64,000 bases of DNA from Planctomycetota bacterium (GCA_030748415.1 JASMMA010000005.1:129434-193433), one strand, 5' to 3'; shown: positions 1 to 64,000, counted from the first letter of the stretch. Notes: generated by a model not told the origin, from the sequence alone. Numbers and translations: made by a program.

Positions 1-708
1 ACCCGAACCAATAACTTTATTTCTTGGATTTGGTCTTTGGATTCCTCTCAGGCCTCTCTCTTTGAAGGGCTGAAAGCTGGGCGCCTCTTCTTTGGAGACC
101 CCACCTTGTTTGATGGCACCGTTGACATCAAGCTGGGTAACGACTTCGAAATGGGTCAAATTGTTGTGAATGATTTAACCACCCACGACATTTCCATTTC
201 CATTACTGGGCTTAACTCTGGAGATATTGTCCGCATCATTCAATCTGGCGATGTTGTGTTTCAAAACGCTGTGACCGGAACCAGCTTTCTGCACAATCAG
301 GCATTCGCTGTCCCTAAAACCGAAGACTCCTTCTACCGGGTGGAAGTTTGGGAGCCCGGGGGAATTGCCAAGGTGTTTAGTAATCCCATATGGCTTCCCC
401 GGCTCAGCACCAAACGAGCCATCCGCGCCGAACAAGCTGGAATTCACTTAGATGGAATTGTTAGCAAGGAGTTTGAGAACTTCCAGATGACAAAAGCTCG
501 AATTTCTAGGCCACCCAACGGCAGCGACAAACTGCTTCTTTATGGTGAGGCTCAAAATGGTCGCGTCGTTCTGGACTTCAATTCAGCACCTAGCTTGCCG
601 GCACAAGTTTCTTTCCGCGGAAGTATGACTGGGTCCTGGAGCATTCAAAACAATCTGCTCACCTTTGAAAATATCAATGGTGATGGGTGGCTAGAAATGC
701 GTTTCTAG
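1..708 (+). CDS. C-terminal part of a PHP/CehA-like protein (cut by the left edge)
   Basis: The reading frame is open from base 1 through the TTG that the ORF track uses as a start at 37, so this is the 3' end of a longer gene. The visible 235 residues begin with 'TNNFISWIWS' followed by 'LFEGLKAGRLFFGDP'. That resembles the end of the PHP-type metallohydrolase domain in CehA/McbA-like proteins, where a 'GLRAGR' segment precedes a beta-sandwich tail. The rest is beta-rich, contains 'VFSNPIWL', which often closes that domain, and ends in an all-beta segment of about 70 residues. No metal-binding histidines are visible because the catalytic half lies outside the window. The stop overlaps the convergent napH end by 18 bases. 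The family call is tentative; an unrelated secreted beta-domain protein is possible. Confidence 0.45.
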   Translation, partial: TRTNNFISWIWSLDSSQASLFEGLKAGRLFFGDPTLFDGTVDIKLGNDFEMGQIVVNDLTTHDISISITGLNSGDIVRIIQSGDVVFQNAVTGTSFLHNQAFAVPKTEDSFYRVEVWEPGGIAKVFSNPIWLPRLSTKRAIRAEQAGIHLDGIVSKEFENFQMTKARISRPPNGSDKLLLYGEAQNGRVVLDFNSAPSLPAQVSFRGSMTGSWSIQNNLLTFENINGDGWLEMRF

Positions 709-1302
709 CATTCGGTTGCAACAGTTTTGCTCGGAGCACTTTCGTTGCATGGAAGGTAGGTTGCCTAAGGGGCAGATGTTTTTGCAAAAAAGGCGCGGAT
801 AAAACCAATCCAGGAGAATCGCTAGGGCTGGGAGAATCAGGTAAAGCTGGAGCCCGAATACGAGGCCCAAAATGAGGCTATTGATTGGGGAGAGTATTTG
901 AAAAACAGGGAGTCCAGAAGTGAAAGAGATAATTAAGATGAGGCTCAGAGCCCAAAGATTGGGTTTGGAGTAGTGACAAACCGGTTCCACTGGCTTGCTG
1001 TGGGAACGAAAGGAGCGGAGGGTGGAAAACAAAAAGCCAAGAGGGCAGAACCACCGACAAAAAGAGCGTTGAGAGAATAGAGCAAGCAAAAATAACGGGG
1101 AAGCCGCAAGCCATAACTTGGCTGGCCATTGCCCACTTGCAAACCCAACCTCAATCGCGGCTAAAGGATCGGCAAGTTGCAAGTATTCAAACCACCGTGC
1201 AGAAGTAAAAGACCCTTTAACCCAAAAGGAATCACTCCAACCCCCTATTAAAAAAGAAGCGAAAACGACAAACGCAGTTCCGCGGCGGAGCCAAGTTTTC
1301 AT
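691..1302 (-). CDS. napH: NapH-like membrane ferredoxin-type quinol dehydrogenase subunit
   Basis: This 203-residue membrane protein has about four hydrophobic helices and two cysteine motifs, 'CRWFCPLG' and 'CKNICPLG', which in NapH face the cytoplasm. In NapGH systems NapH oxidises menaquinol and hands electrons to NapG. NapH proteins usually run to about 260-290 residues with a C-terminal 2x[4Fe-4S] ferredoxin part. Here the protein stops soon after 'CSEQNC', so the ferredoxin tail is short or missing. The ATG at 1302 is chosen because it follows the napG stop after one base; the longer ORF-track start is a TTG inside napG. It is the last gene of the nap operon. Confidence 0.8.
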   Translation of the reverse strand: MKTWLRRGTAFVVFASFLIGGWSDSFWVKGSFTSARWFEYLQLADPLAAIEVGFASGQWPAKLWLAASPLFLLALFSQRSFCRWFCPLGFLFSTLRSFRSHSKPVEPVCHYSKPNLWALSLILIISFTSGLPVFQILSPINSLILGLVFGLQLYLILPALAILLDWFYPRLFCKNICPLGNLPSMQRKCSEQNCCNRMLETHF

Positions 1303-1303
1303 T

Positions 1304-1903
1304 TCAAGTTTCCCCAACCGGCACCATTCGAATAGAGCTCGGTTCCGTTAAACATGCCCAATCGCATATTCCACAGCCAACGCAAATGTCGGCAACAATC
1401 ACGGGCCGGTTCCTTTTCAATTGAATTGCTTCATCTAAAAAAGGGCACGCGTGCCAGCAAGCCCTGCAGATTTGCTTATTGAAAGCCAAACACCGCTCTT
1501 CATCAATGACGGCCGTTCCCATTCGAATACTGCGGCGGTCTTGAACTTCGGCCAAAGCTCCACTGGGACAAATCTCGATGCAAAGAAGCTCGTCAAGGCC
1601 CTCGCATAATCGGCATGGGTTATTACGGCTATCGACTTCTGGGCTTCCCGCCGAGGGCCCCGACCACAAGTCCTGCAAGCTCAAACTTTCATGAGGGCAA
1701 ACCTGCACACACTGTCCGCAGCGTATGCAGGCCGCCAAGAAATCCAACTCGTTGCTAGCGCCAGGAGGCCGAAGACTTCCAGCGCGCTTGGAGGCCCAAA
1801 CCCCCAAGGCCTTTCCGCCGGCAGCAGCGCAGGCGGTCCAGGCAGCGCCTGCGAGCAACCGACGGCGGGTTATTTTCCTGCCGTCGGCCACCCTTTCAAC
1901 CAA
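1304..1903 (-). CDS. napG: NapG-like periplasmic ferredoxin (four [4Fe-4S] clusters)
   Basis: The 199-residue protein opens with a twin-arginine signal ('TRRRLLAGAAW'), so it is exported folded with its clusters. Four cysteine groups follow: 'CIRCGQCVQVCP', 'CRLCEG....CIEICP', 'CRACWHACP' and 'CVGCGICDWAC', the pattern of MauM/NapG ferredoxins. With NapH it forms a quinol dehydrogenase that feeds NapAB, and no napC is present. The only start upstream of the Tat motif in the full frame is a TTG at 1903, one base after the napB stop; a GTG four codons further in is an alternative. It is translationally packed between napB and napH (one-base gaps on both sides). Confidence 0.88.
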   Translation of the reverse strand: MVERVADGRKITRRRLLAGAAWTACAAAGGKALGVWASKRAGSLRPPGASNELDFLAACIRCGQCVQVCPHESLSLQDLWSGPSAGSPEVDSRNNPCRLCEGLDELLCIEICPSGALAEVQDRRSIRMGTAVIDEERCLAFNKQICRACWHACPFLDEAIQLKRNRPVIVADICVGCGICDWACLTEPSSIRMVPVGET

Positions 1904-1904
1904 C

Positions 1905-2213
1905 TCAGGGATTGGATGTATGACAAGTCCGGCACTTTGCCTGCACCAGAATGTCTGCCATCCCTTCGTGTTTCGTAATCGGGGCGTCGTTCTTCCCGTT
2001 TTCGTGGCAAGTCAGACAGTTGTCCTTCATCCACGAATCCCGCGAATCCATTTTGTGATCCTCATCGTTTGGAAGGATCGGTGGAAACGCACCCGAGTAG
2101 AACTCAACCGGGTAAACCGTGTCGTCGGGGTTTGCGGCGTGTACTGCGTTGTCCACACCTCCCGAACATGCAACAGTCAAAAACAAGGTGAGTGTTGTGA
2201 GCAAAAGTTTCAT
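1905..2213 (-). CDS. napB: NapB-like diheme cytochrome c, electron-transfer subunit of nitrate reductase
   Basis: The product is a 102-residue exported protein with two CXXCH heme sites ('CLTCH', 'CRTCH') near the C-terminus, as in NapB, and the conserved NapB-like sequence 'YPVEFYSGAFPP...IPN/LPND' before the first heme. The N-terminus is a lipoprotein-type signal ending 'TVACSGG', so the mature protein may be lipid-anchored, which is unusual for classical soluble NapB. It should pass electrons from NapGH to the NapA iron-sulfur cluster. The gene begins three bases after napA and ends one base before napG. Confidence 0.9.
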   Translation of the reverse strand: MKLLLTTLTLFLTVACSGGVDNAVHAANPDDTVYPVEFYSGAFPPILPNDEDHKMDSRDSWMKDNCLTCHENGKNDAPITKHEGMADILVQAKCRTCHTSNP

Positions 2214-2215
2214 GC

Positions 2216-4549
2216 CTATGCCTCCCCTCCGACTTTCTCAAGTTTGACCGCACAGATTTTGAACTCAGGCTGTTTGGAGCCCGGGTCAATCGCATCAATG
2301 GTCACTTTGTTAATCAAGCTTGCTTCATCCGCCCAGTGCCAAGGAACGAAGACCGTTCCGGGTAGTGGGTGGCTGACAACACGCGCTTTAATGGTGGACA
2401 CTCCGCGACGCGAAATGATGCGCACCTTATTCCCCGTTCGAATGCCCATCTTGGCGGCATCTTGCGGGTGCATTTCTACATAGCACTCAGGGTAAGAACG
2501 GCGAAGTTCGTCCGCCTTCATGGTCATTGTTCCTGTGTGCCAGTGTTCCATAACCCTCCCTGTAGAAAGAACAAATGGGTACTCGCTATCGGCAGGCTCA
2601 GCGGGCCCAACAACGGGTCGTAGCCAAACGATGGCCTTTTGATCCTTCGCGCAGTAGAACTTTGTCTCGCCAGGTTTCAGGGTGTCATCCTTGTAAGTTG
2701 GGTTAATGTCCAGAACAGGGTCATCGCCCTTCACAAAGCGGCGCGTCGTTCCGGGGTGGTTCTCAGTTGGGCAAGGCCAGCGGAGGCCCCGCTCTTTGTG
2801 CAATCGTTCGCGAGTAATCCCCATGAAGTCATAAGACGTTCCCTTCGATGCGAGGCGAATTTCATCCCAAACATCGTCGGTCGTATGGAACTTTCCGCCG
2901 ATGTATCCCTTCTTCACAACGCCACGGTCTTCGAGACCTTGGGCGAAGTCCAAAAGAATGTCGAAGTCCGAGCGCGCTTCGCCTGGTGCTTCTTTAACCT
3001 TGGGGTGAATCTGGTATCTGCGTTCAGACATTCCAAACACGCCCGTTTTCTCTGACCACATGGCGGCCGGAAGGACAACATCTGCCATGTCCACCGTTCG
3101 GCTTGGGTAAGAATCCAAAACCACAATGAAGGGTTTGTTCGGGCGGGCTTTTCCAATGGCATCTCCATGCTTATTCACATTGGGGAGTGAATGAGCAGGG
3201 TTTGTCGTTAGCATGAACATGGCTTGGATTTCATCCCGTCCAAGAGCTTCAAACATGGCAATGGTGTGAAGCCCTGGCTTGGGTTGAATTTTTCCAGGTT
3301 CGGAATTCCAAAGTTTTTCCATTGCGGCGCGATGCTCGGGTTTTTTGACCAAGCGACCGTAAGGAAGAATGTGGCACAAGGAACCGGTGTCGCGAACACC
3401 ACCACACGCATTAGGTTGGCCGGTCAGGCTGAATGGAGTCATTCCTGGTTTTCCAATCTGGCCCGTGATGAGGTGCAAGTTGTGCATGAGGTTGTTTGCC
3501 CAAACCCCTTTCACGCGTTGATTGAGTCCCATGGTCCAGAAGGACATGGTTGGGCCCTCGGCAAACGAACGGGCAGCGCGCCGAATATCGCCGGCTTTTA
3601 CGCCTGCAATCTTTTCAGCTTTCTCTGGTGAGTAATCTTCAAGAAATGCTTTGTATCCCTCAAAATCCACGCCTACCGGTGCGCCATCTTTCACAGCTTT
3701 GAACTGGACATTCTTCGCCATGAACTTTTTGTCGTACAAACCCTCATTCACAATGACATGAGCCATCGCATGGAAAATTGCGAGGTCGAAACCTGGCTTG
3801 GGCTGTAAGTACAAATCAGATGCGGTGCTTATCGGGGATTTGCGAGGGTCAATCGAAATGACCTGAATCGCACGACCTGATGCACGCTCAGCTAGGATTT
3901 GGTCAAAGATGACTGGGTGGCACTCGGCGGTGTTGGAGCCAACAAGGAAGAAAACACGAGCGCTACGAATGTCGTCATAGCAGCCCATGGGTTCATCCTT
4001 TCCGAAAGTACTCACATAGCCCCCCACGGCAGATGCCATGCATAGGCGTGGGTTTCCTTCAACATTGTTCGTGCCGATTCCGCCCTTGAAGAGGCGATTT
4101 GCGAGATAGGACTCTTCGGTCATCGCCTGGCCAGAGCCGTAGTAAGCGGTTGCGTTGGGTCCCTTCTCTTTGATGACCTTGGCGAACTTGTCACACACAA
4201 GGTTCATGGCTTCATCCCAACTCGTACGCTCCAACTTGCCGTTCTTGCGCACCATGGGGTACTTCAAACGGTCGGGGCTATTTACGATCTTGGGAAGGAA
4301 TAGTGCTTTGGCGCAAACGAGACCTCGGGTGGTTGGGTGTTCGTTATCACCGCGAAGTGCGACCAGTTGGCCACCCTTCACGCCGAGCATCACACCACAG
4401 CCGGTTCCGCAAAAACGGCATACTGACTTCACCCATCGATCTGGCTTGTTCTTCGCTTCCAAAACACCCGACGGCTTGGCGCATCCTGCGGCACCTGCCA
4501 CAGCTGCAACCGCGCTCGCCTTAATGAATTCGCGACGATTAGCTTTCAT
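2216..4549 (-). CDS. napA: Periplasmic nitrate reductase catalytic subunit (Mo-bisMGD)
   Basis: This 777-residue molybdoenzyme reduces nitrate to nitrite in the periplasm. The start at 4549 gives 'MKANRREFIKAS', a Tat signal with the twin-arginine near the N-terminus; the ORF-track start 13 codons upstream lies further inside napD. A 'GAAGC' segment after the Tat hydrophobic stretch could also act as a lipobox. The [4Fe-4S] site reads 'CRFCGTGCGVML' with the fourth Cys in 'GLVCAKAL'. The molybdenum-ligand region 'GNPRLCMASAV' has the Cys expected of NapA, against Asp in NarG. The C-terminal molybdopterin-binding domain is complete ('TGRVMEHWHTGTMT'). It overlaps the end of napD by 11 bases, so translation is coupled to its chaperone. 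Confidence 0.97.
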   Translation of the reverse strand: MKANRREFIKASAVAAVAGAAGCAKPSGVLEAKNKPDRWVKSVCRFCGTGCGVMLGVKGGQLVALRGDNEHPTTRGLVCAKALFLPKIVNSPDRLKYPMVRKNGKLERTSWDEAMNLVCDKFAKVIKEKGPNATAYYGSGQAMTEESYLANRLFKGGIGTNNVEGNPRLCMASAVGGYVSTFGKDEPMGCYDDIRSARVFFLVGSNTAECHPVIFDQILAERASGRAIQVISIDPRKSPISTASDLYLQPKPGFDLAIFHAMAHVIVNEGLYDKKFMAKNVQFKAVKDGAPVGVDFEGYKAFLEDYSPEKAEKIAGVKAGDIRRAARSFAEGPTMSFWTMGLNQRVKGVWANNLMHNLHLITGQIGKPGMTPFSLTGQPNACGGVRDTGSLCHILPYGRLVKKPEHRAAMEKLWNSEPGKIQPKPGLHTIAMFEALGRDEIQAMFMLTTNPAHSLPNVNKHGDAIGKARPNKPFIVVLDSYPSRTVDMADVVLPAAMWSEKTGVFGMSERRYQIHPKVKEAPGEARSDFDILLDFAQGLEDRGVVKKGYIGGKFHTTDDVWDEIRLASKGTSYDFMGITRERLHKERGLRWPCPTENHPGTTRRFVKGDDPVLDINPTYKDDTLKPGETKFYCAKDQKAIVWLRPVVGPAEPADSEYPFVLSTGRVMEHWHTGTMTMKADELRRSYPECYVEMHPQDAAKMGIRTGNKVRIISRRGVSTIKARVVSHPLPGTVFVPWHWADEASLINKVTIDAIDPGSKQPEFKICAVKLEKVGGEA

Positions 4550-4811
4550 GATTGTTGGTTGGTTGGACTTCTTCGACTTCGTCTTCAATGTTGGCGTATG
4601 AAGGCCAAACCCCTAAGACTCCATCTATGGACTCAATTTGGTAGCGGATTATTTCGTGAGCAGATTCAAGAGAATCCGTCTCGACAAGGATCCCCAACTT
4701 GCTGGAATCCTCGAGCTCAAAGGTGCTCACGCCCTGAATGGCTGTAAGAGCCACCTCAGCCCTCTTTTGGAGGCCGGGCTCAATGCGTGCAAATGCTCCG
4801 ACAATGGCCAT
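4539..4811 (-). CDS. napD: NapD, chaperone for NapA maturation
   Basis: The product is a 90-residue cytoplasmic protein of the NapD family, which binds the Tat signal of NapA and prevents premature export. The ATG at 4811 starts 'MAIVGAFARIEPG'; the longer ORF-track version adds 25 residues translated from the upstream terminator and is rejected. The sequence has the ferredoxin-like beta-alpha-beta pattern and 'GVSTFELEDSSKLGILVE', matching the family's early strand-helix part. It is the first gene of the nap operon (D-A-B-G-H), separated from the octaheme gene by a terminator hairpin. Confidence 0.88.
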   Translation of the reverse strand: MAIVGAFARIEPGLQKRAEVALTAIQGVSTFELEDSSKLGILVETDSLESAHEIIRYQIESIDGVLGVWPSYANIEDEVEEVQPTNNHES

Positions 4812-4857
4812 AGTATTTCTTAGCCTTTTTGTGTGAAATGAAAAGGGTGAAATAAAG

Positions 4858-4895
4858 AAAAAGGGCGTTTCCCCGAAGAGAAACACCCTTTTTTT
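4858..4895 (-). terminator. Strong intrinsic terminator with TTCG tetraloop after the octaheme gene
   Basis: On the minus strand the sequence folds as an 11-bp stem, GGGTGTTTCTC paired with GGGAAACGCCC (two G-U/T wobbles), closed by a TTCG loop and followed by TTTTTC. The arms occupy 4863-4873 and 4878-4888. It lies 12 bases after the end of the octaheme cytochrome gene and 47 bases before the napD start. A T-run on the other side makes it nearly symmetrical. It separates the Rieske/b/octaheme unit from nap, and any nap promoter should lie within about 4812-4860. Confidence 0.88.
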
Positions 4896-4907
4896 GCTCG
4901 CCTCGAA

Positions 4908-6527
4908 TTATTTATCGAATTCGAAAACCTCCACACTCTTGTCATCGGTAAACCATTGGTGCTCTGGGCGCTCAAGGATTGCATCGATAACAGCCCTAAC
5001 CGCGTCTGCACCCTCTTTATTGCCGTGGTGTTCCGCCTCTTCGGCCATCTCGCGCGCTTGCGGTATGAGTTCGAGGTAGAAGCGTTCCGCGACTTCGTAG
5101 AGGCCATGCCAGTGCGTGTAATCCGGTGCCATCATGGCCGCCCCGTGGCGAGCACGGCGACCTTCATGGTGCCAAAGGTAGAACCAAGTCCATTCAATTT
5201 CCTCATCAAACATGGGCACAGTTCGCACATTGTTCGACTTGAGAGCTCCCATAATCTTGAGACCCGGCTTAGCGAACTTCTCGTTGTAGAGAGTGATGAG
5301 ATCGTCGTACTGCTCGTAGAACCCGCCGACATAACCTTTCGAGTGGCAGTTACGGCAGACATCCTTCATGCGGTTCCGCTTATTCTGCCAAGAGTCTCCA
5401 CCATCGGCCAGCAAGTTACGCCGCTCGATAGGATCGGTGGTCTTGATTCGCTTGTTGTTCTTATCGGTATCCATGACAGCAGAAACCGGTGGACGGTTGG
5501 TCCATGAAATCCGAAGGCCAGGGTCGTGGGTGATTTTCCCACCGTTGTTCTTGTTTCCAGACATGTGGCAAGTTGCACAAGTTGGAGCGGCGTTGTAATC
5601 CTCGCCCAAGACCCAAGTTTCGCTATCCAAGTTGAGTTCGTCCTTCATGTCGCGGTAGGCGATACCGTGCTTGGACTCTTCGTACACCTCTTTCTGTGGG
5701 TGGTCAGGGCCGAGGTGACACTTGCCACAGTTTTCTGGTTGGCGAGCGCGGCGCGGCGAGAAGTCATGCCGGCTGTGGCACGCTGAACAAGAGCCCTTGG
5801 AACCATCTAGGTTAAAGCGACCAATACCTGTGTTGGGCCAGCCATCTTTCGCAAGCAAGGGCATGCCTTCGCCGTCGCGGGCAATCATGGCAACTGCGGC
5901 AGCATTCGTTGGCTTCCCGTTAGCGTCAGGCTTCAATTCATCCATAGTGATGAGGCTTCCGTCGGTGCCTTCCAGGGCAACCTTGGAGCCGTGGCATTGC
6001 TTACAACCAAGGTTGACAAGGCCGTATCCGTAAACCATGTCGCGGTCGGAGCGACCTGGAGTTGGAGAGTGTGGGCTAAACTCACCTCTCATTCCTTCAG
6101 CAACTTCGGCAAGCCGGTTATCGAGAGAAGCCAGAATGTGACCCGCAGTGGAGTGGTGACTCGCCTGGAACTCTTCGGCTTCGTCGGGGTGACACCGAGC
6201 ACAATCCAATGGAGTGACAATCGTGGCAATGAGTGAACCTTCATGGTGGAAGGCATCCACATCGCCTTCTTCGGCTTCGTGGCACTCAAAACAGCTGACA
6301 CCTTTTTCGGCGTGGGTGGAACCCGTCCAGTGGTCAACAATACCTGGGGTCTCGTTGAGGTGGCACTCGACACAGCGTTCGCTGCTTGCGGGTGTAGCGA
6401 TGTGTGCCGAACTCATGCCGGCTTCTTCTTGTTTGCGAGCAATCTCCATTTTCTGAACGAAGAGAAGAGATGCAAGGAAAGCGGCGCCAAGTACGGCGAT
6501 GATGAACTTCTTAGCGGTGAGGCTCAT
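4908..6527 (-). CDS. Octaheme cytochrome c of the hydroxylamine oxidoreductase (HAO) family
   Basis: The 539-residue protein has an uncleaved-looking N-terminal hydrophobic anchor (residues 8-24) and eight CXXCH sites at about residues 52, 79, 109, 175, 247, 267, 317 and 391. No CXXCK is present, which argues against NrfA. The run 'CSACHSRHDFS...CGKCHLGPDH' and the tail 'HHEGRRARHGAAMM..DYTHWHG' are typical of HAO-like octaheme proteins. Members oxidise hydroxylamine or, in versions lacking the P460 crosslink tyrosine, reduce nitrite or hydroxylamine. Which applies needs an alignment of the tyrosine region near residue 470. It follows the Rieske/cytochrome b genes by 35 bases and precedes nap, so nitrite reduction is the likelier role. 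Confidence 0.9.
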   Translation of the reverse strand: MSLTAKKFIIAVLGAAFLASLLFVQKMEIARKQEEAGMSSAHIATPASSERCVECHLNETPGIVDHWTGSTHAEKGVSCFECHEAEEGDVDAFHHEGSLIATIVTPLDCARCHPDEAEEFQASHHSTAGHILASLDNRLAEVAEGMRGEFSPHSPTPGRSDRDMVYGYGLVNLGCKQCHGSKVALEGTDGSLITMDELKPDANGKPTNAAAVAMIARDGEGMPLLAKDGWPNTGIGRFNLDGSKGSCSACHSRHDFSPRRARQPENCGKCHLGPDHPQKEVYEESKHGIAYRDMKDELNLDSETWVLGEDYNAAPTCATCHMSGNKNNGGKITHDPGLRISWTNRPPVSAVMDTDKNNKRIKTTDPIERRNLLADGGDSWQNKRNRMKDVCRNCHSKGYVGGFYEQYDDLITLYNEKFAKPGLKIMGALKSNNVRTVPMFDEEIEWTWFYLWHHEGRRARHGAAMMAPDYTHWHGLYEVAERFYLELIPQAREMAEEAEHHGNKEGADAVRAVIDAILERPEHQWFTDDKSVEVFEFDK

Positions 6528-6562
6528 GGTATTTCTTATTGAGTGTTCAGGAAGGCGGGAGG

Positions 6563-7609
6563 TTAATGTGCGACGACCGCCTCCCAGACGGTCATTCCAA
6601 TGATTGCGAGGACACCGAAAATCCCAACCCAGACGCTAAATTCACTTGCGGGACGCGTTTTGCGCACTTTCGCATCAATGAAAGGCCAAAAGATCATCAC
6701 AAAGAGAATGAAGCCGGTGCTAATGATTGCGGTGGTTTCCGGGAACATTTTCAGCCACCGGAAAGCGACGTAGAACCACCATTCAGGTTTGATGACTTCA
6801 GGTGTCACCAATGGATTGGCCTTGGGTCCCATTTCGGCAGGGAAGACAATCGCAAGAGTGCAAAGGAGAATCATCAGCGAAAGCCCAAGAATGAGCTCCG
6901 TGAAGAAGTGGTCTGGGAAAAAATTAAAGTGCTTGGGTTTGTCTTCGGGCTCGTCTTCGAAACTTAATTCGCTAACACCCTGAAGGCGAATGATGGTGAT
7001 GTGTAAGAACACCAAACCCAAAATGGCGGCGGGTAGTACTGCGCCATGAAGCACGAAGAAACGGGAAAGAGTGTTTGCGTTGTACGCGTCACCCCCGAGC
7101 AACATGTTCTTCATAAAGCCGCCGATGAAGGGAACATTATCCGTAATGTTTGCTCCCACGGTTGCGCCCCAGAAAGAAAGTTGTTCGTAAACCAAGCTGT
7201 ATCCGGTAAATCCGGTCATCAAAACACAGATGAGCAGCATCATGCCGACCATCCAGTTTATTTCGCGAGGCTTGCGGTATGCGCCAGTGAAGTACACGCG
7301 CATCTGGTGCAAAACCACAGCAGCTATCATCAAGGTTGCGGCCCACTTGTGCAGGCTTCGAATGAACCAACCAAAGGCGGCCTCATCAGAAATGTACGCA
7401 ACCGATTCCCAAGCGGCGTCGGGCGCGGCTTTGTAGTAAAAAGCCAGCATGATGCCGGTAATGATTTGGACGACAAAAAGATAGGCAGGAGTTCCGCCCA
7501 AGGCGAACCACCAGCGCTTCATGTGGTTGGGGACCGGTTCGTTTGAAAGTTCGCGGAGTTCGTCGCCGTCAACCGGGAGTCGTTCTTTTAGCCAGTTAGT
7601 GATGCCCAT
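6563..7609 (-). CDS. Cytochrome b of a Rieske/cytochrome b (bc-type) complex
   Basis: This 348-residue membrane protein combines the b6-like N-terminal half and the subunit IV-like half in one chain, with about eight helices. Heme-b histidines are H87 and H101 ('SLHKWAA...VLHQMRV') and a second pair in 'FVLHGAV...LVFLHIT', with 14 residues between, as in b6-type proteins. The quinol-site loop carries 'PEWWFYVAFRWLKMFP', the PEWY region with Trp in place of Tyr. It should oxidise menaquinol together with the Rieske protein encoded 9 bases upstream. No cytochrome c1 or cytochrome f gene is adjacent; the next gene is the octaheme cytochrome, which may take that electron-acceptor role. Confidence 0.92.
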   Translation of the reverse strand: MGITNWLKERLPVDGDELRELSNEPVPNHMKRWWFALGGTPAYLFVVQIITGIMLAFYYKAAPDAAWESVAYISDEAAFGWFIRSLHKWAATLMIAAVVLHQMRVYFTGAYRKPREINWMVGMMLLICVLMTGFTGYSLVYEQLSFWGATVGANITDNVPFIGGFMKNMLLGGDAYNANTLSRFFVLHGAVLPAAILGLVFLHITIIRLQGVSELSFEDEPEDKPKHFNFFPDHFFTELILGLSLMILLCTLAIVFPAEMGPKANPLVTPEVIKPEWWFYVAFRWLKMFPETTAIISTGFILFVMIFWPFIDAKVRKTRPASEFSVWVGIFGVLAIIGMTVWEAVVAH

Positions 7610-7618
7610 TTTTATTTC

Positions 7619-8131
7619 CTAGGCCAGGCCCTCTAAGGCAACCTCGATGAAAAGAAGGCCGTTCTTGACCATGAGTGGGTAGCGCGAAAGCGATTGGCCC
7701 GCATCGGCGGGTGGCCCGGAAACGCCCGTGCCATCTGGGGCAAAAACGCCGTTGTGGCATGGGCAGAAAAACCGGTTGTTGTGTGCTTCCCAGGCGACCT
7801 TGCAACCTAAGTGCGGGCATGTGCTGGAAAGGGCGATGAAATTATCCGCAGTTGTTCCGCTTCCCTGGCGAGCGACCACGATGGTCTCGCCATTGGGGGC
7901 GCGGTAATTCATAGCCTCACCACGACCCAGCCGGGTCACTTGAAGAACGAACTGCCAACGCTTGCTCGGCGGCTTTGCTGGGTAAAGAAAACGGCCTGCA
8001 GCAGCGCCGCAAGAGCCGTAGCCAGCAATCAGCCCGCCTAGCATCGCCAGCGAGGAGACACGGCTTAAAAAGCTGCGACGATGTGTCCCGTCCGCAGCAG
8101 GGTTCTCGGGTTCCCTGGTTGGTTCCGTCAT
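7619..8131 (-). CDS. Rieske [2Fe-2S] protein of the bc-type complex
   Basis: The product is 170 residues. An N-terminal Tat-like segment ('RRSFLSRVSSLAMLGGLIAG') serves as the membrane anchor, followed by the Rieske fold with cluster motifs 'CPHLGC' and 'CPCHNG', each supplying one Cys and one His ligand and the disulfide Cys pair. It accepts one electron from quinol at cytochrome b and delivers it to a periplasmic c-type partner. It is the first gene of the Rieske - b - octaheme unit, starting 88 bases after the sulfatase stop. That gap has room for a promoter, with a weak TTGTCA / TAATCA pair visible on the minus strand. Confidence 0.93.
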   Translation of the reverse strand: MTEPTREPENPAADGTHRRSFLSRVSSLAMLGGLIAGYGSCGAAAGRFLYPAKPPSKRWQFVLQVTRLGRGEAMNYRAPNGETIVVARQGSGTTADNFIALSSTCPHLGCKVAWEAHNNRFFCPCHNGVFAPDGTGVSGPPADAGQSLSRYPLMVKNGLLFIEVALEGLA

Positions 8132-8219
8132 GGCATTGAGTTGGTTGGTGCCCAGGTGACCCTGGACATTACTGATTAGCCCGTGACGAAGTTATGACAA
8201 GGTGAGATATTGGGACTTT

Positions 8220-9686
8220 TTACTCTTCTTCGAAGCCGGTGTAGCCCAGTTCGGAGAGCTCAGCTTGAAGTTGTTGGTCCACGGCGCCCTGAATCTGAGC
8301 GGGGGCCAGTTTTTCGTCCAGTTCACGACCCGCCTCGCGCCAAGCTTTCCATTCGGCAAGCAAGCCATCTAGGACCTCTCGGTATTTTTGGGCTTGTTGG
8401 GGGTCCTTAAGGAGGTTGCGGGCCTCTTTGGGGTCGCGAGACAAGTCGTAGAGCTTGACTTTTGCTTGACCGTCCTCCATTTGCTTCACAATGACCTTCC
8501 ACTGCTCATCCACGCGAAAGCTCATCAAGTCTTGATGCATTGCCATCCGAAAGCGCTCCCCTCCAAAGCTGGCCGTGCCACGGGCAAGATCCATGAGGCT
8601 GGTTCCCTGCACCCCTTCCGGTGCGGGGAGTTCGAGGGCATCCAGCAGGGTTGGGAGGACATCCACCAACATGACGGGGTCTGGAATCCGGGTGCCGCCC
8701 CACTCTCCGCCTGGAAACCGAATCATGAGTGGCACATGGAGCTGCTCCTCCCACATTTGGTTGTGCCCAATGTAGCGGTGTTCGCCCAAAGTCTCTCCGT
8801 GGTCGGAGGTGATTATCAAAATGGATTTGTCCAGCACCCCATCCTTGCGGAGCATTTCCAAAAAGCGGCCCGTGAGTTCATCGGTCATGGCCACGCCAGC
8901 GTCGTACATGGCGTTGAGATAGTTGATGTCCTCATTTTTAACGCCGCCATCTAGGAAGGCTTGGAAATCCTCCTGCCCGCACATGCTCTGAAGGTCGGCC
9001 GAGCCCTCGTACCAGCTTCCGTAACGGTTCCGATAACCTTCCCCGGGCCAGTAAGGACAGTGAATGTCGTAGGTGTGTAAGAAGAGGAAGAATGGGTTTC
9101 CCGTGGTGCCATTTGCCCAATTTGGGGATTCTTTCCGCCACCAGCTTGCGGCCTGGGGCAAAATCGAGCTCAAGCCACGCCGGTACTGCATGCTTTCTTC
9201 ATAGCCTTCATCTTTGTCCACATAAATATCGAAGCCATCGGCAAAACCAAGCTTTCCGGCGAGAAAGCCGCCCCCAGTAAAAGCGGCGGTTTGGTAGCCA
9301 ACATCTTTGAGGAGCCCGCTCAGCATAAACGGGGACTCCACATAACTCCCCATCGCGTGCTTGTGCCGAGTGGGAAACATCCCTGTGAAAAGGCTCCGGT
9401 GGCTGGGGCCCGTATTGCTGGATTGGGAAATGCAGTTTGTGAACACGACCGACTCGCTTGCGAGCTTGTCCAGCGATGGGCTGTTCGGGTTGCGTGCGCC
9501 CATAAAACCCAAACGGTCGGCGCGGCAGGTGTCGAGGCTCACCAAAATAATGGGGGGCATTCCCGCGGCCTGCGCGGCAGATGCTCTTTTTTCAGCAGAG
9601 GAGCCCTCGCCGGAATCTGCCCCACCGCAAGCAGGGAGAAAGGAAGCGAGAAGGGCAAGAATGAGGGCGCTCAAACGATGAATCAT
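8220..9686 (-). CDS. Sulfatase-family lipoprotein with a Thr at the formylglycine position
   Basis: The 488-residue product has a lipoprotein signal ending 'FLPACGG' and the alkaline phosphatase/sulfatase fold: 'ILVSLDTCRADRL' at the metal site, 'ITSDHGETLGEH' for the second metal-binding Asp-His, and 'VDVLPTLLDAL'. The usual C/S-X-P-X-R signature that matures to formylglycine is replaced by 'NTGPSHRSLFTG', with Thr where Cys or Ser is expected and His at the Arg position. It may therefore not be a classical sulfatase and could be a phosphodiester or phosphonate hydrolase of the same superfamily. The ATG at 9686 is preferred over the GTG at 9692 because AGGA is well spaced before it. It is upstream of and on the same strand as the Rieske gene, with no obvious functional link. 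Confidence 0.85.
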   Translation of the reverse strand: MIHRLSALILALLASFLPACGGADSGEGSSAEKRASAAQAAGMPPIILVSLDTCRADRLGFMGARNPNSPSLDKLASESVVFTNCISQSSNTGPSHRSLFTGMFPTRHKHAMGSYVESPFMLSGLLKDVGYQTAAFTGGGFLAGKLGFADGFDIYVDKDEGYEESMQYRRGLSSILPQAASWWRKESPNWANGTTGNPFFLFLHTYDIHCPYWPGEGYRNRYGSWYEGSADLQSMCGQEDFQAFLDGGVKNEDINYLNAMYDAGVAMTDELTGRFLEMLRKDGVLDKSILIITSDHGETLGEHRYIGHNQMWEEQLHVPLMIRFPGGEWGGTRIPDPVMLVDVLPTLLDALELPAPEGVQGTSLMDLARGTASFGGERFRMAMHQDLMSFRVDEQWKVIVKQMEDGQAKVKLYDLSRDPKEARNLLKDPQQAQKYREVLDGLLAEWKAWREAGRELDEKLAPAQIQGAVDQQLQAELSELGYTGFEEE

Positions 9687-9768
9687 TCGCACATCCTAAC
9701 TTGGCGTTATTTGGAGCCCCGAAAGAAGGCCGCTGGAATATTTACCTCAACTGCCCTACAACAAAAAC

Positions 9769-10008
9769 ATGACCCAACCCAAAAAGGCCCGAAGTGACCA
9801 CCCCCTAGTTCAAAAAGTCCAGCCTGGCCGCTACGCCTGGTGCACATGCAGCCTTTCAGACAAACTTCCGTTCTGTGACGGCAATCACCGTGGCACAGAA
9901 TTCTCTCCTCTTAAAGTAGAGATTGAAGAAAAGAAAACTGTCGCCTGGTGCGACTGCGACAAAACTTGCAACGCCCCTTGGTGTGATGGTGCGCATTCAA
10001 AAGAATAA
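9769..10008 (+). CDS. Small double CDGSH iron-sulfur protein
   Basis: This 79-residue cytoplasmic protein carries two copies of the C-X-C-X..-C-D-G-X-H motif: 'WCTCSLSDKLPFCDGNH' and 'WCDCDKTCNAPWCDGAH'. Each motif of the CDGSH family binds a [2Fe-2S] cluster through three Cys and one His, so two clusters are expected. The redox or cluster-transfer partner cannot be read from the sequence. It stands alone between a divergent sulfatase gene and a convergent dehydrogenase gene; the 82-base gap upstream should contain its promoter and that of the sulfatase. Confidence 0.88.
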   Translation: MTQPKKARSDHPLVQKVQPGRYAWCTCSLSDKLPFCDGNHRGTEFSPLKVEIEEKKTVAWCDCDKTCNAPWCDGAHSKE

Positions 10009-10036
10009 AGTGTGGATGGAGACAGGGCTCCGTAAA

Positions 10037-11266
10037 TCAATCGAGCCGCACTTCACCAAACGGCATGTAAGTTTCTAGTTCGGGTTCAGTTGGTGCAATT
10101 GCGCGGTCTTCAGCAGCTGACTTGTAAGCTGCCATAAGAAGGCGCATCACTTCAACACCATCACTGAAGTCGAGCTTGGGCTTTGTTCCGCTGAGAAAGG
10201 ACTGAACAAAGTAGCGGTCTTCGCCGGCGTACCCGTAGTGGGCAGGTTCATTGGGAGAAATGGGCATGAGGCCCTGTTCGGCGTTTTGTTTTTCAACTAG
10301 ATCCTCGCCGGCCTCACCGGTCACTTCGCGGGAAAAGAAAACACTTGCGCCACATTGAGCCATGTTGACTTCCATTGCGTATTCAGGTCCCAACAGCTCA
10401 AATGTGTGGCGAATGCCCGCACTCACAAAACACCAAGAGGATGTCGTTTCCGTCAACAATTCCTGACCATCATCCGTGCGCCAATGAACCGTTGCGCGTG
10501 AAAAATCATCGGCAGGGTTTTTGCTCCAATCCACGGCATCGCCGTAGCGATTCTTCAGCTCTTGGACATAGTGGGGCCTGTCCCACTTCAAAGTTCCCAC
10601 GGTGGCGCTTACTTTTTCTGGTGTAAGGCTTGACCGAGGTGCGCCAGGCTCGGTGAGCAACCAACGCGCGGCCTCAATACTGTGGCACATCATGTCCAAG
10701 AGGGAGCCGCCTCCTGCGAGCTCTCGTTGCCAAAACCAAGCCGAATGTGGGCCCGCATGCTCTTCGGCAGCCCTTGCAAGGTAGGGGCGACCGGACAACT
10801 TTGCACCTCGCCGCCACAAAACTTCTCGGGCGCGAACAACGGAAGGTGCCCAGAGCATGTTTTCTAAATAGCCCGTAGGCACGCCGATTTCATCGGCAAT
10901 GCTTTTGACTTGAAGTGCTTCTTGAAGGGTTCGGGCGAGAGGCTTTTCTAAACAAATACCCTTCAGAGGCGTTTCGCGCCTTTGGGAGCCGGCAAGCACT
11001 TCTTCCATGACAGGGATGCGCGTGTGGTTTGGATTGCTTAACCAAAGTGCGTCCACACTTGGGTCGGCAGTCATTTCTTCAACAGAATCAAAAGCGCGGG
11101 CTGACAGACCGACGCCCAACTCTTTTGCGAGTTTGGCAGCCGAGTCCGCGGAGGCCTTCGTATGGCTTACGATTCCAACGACCTCACAGTCGCGAACTTC
11201 AGTAAGAGCCTGAATGTGAAAGCGGGTATTAAAACCCGCGCCAACAAATCCGATGCGTAGTGTCAT
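10037..11266 (-). CDS. Gfo/Idh/MocA-family NAD(P)-dependent dehydrogenase
   Basis: The 409-residue enzyme has an N-terminal Rossmann domain opening 'MTLRIGFVGAGFNTRFH' (GXGXXX motif) and the family's 'ICLEKPLARTL' segment (EKP motif) near residue 115, which contributes to catalysis and cofactor binding. The C-terminal alpha/beta domain is complete, including 'GGSLLDMMCHSIEAARWLL'. Such enzymes oxidise or reduce sugars, inositols or related polyols; the substrate is not predictable. The ATG at 11266 overlaps the stop of the upstream MFS gene as ATGA, so translation is coupled and the transporter may import its substrate or a precursor. Confidence 0.9.
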   Translation of the reverse strand: MTLRIGFVGAGFNTRFHIQALTEVRDCEVVGIVSHTKASADSAAKLAKELGVGLSARAFDSVEEMTADPSVDALWLSNPNHTRIPVMEEVLAGSQRRETPLKGICLEKPLARTLQEALQVKSIADEIGVPTGYLENMLWAPSVVRAREVLWRRGAKLSGRPYLARAAEEHAGPHSAWFWQRELAGGGSLLDMMCHSIEAARWLLTEPGAPRSSLTPEKVSATVGTLKWDRPHYVQELKNRYGDAVDWSKNPADDFSRATVHWRTDDGQELLTETTSSWCFVSAGIRHTFELLGPEYAMEVNMAQCGASVFFSREVTGEAGEDLVEKQNAEQGLMPISPNEPAHYGYAGEDRYFVQSFLSGTKPKLDFSDGVEVMRLLMAAYKSAAEDRAIAPTEPELETYMPFGEVRLD

Positions 11267-12531
11267 GCGTTTTGAGTTTCTTTCCGGCCGCCCGGATAAA
11301 AGAAGAGGAGGAGTGCCAAACAAACAAGAGATGCCCGCATGGGGTAACTAAACAAGTCACGATAACTGAGTTGGTCGTCACTTGTTGCCCAAGTTGCAGC
11401 ACTGGATGCGATTTTTGAACCCACAATGATTCCGATTCCCACAATCACAAGATTGAATAGTGATTGGGCAGATGCGCGAATATCAACCGTTGTTTCTTCA
11501 TCCACAATCATAAATGCTACGAAGATGAAACACCCGAAACAAAGACCATGGAGGGCAACGCCAGCAAGCACCCACGGCAAACCAACGACATCCGCATAAG
11601 CAAAGAGGGCCATTCGGCCAGCGTAAGCAAGGAGACCTACGGCTAGGAGTTGTTTCCGGGTGAATGCTTTTGCAAAGAGTGGCATAAAAGCAAGAACCAC
11701 AATTTCAGACATTTGCCCGATGGTCATGAGTCCCCCGCCACCAATGCCAAAGACTTTGTTCACGAGCTCCACAAAGCCCTTTGCTTGTTCCTGGATTCCG
11801 CTCAGGAACTCAGATGTATGCACAAAGTAAAACTGGTGAATACAGGACACCGGAACGGCGAGCATGAAAAGAGTGAGGAGGGGCTGTTTCTTAATTGTTC
11901 CAAGTGCTTCAGCAGTTGCACTTGCCTGCTCGCCTTTGCTTGGAGGTGTGTGAGGTAAAAAGAAGCAAAACAAACCCATTGTCGCACCCAGCACTGCGGA
12001 AAGGCGGAAAGCGTCAGCCCGACCTGCATCGACATCAAGGGAATGTTGCAGGCTAAGCCATTGGCCCACAGCGATTCCGGCGGCAATCCAGCCCACAGTA
12101 CCCCAGACTCGGACTCGACCAAAGTCGCGGTCACGGTCGGGAAGGTGGTGGAAGGCTAAGCTGTTTGTTAAAGAAAGAGTGGGTGAATAAATAATGGAAT
12201 ACCCCAATGAAAACCAAAGAAAGCCCGAGTAGCTTTCAATATTGGCCAGCTGCCAAATAAGAACCGCGCCCAAAAGGTGGCTCATGCCAAGAAACTTTTC
12301 GGTGGAGAACCAACGATCTGCAACTTGTCCTGCAATGAATGGAGCGACGATTGCTCCCACAGCGCCAATGGCAAAAATGTTTCCGACCTCGGCGGGTGTC
12401 ATGCCACGATGCCCAATCAAGAACGGCCAAAGGAGCGGAAGCCATGCGCCCCAAATTGCATATTGGAGAAACATCATGCTGGAAAGCCGGATGTTCAAGG
12501 TGGTGGAAAGCGGCTGAGTCATTCGAGGCAT
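11263..12531 (-). CDS. MFS transporter of the nucleoside:H+ symporter type
   Basis: A membrane protein of about 422 residues with roughly 12 helices. The opening 'LNIRLSSMMFLQYAIWGAWLPLL' and 'YSPTLSLTNSLAFHHL' are typical of the NupG/XapB-like branch of the major facilitator superfamily, which in many non-enteric bacteria sits next to sugar dehydrogenases. Two ATGs (12531 and 12522) are possible; the ORF-track start further upstream runs into the OPT gene. It is coupled by ATGA to the Gfo/Idh/MocA gene. Only about 27-36 bases separate its start from that of the divergent OPT transporter, so its promoter must overlap the OPT coding region; CATAAT within 'GCGCATAATC' on the minus strand is a candidate -10. 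Confidence 0.85.
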   Translation of the reverse strand: MPRMTQPLSTTLNIRLSSMMFLQYAIWGAWLPLLWPFLIGHRGMTPAEVGNIFAIGAVGAIVAPFIAGQVADRWFSTEKFLGMSHLLGAVLIWQLANIESYSGFLWFSLGYSIIYSPTLSLTNSLAFHHLPDRDRDFGRVRVWGTVGWIAAGIAVGQWLSLQHSLDVDAGRADAFRLSAVLGATMGLFCFFLPHTPPSKGEQASATAEALGTIKKQPLLTLFMLAVPVSCIHQFYFVHTSEFLSGIQEQAKGFVELVNKVFGIGGGGLMTIGQMSEIVVLAFMPLFAKAFTRKQLLAVGLLAYAGRMALFAYADVVGLPWVLAGVALHGLCFGCFIFVAFMIVDEETTVDIRASAQSLFNLVIVGIGIIVGSKIASSAATWATSDDQLSYRDLFSYPMRASLVCLALLLFFYPGGRKETQNA

Positions 12532-12558
12532 GATAAGGCCGTGCCGCGCCGTTAGATT

Positions 12559-14793
12559 ATGCGCATGGCACTGTTCCAAAAAGCCCCCAAAACTCCTGAA
12601 GAAGCCAAATCATTCGAGCCGCTCGAAATTAGCCCCGACCAAGTCCTCGAAATGTCTGAAGAGGAGTGGTACGAAACAATATATCGGGGTGATAGCGTTC
12701 CTCAGCTCACTGTTCGAGCCACCATCATGGGCTCCATTTTGGGCTTCTTGCTTGCCTTTACCAATCTTTATGTCGGCCTAAAAACTGGCTGGGGATTGGG
12801 CGTAGCCATCACGGCGTGCATCTTGTCCTACGCCGTTTGGAACTTTTTCCTTCAAAGCGGGGTTGCGAAATCTCCTATGACTGTTCTGGAAAACAACTGC
12901 ATGCAGTCAACAGCTTCGGCGGCCGGTTATTCCACCGGCGGCACCATGGTTTCGGCGATTGCGGCCATGTTGCTGATGACCTCCACCGTGGAGAACCCCG
13001 GTGGAGAACACATGAAGACATGGATCCTTGTGTTGTGGACCGCCTTCCTTGCAGTTTTTGGAACCTGTCTTGCTGTTCCCATGAAACGAAACATGATTAA
13101 CAAAGAGCGGTTGAAGTTTCCTTCTGGAACTGCCGCTGCTGTTACTCTTCAGGGACTTTATTCCCATGGCGAAAACGCGATTCGTAAAGCACGCGCCTTG
13201 TTTTGGACAATGGGCATCGGTGCAATTTTCCCTGCCCTGATTGAGCTCAAAGTTCGAACTGTAGAAGGTGTAAAGTCTGCCCTGCTTCCTGCAGAGCTTC
13301 ATATTTTTGATTGGTTTTCCGCACCCGGAACTCATGTTGTGCCCGACACTGAAGCAGGCGGCTCCATGACCAAAACGGTAGCCTACAAGCCATCCGATTG
13401 GACTTGGGTCTGGGATGTCAACCCCGTCATGATTGCAGCGGGTGCGCTCGTAGGGCTTCGAATTGGCCTCTATATGCTGTTTGGTGGCATTTTGTTGGTT
13501 TACGGAATTGGCCTAGACGCCCTTCGCGATATTTGGCTTTCCCCATTGGGAGAGGCTTGGTCTGGCATTCTTTCTGCCGCCGAACAAGGCGCAGATGTTG
13601 CTGCTCTCGGCGGTATGGCCGACGAACTCGCTACTCAGTTTGCTGGGGCGTCCGATTCTGTTGCGAAAATAAAAGCGCTTGGAACAGGGACCGAGTGGGC
13701 CGATATGGCAGAGGGCTTTGTTTCCGAAGAAACACGGGGTGCAATTACAAAACCTGGCAAGGCTTGGAAAGAGGCGGGGCTTTGGTTGGGTGTTCCCATC
13801 ATGCTTTCTTATGGCTTGCTTCAATTTGCAACGCAATGGAAAACCATTCTTCGTGCCTTTACTTCCTTTAAGGATTCTTCCTCTAGTGAAAGTGGTAATG
13901 CTGCTTACGAAACAAAAGTTGCCGAAACCGAAGTTCCTGGAAGTTGGTTTGGTCTTGGCACCGCCCTCGCTGGCAGCGGCCTCGTCTGGTTGGCTTGGTA
14001 TGCATTCAGCATCCCCCCTCACTTCGCTCTTCTTGCCATTGTGATGACCTTCTTCTTGGCTTTGGTTGCTGCCCGAGCAACCGGGGAATCGGACATTACT
14101 CCGGTTGGAGCCATGGGAAAAATCATGCAGTTGACCTTCGGTACCATCATGCCGCAGTCGGCGACTGCAAACTTAATGTCTGCCTCGATTACCGCTAACG
14201 GAGCGGGTTGCACGGCTGACCTGCTCAACGATCTCAAGTCTGGCTATCTCCTTGGCGCTGACCCGCGCCGGCAATTCATGGCCCAATTATTGGGGATTCT
14301 TGCAGGAACAGCTGCGACGGTTACTGGTTTCTACCTTATGGTTCCCGATGCCTCGGTCATGACTGGAGACATCATCGTTAATGGAGTCGTAACCGGAACC
14401 GAACCTCCGGACTTTCCAGCTCCCTCCGCTCAAGTGTGGCTAGCCGTTGCGAAGTTGATGACCGGGGGCGGCATTTCCGCCATGCACCCCATGCACCGGG
14501 TTTTGGTGGGTTGGGGCCTTGGGATTGGAATGCTGTGCTTGATTCTTGAAATGGCGTCACCTAAGAAATGGAAAGCTTGGATGCCCTCCGCAACCGGCAT
14601 TGGCCTTGGTTTGATTCTTCCCTTCCAGTACCCCCTCTCTATGGCTCTTGGAGCCATCATCGCTTACTGCTGGACCAAAAAGAACAAAGAGTCTGCAGAT
14701 GAGTACATGATTCCAGCCGCCGCTGGGCTCATTGCGGGAATCTCCATCATGGGCGTGGTTGTTGCCAGTCTCAACACTGTTCTCGCTGCTTAA
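12559..14793 (+). CDS. OPT-family (oligopeptide/siderophore) transporter
   Basis: A large membrane protein of 744 residues with around 15-16 helices. The soluble N-terminus ends in 'PQLTVRATIMGSILGFLLAFTNLYVGLKTGWGLG', the family's first helix region. 'KSPMTVLENNCMQSTASAAGYSTGG' and 'FPSGTAAAVTLQGLY' are conserved OPT segments in bacterial members, which import oligopeptides or metal chelates by proton coupling. The substrate is not predictable. The start is ATG 12559 or ATG 12565. It is divergent from the MFS gene across a very small gap and is followed after 30 bases by a porin-like gene on the same strand, which could pair outer- and inner-membrane uptake. Confidence 0.93.
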   Translation: MRMALFQKAPKTPEEAKSFEPLEISPDQVLEMSEEEWYETIYRGDSVPQLTVRATIMGSILGFLLAFTNLYVGLKTGWGLGVAITACILSYAVWNFFLQSGVAKSPMTVLENNCMQSTASAAGYSTGGTMVSAIAAMLLMTSTVENPGGEHMKTWILVLWTAFLAVFGTCLAVPMKRNMINKERLKFPSGTAAAVTLQGLYSHGENAIRKARALFWTMGIGAIFPALIELKVRTVEGVKSALLPAELHIFDWFSAPGTHVVPDTEAGGSMTKTVAYKPSDWTWVWDVNPVMIAAGALVGLRIGLYMLFGGILLVYGIGLDALRDIWLSPLGEAWSGILSAAEQGADVAALGGMADELATQFAGASDSVAKIKALGTGTEWADMAEGFVSEETRGAITKPGKAWKEAGLWLGVPIMLSYGLLQFATQWKTILRAFTSFKDSSSSESGNAAYETKVAETEVPGSWFGLGTALAGSGLVWLAWYAFSIPPHFALLAIVMTFFLALVAARATGESDITPVGAMGKIMQLTFGTIMPQSATANLMSASITANGAGCTADLLNDLKSGYLLGADPRRQFMAQLLGILAGTAATVTGFYLMVPDASVMTGDIIVNGVVTGTEPPDFPAPSAQVWLAVAKLMTGGGISAMHPMHRVLVGWGLGIGMLCLILEMASPKKWKAWMPSATGIGLGLILPFQYPLSMALGAIIAYCWTKKNKESADEYMIPAAAGLIAGISIMGVVVASLNTVLAA

Positions 14794-14823
14794 GTTCGAC
14801 CCCTTACCCCAAAAACAAAAACA

Positions 14824-15858
14824 ATGAAATCCTTTCGTCGTGGTCTTTTGACCCTGGGAGTGCTCACCGTCGTGGCCTCCGTTCCTTCAACAGTCTCCGC
14901 CCAAGAAGGCGACTCCGCCTGGAGTTTCTTCGGCGATGCCCGTGTTCGCGCGGAATTCAACGATAGTGCGGCCAACCCGGACCGGCACCGCCAGCGCTTG
15001 CGGTTCCGCTTTGGCGGCAACTTCAAGGTGGCCGATAATGTGACAGTGGGCACTCGGATGCGCACTGAAAGTGGCGACCAAAACAACCCACACTGGGACA
15101 TCGGAAACAACTTCGACAATATGGATGTTTCCCTAGACCGCATGTTTGTGGATTACAGCCCTACTTGGGCCGATGTGCGCATGAAGATGGGCAAGTTTGG
15201 GCACGGCTTCAAAACCAACCCCGTTTACGGTGAACTTGTCTGGGATGGCGATGTCCAACCCGAGGGTATTGCTGTTTCTGGATCCTCCGGTGACTTTGAT
15301 TGGATTCTTGGTCAATACGCCATCACCGAGAACGGTGGTCTAACTAGTGAAGACAGCTGGATGACCGTTGGTCAGGTCAACACTTCCATGAACGACCTGA
15401 ACTTCTCAGTTGGCTACTACTTCTACGGCGACCCTGATGCCGCTGGGACTGAAGCCTACTCCGGCACTGATGCCGGCAACTGGGGCATTTTGAACCCCAT
15501 CGTCAGCTGGAAAAAAGATGGCCTTACTGTCTCAGGCGAGTACATCGAAAACATGCGCGCCGATGATGCCCTCGACGCCACGGGATGGGCTTTGGGCGTG
15601 TCTAACGGCTCTTCCTCCGATGCTGGTGGCAAGTTCTACGCCCAATATCAGCTTGTTGAGGCGGGTGCCGTGTTCACTTCTTTCGCCCAAGATGACTTCC
15701 CAGGCGGCCGCGATGATTGGAAAGGTCTCATGGGTGGCTGGAAACGCCAACTTTCTGACAAGGTCGGCCTGAATGTCTGGGCCCTTGCCCACGAACAAGA
15801 GAGTATTAATGATGAAACCGACTACCGTTTTCGGATAGACTTCAACATCAAGTTTTAG
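14824..15858 (+). CDS. Outer-membrane porin-like beta-barrel protein
   Basis: The 344-residue product has a cleavable signal peptide ending 'STVSAQEG'. The mature part consists of alternating amphipathic strands ('ARVRAEFND', 'QRLRFRFGGNF', 'VTVGTRMRTES') with short turns and a final strand ending 'RFRIDFNIKF'. The terminal Phe is the usual outer-membrane insertion signal. It resembles 'putative porin' proteins of Planctomycetes, Gammaproteobacteria and others. Selectivity is unknown. It follows the OPT gene by 30 bases and is closed by a perfect 24-base palindrome, so OPT and porin may form one transcript. Confidence 0.78.
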   Translation: MKSFRRGLLTLGVLTVVASVPSTVSAQEGDSAWSFFGDARVRAEFNDSAANPDRHRQRLRFRFGGNFKVADNVTVGTRMRTESGDQNNPHWDIGNNFDNMDVSLDRMFVDYSPTWADVRMKMGKFGHGFKTNPVYGELVWDGDVQPEGIAVSGSSGDFDWILGQYAITENGGLTSEDSWMTVGQVNTSMNDLNFSVGYYFYGDPDAAGTEAYSGTDAGNWGILNPIVSWKKDGLTVSGEYIENMRADDALDATGWALGVSNGSSSDAGGKFYAQYQLVEAGAVFTSFAQDDFPGGRDDWKGLMGGWKRQLSDKVGLNVWALAHEQESINDETDYRFRIDFNIKF

Positions 15859-15889
15859 GGACAGCAAGCACTCCCTTTGAGCTTGAGGT

Positions 15890-15913
15890 GGGCAGCCAGA
15901 ATTCTGGCTGCCC
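15890..15913 (+). terminator. Perfect 24-base palindrome and T-run: porin terminator
   Basis: GGGCAGCCAGAATTCTGGCTGCCC is fully self-complementary (12-bp arms with no required spacer) and is followed by ATTCTTTTTTG. As RNA it would form a strong hairpin with an internal AATT loop and a U-run, which fits Rho-independent termination about 30 bases after the porin stop. The ORF-track start of the following SCO gene (15888) lies in this hairpin and is therefore not credible. Confidence 0.88.
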
Positions 15914-15986
15914 ATTCTTTTTTGCCTTTTCGAATCCTGCCGCCCATTTCCACACCTCTTTGGCTGGGCTAAAATCCGGTTTGAGC

Positions 15987-16562
15987 ATGCGACCTACCCT
16001 CCTCAGCCTGGCCCTTCTTGCAGCTTCTTGCGGAAACGGTGAAAACCCAGAATTCCGCCAGCCCGATGATTATGGTCAGGTTGCCCCATTTGAACTACAA
16101 GACCAGTCCGGTAAGACCTTCTCCGGCGACACCCTTAAAGGCAAAGTATGGGTTGTGGATTTCTTTTTCACACGATGCCCCTCCGTTTGTCCACGGATGA
16201 CCCTTGAAATGAAGAAACTTTACGAGCGCATGCCCAATCGCGAAGATTTGCAATTCGTATCTATGACGATTGATTCGGAATTTGATAAGCCAGATATTCT
16301 GGCAAAATATATTTCCACAAAACAACTCCCGAAAGAACGGTGGACTTTTCTAACAGGCGACAAAAAAGCAATTGCTGACTTGAGTAGAAAATCATTTGCT
16401 CTTGCCCTAGGAGATGAGATGAAGCCAAATGGAGACATCATTCACTCTACAAAGTTTGTGGTTGTGGATCGGGAAGGGAAAATCCGGAAGTATTTCAACA
16501 GCCTTGATGATGAACAAGATGCCGAAATGGAGGCTCTAATTCTTCAGCTCTTGGACGAATGA
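15987..16562 (+). CDS. SCO1/SenC/PrrC-type copper chaperone
   Basis: A 191-residue lipoprotein (signal 'LLAASCGNG') with a thioredoxin-like fold. The copper site is visible as 'CPSVCP' (CXXXCP) plus the later conserved His in 'IIHSTKFVVVD'. SCO proteins deliver copper to, or reduce, the CuA site of cytochrome oxidase subunit II. The ATG at 15987 is chosen because the earlier frame runs through the porin terminator. A possible promoter (TTTCCA - 17 bases - TAAAAT) lies just upstream. It begins an assembly operon with DUF420, a diheme cytochrome, ctaA and ctaB. A second, larger SCO sits in the cox cluster. Confidence 0.92.
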   Translation: MRPTLLSLALLAASCGNGENPEFRQPDDYGQVAPFELQDQSGKTFSGDTLKGKVWVVDFFFTRCPSVCPRMTLEMKKLYERMPNREDLQFVSMTIDSEFDKPDILAKYISTKQLPKERWTFLTGDKKAIADLSRKSFALALGDEMKPNGDIIHSTKFVVVDREGKIRKYFNSLDDEQDAEMEALILQLLDE

Positions 16563-17011
16563 ACCTTCCAGCGCTCAACGCCACCCTCAACGGGATAGCA
16601 GGCTTATTCCTTGTCTCGGGCTTCATTGCAATTCGCGCAGGGAATGAAAAGTTGCACAAGTCGCTCATGTTGAGTGCTTTTTTATCCTCCATCGCGTTTT
16701 TGTGTTCCTATCTTTTACATCATCTCACCGGCCCTGAGCTAAGCGTGAAATATGCAGGTCCTGACTGGGGCAAGATTCCCTATCTGGTCATGCTTCTCGC
16801 CCACACAGTGTTGGCGGCCGCTGTCCCATTCCTCGCAATGAGAACCATTTTTCTGGGCTTCAAAGGGCCACAGGAAAAGCATCGCAAGCTTGCACGCATC
16901 ACTTTTCCCATTTGGGTTTTTGTTTCCATCACTGGAGTTTTGATTTACTTCATCCTCTATCAATGGACTCCTTCCTGGGCTCAAGCCCTCTCGCAACTTC
17001 CTTCATCATGA
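16559..17011 (+). CDS. DUF420 membrane protein linked to oxidase assembly
   Basis: A 150-residue integral membrane protein with four hydrophobic helices and conserved histidines ('KLHKSLMLSAF', 'YLLHHLTG', 'LLAHTVLAA', 'EKHRKLARITFPIW'), the DUF420 pattern. Members cluster with cytochrome oxidase genes and CtaA/CtaB and are thought to help cofactor insertion; the exact reaction is not established here. Its ATG overlaps the SCO stop as ATGA, and its own TGA overlaps the next start the same way. Confidence 0.9.
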   Translation: MNLPALNATLNGIAGLFLVSGFIAIRAGNEKLHKSLMLSAFLSSIAFLCSYLLHHLTGPELSVKYAGPDWGKIPYLVMLLAHTVLAAAVPFLAMRTIFLGFKGPQEKHRKLARITFPIWVFVSITGVLIYFILYQWTPSWAQALSQLPSS

Positions 17012-18030
17012 ACCGCTCTGATTGGATAGGACTCATTCTTGTTGCCGTTGGCTCGGCGGCGGGCATTGCTCACACCTTCACCGGCCCTGCAAGCCCTCCT
17101 CCGGACATCCGCAGCACCTCGGCGCTTTCTCCTACTACTCGTGGACTAGGTCTCGGAGAATCTACAGAACAACAACTTGCAAATGAGTTGGCTTCTCTTT
17201 TCGGCTCATGGGACTCCCCTTCCCTTGAAAACACTCCTTTCGCCTGGGCTGAAAAAGATGCTGAAGCTTGGGAGGGTGCGCCTTCGCTTTACGCTCGAAA
17301 GTGTGCCCACTGCCATGGGAATACAGGCGCGGCCGATACCACTACCGCCTCAATGCTGGCCCCAAAACCGAGGGATTTGAGCCTGGGGGTGATGAAGTTC
17401 ACTAGCACTCCTATGAATCAGGCACCTCTATTAAGTGATATCGAAGATGTCACCCGCGACGGTATCCCCTCCACTGCGATGGCAGGGTTCTCCGCTCTTT
17501 CAAAAAGCGACCTTCGCGCTGTTTCTCTTTACACAGCTTGGCTTTTGTTTCGAGGAGACACTGAACAGCGGGCGGCCAAGGTTCTAAAGGAACACCTCAA
17601 TGGTATTCCAAACATCGTTGCCCAAGCTTTAGCGGATGCTCAAATATCTTGGTCTTCGGAAGCCATTCCCATTCCTAAAGACCTTCTTAATCCAAACTCT
17701 AGTTCTGCATCCCGTGGGGCGCAATTAATCCAAGACCCCAAAGCAGGCTGTACTGCTTGCCACGGACCCGACTTGAAGGGGAAAGGTCCCGCGAGTTGGA
17801 GTCCAACAGAATCCAAGTGGCTCCTTCAAGATATCTGGGGAAATCAAAGTCGGCCCCGAGGACTTTTCCGCGAGACTCTTGCTGGCGGCGATTCTGCTGA
17901 GGACCTTTTCCGACAAATTGCAATTGGTATCAAAGGGACCCCCATGCCTGGAGCCATTAAACACTTGAGCACCCAGGAAATCGCAGACATCGTTCAATAC
18001 ATTCTTCAAGAAAGGAGAAAAGTACAATGA
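17008..18030 (+). CDS. Membrane-anchored diheme cytochrome c in the oxidase assembly operon
   Basis: The 340-residue protein has an N-terminal hydrophobic anchor or signal and two cytochrome c domains with heme sites 'CAHCHG' (about residue 97) and 'CTACHG' (about residue 250). Likely distal ligands are in 'STPMNQAPL'/'TAMAGF' and 'GTPMPGAI'. It probably carries electrons in the periplasm or serves the oxidase; it is not a known cox subunit. The ATG at 17008 overlaps the DUF420 stop (ATGA), and its own stop overlaps the ctaA start (ATGA), so it is tightly co-translated with the heme A genes. Confidence 0.87.
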   Translation: MNRSDWIGLILVAVGSAAGIAHTFTGPASPPPDIRSTSALSPTTRGLGLGESTEQQLANELASLFGSWDSPSLENTPFAWAEKDAEAWEGAPSLYARKCAHCHGNTGAADTTTASMLAPKPRDLSLGVMKFTSTPMNQAPLLSDIEDVTRDGIPSTAMAGFSALSKSDLRAVSLYTAWLLFRGDTEQRAAKVLKEHLNGIPNIVAQALADAQISWSSEAIPIPKDLLNPNSSSASRGAQLIQDPKAGCTACHGPDLKGKGPASWSPTESKWLLQDIWGNQSRPRGLFRETLAGGDSAEDLFRQIAIGIKGTPMPGAIKHLSTQEIADIVQYILQERRKVQ

Positions 18031-18947
18031 GTTCGAACTCGTTTCACCCCTGGGTTTACCGCCTTTCTGTCGCAGCTATTTTTGTTGCAGTGGTCATGAC
18101 TTCTGGCCTGGGCGGCGCAGTTACAAGTACTGATGTGGGGATGGCCTACCCAACTTGGCCCGACATCAACGGTTGGAGTTTGTTCAATTTCTTCTATGGG
18201 GAAATTGCGGCAGAGTTTGGTGCCGGCGCCAGCATTGAGCACACACATCGGCAGGCCGGAACTCTGATTGGGTTATTGGTGATTGCTTTGGTCTTCGCAT
18301 GTTTTCTTGGGAAGAATGTTCCAGCCCACTGGAAGCGCCTATCGGTTCTGATTCTCCTACTTGTGGTAGCCCAGGGCCTACTTGGAGCGGTTCGTGTATT
18401 GGACAACGATCAGCTCGTTGCCATTATTCACGCAATTGGCGCACAACTTTGTGTGGTTGCTTTAGTCGCCATGGCGAAGCTTAGTTCACAAGCGTGGGTA
18501 AAAGATTCCACAAGCCCAATTAACCCCGTCACCACAAGGCTCCGCCTTTGGACCCGAACGGGAATCTGGGTTTTGTTTTTGAATTTAATTTCTGCCGCAA
18601 GCCTTCGCCATAAAGCTGGAGCTTTTATGGGCCACTTCATTTTGGCATTAGTTGCCTCTGGGATCTTGCTTGGGGTTATTCGTTTATCGCTTACTGCATT
18701 CCGCGATCATGCCCGCATTCCAAAAGCTGGGAAACGGCTTGCGCAGTTGCTTGGGGTTCAACTTGGATTAGGCGTTGGTACATGGGCTTGCTTATTTGGT
18801 CCTCTTCTAGGTTACTTTGCAACGGAACAGATGCGCTTTCTTGCACAGACAAGTTTTGCGACTGCCCATCTAGTTGTGGGCGTTGGGGTACTGGCCCAAC
18901 TGGTTGCCCTTGACATGGAAGCACGGCACAGGTCCAAGCCCTCATAG
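18027..18947 (+). CDS. ctaA: Heme A synthase (COX15/CtaA family)
   Basis: A 306-residue polytopic protein with eight predicted helices in two four-helix halves. It converts heme O to heme A by oxidising the C8 methyl group. Conserved features are 'SGLGGAVTSTDVGMAYPTWP' after the first helix and the 'EHTHRQAGTLIG' segment with the Glu and His residues of the N-terminal heme site. Further histidines are in 'IIHAIGAQLC' and 'TAHLVVG'. It is coupled by ATGA to the preceding diheme cytochrome and followed by ctaB after 9 bases. It indicates that the caa3 oxidase uses heme A. Confidence 0.9.
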   Translation: MSSNSFHPWVYRLSVAAIFVAVVMTSGLGGAVTSTDVGMAYPTWPDINGWSLFNFFYGEIAAEFGAGASIEHTHRQAGTLIGLLVIALVFACFLGKNVPAHWKRLSVLILLLVVAQGLLGAVRVLDNDQLVAIIHAIGAQLCVVALVAMAKLSSQAWVKDSTSPINPVTTRLRLWTRTGIWVLFLNLISAASLRHKAGAFMGHFILALVASGILLGVIRLSLTAFRDHARIPKAGKRLAQLLGVQLGLGVGTWACLFGPLLGYFATEQMRFLAQTSFATAHLVVGVGVLAQLVALDMEARHRSKPS

Positions 18948-18956
18948 GTTCGATAA

Positions 18957-19808
18957 ATGCGGACCAATTTTTATAGCGACTGGATTCAGCTTGGAAAGCT
19001 AAGAATCCAAGCGCTCTCCACGCCCGCCGCTCTTCTTTGTTGTTGGCTTGCTGATGGCATGAGATTGGAATGGACAACCGGTATCCACTTGGCGATTGGG
19101 TTGACCTTGATGAGCTTTGCTTCCGCTGTTCTAAATCAAGTCGTTGAAGTGGAGTTGGACAAAAAAATGGTCCGGACGGCCAACCGCCCTTTACCTGCGG
19201 GCCGTGTTTCTCTTGAAGTAGCTCAAAAAGCTGGGTGGGTGAGCGCTGTGCTGGGCGCTCTTTGGCTTTGGTTTGCCCTCAATCCCCTTACCGCATGGCT
19301 TGGCATCATCATGTTCGGCCTTTATGTTTTCGTGTACACCCCACTCAAAGGTGTAACTGAACTCAACACAATTGTGGGCGCAATCCCTGGCGCCTTGCCG
19401 CTCTTGGTTGGCTGGGCTGCTGCCGGCAATGGCCTAGATGTTTTTGCAGGCACTCTTTTTGCCGTTCTTTTTCTTTGGCAACTCCCCCACTTCATGGCAA
19501 TTGCGTGGCTTTACCGCGAGGACTACGCTCGCGCTGGGATGAAAATGCTTCCGTCTGCGGACAAAAGTGGCGCCCTTTCCGCTCGACAAGCAGCCTATTG
19601 GGCACTCACTCTTTTGGTTGCCAGCCTTCTTCCTACTATTTTTGGTTTTGCGGACCGAGTTTACTTTTTTGCTGCCTTAACCCTTGGCGTTGGTTTCCTC
19701 GCCGCAGTTCTTCACTTTGGCATCAAGCGCACTGACAAGCGCGCCCGTGCCCTGCTTTGGGCTTCGCTCATCTACCTGCCACTACTTTTGCTCGCGCTGG
19801 CCCTTTGA
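18957..19808 (+). CDS. ctaB: Protoheme IX farnesyltransferase (heme O synthase)
   Basis: A 283-residue UbiA-fold membrane protein with about nine helices. The prenyl diphosphate/Mg site reads 'NQVVEVELDKKMVRTANRPLP' (the family consensus being N-x-x-x-D-x-x-x-D-x-x-M-x-R-T), here with E and D acidic ligands, followed by 'YTPLKGVTELNTIVGAIPGALP' for the second conserved loop. It farnesylates heme B to heme O, the substrate of the CtaA encoded just upstream. It is last in the assembly operon and converges on the COX3-like gene with a 74-base gap. Confidence 0.93.
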   Translation: MRTNFYSDWIQLGKLRIQALSTPAALLCCWLADGMRLEWTTGIHLAIGLTLMSFASAVLNQVVEVELDKKMVRTANRPLPAGRVSLEVAQKAGWVSAVLGALWLWFALNPLTAWLGIIMFGLYVFVYTPLKGVTELNTIVGAIPGALPLLVGWAAAGNGLDVFAGTLFAVLFLWQLPHFMAIAWLYREDYARAGMKMLPSADKSGALSARQAAYWALTLLVASLLPTIFGFADRVYFFAALTLGVGFLAAVLHFGIKRTDKRARALLWASLIYLPLLLLALAL

Positions 19809-19882
19809 TGATTCGAGGGCGAGCTGCTTTCTGCAACAACCATCCTCTAATATTCCTTGCCGGAATGCCGAAAAGGGGCCTT

Positions 19883-20737
19883 CTAGCGCATCAAAATAGC
19901 CAAAGCAACTGAAGTGCTGGCAAGAATGACGCCAAACCAAATCACCCACCAATAAAGGGTGCGCCGCATTTTCATTTCATCGGCTTTCATAAATGCACGC
20001 AAGAAAGCAACCATAGGAATGATGGCCACTGCGGCTAGCATAATGCTTTCATGTTTGGCGATGGCTGAAATCGCTTTCAACCAACAGGCTATAAACATAA
20101 GTGCGCCAAAGCCAGTGATATACCAACATACTCGGATAATGTCCTCACCCTGGACGCTTGCGTTGGCACCAAAAATCAAGCTTGCGAAAAGTGCTACCCA
20201 GCAAACGCCAAGAAAATGCCAATAGACTGCCGTGTTGTGGATGGTTTCTTCGTTAGCAGAGCCTTTGTTCCATTTGCGAAGGGCAATCCAATGCCACACG
20301 AGTCCGCCTAAAACATGAAGCACATGCAAGCCAGTAAGCATGTAGAAGCTAAAGGCGTAAAGGGACTTAGCGTTCGGAGCCAAGTGCGCCGAGGTCAGTT
20401 CGCTCCAATTCAAGTATTGGCTAGCCACAAATCCAGCGGCTAAGAAAAATCCGAGCTTGAACATTCTGCCACAAGCGTCTTTGTGACCTGCTCGAAATAA
20501 GTTTGTCGCTGTTTGTGAACTTCCAGACAAAAGCACCAGAAGGGCGGTGCTCAACCATAGGCCCCTTGGGATTCCGGGAAGACCTTCAGACCAAAAGCCC
20601 GCCTGACCACGAACAATCCAATAAGCGCACAGAGTGCTCACAAACAAAATTGAAATGGACGCAAGAAAGGCGTGTAGCCCAAGGGCGCCCGTACCGGGGG
20701 GAAGTGTTTGCTGCGGCCCCCCGGTGGATTGGCTCAT
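19883..20737 (-). CDS. Second COX3-like subunit with a C-terminal membrane extension
   Basis: A 284-residue membrane protein. Residues about 10-200 resemble cytochrome oxidase subunit III, including 'FYMLTGLHVLHVLGGLVWH' and 'VYWHFLGVCWVALFASLIFG'. Roughly 85 further residues add about three helices, with a charged stretch 'MKADEMKMRR' between them; these are not part of COX3. The canonical coxC lies two genes upstream, so this is a paralogue or a derived accessory subunit. Its ATG overlaps the coxD stop (ATGA). It is the last gene of the cox operon. Confidence 0.75.
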   Translation of the reverse strand: MSQSTGGPQQTLPPGTGALGLHAFLASISILFVSTLCAYWIVRGQAGFWSEGLPGIPRGLWLSTALLVLLSGSSQTATNLFRAGHKDACGRMFKLGFFLAAGFVASQYLNWSELTSAHLAPNAKSLYAFSFYMLTGLHVLHVLGGLVWHWIALRKWNKGSANEETIHNTAVYWHFLGVCWVALFASLIFGANASVQGEDIIRVCWYITGFGALMFIACWLKAISAIAKHESIMLAAVAIIPMVAFLRAFMKADEMKMRRTLYWWVIWFGVILASTSVALAILMR

Positions 20738-21087
20738 TCGGTGGCGGAATTCGAGATATTATCTTTGGTCCAGCCCTTAATGTCGCTTTGGTAGGTCTTG
20801 GTGTCCACCACGACATAGGCCAGGAACATCCCGACAAACAAAATGGCAATGAGGAAGGCATAGCCATTAAAGGGACGATCCCATTTCAAGTGCATGAAGA
20901 TGAGCGCAACAAGGGTGGCTTTCACAGTAGCGATAATCATCGCTACACCCAAGTCGAAGCCATGAAGATCCATCTTGCCTGTCAGCACGGTCAATGCGGT
21001 CAAAACAAGCAGTGCAATGAATGTGCCTGTCAGCAACTTCATCGAAAGAACATGGCCGGTGGTGGAGTGTTCGTTGGTATTGCTCAT
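20734..21087 (-). CDS. coxD: Cytochrome c oxidase subunit IV (caa3 type)
   Basis: A 117-residue protein with three hydrophobic helices, in the length and topology of prokaryotic COX4. 'VKATLVALIFMHLKWDRPFN' corresponds to the conserved second-helix region of this family. It stabilises the oxidase and has no redox centre. It starts two bases after coxC and overlaps the start of the next gene by ATGA. Confidence 0.88.
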   Translation of the reverse strand: MSNTNEHSTTGHVLSMKLLTGTFIALLVLTALTVLTGKMDLHGFDLGVAMIIATVKATLVALIFMHLKWDRPFNGYAFLIAILFVGMFLAYVVVDTKTYQSDIKGWTKDNISNSATE

Positions 21088-21089
21088 GA

Positions 21090-21812
21090 TTAGCTAATCA
21101 GGTAGAGGAGCGGGAAGAGGAAAATCCAAATGAGGTCAACGAGGTGCCAGTAAAGGGCACCGCAATCGACTGCGTCGTACTTGTCAGGGGTAAAGTCCCC
21201 TCGCATGTTTCGCCTCATCAGCCAAAGCATCAGGATGATTCCGATGAGAACGTGGATGCCGTGAAGCCCGGTCAAGCAAAAGTAGATTCCGAAGAAAATA
21301 CCGGTTTGACGGCGGAACTCGGGGTCAAGCTCTTTAACATCATCCCAGTGGTGGCCATGCTCTTGCACAGATGCTGCAACATCTGAAGGGTCTTCCTTGA
21401 ACATGGTGTGTTCGGCATTTCCCCACAAAAGACCTTCGTGGTATTTGTGGGAGTATTCCATGTACTTGATGGCCATAAAGCCACAGGCACAAAGAACCGT
21501 AATGCCGAGTAGCATTGTCACGAGGCTCTTTTGTCCAAGCTGAACGGCGCGAACAGCCCAGGCGGCAGTAAACGAGCTCAGCAGAAGGACCGCTGTGTTG
21601 ATGGCCCCCAAGTTGGTGTCCAGAAACTGGCTCGCAAATTGAAAGACTTCAGGGTGATTCGCGCGGTATGTTGCGTACGCAACAAAAAGACCACTGAAGA
21701 AAAGGATTTCCGTGAGGAGGAAAACCCACATCCCGAACTTGTTGGTATCAAACTGTTGTCCAAGGTCGTCGAAATGATGGGCAAGTTTGCTGTCGTGGTG
21801 GTCAGAACTCAT
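21090..21812 (-). CDS. coxC: Cytochrome c oxidase subunit III
   Basis: A 240-residue protein whose helices match COX3: 'KFGMWVFLLTEILFFSGLFVAY' opens the family domain, 'QTGIFFGIYFCLTGLHGIHVLIG' and 'LYWHLVDLIWIFLFPLLYL' close it. An inserted loop of about 45 polar residues ('HTMFKEDPS...ELDPEFRR') separates the middle helices and is longer than usual. Subunit III supports proton uptake and stability of subunit I. It starts two bases after coxA on the same transcript. Confidence 0.93.
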   Translation of the reverse strand: MSSDHHDSKLAHHFDDLGQQFDTNKFGMWVFLLTEILFFSGLFVAYATYRANHPEVFQFASQFLDTNLGAINTAVLLLSSFTAAWAVRAVQLGQKSLVTMLLGITVLCACGFMAIKYMEYSHKYHEGLLWGNAEHTMFKEDPSDVAASVQEHGHHWDDVKELDPEFRRQTGIFFGIYFCLTGLHGIHVLIGIILMLWLMRRNMRGDFTPDKYDAVDCGALYWHLVDLIWIFLFPLLYLIS

Positions 21813-21814
21813 TT

Positions 21815-23491
21815 TCAGGCCTCCGAGGTTTCGACTTTGCAGATGAGAGGATTGTCCTGGCGAGGATTTACGGGCAGGTAGCCTTCTTCATCGGATTTGA
21901 ATTGAATCTGGGTCATGTCGTATGGGTCACCAACCGCAGGAGCTTCATCAAAATTATGAGGTGAAGGGGGCGATTCGCATTGCCATTCAAGCGTTGCTGC
22001 GCCCCAGGGGTTCGGCGGTGCTTTCTTTCCAGTTTTAAGGGACTTCAAAAGGTTCCAGAAAATCATCACGACAGCAAGGCCAATCAAGGCAGCGCCAACG
22101 GTGGAGATTTGGTTCAAGTACTGGTATTGCGGGTGGTAATCAAAGTACCGACGGGGCATTCCACGGGTGCCCATTAGGAACTGAGGAAGGAAAGTTAAGT
22201 TGAAGCCTAGGAAGGAGATAATCGTCCAAAAGCGACCCTTCGCTTCGTTGTACATAACTCCAAACATTTTCGGCCACCAGTGATGAACGCCTCCGAGATA
22301 GGAGAACAAAGCCGAACCCACCATCACAAAGTGGAAGTGAGAAACAACGAAATAGGTGTCGTGAAGGTGCATGTCTGTGGATAGGTTTGCCATCCACAAG
22401 CCTGTAAGTCCACCAATCCCGAACAACCAAATCACAGAGAGGGCAGAAACCATTCCTGTCGTAAAGCTGATGGAGCCTTTGTACATCGTGGCAACCCAGT
22501 TAAAGACTTTGATTGCCGAAGGAATGGCCACCGTGTAGGTCAACGCCGAGAAAATGATGGAAACCAAAGCGGATTGGCCACTCACATACAGGTGGTGGCC
22601 CCAAACAATAAAGCTCACGATGGCAATAGCAATCGAACTGTAAGCGATAAAGTTGTATCCAAAAATGTGCTTCCGGCTGTAAGTTGAAAAGAGCTCAGAA
22701 AGAACTCCCATCGCTGGAAGAATCATGACATACACGGCTGGGTGACTGTAGAACCAGAACAGGTGCTGGAACAAAACGGGGTCACCGCCCAAGGCGGGAT
22801 CAAAAATTCCAACGCCCATGATGCGTTCCACAGCAATCAGAAGAAGGGCAATACCCAAAACTGGTGTTGCCAAAATTTGAATGACTGATGTTGCGTAAAG
22901 AGCCCAGCAAAGGAGGGGCATCTTGAACCAGGTCATGCCTGGCGGGCGCATCTTGTGAATGGTGGCAATAAAGTTCAGGCCAGTAAAAATGGAACTAAAT
23001 CCAATGACAAAACCACCAAAGACCGCAATGACAACCGATGTGTCTGTACTTGTGCTGTATGGAGTGTAAAAAGTCCAGCCAGTGTCCAAGCCGCCTGTCA
23101 AAATGGCCAGAACAAGAAGAAGCGCGCCAATCAGGTAAAGGTGGTAAGAGAGTCGATTAATTTTCGGGAAGGCGACATCCTTTGCCCCCAGCATCATTGG
23201 GAGGACAAAGTTTCCTAAGGCCGCCGGAATACTCGGAATGATGACGAGGAAAATCATCACCGCACCGTGCAAAGTGAACAGATGGTTGTAAATGTCCTTG
23301 CTCACAAAGTCCTGTCCAGTAGTGAACAATTCAAGGCGAAGGAGAAGTGCAAAGGCTCCACCAAGCAGCATGGCTGCAAAGGTGGACCACATGTACATCA
23401 AGCCAAGTCGCTTGTGGTCAAGGGTCATGAACCAGGACTTAAAGCCCGACTCGTGATTGAGGTAATTAATGGAGGAATCGTGGGTATTCAT
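21815..23491 (-). CDS. coxA: Cytochrome c oxidase subunit I (A2-type heme-copper oxidase)
   Basis: The 558-residue catalytic subunit reduces O2 to water and pumps protons. Heme and CuB histidines are visible: '[11 protein letters not shown]', '[13 protein letters not shown]' (CuB His with the crosslinked Tyr), '[10 protein letters not shown]' (two CuB His) and '[14 protein letters not shown]' (heme a3 and heme a). At the end of the D channel the motif is YSHPAVY, not the HPEVY that contains the conserved Glu. YSHPXV is the signature of A2-type oxidases such as the Thermus and Rhodothermus caa3 enzymes. A polar C-terminal tail of about 60 residues extends beyond the last helix. Confidence 0.97.
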
Positions 23492-23500
23492 GGTTCTCTC

Positions 23501-24484
23501 CTACTGAACAGTTTTTATGTATTCGATGATTGCGTCCATTTCCTCGGCCTTAAGTTGGCCCTGGAATGTCGGCATGGAAGGTGCAAAACCTTCAACCACT
23601 TTAGCCAGAGGTTCGAGCAGGGATTCGCGAATGTAATTTTCATCAGCAATGGCGGTCGTGCCATCGGTGAACTTGCGCTCGGCTCCAAACATGCCCTTCA
23701 CTGTTGGGCCAACGAGCGGGGTTCCATTTGTGGTGTGGCAAGCGACACAACCTTTCATAGAGAATAGTTTTTCACCAGCTTCCACAGGGGAGAGGTTGGC
23801 AAGAAAATCGCTGTTTTCCATCATCCACTTGTCAAATCCAGGACGGTCATGAATTACAACTTTAGCGAACATGGATGAATGCTCCGTTCCGCAATACTCA
23901 GCACACTTGAGCGGATATTCGCCGGTGCGTGTAGCGTTGAACCAAGTTTCTGTGTAACGGCCAGGAACAACATCCATCTTGATTCGGAACTCCGGAATCC
24001 AAACGCTATGAATGACATCGCGAGAATCCATAATCAAACGAACATTCTCCCCCATCGGTGCGTGCAGTTCGTTGTGTTGAACCCCGTTTGGATAGGTAAA
24101 GTTCCAGCTCCACTTCTGACCTGTTACTTTAATCTCGTAAGAGTCTTCTGGAGCGTATCGCCTTTGAACATAACCATCCATTCCAATGTAGAACAACCAA
24201 GCAACCAATATGGTTGGAATAATGGTCCAAACAATTTCAAGTGAGTTGTTGTGATTGGAAGATGGCTGAGGTTCAGGACTTTTCGATTTCCGAAACTTCA
24301 CCGAAAAGTAAATGGCGGCGGCATTAATCAGAAGAAAGAAGAAGCCGGCCACATACATCAAAATCATGAAAACATGGTCGTGCTGTGCGGCGGCCTCGGA
24401 ACCCTGCACCGGGAAGAGGAACCCATCTAGGGTTGTCTCTACCTTTTCGGCTTGCTGAAGGAGTGGAAGGAATGAAAGGGTCAT
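23501..24484 (-). CDS. coxB: Cytochrome c oxidase subunit II fused to cytochrome c (caa3)
   Basis: The 327-residue subunit has two N-terminal helices and a cupredoxin domain with the CuA ligands 'CAEYCGTEHSSM' (C-X3-C-X3-H-X2-M) and the earlier His in 'DVIHSVW'. A C-terminal cytochrome c domain has heme site 'CVACH' and Met ligand 'APSMPTF'. The fused cytochrome makes this a caa3 enzyme that takes electrons from a c-type carrier or directly from Alternative Complex III. Its start overlaps the SCO stop by 4 bases (ATGA). Confidence 0.95.
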   Translation of the reverse strand: MTLSFLPLLQQAEKVETTLDGFLFPVQGSEAAAQHDHVFMILMYVAGFFFLLINAAAIYFSVKFRKSKSPEPQPSSNHNNSLEIVWTIIPTILVAWLFYIGMDGYVQRRYAPEDSYEIKVTGQKWSWNFTYPNGVQHNELHAPMGENVRLIMDSRDVIHSVWIPEFRIKMDVVPGRYTETWFNATRTGEYPLKCAEYCGTEHSSMFAKVVIHDRPGFDKWMMENSDFLANLSPVEAGEKLFSMKGCVACHTTNGTPLVGPTVKGMFGAERKFTDGTTAIADENYIRESLLEPLAKVVEGFAPSMPTFQGQLKAEEMDAIIEYIKTVQ

Positions 24485-25329
24485 GCTGAGTAGTTCTCGG
24501 TTTTTACTCCAGAGCGACGAAGAAGGCGCAAAATGAAAGCGCCAAGGACTGCGATGGTGAGAGCGCCTGCAATACGAGTGATGTTCAAAATTGCGGGCGC
24601 GTACCGACCTTTCGTTGCGTCGTACTGGAAACAGAAGAGAATCAATCGGTCAATGGAAGACCGGACTTCGCCTTTTGCGGTCTCAAGCAAAGAAAGGCGA
24701 AGAGTTTCGGGGTCATATTCAATCCCGTAAAGATAGCGGGAAATTTTGCCGTCGGGCGAAAGAAGTACCAAGGCGGCGGTATGCGCAAATTCATCCTCAT
24801 CGGGGAGGAAGCGATATCCAAAGCCAATGCTTTCGGCTAAGGCAGTAATCGCTTCTTGTTTGCCTACGAGGAAATTCCAATCACCATTTTTGTGATTGTA
24901 GGCTTCGAGGTATCGAAAGCGAACATCTGCGGCCGCAGAGGGCTTTTCTTCAGGGTCGATACTAACCGTGGCAATATTGAAATCTTGGCCGGCGAGTTCA
25001 TCTAACTGGTTAATCGCATTAACAAGACCGGTAAGTTGCAGGTTGCACAGCATGGGGCAACTTGCATAGTTCAAAGTCAAAATAACAGGCTTTCCACTTT
25101 CAAAAAGTGAACCAAATGAACGCTGTTCGCCATCGTGGTTCTGGAACTGAAGCTCCATTGGGACACTCTGCCCAAGTTGCTCAGTAATCCCAACTTCGTT
25201 CAGCGCAGGTACAGGCCGTAGTTCTTGGGCATGAACAGGAAGACCGCCGAATCCCATTGCTGTGACCAGCACAAGGAATGAGGATGGCCGCGAGAGGCGG
25301 CTTTGGGCGGAAAAGAGAGAAATTTTCAA
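24481..25329 (-). CDS. Second SCO1/SenC-type protein, with a C-terminal membrane helix
   Basis: A 282-residue exported protein (signal ending 'LPVHAQE') with the SCO domain: 'NYASCPMLC' (CXXXC) and the partner His in 'EFAHTAALVLLS'. The residue after the second Cys is Asn rather than Pro. A C-terminal helix ('RIAGALTIAVLGAFILRLL') anchors it to the membrane. It probably loads CuA in the CoxB encoded immediately downstream (ATGA overlap). It differs clearly from the SCO lipoprotein at 15987, so the cell has two copper chaperones. Confidence 0.9.
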   Translation of the reverse strand: MKISLFSAQSRLSRPSSFLVLVTAMGFGGLPVHAQELRPVPALNEVGITEQLGQSVPMELQFQNHDGEQRSFGSLFESGKPVILTLNYASCPMLCNLQLTGLVNAINQLDELAGQDFNIATVSIDPEEKPSAAADVRFRYLEAYNHKNGDWNFLVGKQEAITALAESIGFGYRFLPDEDEFAHTAALVLLSPDGKISRYLYGIEYDPETLRLSLLETAKGEVRSSIDRLILFCFQYDATKGRYAPAILNITRIAGALTIAVLGAFILRLLRRSGVKTENYSA

Positions 25330-25343
25330 GCGGGCGTCTGTGT

Positions 25344-25580
25344 TTATTCGTCAGCAACCTCGGACATGGCGGACTGAATGTCGCCAAGATCGGACTTTTG
25401 CGATTGCTCCATAGCCGCACTCTCAGCGCCCAGATTCTTCGTGTTCTCGGCGGCGTACTGGCTCTCTAGGTCATGGAAGGCGCCGATCACAAGGTAAACC
25501 AATGCCAGGGTTAAGAAAGTACCAACCACCGTGATGGTGAACAGTTTGCTCATTGGGAGGTCGTCGTTTTGGTATGCCAT
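25344..25580 (-). CDS. Small single-helix membrane protein at the head of the cox operon
   Basis: A 78-residue protein with one hydrophobic helix ('LFTITVVGTFLTLALVYLVIGAF') and a charged, mostly acidic tail outside the membrane. I do not recognise a family. It starts the cox operon 14 bases before the SCO gene, so a structural or assembly role is likely. It could be a small oxidase subunit or a relative of the small ActG protein of Alternative Complex III, but nothing in the sequence decides this. An internal ATG at 25553 ('MSKLF') is an alternative start. Confidence 0.6.
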   Translation of the reverse strand: MAYQNDDLPMSKLFTITVVGTFLTLALVYLVIGAFHDLESQYAAENTKNLGAESAAMEQSQKSDLGDIQSAMSEVADE

Positions 25581-25624
25581 GGGGTGGTATTTTAACGGGG
25601 AGAAAAAGGCGAATCTAAATTCCG

Positions 25625-25634
25625 ATTATATAAT
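25625..25634. promoter_or_regulatory. Palindromic -10 element shared by the Rrf2 gene and the cox operon
   Basis: ATTATATAAT is a perfect 10-base palindrome that contains TATAAT on both strands. On the minus strand it is 45 bases from the start of the small membrane protein, a normal leader length. On the plus strand TATAAT ends only 6 bases before the GTG of the Rrf2 gene, which would give a leaderless or nearly leaderless mRNA. No clear -35 is visible on either side. It is embedded in the near-palindrome TCCG-ATTATATAAT-TGCGGA, a plausible binding site for the adjacent Rrf2 regulator. Confidence 0.55.
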
Positions 25635-25640
25635 TGCGGA

Positions 25641-26093
25641 GTGCTCCCACTCTGCTCTAGCGCTGCTGAGTATGCCCTTTGTGTGCTCGGCCACATGTCC
25701 AACCAACCGGAGGCTCTTTTCCGAGCGGCTTCGTTGGCGCGGGACATTGGTTTGCCCCAGGACTTCGTGGCGAAGATCTTGGTTCAGCTGAGGCAGGGCG
25801 AGTTTGTAACTTCTCGCCGTGGCCGAAATGGCGGTTACCTGCTGGCCTGCGACCCAGCTCAAACCAGCATCATTGAGATTGTGTCCTTTATGGACCGTTC
25901 TCAAGAAGAGCCTGATTGTGCTTCCACAACAGGTGAAAAGAAAACTGGACATGGGGTTAACTGCTTGCTTCATGACTACTGGAAATCGGTCCACTCATTG
26001 CGGCAAGAGGTTTTGGGTGGCCACACCATCGCAGATTTGTCCAAGTCCTGTTCTCGCCACAACAAACTCAAAGAGTCGAGTCTGTCTGTTTAA
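25641..26093 (+). CDS. Rrf2-family transcriptional regulator
   Basis: The 150-residue protein starts at a GTG and opens 'SSAAEYALCVLGHMS', the usual Rrf2 start, followed by the winged-helix domain ('FVAKILVQLRQGEFVTSRRGRNGGYLLA', with the GRNGGY recognition/wing segment). Rrf2 regulators (IscR, NsrR, RirA) hold a [2Fe-2S] or [4Fe-4S] cluster through three Cys in the C-terminal part. Here only C93 ('EEPDC') and C108 ('GVNC') fall in that region, plus C137 near the end, so cluster ligation is uncertain. It is divergent from the cox operon, embedded between act and cox, and probably controls one or both in response to iron, NO or redox state. Confidence 0.9.
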   Translation: MLPLCSSAAEYALCVLGHMSNQPEALFRAASLARDIGLPQDFVAKILVQLRQGEFVTSRRGRNGGYLLACDPAQTSIIEIVSFMDRSQEEPDCASTTGEKKTGHGVNCLLHDYWKSVHSLRQEVLGGHTIADLSKSCSRHNKLKESSLSV

Positions 26094-26118
26094 GGCTCGG
26101 CCCTTCGGCGCCCCGAAA

Positions 26119-27354
26119 TTAGATGTTCCTGAAGGCAATCGAGTCGCCAAGAAGTGCGTCGTTGCGAGGAATCAACGACTTGTCCCCCGCCGTGCGAGCT
26201 ACAGCCCAGATGAAAATCCCAAACAGGCCAACAGCAGAGGCAATCTCCATAAGGCCGAGAGGAAGGGTTTCGTTGGCGTACTGAGGCATAATGAGCCAGG
26301 CGATATCAATCCAATGAAGGACGAGTAGATAGCCTGCCCAAAAACTAATCGCGCCGCTGTTTCGCTTGGGGTGGCGCGAAAGTAGTCCAAGGAATGGAAC
26401 TGCAAAGTGGAAAATCACCAAAACCCAGGTGATGGGCATCCATGCGTCGGTTCGACGAATCATGAACCACCCGGTTTCTTCTGGGATGTTTGCGTACCAG
26501 ATGAGCATGAACTGGCTGAAGGCGATGTAAGCCCAAAAGAAAACAAAGGCAAACATGAACTTACCCAAGTCGTGGTAGTGCTCAGAAGTAATCGCGCTGG
26601 TTAATACACCACCTTTCTGCAGGCGACGACTGGCCAAAATCAACCAAGCCATAATGACCATTGTTGCACCCGAGAAGTAGTAAACACCAAAGATGGTGCT
26701 GAACCATTCGGGCGCCGTGGACATAATGATGTCAAAGGCGGCAAAAGAAGTGGAAAGCGCAAAAACAATAACTGCAAGAGCCGACCACTTTTTAGCTTTC
26801 AGGGTAGGTTTGTAATCAGAGCAGTCGTCTTGAATCAGAGATTGCTTCAAGAAGAAACGGCTCATTCCTGACCACAAAACTATGTAAAAAGCCAAGCGGA
26901 GCGCAAAAGAGTTTGCGTTCAGCCAGGAAACTTTCTTTGCAACCAGCGCTGCGTGCTCACCGTGCGGATGAATCCAAGGCCACAAAAGACCACCAAACTC
27001 TTCTACGCCATGGTGTGTAAACAATGGATAGAACAACGGAACGGCCATCAAGCCAATCCAGGGGAATGCGCCAATCGTGAATTCAGCAATGCGGCGGACG
27101 GTCACGCTCCAGTGGGCATTGGTGAGGTGTTGAATGATGACAAAGAAAAGTCCACCAAGCGCGATGGAAAGAACCCAACTGAAAGCAGTTAGGTAACCGA
27201 AGAAAAATCGGCGCATGTGGTCGCCCTCGAGAGCGCCGAGGGCGCAAGCAACAAGGAGTCCAAGAACTCCTAGAGCAAGTCCGTTGCGGCCGATACGGCT
27301 CGTTAGAGCGCCGTCGCTAATCTTGTCGTGAATTTGAGCTGTTTGATGTGCCAT
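26119..27354 (-). CDS. actF: Alternative Complex III subunit ActF (NrfD/PsrC-like)
   Basis: A 411-residue membrane protein with about ten helices, shorter than ActC and lacking any redox motif, as ActF does. Features include 'LTNAHWSVTVRRIAEF', 'DIIMSTAPEWFSTIFGVYYFSGA' and 'EETGWFMIRRTDAWMPIT', recognisable for the quinol:cytochrome c oxidoreductase quinone-binding subunit 2. It pairs with ActC in the membrane part of the complex. It starts 12 bases after the ActDE gene and converges on the Rrf2 gene with a 25-base gap. Confidence 0.93.
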   Translation of the reverse strand: MAHQTAQIHDKISDGALTSRIGRNGLALGVLGLLVACALGALEGDHMRRFFFGYLTAFSWVLSIALGGLFFVIIQHLTNAHWSVTVRRIAEFTIGAFPWIGLMAVPLFYPLFTHHGVEEFGGLLWPWIHPHGEHAALVAKKVSWLNANSFALRLAFYIVLWSGMSRFFLKQSLIQDDCSDYKPTLKAKKWSALAVIVFALSTSFAAFDIIMSTAPEWFSTIFGVYYFSGATMVIMAWLILASRRLQKGGVLTSAITSEHYHDLGKFMFAFVFFWAYIAFSQFMLIWYANIPEETGWFMIRRTDAWMPITWVLVIFHFAVPFLGLLSRHPKRNSGAISFWAGYLLVLHWIDIAWLIMPQYANETLPLGLMEIASAVGLFGIFIWAVARTAGDKSLIPRNDALLGDSIAFRNI

Positions 27355-27366
27355 GAAAAGCCTCCT

Positions 27367-28530
27367 TTACTTCTGTGCGTGCTGGAGGGCCTTGAGGTAG
27401 TAAGCAATCGCCCAGCGATCCTTCGCAGGAATCTGCTGGCGGTAGCCAGGCATGGTGTTAATGCCTTCCGTAATTGAGTTCACGATTTGACCGTAAGGTT
27501 GGTCAACTATGCGCTGTTCGGTCAAGTTTGTGGGCTGAACCCATACAGCCTGACCAGAAATTGCGAGGTTTGAGGCTCGCTTATGAATCGGGCCATCGCC
27601 CTGACCTGCAAAGCCATGGCAAGTTGCGCAGTAAATGTCGTAGCGTTCCCGCCCGCGCTCCAAGGTGGCCATCGTTGCCGGAACTGGAAGGTCGTTCATC
27701 CACAAACCATCCTTCTTCTTGCCCGTCATAAACGAAGAATCAAATTCCAATTCTCCGCGCGCAACTGTTCCTTGTGGATCCAGGCGCATGGCGCGACCAT
27801 CTTCAAAGAGTGGGCTCGCGGTTTGCGTTCTGTATTTTGCCTGGAAGTCCATATTTGGAACTAGGTGAACGCGTGGAGTAGAAGAAGTGCTGTGACGCGC
27901 CGCATAAAGAAGGGCCGGTGGCAAAAGAACCAAACTTGTAAACACCCAAGCGAACCGAACAACACCGGCCGGAAGCTTGTCGCTTTCGTCTGGTAGAGGA
28001 ACCGTTTCGACAGCAGTCGCCCCCAAGGACTCAAGGAATGCAGGCGTTTCTTTTGCGCTGAAACAGCCGTCTGTCCCTTCTATCACAATGTAGAACCTGT
28101 CGTTGGTGGCTCGGCTAAATCGCTTCACTCGGAAAAGAGGATTAAACCACTTTGGCAAACCGTTTAAAGCAAGCATTCCAAAGACAGCCGTCAGTGAGGC
28201 AATAAGAACGGTGAGTTCAAATGCAACCGGAGTCGCGGCGGGCAAACCGAAGAATGGCTTACCGGAAATCATGAACGCATAGTCCACCGCATTCATCCAC
28301 CACTGCATAAGGAAGGCAATTATGAGGCCAACAAAGCCGCCAATCAAAACCAGCCACGGAAGAATCGTTGGGCGAACGCCCATCGCACCGTCCATGCCGT
28401 GAATTGGAAATGGAGTATGGACATCCCATTTACGGAATCCCTTATCACGGCATTCCTTTGCGGCGGCCATGATGGTGTCCACATTGTCGAACTCGGCAAG
28501 CGCGCCGTAGAGTTTTTGGTTGTCGCTCAT
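27367..28530 (-). CDS. actDE: ActD-ActE fusion: DUF3341 membrane subunit plus monoheme cytochrome c
   Basis: A 387-residue single chain. Residues 1-185 are ActD (DUF3341): 'LYGALAEFDNVDTIMAAAKECRDKGFRKWDVHTPFPIHGMD' and two helices at about 57-77 and 102-123. A third helix (191-212) then leads into a cytochrome c domain with 'CATCHG' at 301-305 and probable Met ligand 'INTMPGY', matching ActE. In Rhodothermus these are separate proteins. The reading frame is continuous with no frameshift sign. The ATG at 28530 follows the ActC stop by one base. The fused cytochrome would carry electrons from ActB/ActA towards the caa3 oxidase. Confidence 0.92.
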   Translation of the reverse strand: MSDNQKLYGALAEFDNVDTIMAAAKECRDKGFRKWDVHTPFPIHGMDGAMGVRPTILPWLVLIGGFVGLIIAFLMQWWMNAVDYAFMISGKPFFGLPAATPVAFELTVLIASLTAVFGMLALNGLPKWFNPLFRVKRFSRATNDRFYIVIEGTDGCFSAKETPAFLESLGATAVETVPLPDESDKLPAGVVRFAWVFTSLVLLPPALLYAARHSTSSTPRVHLVPNMDFQAKYRTQTASPLFEDGRAMRLDPQGTVARGELEFDSSFMTGKKKDGLWMNDLPVPATMATLERGRERYDIYCATCHGFAGQGDGPIHKRASNLAISGQAVWVQPTNLTEQRIVDQPYGQIVNSITEGINTMPGYRQQIPAKDRWAIAYYLKALQHAQK

Positions 28531-28531
28531 A

Positions 28532-29935
28532 TCACTCGCCCTCCTCTTCATTGTGGTCCCCATGGCCCGGATGGGCTTGGGGCATCACATTTTTGATTTC
28601 GCTAATGGCAACAACTGGGAGGTAGCGGCAGAACAACAAGAACATCGTGAAGAACAAACCAAAGCTTCCGGCGAAGGTCAAGATGTCAATGATGGTCGGC
28701 TTAAAGTAATGCCAAGAGCCAGGAAGGAAATCGCGGGAAAGAGATGTGACAGTAATCACAAATCTTTCGAACCACATTCCAACATTCACCAATACAGCAA
28801 TGATCCACATAATCAAAACATTGCGGCGAATCTTCTTGAACCAGAACAGCTGAGGAATAATCACATTGCAGCTGACCATAATCCAGTATGCCCAGGAGTA
28901 GTTACCGAGGGCGCGGTTAATGAACACAAAGCCTTCGTAGGGATTTCCTGAGTACCACGAGATGAAAAACTCCATTCCGTAGGCGTAACCCACCATCATG
29001 CCTGTGGCCATGATGACTTTGCACATGTTCTCGAGGTGACGCATCGTTACCAAATCCTTCAACCCGAAAAGTTGGCGGGCAGGAACCATGAGGGTAATCA
29101 CCATTCCAAATCCGGAGAAAATCGCACCCGCAACAAAGTATGGAGGGAAGATGGTGGTGTGCCAACCAGGGAGTTGAGATGTCGCGAAGTCAAACGAAAC
29201 CACCGAGTGCACTGAGAGAACCAGCGGAGTGGCAAGTGCCGCAAGCAAAAGGTATGCCTTTTCGTAGCGGTGCCAAGCCCGGTTGGAGCCAGTCCAACCC
29301 AAGGAAAAAATTCCATACATCAGCTTTCGGACTTTCGTAACTGAACGGTCACGGAAAGTCGCAAGGTCGGGAATCATTCCGATGTACCAAAACAACAGCG
29401 AAACCGTTGCATAAGTGCCTACAGCAAAGACATCCCAAAGTAGTGGGCTTCGGAAGTTAGGCCACATATCCATTTGGTTTGGAAGCGGGAACAACCAATA
29501 AGCAAACCAAGGGCGGCCAACGTGAATGCCGGGAAACAAGCCCGCACACATCACCGCAAAGATGGTCATCGCCTCGGCAAACCGGTTAATACTGGTCCGC
29601 CAGTTTTGTCGGAACAAGAACAGAACCGCAGAAATCAGTGTCCCTGCGTGGCCAATCCCAACCCAAAACACAAAGTTCACAATGGGCCAACCCCAGGCAA
29701 CGGGTTGGTTGTTACCCCAAACACCTACACCTTCCCAAAAGAGGTATGCCAAACAACAACCTAAGGTGCCAAGAAGTGCCAAGGCAATGGTGAAAGCGAT
29801 GTACCAAGCGCGAGGGGGCTTGCGGTCAGCGACGCCGCTGACAATTTCGGTAACAGAGTTGAAATCATTCTCCCCCTGCACAAGGGCGGGGGGGCTGATT
29901 TCCTCGGGCATCGAAGTCGTGGTGAGATTAACCAT
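28532..29935 (-). CDS. actC: Alternative Complex III subunit ActC (quinone-binding, NrfD/PsrC family)
   Basis: A 467-residue membrane protein with ten helices and the ActC hallmarks '[33 protein letters not shown]' and '[20 protein letters not shown]'. It oxidises menaquinol at the periplasmic side, next to the ActB iron-sulfur domain. The ATG at 29935 overlaps the ActB stop by 8 bases. Its stop is one base from the ActDE start. Confidence 0.95.
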
Positions 29936-32900
29936 GGGAAGCAGCCTCCTGGTGTTCACCATGACCTGCGCTTGTTGAGTGCTCAGTAGAAGCCTCTACA
30001 AGTGATGGGTGTGGGTTTCGGATGGGCGCCATGTAACGGGTGCGGGTATCCAGATTGAGTTCCCCAAGCAACTCGTAGGTGCGAGGGTTATCGAAGGCTT
30101 TACGAACAGCACTTCCTTCTAGGTTTAGGTCGCCAAAGGTGATGGCTTGGGTTGGACAAACTTGAGCACAAGCCGGAGCAATTTCGCCATCGCGAATTTC
30201 GCGCTCCTCGTTTTTCGATTCAACCCGCGCAATCTGAATGCGCTGTACGCAGTAAGTGCACTTCTCCATTACACCGCGACTTCGCACGGTTACTTCAGGG
30301 TTGTTCACCATCTTGAGAACTTCGTTGCCCTCTTCTTGGAACGCTTCTGAGTAAAGGTGGTAGTTGTAACGACGAACCTTGTAAGGACAGTTGTTTGCGC
30401 AGTATCGGGTGCCAACGCAACGATTGTAAATCATGTCGTTGAGCCCCTCACTGGTATGCGTAGTGGCTGCAACGGGGCAAACCTGTTCGCATGGGGCCAT
30501 TTCACAATGGTGACACGCAATGGGTTGGCTAGTAACTTGTGGGTCTTCGATTGGACCTCGGAAGTAGCGGTCCATCCGAATCCAGTGAAGCTCGCGACCC
30601 ATAGAAACCTGTTTCTTTCCAACAACTGCGATATTGTTTTCGGATTGGCAGGCAATCGTGCAACCGGCACAGCCCGTGCAAGCAGCAAGGTCAATGCTGA
30701 GTCCCCACTTGTGTACATTTTCGTACTTCCGCTCTTCCCACATGGAGTTTAGCGGTGGATGGTGCACACGATGTTGAGCAAAGTCTGGGTGGCTTTCGTA
30801 CTCAGAAAGATCACCCTCGCGAATTAAGTCCTTCAAGCGCTCATCGCGACCATGGGCACCAATTTCATCAATGATGTGGTGGTCTTGAGTAGAAACAAGA
30901 GAGTAGGTGTTTCCGGTGGCGCTTACTTTTGCCTCGGACGCGTGATACTGGGCGTTCATAGGGCGGATTTTGTAAGTATCAAATCCAACCGAATCTACAT
31001 TTTGTTCTGCCATGTCATTGGCAATGCCAGCAATCCCTGCAATTTGACCCGCCGCCGTGCGGCCATATCCAAGGGGCAAGGTTACTGAACCAGGAGCGTG
31101 GCCTGGCATGACATAAACAGGAAGTTCAAGACTATTACCTTCAACTTCGACGCGCACCATGGACTCGTGGGAAACGCCAAGCTCGGTTGCCGTTGCAGCG
31201 CCCATAATCGCTGCGTTATCCCAAACGATTTTGGTCATTGGGTCAGGTAATTCCTGAAGCCAGCCGCTGTTTGCGAAACGACCATCGTAAACAGAACCGT
31301 CGGCGGTAAAGTTCACTTCTAGCTTTCCGGGGTGAACGGAGAGCTGACTTTCTTCGAAACTGACGGCGGGGAGCTTCAATGAAGAAACCCTCATCGCAGG
31401 CCAGGCAGAGCCCGACGCGAAGCCATCGTGAACCATCTTGCGCCAATCACCACGGCCAGCATTTGCTTTGCGAACAAGCTCTTCGCCATTTCGCCATTTA
31501 CCACTGGTGACAAATTCAGCAACTTCCAAATCTGATTTGGCGCCCCAGATGGAGTCCATCAATGGTTGGCGCAATGAAACAACGCCCTCCCAGGTTCGAC
31601 TATCGCCCCAAGATTCGAGCCAATGGGCGCGAGGAAGATGCCAGTTACACGAGAGAGAGGTCTCATCTCGGTAAAGCGAAAGGTGAACGGAATTCCCGGC
31701 TTTGGCAAGCGCATCTGCAAACTTCAATTCTGCGGGTGCGTTGTAAACCGGATTACCACCCAAGATAATCAACTGCTTTACAGTTCCTCGGTTTAGCAGT
31801 TCAACTAAGCCACGAATATCGCCAACATTGTTGGACTTGCCAGCGGGAACAAAACGAACGGTTTTGCCCGAATTACCAAGTGCAACATTCAAGCGCTGGG
31901 CGCGAGCATGCACCCCTTTGGGTTGTGCGGCACCAACAGTAATCGCACTCTTGCCGTGGTTGTTTGCTAAATCAGAGGCGAGCGCTTTCAAGAATTTAGC
32001 GGGCTTCTCCTCGGCAAGGAAGCCACCGTGTGGGGCGCGCTTCGCATCTTCTTCGCCACCAGGAACCTGAAGGCCGTGGTGCTGAATGAGTTCAGCCTCT
32101 AGAGCCGCCAGGAATGGGCCCACCTGCCCCGAGCGAATCGGAAGGCGATGGTCCGCATTGGCACCGGTCAAACTATGGTTTGATTCAACGGCATAAAGGC
32201 GGTTCATTGGGCCATCTTCTGGGCGACGACCTTTTCCAAATCCAAGCGAGTGGCGCAACCGATCCGGATGGCTTTGAAGTGGGTCACCACCAAGCGAAAG
32301 GATGATGCGCGCGTTTTCGAGATTGAAAACCGGACGCACCGTTGAACCAAAGGCAAGCTGGCAACCAAACAGCTCGTTATCGCGGTTGATAGGCTCCCAT
32401 GTGTGCCAAGTTGCGTTCGGCATGGATGCCTTCAGGCGCGAGCGCACCTCTTTCATTGCGGGCGAGGATGTTGCCTCGGAAAGAATGGCTAGGCCTTTAC
32501 CCTGTGTTTTTCGAATCTTGCGGAAGATAGGACGAGCCCAGTCAGTGAAGGTTGTCCAATCACTTTCGCTTTCGATTCCGTCAGCGTACGAAGCAACTCC
32601 GCGGCTCCGGTCGGGGTCGTACATTTCCAAAGTCGCCGATTGGGCGTATTGGGTCGAAGCGCCGCCGGGGTTAGAGGGGTGGTCAGGGTTGCCTTCAACT
32701 TTGATGGGGCGACCGTCGTAGCTCGAAACCACCGTTGGTTGAGCAACGCCGCCGATTTCAAAGGAGGATGCGAAGAAGCGCGGCTTTCCAGGAATTCGCC
32801 CTTCGGGGCGCTCGGTAAAAGGAACAATTGTTTCTTCTTTCCAGTAACAGCTGGAAGCACTCGCTAGAGCAACCGAAGCTCCTGCAAGTTGAAGAAAGCG

Positions 32901-33044
32901 GCGGCGACTTGATGAAGACCAATCTTCTTCAATCCCAGATGGAAATTCCTTAGAGGCCATTTCCTGAAACTCGGGCGTTTGCTCGAGATCGTTCAAGCTA
33001 CGCCAATACTTTTTTGTTTCTTCTGATCTTTTTAGCGGTGGCAT
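29928..33044 (-). CDS. actB: Alternative Complex III subunit ActB (molybdopterin-oxidoreductase-like plus 4 Fe-S clusters)
   Basis: A 1038-residue periplasmic subunit. The N-terminus holds a 'YWRSL' segment followed by a Tat signal ('[12 protein letters not shown]'). Residues about 90-720 form the molybdopterin-oxidoreductase-like B1 domain, which in ActB carries no molybdenum cofactor. The C-terminal B2 domain binds clusters through '[11 protein letters not shown]', '[14 protein letters not shown]', '[20 protein letters not shown]' and 'CTYC...CAQVCP'. It relays electrons from quinol (ActC) to the hemes of ActA and ActE. The ATG at 33044 overlaps the end of actA by 13 bases. Confidence 0.96.
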
Positions 33045-33682
33045 GCCGAGCAATCCTCTCGCGGGTTGATGTCGTGCGCCTTTCGAAGTTGGGCGCCAAG
33101 TTCTTCTCGATTTTCGTCAGTTTCCCAATCTAATTTCGTGACCAAGTCTTTCGGGCGAAGTTGAGGTTCCGGGTGGCGGTGACAATCTAGACACCAACCC
33201 ATTGACATCGGTTCAACTTGCTTCACTTGGTCCATGGTGTCCACGCGGCCATGGCATTCCACACAAGAAACACCCTTATTCACATGAGCACTGTGGTCAA
33301 AGTAAACATAGTCAGGCAAGTCGTGCACACGCATCCATTCAATTGGGTTACCTGTTTCAACACTTTGCCTGAGTGGCTCCAACGCAATGCTTTCAACATG
33401 AATGCGTTCATGGCAATTCATGCAAACACTCGATGGTGGAATCGATGCGGTAGCTGACTCTTCAACAGTGATATGGCAGTAACGGCAATCCATGCCAAGT
33501 TCACCTGCATGAAGAGCGTGACTAAAGGGAATGGGTTGCTCGGGCGAGTAACCGGTGTTCATGGTTTCAGGGGAAGCCCCATACCACAACAAACCAATGA
33601 CATAAACCGGCGCAACCGCAAGCGTGAGGCCCATCATGGGCCGGATCTTGTCAGTCCAGCGGGGGAATTCGAACACACTCAT
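33032..33682 (-). CDS. actA: Alternative Complex III subunit ActA (pentaheme cytochrome c)
   Basis: A 216-residue protein with one N-terminal helix ('IRPMMGLTLAVAPVYVIGLLW') and five CXXCH sites: 'CRYCH', 'CMNCH', 'CVECH', 'CLDCH', 'CSACH'. 'QPIPFSHALHAGELGMDCRYCH' is the ActA opening. It is the first structural gene of the act operon. The ATG at 33682 gives the expected N-terminus, while the ORF-track start adds 13 residues without support. The 160-base gap upstream should hold the act promoter. Confidence 0.95.
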   Translation of the reverse strand: MSVFEFPRWTDKIRPMMGLTLAVAPVYVIGLLWYGASPETMNTGYSPEQPIPFSHALHAGELGMDCRYCHITVEESATASIPPSSVCMNCHERIHVESIALEPLRQSVETGNPIEWMRVHDLPDYVYFDHSAHVNKGVSCVECHGRVDTMDQVKQVEPMSMGWCLDCHRHPEPQLRPKDLVTKLDWETDENREELGAQLRKAHDINPREDCSACHR

Positions 33683-33842
33683 GTGTAGCGTCCTTTTGGG
33701 GGTACACCCTGACCATGGCAAAAGGGGTGGAAGGGGGGGATGCCGCGGCCTCGGGCTGGGTAATTTACAAACTGCTGCCTACTTAGGGGAGTCCAAATCG
33801 GAGGGACTCACAGAATCTGTCCTTAATGAAACTGTGTATCAG
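33683..33842 (-). promoter_or_regulatory. 160-base gap upstream of actA
   Basis: This is the longest non-coding stretch in the window. It should contain the act operon promoter and possibly a terminator for the cytochrome c gene at 33843. A small hairpin, GAGTCC-(N9)-GGACTC, sits near 33788-33808. I see no convincing -35/-10 pair on the minus strand and no T-run after the hairpin, so both assignments are weak. Confidence 0.35.
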
Positions 33843-34229
33843 TTACTCGCCAAATCCGCGGATGATTTGAACGAGGCCCGCAACCACATCTGGCTTATCC
33901 TTCAAATCGGCGCGAGGGGGCATAGCTGAGCTAAGGCCAACAGCTGGGCCGCCTTCAACAATGGTCTTTGCGAGCTGTTCATCAGAAACGGAGGCCTGCC
34001 AAGCTTTGTCTTGGTAATTCCGAGGCTTCGGATCTAGAGCTACAGCAGCTGCACCATCGCCAACACCCGTTTTTCCGTGACAAGTTGTGCAAAAAGTGTC
34101 ATAGATTTGCGTCGCTTCTGCGGGAATTGGGGCAGGAGCATCAGGTGTGGAACTAGCCGAAACTTGAGCTTCCTCCCCCCCACAAGCTGTGAGCAAAAGG
34201 ACGAAAAAGGGGATTGCGGTGGTCTTCAT
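33843..34229 (-). CDS. Monoheme cytochrome c lipoprotein upstream of Alternative Complex III
   Basis: A 128-residue lipoprotein ('LLLTACGGEE') with a linker rich in Pro and Ala and one cytochrome c domain, heme site 'CTTCHGKTGVGDG' and Met ligand in 'SSAMPPRADL'. It is a good candidate for the membrane-tethered carrier between Alternative Complex III and the oxidase or another acceptor. The ATG at 34229 gives a proper signal peptide; the ORF track adds 30 residues of the divergent region. It is 160 bases from actA on the same strand and divergent from sdhC. Confidence 0.9.
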   Translation of the reverse strand: MKTTAIPFFVLLLTACGGEEAQVSASSTPDAPAPIPAEATQIYDTFCTTCHGKTGVGDGAAAVALDPKPRNYQDKAWQASVSDEQLAKTIVEGGPAVGLSSAMPPRADLKDKPDVVAGLVQIIRGFGE

Positions 34230-34328
34230 GCCGGGATTGTGCCATCTCGTTGGGTTAGCGATTGCTAAACTTCCGCCCAATTGGCCATACCCCCCACTCC
34301 GGGAGTGACCAACCCCCAAGAACTGGCA
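34230..34328. promoter_or_regulatory. Divergent control region between cytochrome c and sdhC
   Basis: Ninety-nine bases separate the divergent starts and must hold promoters for both the cytochrome c gene and the sdh operon. Two short inverted repeats are visible: TTAGC-GATT-GCTAA (34255-34268) and CACTCC-G-GGAGTG (34305-34317). Neither can be assigned to a known regulator from the sequence alone. Confidence 0.4.
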
Positions 34329-34994
34329 ATGAGCCTGAGAAAAACACTACTAACCTCTATAGGAGCCAAAAGCGTCATGGCGGGCACCGGGATTGCGCTC
34401 ATGCTTTTCCTGGTCGGCCACATGATTGGCAACCTTCAAATCTTCCTAGGTGCTGACCAACTAAACAGTTATGCCGCCAAACTTCAGGGCCTCGGGAGTG
34501 CCCTATGGGTTATTCGCCTTGGCTTATTAGCAATTCTGTTAGCGCACCTGGGGTCTGCTATCCGCGTTTGGCGCCAAAACCAAGATGCTCGCCCGGTTCC
34601 CTACCAATTCCCGGGCAATGTTCAAACCAGCTTCGCTGGGCGAACCATGATGATGAGCGGTGGAATAATTCTTGCCTTTTTGATTTACCACCTGCTTCAC
34701 TTCACTGCCACGGTGACTGACCCCCACCTTGCCCAACTTCGCGCAGACCACGATGTTTATGGAATGGTGATTGCGGGCTTCTCAAACAAGCTTACAAGCT
34801 TGTCTTACGTCGCTGCGCAGGTTCTTTTAGGGCTTCACCTCTCCCATGGCGCAAAATCCTTGTTTCAAACTCTGGGCTTCAGTCGCCCAGAGACCTGCAG
34901 TTGTTACGACAACTTCGCACGGGCTTTTGCACTCGTTATCACCCTCGGCAACCTCTCCATTCCTATCGCTGTCATGGCGGGAATGATTCACTAA
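34329..34994 (+). CDS. sdhC: Succinate dehydrogenase cytochrome b558 subunit (B-type, diheme)
   Basis: A 221-residue five-helix membrane protein of the Bacillus/Bacteroidetes SdhC type. It anchors SdhAB and transfers electrons from succinate to menaquinone through two b hemes. Likely heme ligands are in 'FLVGHMIGNL', 'LLAHLGSAIRV', 'FLIYHLLHFT' and 'LLGLHLSHGAKS'. The ATG at 34329 opens 'MSLRKTLLTSIGAKS', preceded by charged sequence that does not look like an N-terminus. It is followed by sdhA after 12 bases with an AAGGAG ribosome site. Confidence 0.93.
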   Translation: MSLRKTLLTSIGAKSVMAGTGIALMLFLVGHMIGNLQIFLGADQLNSYAAKLQGLGSALWVIRLGLLAILLAHLGSAIRVWRQNQDARPVPYQFPGNVQTSFAGRTMMMSGGIILAFLIYHLLHFTATVTDPHLAQLRADHDVYGMVIAGFSNKLTSLSYVAAQVLLGLHLSHGAKSLFQTLGFSRPETCSCYDNFARAFALVITLGNLSIPIAVMAGMIH

Positions 34995-35006
34995 GGAGAG
35001 CAACAA

Positions 35007-36926
35007 ATGGCATTCCAACTCAATTCGAAAATCCCCGAGGGTCCGATTCAGGAAAAGTGGACTAACCACAAATTCAACCTGAAGCTGGTCAACCCTGCAA
35101 ACAAACGAAAGTTCAACATCATTGTTGTCGGTTCTGGTCTTGCCGGCGGAGCGGCAGCATCGAGCTTGGGTGAGCTGGGCTACAACGTTGATTGCTTCTG
35201 TTATCAGGACAGCCCTCGGCGGGCGCACTCCATCGCTGCACAAGGTGGAATCAATGCCGCCAAAAATTATCCCAACGATGGCGACTCGGTTTGGCGTTTG
35301 TTTTACGACACCGTCAAGGGTGGCGACTACCGCGCACGCGAGGCCAATGTTTACCGCCTTGCTGAGATTAGCAACAGCATCATTGACCAATGCACTGCAC
35401 AGGGTGTCCCCTTCGCGCGCGAGTACGGCGGCCTTTTGGACAACCGCTCTTTTGGGGGCGCCCAAGTAAGCCGAACTTTTTACGCACGGGGCCAGACCGG
35501 CCAGCAGTTATTGCTTGGTGCTTATCAATCTCTTTCTCGGCAAATCGCGAAGGGTACTGTCACGATGCACAATCGAGCCGAAATGCTGGATTTGGTCATG
35601 GTTGATGGCCACGCCCGAGGAATCATTGTTCGAGACATGGTGACTGGTGAAATTCAACGGCATTCCGCTGATGCCGTAGTTCTGGCAACGGGCGGATATG
35701 GCAATGTGTTCTACCTTTCAACAAACGCCATGGGCTGTAATGTGACGGCGGCTTACCGATGCCATAAACGGGGCGCTGGTTTCGCAAACCCCTGCTACAC
35801 CCAAATCCATCCAACCTGCATTCCGGTAAGTTCGGATCACCAATCCAAACTTACTTTAATGTCTGAATCCCTTCGAAATGATGGACGCGTTTGGGTTCCC
35901 AAAAAATCTGGAGACATTCGTTCCGCAAACGATATCCCTGAAGACGAACGGGATTACTACCTCGAACGACGCTACCCCAGCTTTGGAAACTTAGTTCCGC
36001 GAGATGTTGCGTCTCGAGCAGCAAAAGAGCGCTGTGATGCTGGATTTGGGGTAAACCAAGGAGATGCAGTTTACCTTGACTTTGCCGATTCAATTAGCCG
36101 CCTTGGTGAAGATGTCGTCCGCGCTCGTTACGGAAACTTGTTTGATATGTACGAGCAAATTACTGCCGACAACCCATATAAGGTTCCCATGAAGATTTAC
36201 CCTGCAGTCCACTACACAATGGGCGGTCTTTGGGTGGACTACAACTTAGAGTCCACAATTCCTGGACTCTTTGTTTTAGGCGAGGCCAATTTCTCAGATC
36301 ATGGGGCAAATCGTTTAGGTGCAAGCGCGCTCATGCAAGGTCTTGCTGATGGTTACTTTGTCATTCCTTCCACAGTTGGCGACTACTTAGCCAACCACGC
36401 TGATATGGATATTAAAGTCGGAACGGACCACGATTCTTTCAGCTCTGTTGAAGCGACTGTCAAAGAAAGGCAAGGCGCATTGAAAGCCGTTCAAGGAAAA
36501 CGCACTGTGGACTCCTTCCACAAAGAACTTGGCCTCACTATGTGGAACAAGTGCGGCATGGGCAGAACAAAGGAAGGCCTTGAAGAAGCTATCGCTTCAA
36601 TTCCAAAACTCCGCGAAGAGTTCTGGAGCGATGTTCGTGTACCCGGAGGGGATGACTTCAACCCTGAACTGGAAAAGGCCGGGCGCGTTGCAGACTTCCT
36701 TGAGTTTGGAGAGCTCATGTGCCGTGACGCCCTTCATCGGGAAGAATCCTGTGGCGGCCATTTCCGCGAGGAGCACCGCACCGAAGAGGGCGAGGCCAAA
36801 CGAAACGACAAAGACTTCGCATACGCTGGAGTTTGGGAGCACAAAGGTGAAGGCGTTGAGCCAGAACTTTCAAAAGAGCTGCTCGAATTTGAACATGTCA
36901 AACTTGCCACCCGAAGCTACAAGTAG
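35007..36926 (+). CDS. sdhA: Succinate dehydrogenase/fumarate reductase flavoprotein subunit
   Basis: A 639-residue protein with the FAD-binding Rossmann fold ('[21 protein letters not shown]') and the covalent FAD site '[14 protein letters not shown]' with H74. The substrate-binding 'HPTCIP' segment and active-site Arg region '[18 protein letters not shown]' are intact. The long '[23 protein letters not shown]' part marks the B-type enzymes that pair with a single diheme SdhC. It oxidises succinate to fumarate in the TCA cycle. It sits in the operon order sdhC-A-B. Confidence 0.97.
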
Positions 36927-36936
36927 GTACTAAACC

Positions 36937-37680
36937 ATGGAAATAACTCTTCACGTTTGGCGCCAAAACGGCTGCAAAGACCCTGGGCGAATGGAAGTCA
37001 TTCAGGCATCCGACATATCTGAGGACATGTCCTTCCTTGAAATGATTGACAAGGTCAATGAGGACATCGTGGTTGCTGGTGGTGAGCCCATCTCGTTTGA
37101 CCACGATTGTCGCGAGGGGATTTGCGGCATGTGTTCCATGACTATCAACGGAATCGCGCATGGCCCGGAAGGCGGAACCACCGTTTGCCAATTACACATG
37201 CGCTCCTTTAAAGATGGGGATTCGATTTATGTCGAGCCTTGGCGCGCCCGCGCCTTCCCTGTCATTAAAGATTTGGTTGTAGATCGCACAGCTTTTGATC
37301 GCATTATTCAGGCCGGGGGCTTTGTCAGCATCAATGCTGGAAATTCCCAGGATGCGAACGCTATACCCATTCCCAAGGAAGAAGCAGACACTGCGATGGA
37401 CGCTGCTGCCTGTATCGGTTGTGGGGCGTGTGTTGCATCTTGCCCTAACGCATCCGCAATGCTCTTTGTTTCTGCAAAACTTGGTCACCTCGGCCATCTC
37501 CCGCAGGGCAAAGTTGAACACAAAACTCGAGTTCAAAACATGGTCGCCCAAATGGAAGCCGAAGGGTTTGGCGCATGCACAAACCACTTTGAATGCGAAG
37601 CAGTTTGTCCGAAAGAGGTTTCTGTAAATTTCATTGCAGAAATGAATCGGGACTTCATAAAAGCAAGCTTGACCTCTTAG
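36937..37680 (+). CDS. sdhB: Succinate dehydrogenase iron-sulfur subunit
   Basis: The 247-residue subunit carries three clusters: the [2Fe-2S] site '[10 protein letters not shown]...CQLHM', and the [4Fe-4S] and [3Fe-4S] sites in '[12 protein letters not shown]' and '[12 protein letters not shown]'. It links SdhA flavin to the diheme SdhC. It starts 10 bases after sdhA. It is followed after 24 bases by the CYTH gene, which may be co-transcribed. Confidence 0.97.
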
Positions 37681-37704
37681 TCGTCAACAAAATCGGAGTT
37701 TGCC

Positions 37705-38292
37705 ACGAAGAACATCGAAGCAGAAATCAAATTTGAAGCGCCCGGCCCAGAAGCTTTGGCGCAGCTGCCCAAAGTCCTCCATGACCTTGGGCTTTCTGTT
37801 TTAGACTGCGGACATCGAACTCTTGTTGACCGTTACCTTGACACACCTAAAGCATCAGTCCAGGCTTCGGGCTGGGCTCTCCGTTTTCGAAGTGGCGAAT
37901 CCGAAGATGGAAAACTCTTGCGCACTCTGAAAGCCCTTTCGCCTTCAGACGGTGATGGGCTCTCTGAAAGAGAAGAAATAGAGTCCTGGGTTGAGAGCAT
38001 TGACAAAGAGTGGAAAGGTGATGCTCTTTCTGAATCCTTCAAAATCTTTCAGGATCGCTGGTGGTGGCGCGCCTGCAATGGAGATTGTGAAATCGAAGCC
38101 TCCTACGACTTGGTGCAGTGGCGAAAAAGTCTAGACGGCCAAACCCTATGCGACGAGGCATTTGCTATTGAGCTGGAGCTTAAGCTTGGAACCCCCAGCA
38201 ACCTGACCCAGCTTGCTTCCGAGCTATCAGGCAAAACTGGCTGGCACCCTGCACAGTGGTCCAAGTTTTCAAGAGGACTGGATTTAAAATGA
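37705..38292 (+). CDS. CYTH-domain protein with an apparent ACG start codon
   Basis: CYTH proteins (adenylate cyclase class IV / thiamine triphosphatase superfamily) bind triphosphates in a beta tunnel and begin with an E-X-E-X-K strand. Here that strand, 'NIEAEIKFEA', lies upstream of the ORF-track TTG (37756) and would be lost with that start. The frame is open from the sdhB stop, contains no ATG, GTG or TTG before the motif, but has GGAG six bases before an in-frame ACG at 37705, giving 195 residues. Later family features are present: 'DRYLDTP', 'GWALRFR', 'LRTLKAL', 'EREEIESW', and 'IELELK' near the end. The stop overlaps the next ATG (ATGA). Function is probably triphosphatase-like. Confidence 0.8.
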   Translation, partial: TKNIEAEIKFEAPGPEALAQLPKVLHDLGLSVLDCGHRTLVDRYLDTPKASVQASGWALRFRSGESEDGKLLRTLKALSPSDGDGLSEREEIESWVESIDKEWKGDALSESFKIFQDRWWWRACNGDCEIEASYDLVQWRKSLDGQTLCDEAFAIELELKLGTPSNLTQLASELSGKTGWHPAQWSKFSRGLDLK

Positions 38293-38663
38293 AACTCGCC
38301 CACACCATGATTCGGGTTCGTAATTTAGAAAAGTCCCTTGAGTTCTATTGTGGCTTTCTGGGTCTCCAAGAAATTCGCAGAAAAGCCTTAGGAGATGAAG
38401 CCACTCTTGTTTTTCTCTCTGACGAAAACAAAAACTACTTTATTGAACTCACCTTCAACCACGACCAGCGCGACTATGAGCTAGGCTCCCAATTTGGCCA
38501 CCTTGCCTTTGTCGTTTCTGATTTAGCCCCTCTGATTAAGACCATCGAAGCCAAAGGTTGGTGGTACCGCCAATCAAAACCAGAAGCCACCACTCCCTAT
38601 ATTTTTATCCGCGACCCAGATGGCTACGACATCGAGATTCTGGGAATGGCAAAACTAAGCTAG
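38289..38663 (+). CDS. Glyoxalase I-type (VOC superfamily) lyase
   Basis: A 124-residue single-domain vicinal-oxygen-chelate protein. 'AHTMIRVRNLEKSLEFYCGFLGL' opens the first module, and the probable metal ligands are H5, Glu in 'NYFIELT', His in 'QFGHLAF' and Glu in 'GYDIEIL'. This pattern and 'FIRDPDGYDIEI' match lactoylglutathione lyase, which detoxifies methylglyoxal. Its start overlaps the CYTH stop (ATGA), so the pair is co-translated. The thiol substrate is not certain in a bacterium that may lack glutathione. Confidence 0.85.
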   Translation: MKLAHTMIRVRNLEKSLEFYCGFLGLQEIRRKALGDEATLVFLSDENKNYFIELTFNHDQRDYELGSQFGHLAFVVSDLAPLIKTIEAKGWWYRQSKPEATTPYIFIRDPDGYDIEILGMAKLS

Positions 38664-38682
38664 GGCCAACTATGCTTGAGGA

Positions 38683-40830
38683 ATGATAAGAAAGCTTCTC
38701 CCTCTCGGTCCGCTTCTTTTGTTTGTTTCCACCCTCTCGGCACAAGAATCGGACCGAGATTTTCTTTTAAAAGGGATTGATGTTCTGCCCCGCAACGGGG
38801 TTCCGGGCACCGTATCTGTCTTTGGCCCCAAAGCATTCGCAATTTTAACCGGAGGAGGCAAGCAGGCTCTCCCAATGACTGGAGCTTCGCGGTTCGGAAA
38901 AGGGCGTGTGGTCATTGCCGCTCACGGATATGTTGGGCCTGCTAATACCCCACGTGACGAGCAAGACCCGCGCTCTATTTTTGCTCACAATGTTCTCGAG
39001 TGGCTCACAGTTGGGAAAAAGAAACCCAAGGTGGGGACCCTCCGCTCTTCTCCAGAGGAGTGGAAAAATTTTGATGTCCTTCTTTGGCTCGGTGCCCCCG
39101 ATTGGCCAGATAACGATTGGATTGAGAACTTACAAAATTATGTTCACGCTGGAGGCAGCCTATTTGCGGGTAGTTGCCCATGGGGTTGGAAGCAGGTTAC
39201 GGGCCGTGATCTAAGAGAAGATCACCCAATCAATCGCGTTGTTGCCCCGATGGGGCTTGCGCTGGGCGACGGCTACAACGATGCGAATCAAGGTGGTGGT
39301 TTTTCCGTTTCAAAAAATCGCGCAGACCGGGTTCATGCAGGAAATGTATTTGCATACTATTCTGCAATCACAACTGGCAAGGGGGAAAGGGACAATCAGC
39401 CTCCTTTTTATCCACTGATTCATGCCGTGGATTCTCTTCCAAAAGAGGACCCCATTCTATTACCTAAACTCCGGGAATTTGCAGACCGAATGCCCAACCC
39501 CAAGGCACCCACACCGGACAACCCGCTCTCAGAAAAGGATGGGGTTCATCGTCTTTGGGTTGCTCTTCAGTCTCGGTTTTGGAAAGACACTCCCATCGAA
39601 AGCCGAACAGCTTTCTTGGGGTCAGACAAATTCCCTGGAGCTGTCCCCAGCGATGCTGAGCGAAACAAACGGTCTCTTACTCTCATATCCAGTCGGCCCG
39701 GCTGGCAGTCCACCGGCCTATACCTTCCCGCTGGAGAAATACTTGAAGTCAATCGTATCTTGGGGAGCGCAAAGGATTGGTCGCTTCGAGTTGGGTGCCA
39801 CCGTGACACTCTTTGGCACAAACCTTCTTGGCCAAGGTGGCCCGAAATCACTCAAGAGCTTCCTCTTACTGAAGGGATGTTAGTGGTCTCGCCTTGGGGC
39901 GGCCCAGTTTATTTTGTTGCAAAACCTAGTGCGGAAAAAATAAAAGTCTCCATTTCTGGAACAGTTTCCGCCCCGTTATTTGTGCTCGGAGAAACCACGA
40001 ACAAGGAATGGCAACAACAACGGCTTGCGCCCGGCCCTTGGGCTGAACTTGTTGGCAAAGAGTGTGTCCTAACTGTGCCGTCAGAGTCTGTTCGAGAGCT
40101 TCATGACCCAAGCGAAGTCATGGAGTTTTGGGATGGTGTCATCACCGCTCATTGCAAGCTTGGCTCCGAGCCCATTCCCCTCCAAAAGGAACGCTTTGTT
40201 GCAGATGTTCTCATTTCAGCTGGCTATATGCACTCTGGCTATCCGGTCATGACTCACCTAGATGTTGCTGAATCGCGCAACGGGAAGATGGCCCGCGTTT
40301 TAGATGCAAAAGACCTAAAAAAGAGAGGGTCGTGGGGGCATTTCCACGAATGGGGGCATAACCGTCAGAAAGGGTGGTGGACTTTTAGTGGGACCGGTGA
40401 AGTCACTTGTAACCTCTTCTCTCTCCACGCTGGTGAGAAGCTTTGCGGAATCACACCTTGGGAGAACCCTTGGCTGGAAGGGCAAAAGAAAGCAGCAGCA
40501 AAGTATTTGCAATCGCCTGACTTTTCAAAATGGCGGGCAAGTCCAGGAATCGGCCTCGTTATCTACGCCATGCTCCAACGAGAGTTTGGCTGGGATGCCT
40601 TTGAGAATGTTTTCTCACAGTACCATCTTATTGACAAAGCAAAGCTCCCCAAAAATGACCAAGAGAAACAAGATACCTTCCTTCGTATTTTCTCACTCAC
40701 CGTTGAGCGTGACCTGCGGCCGATGTTTTCTCGGTGGGCGTGGCCGATGAGCCCTGCAATTCTCCAAGACAAATCTCTCGGCAGGCTAAAAGAGTGGGGT
40801 GGCGACTTCCGTTGGGCTGAGGAGCTTTAA
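38683..40830 (+). CDS. Secreted M60-like (enhancin family) metalloprotease
   Basis: A 715-residue exported protein (signal ending 'STLSAQES'). The N-terminal part (about 30-230) looks like a glutamine-amidotransferase-like or ThuA-type fold ('VLLWLGAPDWPDNDWIENLQNYVHAGGSLFAGSCP'). The catalytic zinc motif 'HFHEWGHN' places His555, Glu556 and His559, with the third ligand probably Glu of 'GTGEVTCN' about 13 residues later. This is the M60/enhancin spacing HEXXH-X(8-24)-E. M60-like enzymes act on mucin-type glycoproteins or other glycosylated proteins. It follows the glyoxalase gene by 19 bases. Confidence 0.82.
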   Translation: MIRKLLPLGPLLLFVSTLSAQESDRDFLLKGIDVLPRNGVPGTVSVFGPKAFAILTGGGKQALPMTGASRFGKGRVVIAAHGYVGPANTPRDEQDPRSIFAHNVLEWLTVGKKKPKVGTLRSSPEEWKNFDVLLWLGAPDWPDNDWIENLQNYVHAGGSLFAGSCPWGWKQVTGRDLREDHPINRVVAPMGLALGDGYNDANQGGGFSVSKNRADRVHAGNVFAYYSAITTGKGERDNQPPFYPLIHAVDSLPKEDPILLPKLREFADRMPNPKAPTPDNPLSEKDGVHRLWVALQSRFWKDTPIESRTAFLGSDKFPGAVPSDAERNKRSLTLISSRPGWQSTGLYLPAGEILEVNRILGSAKDWSLRVGCHRDTLWHKPSWPRWPEITQELPLTEGMLVVSPWGGPVYFVAKPSAEKIKVSISGTVSAPLFVLGETTNKEWQQQRLAPGPWAELVGKECVLTVPSESVRELHDPSEVMEFWDGVITAHCKLGSEPIPLQKERFVADVLISAGYMHSGYPVMTHLDVAESRNGKMARVLDAKDLKKRGSWGHFHEWGHNRQKGWWTFSGTGEVTCNLFSLHAGEKLCGITPWENPWLEGQKKAAAKYLQSPDFSKWRASPGIGLVIYAMLQREFGWDAFENVFSQYHLIDKAKLPKNDQEKQDTFLRIFSLTVERDLRPMFSRWAWPMSPAILQDKSLGRLKEWGGDFRWAEEL

Positions 40831-40844
40831 GGAAAAGCTGGTTT

Positions 40845-41750
40845 ATGGAGCTCCCCCCTCTTTGGCTCGCGCCAATGGAAGGAATTACTGATCGTTCCTT
40901 TCGAAAGTTGGTTGTGGAAACGAATCCAAGCTTTATTGGTGCTGTTTGCACAGAGTTCGTGCGCATAACACAACCCCCCTTGAGTGTTGAAAAGCTGAAG
41001 TTGGAGTTAGGCGAAAAATTTGAGGGCCCCGTTCATGGCATTCAGCTAATGGGGAACAACTCCCAAATGCTCGCCGAATCCGCGCGCAACGCTGCGGAAG
41101 CGGGCGCCGATTTCGTGGACCTTAACTTTGGATGCCCTGCCCCTCGCGTACTTCAACACTGCGCAGGGTCTGCTCTTTTGGATGACCCTCCAGGAATGGA
41201 AAAAATCATTTCTGCCGTCGTTCAATCTTGCCCTGTCCCTGTTACAGCCAAAATCCGGGCCGGGGGTGACGATGATTCCAACCTGGAGGATATCGCTCAA
41301 CGCGTTGAGCAAGCAGGAGCCACAGCCCTTTGCGTGCATGGTCGATTACGAAAAGAAAAGTACACCGACCCGTGTGCTTGGAATCGAATCCAGCGTGCCG
41401 TCGAAGCGGTCACCATTCCGGTAATTGGCAATGGTGGCGTAGATACTCACGCCGACATCGAGCGAATGAGGTCAGAAACCGGTTGCCCAGCGGTCATGAT
41501 TGGCAGAGCCGCTCTTTCGAATCCTTGGATTTTTTCTGGTGAGAACCCTAAACGCGAAACTCGAATCGAGTGGCTTAAATCCTATGCCAATCGCATGGAA
41601 GAAGGTAGTGCCAACCCGACCCAAGCACTTGGCCGCTTAAAACAAGCGGTTAAATATATGGCAAACGCCAGACAGCTTGTCTTGGCAAACGGTCTGGCGT
41701 TTTCGTTGCGCTCCCCAACAAAGGAAGCGCTATTTGAAAGCCTCTCCTAA
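40845..41750 (+). CDS. dus: tRNA-dihydrouridine synthase
   Basis: A 301-residue FMN enzyme that reduces uridines in tRNA loops. The TIM-barrel opens 'LWLAPMEGITDRSFRKLV'. The catalytic Cys is in 'DLNFGCPAPRV', followed by 'GSALLDDP', then 'TAKIRAGGDDD' and 'CVHGRLRKEKYT', with the flavin phosphate site 'GNGGVDT...VMIGRAALSNPWIF'. It cannot be assigned to DusA, B or C from these motifs. It ends with a 4-base overlap on the convergent lipoprotein gene. Confidence 0.92.
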   Translation: MELPPLWLAPMEGITDRSFRKLVVETNPSFIGAVCTEFVRITQPPLSVEKLKLELGEKFEGPVHGIQLMGNNSQMLAESARNAAEAGADFVDLNFGCPAPRVLQHCAGSALLDDPPGMEKIISAVVQSCPVPVTAKIRAGGDDDSNLEDIAQRVEQAGATALCVHGRLRKEKYTDPCAWNRIQRAVEAVTIPVIGNGGVDTHADIERMRSETGCPAVMIGRAALSNPWIFSGENPKRETRIEWLKSYANRMEEGSANPTQALGRLKQAVKYMANARQLVLANGLAFSLRSPTKEALFESLS

Positions 41751-43090
41751 AAGGCTTCTTCTTGTTCGGGCATGGCACCTTGATTCATTTGCATCATGAG
41801 CTGCGAAAGCCCCATGCGTCCAAACATATCCAACATCGGGACCACCTCGATTACCGTCCGATCGGTCGGTACCTCAAAGGAAAAGTAGCCCGGTTCAAAT
41901 GTAGTTTTTTCGGGTCGAGAGGCCGTCATTCCAAACCGCATTTCTTCTCCAAGGAACATTTCAATGACTGGGTTTTCGGACAGCGCCTTATCCAGAACAT
42001 CTAGCCCATCTGTAAATGCACCGTTAATCTTATCTTTGTAGCTGGACTCCACAATAGCGGTTTCGGTTTTTGGAATCAGGTGCCCACTATCACGAGCAAA
42101 GGAAAGCAACATCTCTCCCATCGAAATCCCCTCGTTGATGGCAGACCGAGTATTCACTTCAAGTTGGGCCCTGGTTGGTAGCGTCATTGCGAGCCAAGCT
42201 TCGGCGGGGAAAAACCAACCATCGTTCATGGAGTGCACTCGCCAGTCAATGCTTGCCGGAAGCAGCTGGCTTAAGTAAGAAAGCATAAACTGGGTATAGT
42301 CCAATTCATAGTCCCAAGTATCTTTGCCTTCGTTTACGGTCCAATTCTCTAGGCTGGAATCTGCAGGCTTAGTCTTCCACCCTCCACCGAATTCAAATCC
42401 CCCTTCCACATCTGGATGTTTGGGGAATGAGGCGGTGGCAATGAAGCGAAACCCTCCCATATTTTCGGAATTCCATATGGAGTGCTTTTGGAGTTCGTAA
42501 CTCCCAGAGCTATCACAGCAGGCATTCGTTGGGCAAGCATTTGAGCTGCCCGCGGTGGCAATTTGATAAAGGCAAGATGATATAGAGTAGTTTTCTTCAA
42601 GGATTCCCTCAGCGAGACGCATCATCATTTCCATTCCCACCTTTTGGGGTTCCTCGCCACCAGCAACGCGGTCTTCCATTTCTATGCGAAGGCCCTCAAT
42701 AAAAACTTGAACCTCTTCATTTTGCAAGCCTTCAATGTGCTCAGGGCGAACAAGCAATGCAAACTTCTGGAACTCGCCGGAATCATCCGTAGGAATATCC
42801 CCCTTCAACAAGATCCCTTGCTCGCGGTTCCAGGTTAGGGACATAAAGGGATGGGCAACACGAAAGCCCGCAAAACTTTGCTCATACTCAAAAGGAACAA
42901 AGAAATCGGCAACTGCAGTCGTTGCCCCAAACTGGAGCCTTGACCGATAACTTGCCGCTACGACTTGGGATTCTGGGGCAGGAGCGGCGGCAGAGTCCTG
43001 TGCTTGGGCTTGGGCTTGGGCTTGGGCATCCGATTGGGGAGTGGCGCAAGCCATAAAGAAAAGAAAAAAGGTGCTCAGGAGGTATTTCAC
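41747..43090 (-). CDS. Lipoprotein of unknown function with an Ala-Gln repeat
   Basis: A 447-residue protein that I do not recognise. The GTG start at 43090 gives a lipoprotein signal 'FLFFMACATPQ', followed by five Ala-Gln dipeptides and an Ala/Pro-rich spacer, so the body is held away from the membrane. The body is mixed alpha/beta and contains a Cys cluster 'SNACPTNACCDSSGS'. Two related segments ('HPFMSLTWNREQGILLKGDIP' and 'EPGYFSFEVPTDRT') suggest a beta-rich domain. The start lies in the loop of an inverted repeat (43066-43111). It is probably co-transcribed with the small Cys-rich lipoprotein gene 40 bases upstream. Confidence 0.7.
   Translation of the reverse strand: MKYLLSTFFLFFMACATPQSDAQAQAQAQAQDSAAAPAPESQVVAASYRSRLQFGATTAVADFFVPFEYEQSFAGFRVAHPFMSLTWNREQGILLKGDIPTDDSGEFQKFALLVRPEHIEGLQNEEVQVFIEGLRIEMEDRVAGGEEPQKVGMEMMMRLAEGILEENYSISSCLYQIATAGSSNACPTNACCDSSGSYELQKHSIWNSENMGGFRFIATASFPKHPDVEGGFEFGGGWKTKPADSSLENWTVNEGKDTWDYELDYTQFMLSYLSQLLPASIDWRVHSMNDGWFFPAEAWLAMTLPTRAQLEVNTRSAINEGISMGEMLLSFARDSGHLIPKTETAIVESSYKDKINGAFTDGLDVLDKALSENPVIEMFLGEEMRFGMTASRPEKTTFEPGYFSFEVPTDRTVIEVVPMLDMFGRMGLSQLMMQMNQGAMPEQEEAF
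43003..43026 (-). repeat. In-frame hexanucleotide repeat (CTTGGG)x4
   Basis: Four perfect copies of CTTGGG, read as GCCCAA on the minus strand, encode Ala-Gln repeats just after the lipobox of the lipoprotein gene. A fifth, imperfect unit follows. The repeat keeps frame whatever its copy number, so slippage would change only the spacer length. Confidence 0.85.
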
Positions 43091-43111
43091 CCCACAATTA
43101 GAGCACCTTTT
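43066..43111 (-). promoter_or_regulatory. Inverted repeat enclosing the start codon of the lipoprotein gene
   Basis: AAAAGGTGCTC (43066-43076) and GAGCACCTTTT (43101-43111) are perfect 11-base inverted repeats with a 24-base loop. The GTG start (43090-43088) and the region where the ribosome would bind lie in the loop. On the minus strand the second arm runs into CCTTTTTTCTTTTC, so the structure resembles a terminator or attenuator for the upstream small gene that also covers the initiation site. Confidence 0.6.
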
Positions 43112-43130
43112 CTGGATTTGGGTAAACGAA

Positions 43131-43334
43131 TTACTCAGTTTTTGGTGCTAGCGGCAGCTCGGCGTGGCTTCCACCGCAGGTGCCATCGGCGCAACAGGTG
43201 CCCTCAGGGGCGTCGCACATCCCGCCACAGCAAACAACGGCAGCTTCCGTGGAAGAATCCTCTTCGGCGCCACCACATGCAGGAAGCAAAAAGGCGGAAA
43301 AGGCAAGAATTATGGTAGAGGTCAGAGTTCTCAT
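43131..43334 (-). CDS. Small cysteine-rich lipoprotein
   Basis: A 67-residue protein with a lipoprotein signal ('LAFSAFLLPACGG') and a short mature part containing six further Cys and one His: 'CCGGMCDAPEGTCCADGTCGG' then 'SHAEL'. No family is recognised. The Cys pairs could bind a metal or form disulfides. Three nearby ATGs (43334, 43343, 43346) are possible; all give the same signal core. It is divergent from the SatD-like gene (36 bases between starts) and upstream of the Ala-Gln lipoprotein. Confidence 0.65.
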   Translation of the reverse strand: MRTLTSTIILAFSAFLLPACGGAEEDSSTEAAVVCCGGMCDAPEGTCCADGTCGGSHAELPLAPKTE

Positions 43335-43370
43335 GGAAGTCATCATAGCTTTCTGGATAGGATAAAGACC

Positions 43371-44024
43371 ATGACCTCCGGCCCCCGCATCGCAGTCGCC
43401 GCCTCCCCGCGGAACTCTCGCCAAAACCTGGAAGCTTCGTCAAAATTCCAGGAAGCGGCAAACTCCCTTCGTGAGCGCTTTCCGGATCTTTTGGCCACTC
43501 CCCTTCAAATCGGCGAGGCCACCTTCTCTGCTGTCCTTACCGATGCAACCCAAGGATTTGATTTCGCTACTGCCCTAGCAGAGGCGGTGTGGCCCATGCA
43601 GCTCCGGGTTGCCATGATTACGGTCGGCCACCAGGTCGGTGCTGCGGCTGACACCCAAGCCCACTCACGGGCCCTTGCTCTTCTCGGCGAGGCCATTCGT
43701 CACCGCGCGACATTCCGCTTCCAGGTGAGTGGCCGAAAGGAAATGGAAATCCACCTTGCTGAAGCTGCTGCCCTCCTCCACTCAACTTTGATGGCTGAAT
43801 GGACTCAAACCCGCGCCGAAGCCGTTTGCGCCTATCGAGCCCTGGGCCGTCAGCGCGATGCCGCGCAAAAGTTGGGTATTACCCAGCAAGCTGTTTCTCA
43901 AATGCTCCGAGGAGCTCGCCTCAAAGAAATGGGTGCCCTCGAAACTGCTATGCGGGAGTGGTTCACCGAAGAAGCCCGCCCCGGTCTCTGGCCCCTCCGC
44001 AACTTCGAAAAAGAAGCCAGCTAG
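43371..44024 (+). CDS. SatD-like protein with C-terminal helix-turn-helix
   Basis: A 217-residue cytoplasmic protein starting 'MTSGPRIAVAASPRNSRQN', similar to the N-terminus of SatD-family proteins ('ALIGDVVxSR'), followed by a mostly helical core. Near the C-terminus 'QRDAAQKLGITQQAVSQMLRGARL' is a clear helix-turn-helix. SatD proteins are of uncertain function. The ATG at 43371 is chosen; the ORF track's 69 additional residues overlap the divergent lipoprotein. It is followed after 149 bases by aconitase, with an inverted repeat in between. Confidence 0.6.
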   Translation: MTSGPRIAVAASPRNSRQNLEASSKFQEAANSLRERFPDLLATPLQIGEATFSAVLTDATQGFDFATALAEAVWPMQLRVAMITVGHQVGAAADTQAHSRALALLGEAIRHRATFRFQVSGRKEMEIHLAEAAALLHSTLMAEWTQTRAEAVCAYRALGRQRDAAQKLGITQQAVSQMLRGARLKEMGALETAMREWFTEEARPGLWPLRNFEKEAS

Positions 44025-44041
44025 CCTTATGCTCGGAGTCA

Positions 44042-44064
44042 AATCGTTGCATTCTGCAACGATT
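44042..44064. promoter_or_regulatory. Perfect inverted repeat between the SatD-like and aconitase genes
   Basis: AATCGTTGCA-TTC-TGCAACGATT is a perfect 10-base inverted repeat with a 3-base spacer, 17 bases after the SatD-like stop and 108 bases before the aconitase start. It has moderate GC and no following T-run, so an operator is as likely as a terminator. The regulator is unknown; the HTH protein encoded just upstream is an obvious candidate. Confidence 0.6.
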
Positions 44065-44172
44065 ATTAGCAGGCCTTCGTGGGTTCGACCCAAGCGCCCT
44101 TGAAGTTGCTATCCGGAAGGAACTCGAAAACAACGCCGGAACGACCCAGAAAAGTCAATAAAATGTGGGGCC

Positions 44173-46455
44173 ATGGGCTCCATTGCATCCACTCCAGAAC
44201 TCGTCGCGGGGGTTTATTCCCGCACCCGCCAAAATCTTGAAATCGTCCGCGGCCGCCTCGGCAGGCCCCTGACCCTTTCTGAAAAAATCCTCCTCGGGCA
44301 CGCCGACGATGCCTCTGGACAAGAAATCGAGCGGGGAAAAGCATATCTCAACCTGCGCCCTGATCGCGTGGCCATGCAAGATGCCACCGCTCAAATGGCA
44401 CTTTTGCAATTTATGATGGCCGGGAAAGACGAGGCCGCAGTTCCAAGCACGGTTCATTGCGACCATCTTCTACGCGGCCACAAGGGTGCCGAAAATGACC
44501 TCGCAGTTGCCCAAGAAGAAAACGCTGAAGTTTATTCCTTTTTGGAATCTGTTGCTGCACGATACAGCTTGGGGTTTTGGAAGCCAGGCTCGGGAATTAT
44601 TCACCAAATCGTTTTGGAAAACTACGCCTTCCCCGGCGGTCTCATGGTTGGTACTGATTCTCACACCCCAAACGCTGGTGGCCTCGGGATGTGTGCGGTT
44701 GGAGTTGGCGGCGCCGATGCCGTTGATGTCATGGCCGGTTTCCCTTGGGAAGTTCTTCAGCCTGAAGTCGTAGGCGTAAAACTCACCGGAAAACTTACCG
44801 GCTGGGCCGCCCCAAAAGATGTCATCTTAAAACTCCTCGGCATGCTCACTGTTAAGGGCGGAACAAACCGAGTGATGGAATACTTTGGCGAAGGTTGCGA
44901 ATCTCTTTCCTGCACTGGTAAAGCCACCATTTGCAACATGGGTGCAGAACTTGGCGCAACTTGTTCCGTTTTTGCATGGGACAATTCCATGGCTCGTTAC
45001 TTAAACGCAACTGGTCGCTCAGAACTTGCAGAACTTGCGGAGCAAAATGCTGACCTTCTCGGCCCAGATGCGGAAGTCTTGGCTGACCCAACTGCCCACT
45101 ACGACAAGGTGATAGAGATTAACCTCTCCACACTCGAGCCACACCTTGTTGGCCCTCACACGCCTGACAATGCACATGCCCTTTCTGACATGGCTTCCGA
45201 TGTTGAAACAGAAAACTACCCCAACGCAGTTTCTGTTGCACTGATTGGATCCTGCACAAACTCCTCCTACGAGGACATGGTTCGTGCTGTGGACATCGCA
45301 AAGCAAGCCGTCGCGCACGGTACTTCTTTGAGGGCCCAACTTTTTATTAGCCCCGGCTCAGAGCAAGTTTATGACACTATCAAGCGCGATGGGGTTCTGA
45401 GTGTGCTCGAAGAATGCGGGGCGACTGTGCTCACCAACGCTTGCGGCCCCTGCATTGGACAATGGCAACGTGAAGATGTTGAAAAGGGAACCCGTAATTC
45501 CATTGTGACTTCCTTCAATCGAAACTTCCGGGCGCGAGCAGACGGGAACACCGAAACTCAGGCCTTTATTGGTTCTCCTGAAACTGTCATGGTGATGGGG
45601 TTGAGTGGAAGTTTGAGTTTTCATCCCGAGCAGGATGATCTAATCTCCGATGATGGTTCCACTTGGAAGCTAGAAGCGCCTGCTCAAGCGCCCGACATTC
45701 CACCCAATGGTTTTGAACTTGACAATGACGGCTACCAAAGCCCACCTGTTTCATCAGCTGGCATTGAGGTCAAAGTTGCCGAAAACTCTGACCGCCTTCA
45801 GTTGCTTTACCCTTTCGAGCCGCTCTCATCCGATCAGTATCAAAAGATGCCTCTTCTTTTGAAAACAAAAGCGAAGACTACGACTGACCATATTTCTCCC
45901 GCCGGCCCTTGGCTCAAGTTCCGCGGTCACTTGGACAACATTTCAAACAACATGTTCACAGGTGCGACGAATGCTTTCACTGATGGCATTGGAACCACCC
46001 GCAACCTTTTGTCTGGCGAAGGTAACTGCACAGTTCCTGATGTTGCCCGAGATTACAAAGCCAACGGCTTAAATTGGGTTGTGGTTGGCGATGAAAACTA
46101 CGGTGAGGGATCCAGTCGAGAACATGCCGCAATGTGCCCACGCCACCTTGGCGCCGCTGCCGTCATTGTTCGTTCCTTTGCGCGCATCCACGAAACAAAC
46201 CTCAAAAAGCAGGGGGTGCTTCCCCTTGTCTTCCAAAACTCCACCGACTGGGAAAAGGTCCAAGAAACAGATCGCGTAAGCTTAGAAGGATTAGATAGGC
46301 TCGCTCCAGGGTCAGAGTTAACCGCTGTCTTCCACCACGAAGATGGCTCAAAAGATCACGCTTCTCTTCGTCACACCTTGAATGAAGAACAAATCGTTTG
46401 GTGGCGCGCAGGCTCAGCCCTGAACTCCTTGCGGGATGAGGGTGCAACTGTTTAG
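44173..46455 (+). CDS. Aconitate hydratase of the mitochondrial type
   Basis: A 760-residue enzyme that interconverts citrate and isocitrate. The [4Fe-4S] Cys are C361 in 'GSCTNSS' and C424/C427 in 'NACGPCIGQW'. Active-site segments 'HCDHLL', 'TDSHTPNAGGLG' and 'NYGEGSSREHAA' are intact. The C-terminal end 'LNEEQIVWWRAGSALN' and the overall length match mitochondrial aconitase, not the longer AcnA/IRP1 (about 900) or AcnB. It forms part of a TCA set with sdhCAB and malic enzyme in this window. Confidence 0.95.
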   Translation: MGSIASTPELVAGVYSRTRQNLEIVRGRLGRPLTLSEKILLGHADDASGQEIERGKAYLNLRPDRVAMQDATAQMALLQFMMAGKDEAAVPSTVHCDHLLRGHKGAENDLAVAQEENAEVYSFLESVAARYSLGFWKPGSGIIHQIVLENYAFPGGLMVGTDSHTPNAGGLGMCAVGVGGADAVDVMAGFPWEVLQPEVVGVKLTGKLTGWAAPKDVILKLLGMLTVKGGTNRVMEYFGEGCESLSCTGKATICNMGAELGATCSVFAWDNSMARYLNATGRSELAELAEQNADLLGPDAEVLADPTAHYDKVIEINLSTLEPHLVGPHTPDNAHALSDMASDVETENYPNAVSVALIGSCTNSSYEDMVRAVDIAKQAVAHGTSLRAQLFISPGSEQVYDTIKRDGVLSVLEECGATVLTNACGPCIGQWQREDVEKGTRNSIVTSFNRNFRARADGNTETQAFIGSPETVMVMGLSGSLSFHPEQDDLISDDGSTWKLEAPAQAPDIPPNGFELDNDGYQSPPVSSAGIEVKVAENSDRLQLLYPFEPLSSDQYQKMPLLLKTKAKTTTDHISPAGPWLKFRGHLDNISNNMFTGATNAFTDGIGTTRNLLSGEGNCTVPDVARDYKANGLNWVVVGDENYGEGSSREHAAMCPRHLGAAAVIVRSFARIHETNLKKQGVLPLVFQNSTDWEKVQETDRVSLEGLDRLAPGSELTAVFHHEDGSKDHASLRHTLNEEQIVWWRAGSALNSLRDEGATV

Positions 46456-46469
46456 AAATTAAAACTGAC

Positions 46470-47246
46470 ATGTCTTCCCTCCCACCCCTTCGAACTGTTC
46501 TAACAGGAGCGGGCACGGGAATTGGTCGCGCAACTGCGCATCGGTTTTCCCGCGAAGGTGCCACACTTCTTTTGATAGGCCGGCGAGCCGAACCCCTTCA
46601 AGAAGTCGCCGCTGAAACGGGGGCAGAGTTTGAAACATTGGATGTTTCTGAAGAAGGTGCCATGCGAAAAGCCGTAGCCGCTTTCGCTGAAAAGCATGGT
46701 GGCCTAGATGCACTCGTTGCAAACGCCGGGGTAAACCCCCAACGCGAAAACGCTCTCGATACTCACGATGATGCTTGGCTTGAGGCCATGCGCATCAACC
46801 TTCAGGGAACTCACCGTTCTTGTCAGGCCGCGTTGGAAATTATGTTGAAGCAAGAACCGATTGGAGAATGGGACATCCCCATCCCCATCCGAGGCTCTAT
46901 CGTGACAGTTGGCTCCATTGCTGGCCTGGCGGGCATGAAAAATCGCGCCGCCTATGGACCAAGCAAAGCTGGCATCATTAATTACACCCAAGCTCTTGCG
47001 ATTGACTACGGCCCTCAAGGAATCCGCGCGAATTGTGTTTGCCCAGGATTTGTAAAAACCGATATTAATCGCGGTTGGATTGAAAATTTACCTAGTGAAG
47101 AGCTCAGCACGATTACCAATCGCCACGCCCTCGGCATGGGAACCCCCGAAGCGGTCGCCGATGCGATCTATTTTTTGGCAACCCGTGAATCTCGCTGGAT
47201 TACCGGAGTTGCATTGCCGGTTGACGGTGGCTGGCGTGCGTCTTAA
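46470..47246 (+). CDS. Short-chain dehydrogenase/reductase
   Basis: A 258-residue Rossmann-fold enzyme. Cofactor site 'LTGAGTGIGRATAHRF' (TGXXXGIG), 'ANAGVN' (NAG) and the catalytic Ser-Tyr-Lys as 'VTVGSIAG' and 'YGPSKAG' are present. 'LLIGRRAEPL' with Arg residues after the second strand suggests NADP(H). The C-terminal 'WITGVALPVDGGW' is standard. The substrate is unknown. It is 14 bases after aconitase and 8 bases before the DUF302 gene, so the three may be one transcript. Confidence 0.92.
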   Translation: MSSLPPLRTVLTGAGTGIGRATAHRFSREGATLLLIGRRAEPLQEVAAETGAEFETLDVSEEGAMRKAVAAFAEKHGGLDALVANAGVNPQRENALDTHDDAWLEAMRINLQGTHRSCQAALEIMLKQEPIGEWDIPIPIRGSIVTVGSIAGLAGMKNRAAYGPSKAGIINYTQALAIDYGPQGIRANCVCPGFVKTDINRGWIENLPSEELSTITNRHALGMGTPEAVADAIYFLATRESRWITGVALPVDGGWRAS

Positions 47247-47254
47247 TAAGAGCC

Positions 47255-47662
47255 ATGGATAACCCAATCATTACTGTTGAAACTTCCCTCTCGGTGGATG
47301 AAGCCGCCGAAGCCATTCAATCCGCAACTCCGGAAGAAGGATTTGGCGTTGTTGGCTTTCACAACCTAAACGAGACCATGGCGAAGAAAGGGGTTGAGTG
47401 TCCTTACCAGGTTCGCATTGTGGAAGTGTGCCAGCCAAAAATTGCTGCTGGCATGATTGGTATGGAACCCACCATTGCAGGGGCGATGCCTTGCCGCATT
47501 GCCATCTTTGACCGTGAAGGAAAAACCTACCTCACCACTATCGCAGCCTCCGCGCTTCTTGGCATTTTCTCGGTGCCTGAAGACCAACGAGAGCTTGCCG
47601 GAAGCTTCGCCAAAGATATTCAAGAAACTCTGGGAAGAATCATGACCCGAGCGCAAGGCTAA
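47255..47662 (+). CDS. DUF302 protein
   Basis: A 135-residue protein of the DUF302 family, with two alpha/beta modules typical of it: 'VDEAAEAIQSATPEEGFGVVGFHNLNETMAKKGVE' and 'VRIVEVCQPKIAAGMIGMEP' near the middle, then 'MPCRIAIFDREGKTYLTT'. Members are often found with redox and metal genes, but no reaction is established. The single Cys in 'VEVCQP' is a usual family residue. It starts 8 bases after the SDR. Confidence 0.88.
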   Translation: MDNPIITVETSLSVDEAAEAIQSATPEEGFGVVGFHNLNETMAKKGVECPYQVRIVEVCQPKIAAGMIGMEPTIAGAMPCRIAIFDREGKTYLTTIAASALLGIFSVPEDQRELAGSFAKDIQETLGRIMTRAQG

Positions 47663-47702
47663 CAAGCGACCGACTAGCCGCGAAGGTAGAATCTGCGGCT
47701 TC

Positions 47703-48716
47703 ATGAGTGCTGAAATAGACCTAGTTCTTGAAACCGCGTGCCGCGCGGGCATCACCGCTGCCAAGATTTGCCGTGCGGTGCTTTCTGAAACCCCCGAGTC
47801 CCTGGAAAAGGGCGACAAATCCCCTGTAACCTTGGCGGATTATGGTTGCCAGGCCGCCATTTTGAAAGAGCTCGCCGCCGCCTTTCCAGAACATGGCATC
47901 ATCGCCGAAGAGGGCTCTGAGCATTTGCGCGAAAGCGCCGGCGAAGAGGGTGCAGAGAAAATTGTTCGCCTTGTAAATGATGCAACAGGTTCGAGCGCCG
48001 ACTTTGAACAAGTCTGTGCTTGGATTGACCATAAAGGGGGCTCTGTTCCCGATGAAGAGGGCGCCGTTTGGACTTGGGCCATTGACCCTATTGATGGCAC
48101 CAAGGGTTTTCTTCGCCGTGATCAATACGCCGTCGCGATTGGTTTAATGAAAGATGGCATTCCATTTGCCGGGGTTCTTGTTTGCCCTAACCTGCCCATA
48201 GACCTCGACAATCCCGATGGCCAGCGTGGTGTGCTTTTCTGCGCGGCTGAGGGTTGCGGCGCAACCGCTGTTCCTGTGGACGGCGGCGAAACCAGAACCA
48301 TCAAGTCCTCCGGTCTGGACAATGCCGGTGAATGGCGCGTACTAGGCTCAGTGGAATCCGCTCACGGCGACCCCACCCTCGTTGTTTCAATGATGGAAGC
48401 CGGCGGCGTTGGCGGAGGCTTTGTCCGATACGACAGCCAGGTCAAATACGGAATCGTCGCCAGCGGCGAAGCTGAAATTTATGTCCGGCCTCGCTCGCGC
48501 CCCGATTATCGTGAAAACATTTGGGACCACGCCGCTGGCACCATTGTCGCCCAGGAAGCGGGCGCCATCGTTACCGACCTCGACGGCCGGCCTCTGGACT
48601 TCTCGCTCGGCCCGAAACTTACCGAAAACCGTGGGGTATTAGTGACCGCCTCTCCCGCCGTTCACCAAAAAGTTCTTGAAGGTTTACGCGTTGCCGAAGA
48701 AGCCCTGGTGGATTAA
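47703..48716 (+). CDS. Inositol-monophosphatase-family phosphatase, CysQ/HAL2-like
   Basis: A 337-residue metal-dependent phosphatase. The three metal sites are visible as 'IIAEEGSEH' (EE), 'WAIDPIDGTKGFLRR' (DPIDGT) and 'IWDHAAGTIVAQEAGAIVTD' (WDXAAG). 'GDKSPVTLADYGCQ' and 'TKGFLRRDQYAVAIGLM' point to the 3'(2'),5'-bisphosphate nucleotidase branch (PAP/PAPS recycling in sulfur metabolism) more than to inositol phosphatase. It is 40 bases after the DUF302 gene and 10 bases before malic enzyme. Confidence 0.85.
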   Translation: MSAEIDLVLETACRAGITAAKICRAVLSETPESLEKGDKSPVTLADYGCQAAILKELAAAFPEHGIIAEEGSEHLRESAGEEGAEKIVRLVNDATGSSADFEQVCAWIDHKGGSVPDEEGAVWTWAIDPIDGTKGFLRRDQYAVAIGLMKDGIPFAGVLVCPNLPIDLDNPDGQRGVLFCAAEGCGATAVPVDGGETRTIKSSGLDNAGEWRVLGSVESAHGDPTLVVSMMEAGGVGGGFVRYDSQVKYGIVASGEAEIYVRPRSRPDYRENIWDHAAGTIVAQEAGAIVTDLDGRPLDFSLGPKLTENRGVLVTASPAVHQKVLEGLRVAEEALVD

Positions 48717-48726
48717 ATAAACCGCT

Positions 48727-51012
48727 ATGTCTGAACTCACTACTCGCAAGGAAGCTCTCGACTACCACAGCAGTGGTCGCCCTGGAAAATGTGAGGTTGT
48801 TCCGACCAAACCTTGCCTGACTCAAATTGATTTATCGCTTGCCTATTCTCCGGGGGTTGCCGAGCCTTGCCGAGAAATCGCTGAGGATGTCTCCAAGGTT
48901 TACGACTACACAGCAAAAGGGAACCTTGTTGCAGTCGTCACTGATGGAACCGCTGTCTTGGGCTTAGGCGATATCGGTCCCGAGGCCGGAAAACCTGTTA
49001 TGGAGGGTAAAGGTGTCCTCTTCAAACGGTTTGCCGACATTGATGTCTTTGATATTGAACTTGCTACCACAGATGTGGATGAAATTGTTCAAACAGTAAA
49101 AAACATTTCACCAACGGTTGCGGGAATCAACTTGGAAGACATTTCTGCGCCCCGCTGTTTCGAAATTGAGAAAAGACTCAAAAAGGAATTGGATATTCCT
49201 GTGTTCCATGATGACCAACATGGCACCGCTCTTATCACAGGTGCTGCCCTCATCAACGCAGTAGAACTTTCTGGCAAAGAACTAAAAGATGTCCGCCTCG
49301 TTGTTAACGGGGCTGGTGCCTCTGCCGCAGCGTGCACCAACTTTGCAATATCTTTGGGTGTTCAGCGGGAAAATGTTCTTCTGTGCGATTCAAAAGGTGT
49401 GATTTACAAAGGTCGCACAGAGGGAATGAATCAATACAAAGAGCACTATGTCGTTGAAACGGAGTGCCGCACTCTTTCCGATGCCCTTGTTGGTGCCGAT
49501 GTATTCTATGGCTTGTCCATTGGAAATGTTGTCACACAAGACATGCTAAATACCATGGCAGACAATCCGGTGGTCTTTGCAATGGCAAATCCGGATCCTG
49601 AAATACCCTACCCCGATGCCATCGCCGCCCGCAGTGATGTAATTATGGCAACAGGCCGCTCGGACTATCCTAATCAGGTCAATAATGTTCTAGGCTTTCC
49701 GTTTATTTTTCGTGGCGCCCTTGATGTGCGCGCCACCACCATTAATACCGAAATGATGCATGCGGCCGCGCGAGCACTGGCTGATTTGGCCAAAGAGCCT
49801 GTTCCAGATGTGGTTGCACAAGCCTATGGATTAGATGCGCTTGAGTACGGACGCGATTATTTTATCCCCAAAGCTCTTGATCATCGTGTAATCCGACGCG
49901 TTGCATCTGCAGTTGCCATTTCTGCAATGGAAACTGGTGTTGCAAAAAAAATCATTGACCCAGATGCTTATGTTCGCATTCTTGGCGAACGCATTGGTGA
50001 AGAGCGCAACTTGATGCGCCGCGTTATCTCTCGAGCTCGACGAGCACAAAAAACAATCGTTTACCCAGAGGGTGAGGCAGACCGAATAATCATCGCAGCA
50101 GAGGCAGTGGTTCAAGAGGGCATCGCCCGACCCATCTTGGTTGGAAGCCAAAGCAAAATCCAGGCCTTGGCTGAAGAGCACGGTGTCTCTTTGGACGACA
50201 TTGAAATTGCCGACCCCGCGGATTGGTCTCGTACCGACCTTTATGCAGAAGAACTTCGCTCGATTCGCCAACACCGCGGCTGCACTCTTGAAGAAGCAAA
50301 AGAGCGAATTTTGGACCCCATGTGGTTTGGCCCCATGATGCTTCGCATGGGCGATGCTGATGGTCTTGTATGTGGTGTAACTCGCCGCGTTCGCAAGACC
50401 ATGTCCCCTATGTTGAAAATCATCCCACTGCGCGACGGCATTCGGCGTGCCTGTGGAATGACCATGGTGTTCACAAAGGACGATGTCCTTTTCTTGGCCG
50501 ACACTGCAATCAACATCGTTCCCACCGAAGAAGATTTAGCGGAAATCGCCCTTCTCGTTGCCGAAGAAGTTCAACGCTTCGGTATTGAGCCGCGCGTCGC
50601 CATGTTGTCCTTCTCAAGTTATGGCGGAACACCACATCCTCGCTCGGATGCTGTTCGCCGAGCGGTGGCCATCGCCAAGGAAGAGGCTCCAAACCTTGTC
50701 ATTGATGGCGAAATGAGAGTCGATGCCGCCCTCGACCCAACCGTGCAAACTCGTTATCCAGATTGCAAACTCGACGGGAAGAAAGCAAATATTTTGGTCT
50801 TCCCCAACCTAGGTGCCGCCAATATTAGCTTCAATCTTCTTCACAACTTGGCAGAAACCCCTACCGTGGGCCCCATCATGCTGGGTTTAGAAAAACCCGC
50901 CCACATGTTGCAACCGCATAGCGCTGGGGTTTCTGATGTTGTTCGATTGACCGCAATCGCCTGTATGGATGCTGCGTCTCCCCGAGCTGCCACCGTAGGC
51001 GCCCTTTCATAA
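48727..51012 (+). CDS. maeB: NADP-dependent malic enzyme with C-terminal phosphotransacetylase-like domain
   Basis: A 761-residue MaeB-type fusion. Residues 1-425 form the malic enzyme: '[15 protein letters not shown]', '[23 protein letters not shown]', '[12 protein letters not shown]' and NADP site '[17 protein letters not shown]'. Residues about 435-760 are the PTA-like domain ('[32 protein letters not shown]'), which is regulatory, not catalytic, in characterised MaeB. The enzyme decarboxylates malate to pyruvate and makes NADPH. It works naturally with the pnt transhydrogenase nearby. Confidence 0.95.
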
Positions 51013-51060
51013 ACAAACTTATTTGAACTAGGGCGGCTTGCGTCATAAAAAACCACCACA

Positions 51061-52803
51061 ATGATTGAATCCTGTACTCTTCGGCTTTCCGCTGCCGACA
51101 ACCCAACTACTCTAGAAATAGAATCCCTTTACGAGATTCTTGCTGACCACCTAGGTGTTTCGCCCGAAGAAATAACTTATGCAAAGCTCGTACGATACAG
51201 CTTTGACGCTCGAGTTCGGCAGATGCAATGGAATGCTGCTTACAAAGTTTGGATTAATGAAGAACCCAGCGAAGAGGACTCCGCATTTGTCGCGGAACCA
51301 GAACTTCCTTCTCCGCCTAGCGATTCCGCTCCTCATGCGGTGATTGTCGGTGCTGGCCCCGCTGGGCTGTTTTGCGCTCTTGAGCTTCTGCGCGCCGGAG
51401 TACAGGTTACTTTGTGCGAACGCGGCCTCGCTGTCCAAGAGCGGCGAAAAGATATCGCAAACCTCAACAAGGGGATGTCCGTCAACCCTGACAGTAACTA
51501 TTGCTTTGGCGAAGGTGGCGCTGGAACTTTCTCCGACGGCAAATTATTCACTCGAAGTGGTCGCAAGTCTGACGTGCGAACTCTACTCGAAGAGTTTGTG
51601 GCATTCGGTGCTCCTGCGGACATCCTTTCAAATTGGCGACCTCATGTAGGGAGCAATTTGCTTCCTAAAGTAGTTGCGAACATCCGAGAGAGCCTACAAA
51701 AAGCGGGTGCCAATATCCGTTTCGGAACAAGGGTCGTTGAAATCCTAACTAAAAATGATTCCATTACGGGCGTACGGGTTGCAACCGATGGTGGCGAAGA
51801 AGAAATCCCCACAAGTGCGCTCATTATGGCTCATGGCCACTCGTCTTTGGACACTCTGCTGATGCTCAAAAAAGCTGGAGCGGAAATGGAAGCTAAAGGA
51901 TTTGCGATGGGTGTTCGTGTGGAGCATCCTCAATCCTGGGTGGATGATCTTCAATATCAAGGGTTGAAAAAAAGTGCGGACTTGCCTGCCGCTTTTTATG
52001 AGCTGGCTTCAAAGGCTCATGAGCGGGGTGTTTACAGCTTTTGCATGTGTCCCGGCGGCTGGATTGTTCCCTCCCACACTGGAGAGGGTCGCCTTTCCGT
52101 AAACGGTATGAGTCTCGCTAAACGAGATTCCCCCTTTGCAAATTCTGGCTGTGTTGTTTCAATCGAGCCAAAAGATTGGTGCGGTAAAAGAGGGTCCCGC
52201 TGGGGTTGGGACGACCTACTTCGCCGTGCGGCCGCCGTTAGTGATGCACCGATTCTTCATGAGGTCATTAAAGACCCCAAGGGCGGAAATGATTTTCCTG
52301 TCGCGGAGGGGCGGTTACCCATCCACCCTGATATTGATCCTCTCTTTGGGATTCGTTTGCAGTGGGCAATGGAGGTTTTGGCCGCCCATGCCGGTGGCGG
52401 AAAAAACAAAGCCCCGGTGCAATCCTGCTTTGACTTTATAAACAACCCGACCCAGTCGCGCGAACCCGAAAAAACTTCTTACTTACCTGGCCTGACCCCT
52501 GTGAACATGAGCTCTCTTTTGCCAAAAGGAATTGCGAATCGACTTTTGGTTGGGATGATGGAGTTTGACAAAAAAATGGAGGGCTACATTCAATTTGGCC
52601 AGATGATTGGTGCCGAAACTCGCACATCCTCTCCGGTGCGGGTTCTCCGTGAACGCGAAACTCAAGAAAACACAACGCTAAAAGGATTGTTCCCTTGCGG
52701 TGAGGGCGCAGGTTATGCCGGCGGAATCATGAGTGCTGCCCTCGACGGAAAACGGGTTGCTTCAAGCGTCGCAAATATTTTGAAGGGGCTTCCCCTTTCC
52801 TAG
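51061..52803 (+). CDS. FAD-dependent dehydrogenase of the COG2509 type
   Basis: A 580-residue flavoprotein with an N-terminal domain of about 90 residues ('YEILADHLGVSPEEITYAKLVRYSFDARVRQ') that precedes the FAD Rossmann motif 'AVIVGAGPAGLFCALELLRAG'. Family landmarks are 'CFGEGGAGTFSDGKLFTR', 'MAHGHSSLDTLLMLKKAG', 'VRVEHPQSWVD' and a C-terminal 'FPCGEGAGYAGGIMSAALDGKRV' FAD-binding part. The substrate is unknown; related proteins are annotated only as NAD(FAD)-utilising dehydrogenases. It ends with a 4-base overlap on the convergent pseudouridine synthase gene. Confidence 0.88.
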   Translation: MIESCTLRLSAADNPTTLEIESLYEILADHLGVSPEEITYAKLVRYSFDARVRQMQWNAAYKVWINEEPSEEDSAFVAEPELPSPPSDSAPHAVIVGAGPAGLFCALELLRAGVQVTLCERGLAVQERRKDIANLNKGMSVNPDSNYCFGEGGAGTFSDGKLFTRSGRKSDVRTLLEEFVAFGAPADILSNWRPHVGSNLLPKVVANIRESLQKAGANIRFGTRVVEILTKNDSITGVRVATDGGEEEIPTSALIMAHGHSSLDTLLMLKKAGAEMEAKGFAMGVRVEHPQSWVDDLQYQGLKKSADLPAAFYELASKAHERGVYSFCMCPGGWIVPSHTGEGRLSVNGMSLAKRDSPFANSGCVVSIEPKDWCGKRGSRWGWDDLLRRAAAVSDAPILHEVIKDPKGGNDFPVAEGRLPIHPDIDPLFGIRLQWAMEVLAAHAGGGKNKAPVQSCFDFINNPTQSREPEKTSYLPGLTPVNMSSLLPKGIANRLLVGMMEFDKKMEGYIQFGQMIGAETRTSSPVRVLRERETQENTTLKGLFPCGEGAGYAGGIMSAALDGKRVASSVANILKGLPLS

Positions 52804-53450
52804 AAGGGCGCTGGCTCGGTCACTAAAACTCGCTCTTCTTTCGTGGGATGTGGGACTTCAAGTTCCCCCGCGTGGAGGGCGATTGAGCGGTTCGGTAATG
52901 CGCGCTCGGCCCCGTACTTCAAGTCGCCCTCAAGGGGAGCGCCCAAGGACGCAGCCGCAAGACGGAGTTGGTGCGCGCGGCCTGTAACTGGAATGAGCTC
53001 AAGCAAAACTTTTCCCGTTTTGCGCCGGAGAACCTTCCATTCAGTTTCTGCTTTTTTTGCGCCATCCGTTTCGGGCTCAACGACTCGGACAATGTTCCGG
53101 TCTCGGTCTTTAAGCAACCATTGGGTCAGGCTCCCGGAGTCTTCCAGAACCGCGCCCAAGCCCAAACCCGTATAAACTTTTCGGACATTGTTGTTTCTCC
53201 AGGATTCGGAAAGGCGTGACGCCGCTTTACTTGTTCGAGCAAAGCATACGACTCCTGAAACAGGTCGATCCAAGCGATGGACAACTCCTAAAAATACATT
53301 TCCTGGTTTGTTGTATTTTTCTTTAACCCATGCCTTCGCTTGGTCAAGCAGGGATTCATCTCCGCTTGAATCGGGAACCACTGGGAGGCACGCCGGTTTG
53401 GCTACCATCAAAATATGATTGTCCACAAATAAAACTTTCAACTCACTCAC
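52800..53450 (-). CDS. RluA-family pseudouridine synthase
   Basis: A 216-residue enzyme that isomerises uridine in rRNA or tRNA. The catalytic motif 'VHRLDRPVSGVVCFARTSKAA' with the Asp nucleophile is intact, and 'ELIPVTGRAHQLRLAAASLGAPLEGDLKYG' is the family's RNA-binding C-terminal region. It lacks an S4 domain. The start is taken as the GTG at 53450, giving 'VSELKVLFVDNHILMVAKP' and a GTGA overlap with the upstream methyltransferase stop. The ORF-track TTG at 53480 runs into that gene. Confidence 0.9.
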   Translation of the reverse strand: MSELKVLFVDNHILMVAKPACLPVVPDSSGDESLLDQAKAWVKEKYNKPGNVFLGVVHRLDRPVSGVVCFARTSKAASRLSESWRNNNVRKVYTGLGLGAVLEDSGSLTQWLLKDRDRNIVRVVEPETDGAKKAETEWKVLRRKTGKVLLELIPVTGRAHQLRLAAASLGAPLEGDLKYGAERALPNRSIALHAGELEVPHPTKEERVLVTEPAPF

Positions 53451-54319
53451 GAACGCAACCAACGGAAACAATAGCCACACGGCAAGTACCGCTCTTCAGA
53501 TTCTTCGGGCAAGGCCAGTTCGCCAGCTTCCAACTCTCCGCCCCACTCCGCAAACATGTTGCTAAGAGCAAGAGCGGAAAACTCAATCGCATAAGCAGAA
53601 AGCACCAACCCAACCGTTCCCTGGGTTTCTAACAAAGCGCGGCAATCTTCTAAAAGTCTTGCGATGCCATTTGAAAATTCCCACTTCTCGCCCTTTACCC
53701 CTCTGCCATATGCTGGAGGGTCCAGCAAAACTAAGTGATAATGTTTCTCCCTTCGTACTTCACGGGCTGCATACTTTGCAGCATCTTCCAGCATCCAACG
53801 AATCGAATCATCAGGCAAGCCAGAACGCCGCGCATTCTCTGCAGCCCAGTCCATGGATGCACGAGAACTGTCCACATGAGTAACCTCCCATCCCGAATGG
53901 GCCGCCATAATTGTGGCGGCGCCGGTGTAGCCAAACAGGTTCAACATTCGGGGCCGCTCCACGCCTTGGCTCGATAATTTCTGGCGCAAGGCCTCTGCCC
54001 AGCTCCAATTGCTGGCTTGTTCAGGGAAAAGGCCAACATGCTTGAAGGGGGTTGGGCGTACCAAAACCTTGCAAGGGCCCACTTCCATTTCCCACTCCTT
54101 TGGAGCGTCGCCCGCCCATCGCCCGCCGCGGTCCGACTCCCGCTCGAAGCTCAAGTTCGCCTTGCCCCACTCCCATGGGGCTAACTTGGGTGCCCAAATA
54201 GCTTGAGGGTCCGGCCGTCGGAGCACCCAATCTCCAAATCGCTCAAGCTTTTCGCCATTCCCTGAATCGAGGAGCTGGTATCCCGGCAAACCGGGAAAAG
54301 GGAGGGGAGCAGGTCTCAT
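53447..54319 (-). CDS. Class I SAM-dependent RNA methyltransferase (RlmI/RlmK-like)
   Basis: A 290-residue protein. The N-terminal beta domain ('YQLLDSGNGEKLERFGDWVLRRPDPQAIW') leads into the methyltransferase domain: SAM motif 'MLNLFGYTGAATIMAAHSGWEVTHVDSS', then 'LEDAAKYAARE' and the catalytic 'LVLLDPPAYGRG' (DPPXY/F). This is the arrangement of 23S rRNA m5C/m7G methyltransferases. Only ATG starts at 54319 or 54397 are realistic. The ORF-track start at 54952 extends antisense to pntAA and is rejected. Its stop overlaps the GTG of the pseudouridine synthase, so two RNA-modification genes are coupled. Confidence 0.88.
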   Translation of the reverse strand: MRPAPLPFPGLPGYQLLDSGNGEKLERFGDWVLRRPDPQAIWAPKLAPWEWGKANLSFERESDRGGRWAGDAPKEWEMEVGPCKVLVRPTPFKHVGLFPEQASNWSWAEALRQKLSSQGVERPRMLNLFGYTGAATIMAAHSGWEVTHVDSSRASMDWAAENARRSGLPDDSIRWMLEDAAKYAAREVRREKHYHLVLLDPPAYGRGVKGEKWEFSNGIARLLEDCRALLETQGTVGLVLSAYAIEFSALALSNMFAEWGGELEAGELALPEESEERYLPCGYCFRWLRS

Positions 54320-54409
54320 TGAAAACAGAATAACCCTGTATCCCAGCTCGATTCCCCGAAACCACACCGCGCGGCTAAAGTTGCGATTCGTTTTCATCAA
54401 AAACAACCC

Positions 54410-55600
54410 ATGACTGTAGTCTTCATACCTAAAGAAACCGCTGCTGGGGAGACCCGTGTTGCGGCCACTCCCGAAACCGTGGCCAAAATGGTCAAGAATG
54501 GTCTCGAAATCCTTGTCGAGAAGGGTGCTGGGGCGGCTTCCTTTTTCCCCGATTCCTCCTTTCAAGAAGAGGGTGCAACCATTGTTGAAACGGCGGATGG
54601 TTTTTCTCGCGGCGACCTTGTCCTGAAAGTGGCCCCCCCTTCTGTTGAGGATGTGGGGCGGTTCAAAAGGGGGGCGGTTTTGGTTTCCTTCCTGATGGCC
54701 AGCCAAAACCAAGATGCTGCACGCGCTATGTTGGATACCGGCACGACTGCCTTCGGAATGGAACTCGTTCCCCGAATCACGCGCGCGCAAAAAATGGATG
54801 CCTTGTCTTCCCAGGCAAACATTGGTGGGTATAAGGCGGTACTGAATGGAGCCGCTGCACTTGGGAAATACTTCCCCCTCCTTATGACAGCTGCGGGAAC
54901 TGTCAAACCAGCCAAAGTAATTATCTTCGGGGTTGGGGTTGCAGGCCTTCAAGCAATCGCAACAGCCAAGCGATTAGGGGCCCAAGTTTGGGCCACGGAC
55001 ATTCGACCCGAGGTAAAAGAACAAGTCGAATCTCTTGGTGCAAAATATATTGAGGTCGCGGCCGATGAGGAGCAAGCCGAGCCAAGCGTTTATGCCAAGG
55101 AGGCCTCCGATGATTACAAAAAACGACAAGCGGAAGCGGTTGCGGCCCATGTTTCAGAAGCCGATGTTGTCATTACGACTGCACTCATTCCTGGGCGCCC
55201 TGCACCGATGCTAATTCCTGCGGCAATGGTTGAATCCATGAAGGCTGGGTCCGTGATTGTGGATCTTGCTGTTTCCCAAGGGGGCAACTGCGAACTTTCA
55301 AAGTGCGGCGAGGACATCGTTGCCCACGGGGTCACCATTCTTGGTCATCCAAACTTACCGGCAACCGTTCCTGTGAATGCCAGTGAACTTTACTCCAGGA
55401 ATGTTCTTCAAGTTGTAGAGCACCTCGTGCCTGTAAAGGAAAATGAAAAACATGACCTCATCTTGGATTTTGAAGATGAGATTACTGCAGGATCGGTTGC
55501 CATTCATGATGGCGGCGTTCGACATAAACCCACAGCTTCTGCCCTTGGTGTAGAAGTTTCCTCAACAACCACACCCCAGGAAGCTGAAGCCTCATCATGA
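54410..55600 (+). CDS. pntAA: NAD(P) transhydrogenase alpha subunit, NAD-binding part
   Basis: A 396-residue soluble subunit (dI domain). 'VFIPKETAAGETRVAATPETVAKMVKNG' is the alanine-dehydrogenase/PNT N-terminal motif. The NAD fold is 'AKVIIFGVGVAGLQAIATAKRLGAQVWATDIRPE', and 'VITTALIPGRPAPMLIPAAMVESMKAGSVIVDLAVSQGGNCE' is the conserved mobile-loop region. It contacts PntB across the membrane and couples NADH/NADP+ hydride exchange to proton movement. It overlaps pntAB by ATGA and diverges from the methyltransferase gene. Confidence 0.96.
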   Translation: MTVVFIPKETAAGETRVAATPETVAKMVKNGLEILVEKGAGAASFFPDSSFQEEGATIVETADGFSRGDLVLKVAPPSVEDVGRFKRGAVLVSFLMASQNQDAARAMLDTGTTAFGMELVPRITRAQKMDALSSQANIGGYKAVLNGAAALGKYFPLLMTAAGTVKPAKVIIFGVGVAGLQAIATAKRLGAQVWATDIRPEVKEQVESLGAKYIEVAADEEQAEPSVYAKEASDDYKKRQAEAVAAHVSEADVVITTALIPGRPAPMLIPAAMVESMKAGSVIVDLAVSQGGNCELSKCGEDIVAHGVTILGHPNLPATVPVNASELYSRNVLQVVEHLVPVKENEKHDLILDFEDEITAGSVAIHDGGVRHKPTASALGVEVSSTTTPQEAEASS

Positions 55601-55899
55601 TTTTCCTCCTCATGCTTTTCGTTTTCGTGCTGGCAATTTTTGCCGGAAACGAGTTGATTTCCAAAGTTCCACCAACTTTGCACACCCCACTTATGTCGGG
55701 CGCAAACGCAATTTCTGGAATTACGATTGTTGGCGCTTTAATGTGCGCGCAGTTCGGCAAAGATGGAGGTATTGGCGAATCGGCTGCCGCCATTCTCGGT
55801 GTCTGTGCAATCGCATTCGCCATGATTAATGTTGTGGGCGGATTCATGGTGACCGACCGCATGCTTGCGATGTTCAGTAGTAAGAAAAAGAAGAAGTAG
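55597..55899 (+). CDS. pntAB: NAD(P) transhydrogenase alpha subunit, membrane part
   Basis: A 100-residue protein with three helices, corresponding to the short membrane segment (part of dII) that is split off in bacteria with three-gene pnt operons. 'GNELISKVPPTLHTPLMSGANAISGITIVGAL' is highly characteristic. A poly-lysine C-terminus ('SSKKKKK') faces the cytoplasm. Translation is coupled to pntAA by the ATGA overlap, and pntB follows after 12 bases. Confidence 0.95.
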   Translation: MIFLLMLFVFVLAIFAGNELISKVPPTLHTPLMSGANAISGITIVGALMCAQFGKDGGIGESAAAILGVCAIAFAMINVVGGFMVTDRMLAMFSSKKKKK

Positions 55900-55911
55900 A
55901 GGAATATAAAA

Positions 55912-57345
55912 ATGGAAAACTTCAGCATTTCTCAACTTCTTTACCTTGTTTCCACCGGATTTTTCATCATTGGAATAAAACAATTGTCCAAAGTAAAAAC
56001 TGCGCGAAGAGGAAACTTGCTCGCATCAGTTGGCATGGCACTCGCCATCGCCGTTACTTTGATTGCCCCTGGTGCCGGAATTCAGCTTGATTGGCAAGTT
56101 GTTGCCATTGGTGCAATTGCTGGCTCATTAATTGGCGGAATCATGGCCAAAAAGGTGGCAATGACAGGAATGCCAGAAATGGTTGCTCTGTTCAATGGCT
56201 TTGGGGGGCTGGCCTCCACAATGGTTGCCCTTTCTGAATTTTGGGGTCGCGGTTTTGGCGCAAGTATTACCCCAGAAAATGTCATTCTTGGCAGCGAGGT
56301 TTGGGCTATTGCGATTGCTTTGTCAGTTTTAGTGGGAACCGTGACCTTCACCGGTTCACTCATTGCGATGGGGAAACTGTCAGGAAAAATCAGTGGTAAT
56401 CCTGTACTTCTTCCAGGTCGGCACCTCATTGTTGCCACACTTCTAATTGGCGGAATTGCAATGGGTGTCATGGCCGGTTTCATGCAAGACTCTTATGACC
56501 CAGCCATGATGATTCTTGGTTTAACCGTTTGCGCCGCCCTCTTTGGGATTGTCTCTGTGCTCCCCATTGGTGGCGCAGATATGCCTGTTGTCGTTTCTCT
56601 TTTAAATTCTTACTCGGGAATCGCCGCCTCGATGGCGGGTTTCGTGATTGGCAACTCATTACTCATCGTCGCAGGCGCCCTTGTCGGTGCGGCTGGAATG
56701 ATATTGACCATCATCATGTGCAAGGCCATGAACCGCTCCCTTGGCAATGTCCTCGTGGGCGACTTTGGTGGGGACACCCCTTCTGGAGACGGGGGTGGTT
56801 CAGATGAATACATCGGAGTGAAGCAGGCCGGACCTGAAGAAGCTGCGATGATTCTCGAGGCGGCCGAGTCCGTCATCTTTATTCCGGGATACGGAATGGC
56901 TGTTGCCCAAGCACAGCATGTTGTGAAAGAACTCGGCGAAGAGCTTGAAAAGAGAGGGTCCGATGTCCGCTATGCAATCCATCCTGTTGCAGGTCGCATG
57001 CCTGGTCATATGAATGTTTTGTTGGCCGAGGCCGATGTTCCGTATGAACAGCTTCTTGAACTAGAGCGCATCAATAGCGATTTCAAAACAACCGATGTTT
57101 GTGTCATTGTTGGTGCAAACGATGTTGTTAATCCTTCGGCAATTGAGGATCCGCAATCCCCCATTGCAGGCATGCCAATCTTAAATGCCCACGAGTCGGG
57201 AACATCCTTGATGATTAAGCGCTCCCTTTCTCCTGGCTACGCCGGAATCAAAAACCCGCTCTTCGAACGCGAAAACAACTACATGTGCTTTGGTGACGGG
57301 AAAGCATTCCTGCAAGGCGTGCTAGACGAGTTGAAAGAATCTTAA
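55912..57345 (+). CDS. pntB: NAD(P) transhydrogenase beta subunit
   Basis: A 477-residue subunit with about nine helices (dII) and a C-terminal NADP(H)-binding dIII domain. 'VIFIPGYGMAVAQAQHVVKELGEELEKRG' is the NADP dinucleotide motif, then 'YAIHPVAGRMPGHMNVLLAEADVPY' and 'CVIVGANDVVNPSA'. It completes the proton-pumping transhydrogenase with pntAA and pntAB. Its stop overlaps the convergent STAND gene by 4 bases. Confidence 0.97.
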   Translation: MENFSISQLLYLVSTGFFIIGIKQLSKVKTARRGNLLASVGMALAIAVTLIAPGAGIQLDWQVVAIGAIAGSLIGGIMAKKVAMTGMPEMVALFNGFGGLASTMVALSEFWGRGFGASITPENVILGSEVWAIAIALSVLVGTVTFTGSLIAMGKLSGKISGNPVLLPGRHLIVATLLIGGIAMGVMAGFMQDSYDPAMMILGLTVCAALFGIVSVLPIGGADMPVVVSLLNSYSGIAASMAGFVIGNSLLIVAGALVGAAGMILTIIMCKAMNRSLGNVLVGDFGGDTPSGDGGGSDEYIGVKQAGPEEAAMILEAAESVIFIPGYGMAVAQAQHVVKELGEELEKRGSDVRYAIHPVAGRMPGHMNVLLAEADVPYEQLLELERINSDFKTTDVCVIVGANDVVNPSAIEDPQSPIAGMPILNAHESGTSLMIKRSLSPGYAGIKNPLFERENNYMCFGDGKAFLQGVLDELKES

Positions 57346-60300
57346 ACCGCAGTAAGGACTTCCCGCACATCCTCAGGCAATCCCTTAAGGGACTCGAACA
57401 AGGCTGGGTCCTCCTTTAGTTCTGCTTGGAGGGCATTGTTTGCCTCGGTGAGGGCGGAATCATTCCCCATTTTCTTAAGGATGCCAAGTTTGCAAGCAGC
57501 AGCATAAAGGTAGTCCAATCGGTAATTCCTTGAGCGAGCAATTTCTAAGCTCTCGTCACACGCTTGACGCGCCTCATCGAAACAACTAATGAACTCGTAA
57601 ACGCGGGCCTGGCATGAAAGGCCACGAGCAACTCCTTGCCAATGCCCAATGCTTCGGTTGATTTCTGTGTTACGCTGAAATGCCTTTAGTGCAGTTTCAC
57701 TATTCCTGTGAAGAGATTCTGGAACGGAATAGAGGTAGTGGCAGCCAATTCCAAAGTGAGTCATTGCCTGACCTGCAAGATCGCCTTCCTTGAGGGCTAA
57801 GCTTCGGTCAAAAAGGTCGAGAGCAGAATCAGAGCCTAGCCCGGAACGGTAACTCGCGGCAGAGTTAAGAAGCTGAGCGCCAACAGATTGAAGCCCAACA
57901 CACGATTCCCCACAAGAATCGAGCTCTTGGAGTGCGGATTCAAATGCCAAGCCTGCTCCTTCAGAATCGCCTTTTGCTTGTAAAGAAAGGGCTTTGTAGT
58001 GCAGTGCCTCGACGCGCCAAACAGGCTCTACATCGGGCGCGGCAAGAGTTTGGTCCGCCAACTTCACCGCCTTTTCAGGGTTGGCCGAGTGTTCAAACAA
58101 AACCAATTGGTTTCGCAACATCGCCGACAAAGATGTTGGTGCGCCATGGACTTCAGCATAGTCCAACAGTTCTTGGGCTTGGCGAACGGAGTCCTGAATA
58201 TCAGTTCGCAGCTCCTCGGGAGCTTCGGACAGGATTCTCAATTGAAGAACATGTTGTCGTATGCGACTCTGAAGCCCTTGCTCTTCCCCACGATTGGTCC
58301 ACCGGATTGCGTCGCCTACAAAGCAAAGACCGTCAGCATAAGAAGCGGTTGAGAATGCATGCTCTGCGGCGCGATACGAAAGCGTGGCGGCTTTTTCGCG
58401 AAAGCGCGGCCCGGCCTGACCCGCATGCTGAGCCGCCCTATATAAAAGATTTGGATTGTCTTGGTTTTCTTGTAGCCTTGCGGAAAGCAACCCTGCAATT
58501 TCTTTGTGATAATCAACTGCAACCTGTTTTAATGAGTCGGGTGCGGCTGACTCGGAAGGGTGGCGCAAGCGGTCCTGGAGCCCTTGAACAAAAACAGAAG
58601 ATGTAAAGGCATAAGTTCCGTCTTGCCCTGGAACATCTCGCAACACGCCGGCGGATTCAGCCGCACGAAGTTGGACAAAAAGTTCCTGACTGCTGAGGGT
58701 TAAGACTTCTGCCAACAAATAAATATCAAAATTTCGTCCAATACATGAAGCGCACTCCAAAACTCGAAGTGTTTCGAAATCCAAATCTGCCAATAAAGCG
58801 CGAGTAGAATCTCGAAGGGATGTTGGTGTTCCAAAAGGCAAACCGGAACCGCCGCGGGTCAACGAAAAAACACCTTTCTTGCGATCAACAGAAATATGCC
58901 CATCGCGAAGAGCATCTTGGGTCCAATCCACGAGCAATCTTGGAGTCCTCGCAGTTTCGTGGTCGCCCAAGCGCTCAATCATTGCTTTGGCAAGCTGAAG
59001 GTTTAAGCCAATTCCGTCAGGGCCAAGGAACTGGGTTGCCATGTTGGAATCCATCTGTAAATAACAATGGCGGAAACCTTGATCCTCCAGTTGTTGTGGC
59101 AAATTGCCAGCGTCAGCACGAGTAAAGCAAACCATAACAAGCACGGGCGCAGGAGTTCCTTGGTTCAACTCTTCAACCATGGCATCTAGTGCTTGGCGAG
59201 AAGAAGAATCTATGGATTCGGCATCATCAACAATGATTGCTATTGGTGTCCCACTCGTTCCTTCCCCCTGTGCCGACTTCAACATGCGTGCGACGGCACA
59301 GCCAACTGCTGAAGGACTCGTAGATAATTGCTCTGACTCTGGAATTTTTATCATTCCAGTAAGGAGGTCCGGCACCGGAAGCACGCGAATAAGAGCATTG
59401 CCGACATGGCGGAGGACATCGCTATGGTCTCCAGAGCTGCCATCAAGAGGGATGGTCCCGAGGAAGTCATCAAAAGCCTCTGCGAATGGGGCAAAGGGCC
59501 GGTTGCCGGCTCCTTCCGCCGGGCATGTGCCGCGCAAAATACGGCAGGGGCCGAATTCGGCGCGGACTCGGGCGGCAACTTCAGTGGCGGCCCGCGTTTT
59601 TCCTGAGCCGACCTCGCCATAAATTGCGAGAAAAGATGGCCGGCCACGAGAAAGATTGTCCGTCACTTCCGACGCGCGCTCACTGAATCCCGGCCACGCT
59701 AAAAACGGGAGCTGTTCCGCGCCGGCCAAGATTTGATCTAAGCTCTCTTTAGACTGGTTCTTTGTTTCTACTGTGGATTCGTGGGGCTCGGAAGTTTCTT
59801 TCTCGGAAACACGGCCTTTCATTAAACGAAAACCAACAAAGCAAAATGAAAAGAGCCCCGGAACTGCGGGGCCAAGCATGAGCCTGGGTTCGGCGGCTAG
59901 AACACAAAACCCTGAAAGAAGTAGAAGCATCAAGCCCCCAAAAACTCCGCTAAGCTTAAAGTTCGTTGAGGTTCGAAGCGAAAGAACGGCCCAAAACAGG
60001 CCAATAATCATTGTGGCTGTAAGAACAGCTTGGACAGGCTTATCTAAGAGGTCATGGTCTTCGCTTGGGATTAAAAACCAAGCAAGAGCACCGACGCTCG
60101 CCCATGCCAATCCTGGCATTGCCGCAGCGACGCGAAGGCTGAATGGAACTTTGGGACTTCGCCAATAGAAGCCTGCCGAGCATAAGGCCACACCGCCCAC
60201 GCCGCCTAGAATCAGAAAAATGGCACTAAGAAGGGCAGAAGTTGAATCCAAGTAAAAAACAGAACCCAGCACTGGAAAGACACAAGCACCTAGAAATACC

Positions 60301-61451
60301 GACCCCAAAAGGGTCAATGCGTTGCGGGCGTTGCTGGTTCCATCCAAGTCAACGCCTTGAAGTATGCCTCGCCCGAGATAAGCAGCTGCAAGGATAGGGA
60401 CCACACCAATTGATGCACCCATTGCGGTGGGGAACCACCAATCACTTTTCACCAGCATTTCTGGCAGAGGGGCAATCCCGTTAAGAAGCCGTGTCGAAAA
60501 GGCTGTAACAATACCGCCACAAACCAAGGCTGCTGTAATCCAAGTTGTTCGGTGGAAGGCGGGCCGAAAGAGAAGGCCCAATAGGGCGGCCAGGACAAGA
60601 AGCCCCCCAATCGCCCCAGCAAGCACCGACCCCTTCTTGCGAACATCCTTTGTGAAACCCAGAGATGTATAACTATTATTTGTTTTCCCAGTCTTGGCAT
60701 CGAACATCTGGCCGAATAGTTGGTAAACAGAGTAGGGTTTATCTACAGAATAATCCCGAAGTTCTACCTCCAAAATTTGGTCCAACTTCAGCGCACGGCA
60801 AAGGGACGACGCAATCTCTTGGTCCATTCCTTTTTTTTGAAACCTTTCAAAAAGGGCCGGAGTTAATATCGACTTAACTTCGCCAAAATTATGGGCGTAA
60901 AACTTTGGGAAAGAGTTAAGAACATAGGAAGCCTCATTGCGAAGTGTTGCAGAACGATTGGCGCGTTCGGATTGGAGATTTGAACGAACAACAACATCTA
61001 TCTGAAGGTTCCTCCTCCATGTAGGGATTAAGGTTGTCGCAAGAGATCGGGCAGCCCGAGTCACTGCCATCACATCTGGCTCGTCAATTAGCTCGTATTG
61101 AACAGCAGATGTCGGAATAAATCTAAGCAGTGGGAAAACTCCATAAAGGGTATCTTGGGAAATCCCAATCTGTTCATTTAGGTCAGCTCTCAATCCTTCA
61201 ATCTGCCGAGCGTAGTCCTTCTTCCTTTCTCCAGAATTCTTCAGTAGGGCCTCTGCTTCTTCGAGAGAATCAAGGCCCTGGTTGAACAGCTCAGGGTCAC
61301 CATGGACATTGATACCGAACCAGTAAAAGCTGTCCGCCGCAAGCAAGAGTGCTTCAATTTGCTCGCTTGAATCTATGGACACTTCATTTTCCTGTCCTGA
61401 GGCTTGTGGGGCCACAAGGAGGAAAAAAATCAGGAGGAAAGTTCGAGACAT
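57342..61451 (-). CDS. Membrane STAND/AAA ATPase with extracytoplasmic N-terminal domain and helical repeats
   Basis: A 1369-residue protein with an unusual architecture and no family I can name. The signal peptide ('FLLVAPQASGQ') is followed by an extracytoplasmic domain of about 250 residues, including a segment that resembles periplasmic peptidoglycan- or CsgG-like sensor parts ('ALKLDQILEVELRDYSVDKP'). About nine membrane helices (274-545) follow, then a cytoplasmic P-loop ATPase: Walker A 'GEVGSGKTRAATE' near 611 and Walker B 'PIAIIVDDAES'. A winged-helix-like part and about 400 residues of TPR-like helices complete the chain. The ATG at 61451 gives the signal peptide. It is 8 bases after the NACHT-TPR gene, so both are one operon. 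A transmembrane signalling or defence role is inference. Confidence 0.8.
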   Translation of the reverse strand: MSRTFLLIFFLLVAPQASGQENEVSIDSSEQIEALLLAADSFYWFGINVHGDPELFNQGLDSLEEAEALLKNSGERKKDYARQIEGLRADLNEQIGISQDTLYGVFPLLRFIPTSAVQYELIDEPDVMAVTRAARSLATTLIPTWRRNLQIDVVVRSNLQSERANRSATLRNEASYVLNSFPKFYAHNFGEVKSILTPALFERFQKKGMDQEIASSLCRALKLDQILEVELRDYSVDKPYSVYQLFGQMFDAKTGKTNNSYTSLGFTKDVRKKGSVLAGAIGGLLVLAALLGLLFRPAFHRTTWITAALVCGGIVTAFSTRLLNGIAPLPEMLVKSDWWFPTAMGASIGVVPILAAAYLGRGILQGVDLDGTSNARNALTLLGSVFLGACVFPVLGSVFYLDSTSALLSAIFLILGGVGGVALCSAGFYWRSPKVPFSLRVAAAMPGLAWASVGALAWFLIPSEDHDLLDKPVQAVLTATMIIGLFWAVLSLRTSTNFKLSGVFGGLMLLLLSGFCVLAAEPRLMLGPAVPGLFSFCFVGFRLMKGRVSEKETSEPHESTVETKNQSKESLDQILAGAEQLPFLAWPGFSERASEVTDNLSRGRPSFLAIYGEVGSGKTRAATEVAARVRAEFGPCRILRGTCPAEGAGNRPFAPFAEAFDDFLGTIPLDGSSGDHSDVLRHVGNALIRVLPVPDLLTGMIKIPESEQLSTSPSAVGCAVARMLKSAQGEGTSGTPIAIIVDDAESIDSSSRQALDAMVEELNQGTPAPVLVMVCFTRADAGNLPQQLEDQGFRHCYLQMDSNMATQFLGPDGIGLNLQLAKAMIERLGDHETARTPRLLVDWTQDALRDGHISVDRKKGVFSLTRGGSGLPFGTPTSLRDSTRALLADLDFETLRVLECASCIGRNFDIYLLAEVLTLSSQELFVQLRAAESAGVLRDVPGQDGTYAFTSSVFVQGLQDRLRHPSESAAPDSLKQVAVDYHKEIAGLLSARLQENQDNPNLLYRAAQHAGQAGPRFREKAATLSYRAAEHAFSTASYADGLCFVGDAIRWTNRGEEQGLQSRIRQHVLQLRILSEAPEELRTDIQDSVRQAQELLDYAEVHGAPTSLSAMLRNQLVLFEHSANPEKAVKLADQTLAAPDVEPVWRVEALHYKALSLQAKGDSEGAGLAFESALQELDSCGESCVGLQSVGAQLLNSAASYRSGLGSDSALDLFDRSLALKEGDLAGQAMTHFGIGCHYLYSVPESLHRNSETALKAFQRNTEINRSIGHWQGVARGLSCQARVYEFISCFDEARQACDESLEIARSRNYRLDYLYAAACKLGILKKMGNDSALTEANNALQAELKEDPALFESLKGLPEDVREVLTAV

Positions 61452-61459
61452 GTTTATCG

Positions 61460-64000
61460 TTACGCTTTCAGAATGGAGGCCGCCATTTCTTTGCATTCGG
61501 TGGCTTTTTCAAAATTACCCAAGGCCTTGTGGACTCGAGAAAGGGATTTCCAGGTTTGCCCAACAGACCGGTGACTATCGCCCAAAAGTTTTCGACGAAC
61601 GGAAAGGGCGCTTTCCAAATGCTGGAGAGCCTCTTCTCTTTCGCCTTGCTTATGAAACAAACCGGCAAGGTTGTAATGAGCTGTTGCAACATGGGTATGC
61701 ACTTCACCATAGATTTCTCGGAAGATCTCAAGTGCACGGACGAAACACTCCCGTGCCTCTTCTAGATTGCCAAGCTTCCGCTCTAATAAACCAAGGCTGC
61801 TATAGCCAGCAGCTACCTGCGGGTGCGGGTCATCAAAATGTTTGCGGCGAATTTTCAACGCTTTAGAAAAGCACTCTTGCGCCTTTTCTTCTTCTCCAAT
61901 TCTTGCACAAACACCACCGAGGCTGTGCCAACTTGAGGCAGTTTGGGGGTGGTTGTCTCCAAAGGTTCGGCGACGCACTTGAAGGGCGCGCTCGTGAAAG
62001 TCTTTGGCTAACTCTGTTTCTTCGGCACCCGCCAATAGATTCCCAAGGTTGTTGCAACTGGTTGCCACATGGGGGTGATTCTCGCCATAAACTTCGAGAA
62101 AAATCTCAAGAGCTTCCTCGTAACAGATTCGAGCTTTATCAATATTTCCAGAGCTCGCGTGGAGGCCGCCCAAGTTGTTAAGGCCACTGGCGATTGTTGG
62201 GTGAGAGTCCCCCCACAACTTTCGGAAAATCGAGAGCGATTTTTCGTAATGAGCTCGGGCAGACTCGATATTTCCCCAACGACGCTCAACCAAGCCTAAG
62301 TTGTTGTGGCTTGCCGCAACGTCTGGGTGGTGGTTCCCCAAAATTTCCTGGCGAACCGAGAGGGCTCGCTCATATAAATCCTTTGCGGCTGCAAACTCCC
62401 CAAGGTCTGCGTGTAAAGAGGCCAGGTTATTGAGACAAGTAGCGGTTGCAGGATGTTCCTCGCCATGAATGCCTTGCCGGATTTCTAAAGCTTTTTCGCA
62501 ATAGGTTCGGGCGTCCTCTAGTTTCCCAAGCTTTCGAGACAATGTTCCAAGGTTGCCATTGAGAGTTGCAATGGAGGCATGTTTTTCGCCGTATAGATTT
62601 TTAAACAAAGCAAGAGCTTCTAGATAGCACGGGCCAGCGGATTCCAAGTCCCCCATTTTTCTATGGAGGTTGCCTAGATTATTCCAGCTGGTTGCCACAC
62701 TTGGGTGGTCATTGCCAAGGCACCCCCTTCGAATGTCCAAAGACCGCTGGCTCCACCGACGGCAAGATTCGTAATCTCCAAGGTCATATGTGGCAGAAGC
62801 CACAGCACCAAATAGGTCGCCCAATATTTCTGAGTCAGGAAATCCAATTTCCTCCACCCTATTCGATAGTTTTTCCAAAAATTCTTTTCGGACTTCAAAG
62901 GCGAACTCCTCTTCCAGCAAAGCGCTCGCTGCAAGGCCTGCATGGAGGTCGTTTACTGATGGAAGTTGCATAAGGCCCTCAGTAATCAGGCCCAGGTCTT
63001 CGCCTTCTCGAAGAATCTTGCCCAGCAGTTCTCCTGCGCATGTTGCCGCGCGTGGGCTTCCTTCTTCAATAAACTCCCACAAAAAACCATCCCCATCGGT
63101 GGAAAGTTTCGCCGACAAGGCTGACTGGATGGCACCAACGAGGAGTGGATGGCTGGCATTTTTTTCAAAAACTTCCAGAAGTTCTTTGGAAGTATCGGCT
63201 TGGCCACTTTCAACCAAATATTGCCCAAGGACGTGCTCTAGTAAAAGATCTGCCGTAAAAACAACTTGGCGACCATCATCGGAAGGTTCCTCCGAAAGGA
63301 CACCCTCTTGACGGCTAAGTCGATGATACGGAGATGCAATGTCGGTGCGTTGCAAATCTTCTGATGTTCGCTCGTCTTGAATCAAATCGTCATAGTCAAA
63401 GCGAGGGCTTGATGTTTCCCAAGAAATCTCCGCCAGTTGGCGAAGAAAGCGGCCCCTATCGCCAGATCGGGCGGCAAGGTTTTCAAAAAATGCCTCAAAG
63501 ATTCCATAACGATCTAGCTCCCTGGGGAGCTTTTCCCCAGAAAATGTTCGGAGAAATATCCGGAGAATCTGGGGGTTCGACAAAAGCGAGAGCACGCGAC
63601 GGCTTTGGCTTGTAAGTTCTTGATAATCGAATTTCGGCGCAAACAGTTCGCCCCCTGCATTCGAATATTTTGACCACATTGTTTCTATCTCGCGGTGCGA
63701 AAGTGGAGGCAGGGAAGTGGTTGGAATTCCGCCCACATTTCGCTTTTCTCCTTGCTCCGCCGGGAAAAAGAGTCGCTCCGCTTCTTCAGCGTCCACGCTC
63801 ATCCAATCACTTCCTCCCGGCCTCAAGGAAAATAAAGTCCGGAGGCCGGGTTGACCAAAAGATGCACGACCAAGGCGAAGGATAGAGCGCAAAAGTTCTT
63901 CACGGCCAGCATGGCCCCCAACGCCATCAAGCAGGATGACGAGGGGTTGTTCTTTCGTGCCACACTTATTAACAAAACTGGATATGTCAACAGAGGGGTT
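61460..64000 (-). CDS. NACHT/STAND NTPase with C-terminal TPR array (N-terminus beyond the window)
   Basis: The reading frame is open to the last base of the window, 36 codons beyond the ORF-track TTG (63892), so the start and Walker A lie outside. The visible part begins with a Walker B-like 'PLVILLDGVGGHAG', typical of NACHT ATPases, then 'GLRTLFSLRPGG' (sensor region) and a winged-helix-like segment ending 'VVFTADLLLEHVLGQYLVESG'. From about residue 365 of the ORF-track protein there are roughly eleven 42-residue TPRs of the kinesin-light-chain type ('GDDHPxVAxxxNNLGxL'). Such NACHT-TPR proteins act in signalling, programmed cell death or anti-phage defence. It is operonic with the membrane STAND gene downstream. 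Confidence 0.85.
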   Translation of the reverse strand, partial: NPSVDISSFVNKCGTKEQPLVILLDGVGGHAGREELLRSILRLGRASFGQPGLRTLFSLRPGGSDWMSVDAEEAERLFFPAEQGEKRNVGGIPTTSLPPLSHREIETMWSKYSNAGGELFAPKFDYQELTSQSRRVLSLLSNPQILRIFLRTFSGEKLPRELDRYGIFEAFFENLAARSGDRGRFLRQLAEISWETSSPRFDYDDLIQDERTSEDLQRTDIASPYHRLSRQEGVLSEEPSDDGRQVVFTADLLLEHVLGQYLVESGQADTSKELLEVFEKNASHPLLVGAIQSALSAKLSTDGDGFLWEFIEEGSPRAATCAGELLGKILREGEDLGLITEGLMQLPSVNDLHAGLAASALLEEEFAFEVRKEFLEKLSNRVEEIGFPDSEILGDLFGAVASATYDLGDYESCRRWSQRSLDIRRGCLGNDHPSVATSWNNLGNLHRKMGDLESAGPCYLEALALFKNLYGEKHASIATLNGNLGTLSRKLGKLEDARTYCEKALEIRQGIHGEEHPATATCLNNLASLHADLGEFAAAKDLYERALSVRQEILGNHHPDVAASHNNLGLVERRWGNIESARAHYEKSLSIFRKLWGDSHPTIASGLNNLGGLHASSGNIDKARICYEEALEIFLEVYGENHPHVATSCNNLGNLLAGAEETELAKDFHERALQVRRRTFGDNHPQTASSWHSLGGVCARIGEEEKAQECFSKALKIRRKHFDDPHPQVAAGYSSLGLLERKLGNLEEARECFVRALEIFREIYGEVHTHVATAHYNLAGLFHKQGEREEALQHLESALSVRRKLLGDSHRSVGQTWKSLSRVHKALGNFEKATECKEMAASILKA
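61480..62800 (-). repeat. Tandem 126-base coding repeats (TPR array)
   Basis: About ten to eleven consecutive 42-codon units encode tetratricopeptide repeats with the shared core 'A..YEKALEI...GE.HP.VA...NNLG.L'. Copies have diverged at the base level but keep exact length, so unequal recombination could change the repeat number without a frameshift. Boundaries are approximate. Confidence 0.85.

Follow-up and report, generated by a model that had tools for sequence, protein, structure and literature searches.

A Rieske-cytochrome b-octaheme operon as a candidate quinol-driven nitrite reductase in Planctomycetota and other bacteria

Here we describe an operon from a Planctomycetota genome in which genes encoding a Rieske protein, a one-chain cytochrome b, and an octaheme HAO-like cytochrome are followed by genes of the periplasmic nitrate reductase (Nap). 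The Rieske-cytochrome b-octaheme triplet is not a chance arrangement, as it is kept in dozens of genomes. We consider it probable (roughly 0.65) that menaquinol electrons pass through the Rieske/cytochrome b pair to a membrane-anchored octaheme, which would replace cytochrome c1 or f and reduce nitrite supplied by Nap. This explanation draws on features read from sequence, namely gene content and order, the predicted anchor, the HAO fold and the conserved residues of its putative pocket, the missing cross-link Tyr, the co-occurrence of the octaheme with the Rieske/cytochrome b pair, and the absence of cytochrome c1 and of the other families of nitrite reductase searched for.

In NrfHA-type ammonification, the reduction of nitrite is usually held not to conserve energy. 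If the proposed route is correct, a proton-pumping quinol complex underlies nitrite reduction in many uncultured Planctomycetota, Acidobacteriota, and Gemmatimonadota, and nitrite reduction takes place in genomes where surveys of nrfA, nirK, and nirS find none. An earlier note on this DNA had suggested such a quinol-driven route from nitrate to ammonium, and the analysis presented here supports it in part.

Gene cluster and genomic background

The window analyzed in this study is a stretch of 64,000 nucleotides (GCA_030748415.1 JASMMA010000005.1:129434-193433). Gene calls were restricted to homology-supported genes; greedy calling gave shadow open reading frames in high-GC loci. Gene coordinates and Pfam matches place, in minus-strand order, the Rieske gene, a 9-base gap, the cytochrome b gene, a 35-base gap, and the octaheme gene, as the earlier note had described, and Pfam and NCBIfam matches place napD-A-B-G-H immediately after it on the same strand, also in agreement with that note (Table 1).

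Table 1. Features of the operon and adjoining nap genes, by position in the window
Feature	Position	Strand	Basis
Rieske [2Fe-2S] protein, 170 aa	7619..8131	-	PF00355; cluster motifs CPHLGC and CPCHNGVF
Cytochrome b, one chain, 348 aa	6563..7609	-	PF00033 and PF00032; seven predicted TM helices
Octaheme HAO-like cytochrome, 539 aa, presumed nitrite reductase	4908..6527	-	Eight CXXCH, PF13447, AF2 model
Octaheme N-terminal membrane anchor, residues 3-35	6423..6521	-	Model helix, hydropathy, kept in Rieske/b-linked relatives
Trp473 codon, column of P460 cross-link Tyr (Nitrosomonas HAO Tyr467)	5109..5111	-	Alignment
Asp275-His276 codons, counterpart of HAO distal-pocket Asp-His pair	5700..5705	-	Conservation
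NapD, ATG start at 4811	4539..4811	-	PF03927, E 1.4e-05, slightly under gathering score
NapA, periplasmic nitrate reductase catalytic subunit	2216..4588	-	Top NCBIfam model NapA, 675 bits, under equivalog cut-off
NapB-like diheme cytochrome, 102 aa	1905..2213	-	Two CXXCH after NapA; weak multiheme match
NapG ferredoxin-type protein	1304..1903	-	NF007012
NapH ferredoxin-type membrane protein, short	691..1317	-	NF007013

The cytochrome b carries four heme-b ligands (His87, His101, His188, and His203) and the PEWW motif; the position of the heme-cn Cys, which is Cys in 37 of 61 sequences and Ala in the other 24, is Ala36 in the window. Among the Rieske proteins, CPHLGC was found in 70 of 70 and CPCHNGxF in nearly all. 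In ordinary Rieske proteins, Ser and Tyr raise the potential of the cluster; since these motifs contain neither, we infer a low-potential, menaquinol-type Rieske. The cluster therefore encodes the Rieske protein and four-His cytochrome b of a canonical bc1/b6f complex, but not its c1/f subunit. No cytochrome c1 or f gene is present in the cluster, as had been noted earlier, and a distant cytochrome c1, considered as the missing subunit, was not found either, there being no PF02167 (cytochrome c1) match anywhere in the 90.6% complete assembly. Near the 80 related loci described below, no recurrent multiheme gene was seen besides those encoding the octaheme and NapB.

The 2.46 Mb assembly encodes one such octaheme and one cytochrome b. 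Family searches of the assembly did not find NirK, NirS, or Hcp, and returned no NrfA match above threshold, the sub-threshold match being an ActA-like multiheme protein; given that the MAG is about 91% complete, absent genes may sit in the missing part. An Alternative Complex III cluster and an aa3-type oxidase are encoded in the same window (21-34 kb). As these can serve aerobic respiration, the Rieske/cytochrome b pair is not needed there, which supports a dedicated role for it. The assembly also encodes a COX1-like protein adjoining a DUF2249 protein, a pair we take to be possibly NO-related; no gene could be assigned confidently to an NO reductase.

Fold, active site, and membrane anchor of the octaheme

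The octaheme belongs to the HAO family by its eight CXXCH hemes, its PF13447 match, and its predicted fold. An AF2 model built from 52 diverse members reached a mean pLDDT of 89 (an earlier model from close relatives only, with pLDDT 62, was dropped as poor). Its best structural matches were 4qo5 (Z 26.6), presumably the Ignicoccus hospitalis octaheme, followed by Kuenenia HOX (19.8), HAOr (18.9), and Nitrosomonas HAO (18.7), while octaheme and pentaheme nitrite reductases ranked next with Z of about 8-9, versus 18-27 for the HAO-family structures. Closest of the solved structures by both sequence and fold, 4qo5 nevertheless has Asp-Val in place of the distal Asp-His pair, and its bacterial relatives have Phe at the Tyr column.

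The column of the P460 cross-link Tyr, which adjoins an indel and was placed by sequence alignment rather than superposition, holds Trp473 in the window octaheme and Trp in 35 of 35 aligned family members under three MAFFT modes. When the profile of the window family was aligned directly with Nitrosomonas HAO, the match stopped short of the C-terminal Tyr region, and anammox paralogues were used as a bridge; initial bridging attempts returned mainly Ignicoccus-type matches, and a later one reached the Tyr column, with Nitrosomonas HAO Tyr467 matching Tyr507 of an anammox paralogue in an ungapped alignment. In the MAFFT alignments, HDH and HOX-type sequences have Tyr in this column; the HAOr orthologue (identified by its full-length match to 6h5l) and kuste4574-like proteins have Trp. 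The window octaheme thus lacks the P460 Tyr, and the candidate Tyr that the earlier note placed near residue 470 exists (Tyr470) but lies three residues before the column. The key site of reductive HAOs has been described as His (PMC12758564); His472 adjoins Trp473, and while the register is uncertain by one residue, neither residue is Tyr. Neither of the findings named in advance as fatal to the earlier proposal was therefore made: the P460 Tyr, which was to count against it if conserved alongside hydroxylamine-oxidation partners, is Trp here, and no distant cytochrome c1 was found in the assembly.

The putative distal pair, Asp275-His276, is invariant in the 35 aligned members and nearly so in the 52 family members, so the pocket looks catalytic. 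By the absent cross-link Tyr and the conserved distal pocket, the octaheme is presumed to be a reductive, HAOr-like HAO; a link between the absent cross-link and the reductive direction has been reported for HAOr and would extend to this octaheme by analogy. An oxidative hydroxylamine dehydrogenase that returns electrons to the quinone pool would share the HAO fold, but the cross-link Tyr of the P460 enzymes (HAO/HDH) is lacking in the window octaheme and in every aligned relative, and we rejected this reading as extremely improbable.

The N-terminus of the octaheme is one long hydrophobic helix, after which comes a conserved segment rich in charge (MEVxRRxEEAG). Anchors and signal peptides were told apart by reading N-terminal sequences (L164 included) rather than with a predictor; a charged-residue statistic was dropped as too coarse, since it also picked out the signal peptides of anammox paralogues. 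Close homologues from seven genomes without this cytochrome b (G371, G301, G268, G293, G254, G052, and G072) have N-termini that resemble signal peptides by eye (e.g. ...FFVSPSFA-QGEAP and ...GAPLFA-QDAP), and signal peptides are likewise seen in octahemes of NrfD-type clusters (L115, L116, and L121). The anchor is present in more distant relatives that adjoin Rieske/cytochrome b genes (L118, L119, L123, L128, and L170), and one genome (G379) carries two octahemes, the first unanchored and the second linked to a Rieske/cytochrome b pair. As judged from these N-termini, anchored octahemes go together with the Rieske/cytochrome b pair, with the exception of L106, where an anchored octaheme and NapA occur with no Rieske/cytochrome b pair adjoining.

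Distribution of the triplet and its link to Nap

A scan of public genomes yielded 80 related loci, about 64-75% identical (most 64-70%), in records named Planctomycetota, Acidobacteriota, Gemmatimonadota, and Krumholzibacteriota, together with one Chlamydiae MAG and one Alphaproteobacteria MAG; because MAG names may be wrong, the count of at least six named phyla is approximate. Neighbor counts are over a set of 80 loci that takes in the window's own and omits L073 because of its broken octaheme frame. Where the contig extends far enough, the gene directly upstream of the octaheme encodes cytochrome b in 73 of 75 loci (L048 included), and the Rieske gene lies upstream in 66 of 69; in L057 and L106 the octaheme occurs without an adjoining pair. 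Across 392 genomes of the window's phylum, 46 carry a close octaheme and 41 a close cytochrome b, and the two occur together in 39 (Fisher p of about 4e-44, uncorrected for relatedness); of the two genomes that have the cytochrome b alone, one holds an octaheme fragment. Neither gene was found in G367, the only genome from the window's genus in the sample. The patristic distances of the octaheme track those of cytochrome b with r 0.54 against a permutation maximum of 0.16, a figure that still includes shared host ancestry.

In a quick tree, for which the tool gave a long-branch warning and in which deep branching order is unsure, the Rieske/cytochrome b-linked octahemes of the scan form a single clade (100% SH-aLRT), and HAOr and the kuste4574-like proteins fall on a distant branch. 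The label kuste4574-like denotes size, an adjoining six-heme gene, and published gene order rather than direct comparison with Kuste4574. This placement suggests that the pairing of an HAO-like protein with Rieske/cytochrome b in Kuenenia is independent.

Among 60 loci with 3.4 kb of sequence downstream, 22, the window's included, encode a NapA-type molybdoenzyme there, and 20 of these 22 also encode a tetraheme cytochrome made up of two NapB-like halves. About two thirds of the loci lack NapA within this distance, so the link to nitrate does not hold for all of them. Searches for NapG and NapH matched only the window and L089; operons that have NapA and NapB with no NapG or NapH nearby suggest that the octaheme may also feed NapAB. 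In L116, octaheme, NapA, and NapB occur together despite an NrfD-type quinol module.

Known systems, proposed route, and alternatives

Both the gene set and the idea have been known since the Caldithrix abyssi genome paper (2017), which describes a Rieske protein and cytochrome b without a monoheme cytochrome c, a nap cluster, and an adjoining epsilonHao without the Tyr (Cabys_2564-2556), in a genome with no NrfA and with Alternative Complex III elsewhere (PMC5317091). Its authors proposed that quinol electrons pass through Rieske/cytochrome b to the octaheme with generation of proton motive force, reducing nitrite to ammonia (PMC5317091). The window resembles this system in its NapA, NapG, and NapH cluster, its Rieske protein and one-chain cytochrome b without c1, its Tyr-less octaheme, its Alternative Complex III, and its lack of NrfA, a likeness judged from the gene set as published; it differs in having NapB where Caldithrix has NapM, and in a partly different module order. 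The earlier note's description of the route as unusual is consequently not supported, given this precedent and an operon that is commonly found in MAGs of Planctomycetota, Acidobacteriota, and Gemmatimonadota. What this analysis adds is the breadth of distribution, the association of the anchor with Rieske/cytochrome b, the Trp, and a carrier that is in culture.

The R/b-3 complex of Kuenenia stuttgartiensis (Kuste4569-4574), which includes a co-migrating HAO-like octaheme (PMC12954380), likewise pairs Rieske/cytochrome b with a Tyr-less octaheme, lacks cytochrome f, and has been proposed to reduce nitrite (PMC12954380, PMC12485887), but its cytochrome b is split and comes with subunit IV, and it contains a further multiheme cytochrome as well as an NAD(P) oxidoreductase. 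Kuenenia HAOr (Kustc0457/0458; 6h5l) shares the HAO fold, the Trp in place of the cross-link Tyr, and the distal Asp-His pair, but is soluble and has another redox partner in addition to its distant branch. In Campylobacter jejuni, where Garg and colleagues found that Nap needs the Qcr complex (PMC6195509), QcrABC similarly is a menaquinol bc-type complex that electrogenically drives a periplasmic nitrogen-oxide reductase, but it includes a cytochrome c subunit (QcrC) and lacks an HAO-like octaheme. The epsilonHAO of Campylobacterota has an NrfH-like partner, whereas the partner of the window octaheme would be Rieske/cytochrome b. Octaheme 'Onr' genes of Phycisphaerae have been noted without a link to Rieske/cytochrome b (PMC11266412). 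In the literature linking epsilonHAO, Rieske, and Planctomycetota, our search turned up no closer precedent than the Caldithrix and Kuenenia systems, and no report of a test of the Rieske/cytochrome b-octaheme proposal.

In the proposed route, menaquinol, the likely donor, would be oxidized by the Rieske/cytochrome b pair on the periplasmic face of the membrane, with energy conserved by a putative Q-cycle. The Rieske cluster would pass electrons directly to the octaheme, which, held by its anchor, would take the place of cytochrome c1/f and reduce nitrite from the neighboring Nap at its open heme site. The product could be ammonium, NO, or both, and the octaheme may additionally feed NapAB. 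Counting against this route is the presence of NapG and NapH, which can supply Nap without Rieske/cytochrome b. More tentatively, the three proteins may form one complex whose octaheme is both the outlet to NapAB and a nitrite reductase, giving an electrogenic, energy-conserving, NrfHA-free nitrate-to-ammonium (or NO) respiration in at least six phyla.

That the octaheme is instead an NO-forming nitrite reductase like HAOr, making the operon a denitrification-type step rather than ammonification, is a serious possibility, albeit short of an even chance. The Trp common to both proteins and the COX1-like/DUF2249 pair, if indeed NO-related, point this way. HAOr is moreover reported to turn nitrite into NO (PMC12485887), and for Phycisphaerae it has been proposed that Onr-like octahemes substitute for NirK/NirS (PMC11266412). 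Set against this are the distant position of HAOr in the tree, the lack of a confidently identified NO reductase, and the nitrite-to-ammonia assignment made for the matching Caldithrix genes. It seems unlikely that the octaheme serves chiefly to distribute electrons, as a stand-in for NapC between Rieske/cytochrome b and NapAB with only secondary catalysis at the open heme: the frequency of NapA and tetraheme NapB downstream, the rarity of NapG and NapH, and the feeding of Nap by Qcr in C. jejuni would fit, but the invariant Asp275-His276 would be needless in a mere wire, most loci have no NapA nearby, and the window has its own NapGH.

Slightly less likely again is that octaheme and Rieske/cytochrome b are mere neighbors, the octaheme being served by Alternative Complex III, which is encoded in the window and named in the Caldithrix paper as another possible donor, or by NapGH. 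Unanchored homologues do occur without Rieske/cytochrome b, but the spread over at least six named phyla, the 39 of 46 octaheme genomes that share the cytochrome b, and the anchor that accompanies the pair argue against this reading. The proposed Rieske/cytochrome b-to-octaheme route can be tested, since one carrier, Bythopirellula polymerisocia Pla144 (L110), is cultured.

Heme cn site of the cytochrome b

The cytochrome b of the window, encoded with a Rieske protein and an eight-heme, HAO-like cytochrome (octaheme), has Ala36 where the Cys carrying heme cn would stand. Relatives have either Cys (37/61) or Ala (24/61) at this position, so heme cn could be an optional cofactor of the family.

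Quinol modules and cytochromes at related loci

At three loci (L115, L116, and L121), a tetraheme cytochrome, a 4Fe-4S protein, and an NrfD-type membrane protein precede the octaheme gene, replacing Rieske/cytochrome b (composition checked with Pfam in L115 and L116). Their octaheme genes, which have signal peptides, are related to the Rieske/cytochrome b-linked ones, and comparison of the two arrangements looks like an exchange of the quinol module. L116 has, in addition, retained NapA and tetraheme NapB. At L042 and 19 other loci, NapA is followed by a tetraheme cytochrome whose two halves each resemble NapB, possibly a duplicated NapB.

At L128, the neighbors of the Rieske, cytochrome b, and octaheme genes encode predicted cytochromes with 11 and 13 hemes, as well as a very large protein with 8. 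At L162, a signal-peptide octaheme lacking a Rieske/cytochrome b partner adjoins a di-heme peroxidase. The L060 record is named Candidatus Kuenenia stuttgartiensis; its octaheme groups with ordinary Planctomycetota, and the name is probably wrong.

Respiratory genes of the window organism

Alternative Complex III (ActA-, ActB-, NrfD-type, and ActD proteins) and the aa3-type oxidase likely form the aerobic chain. Elsewhere in the genome of this organism (L160), a COX1-like protein and a DUF2249 protein are encoded side by side and may have a link to NO.

Coordinates of features in the window and at related loci
Feature	Locus	Position
Cytochrome b Ala36 codon	window	7502-7504
Alternative Complex III cluster, then aa3-type cytochrome c oxidase	window	21090-33721
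Tetraheme cytochrome, 3' of NapA	L042	8122-8787
NrfD-type octaheme cluster	L115	3739-8271
NrfD-type octaheme cluster	L116	4035-11724
NrfD-type octaheme cluster	L121	3487-8391
Rieske, cytochrome b, octaheme, and further multiheme proteins	L128	3598-13515
COX1-like and DUF2249 proteins	L160	831-2640
Di-heme peroxidase (CCP_MauG)	L162	9191-10165
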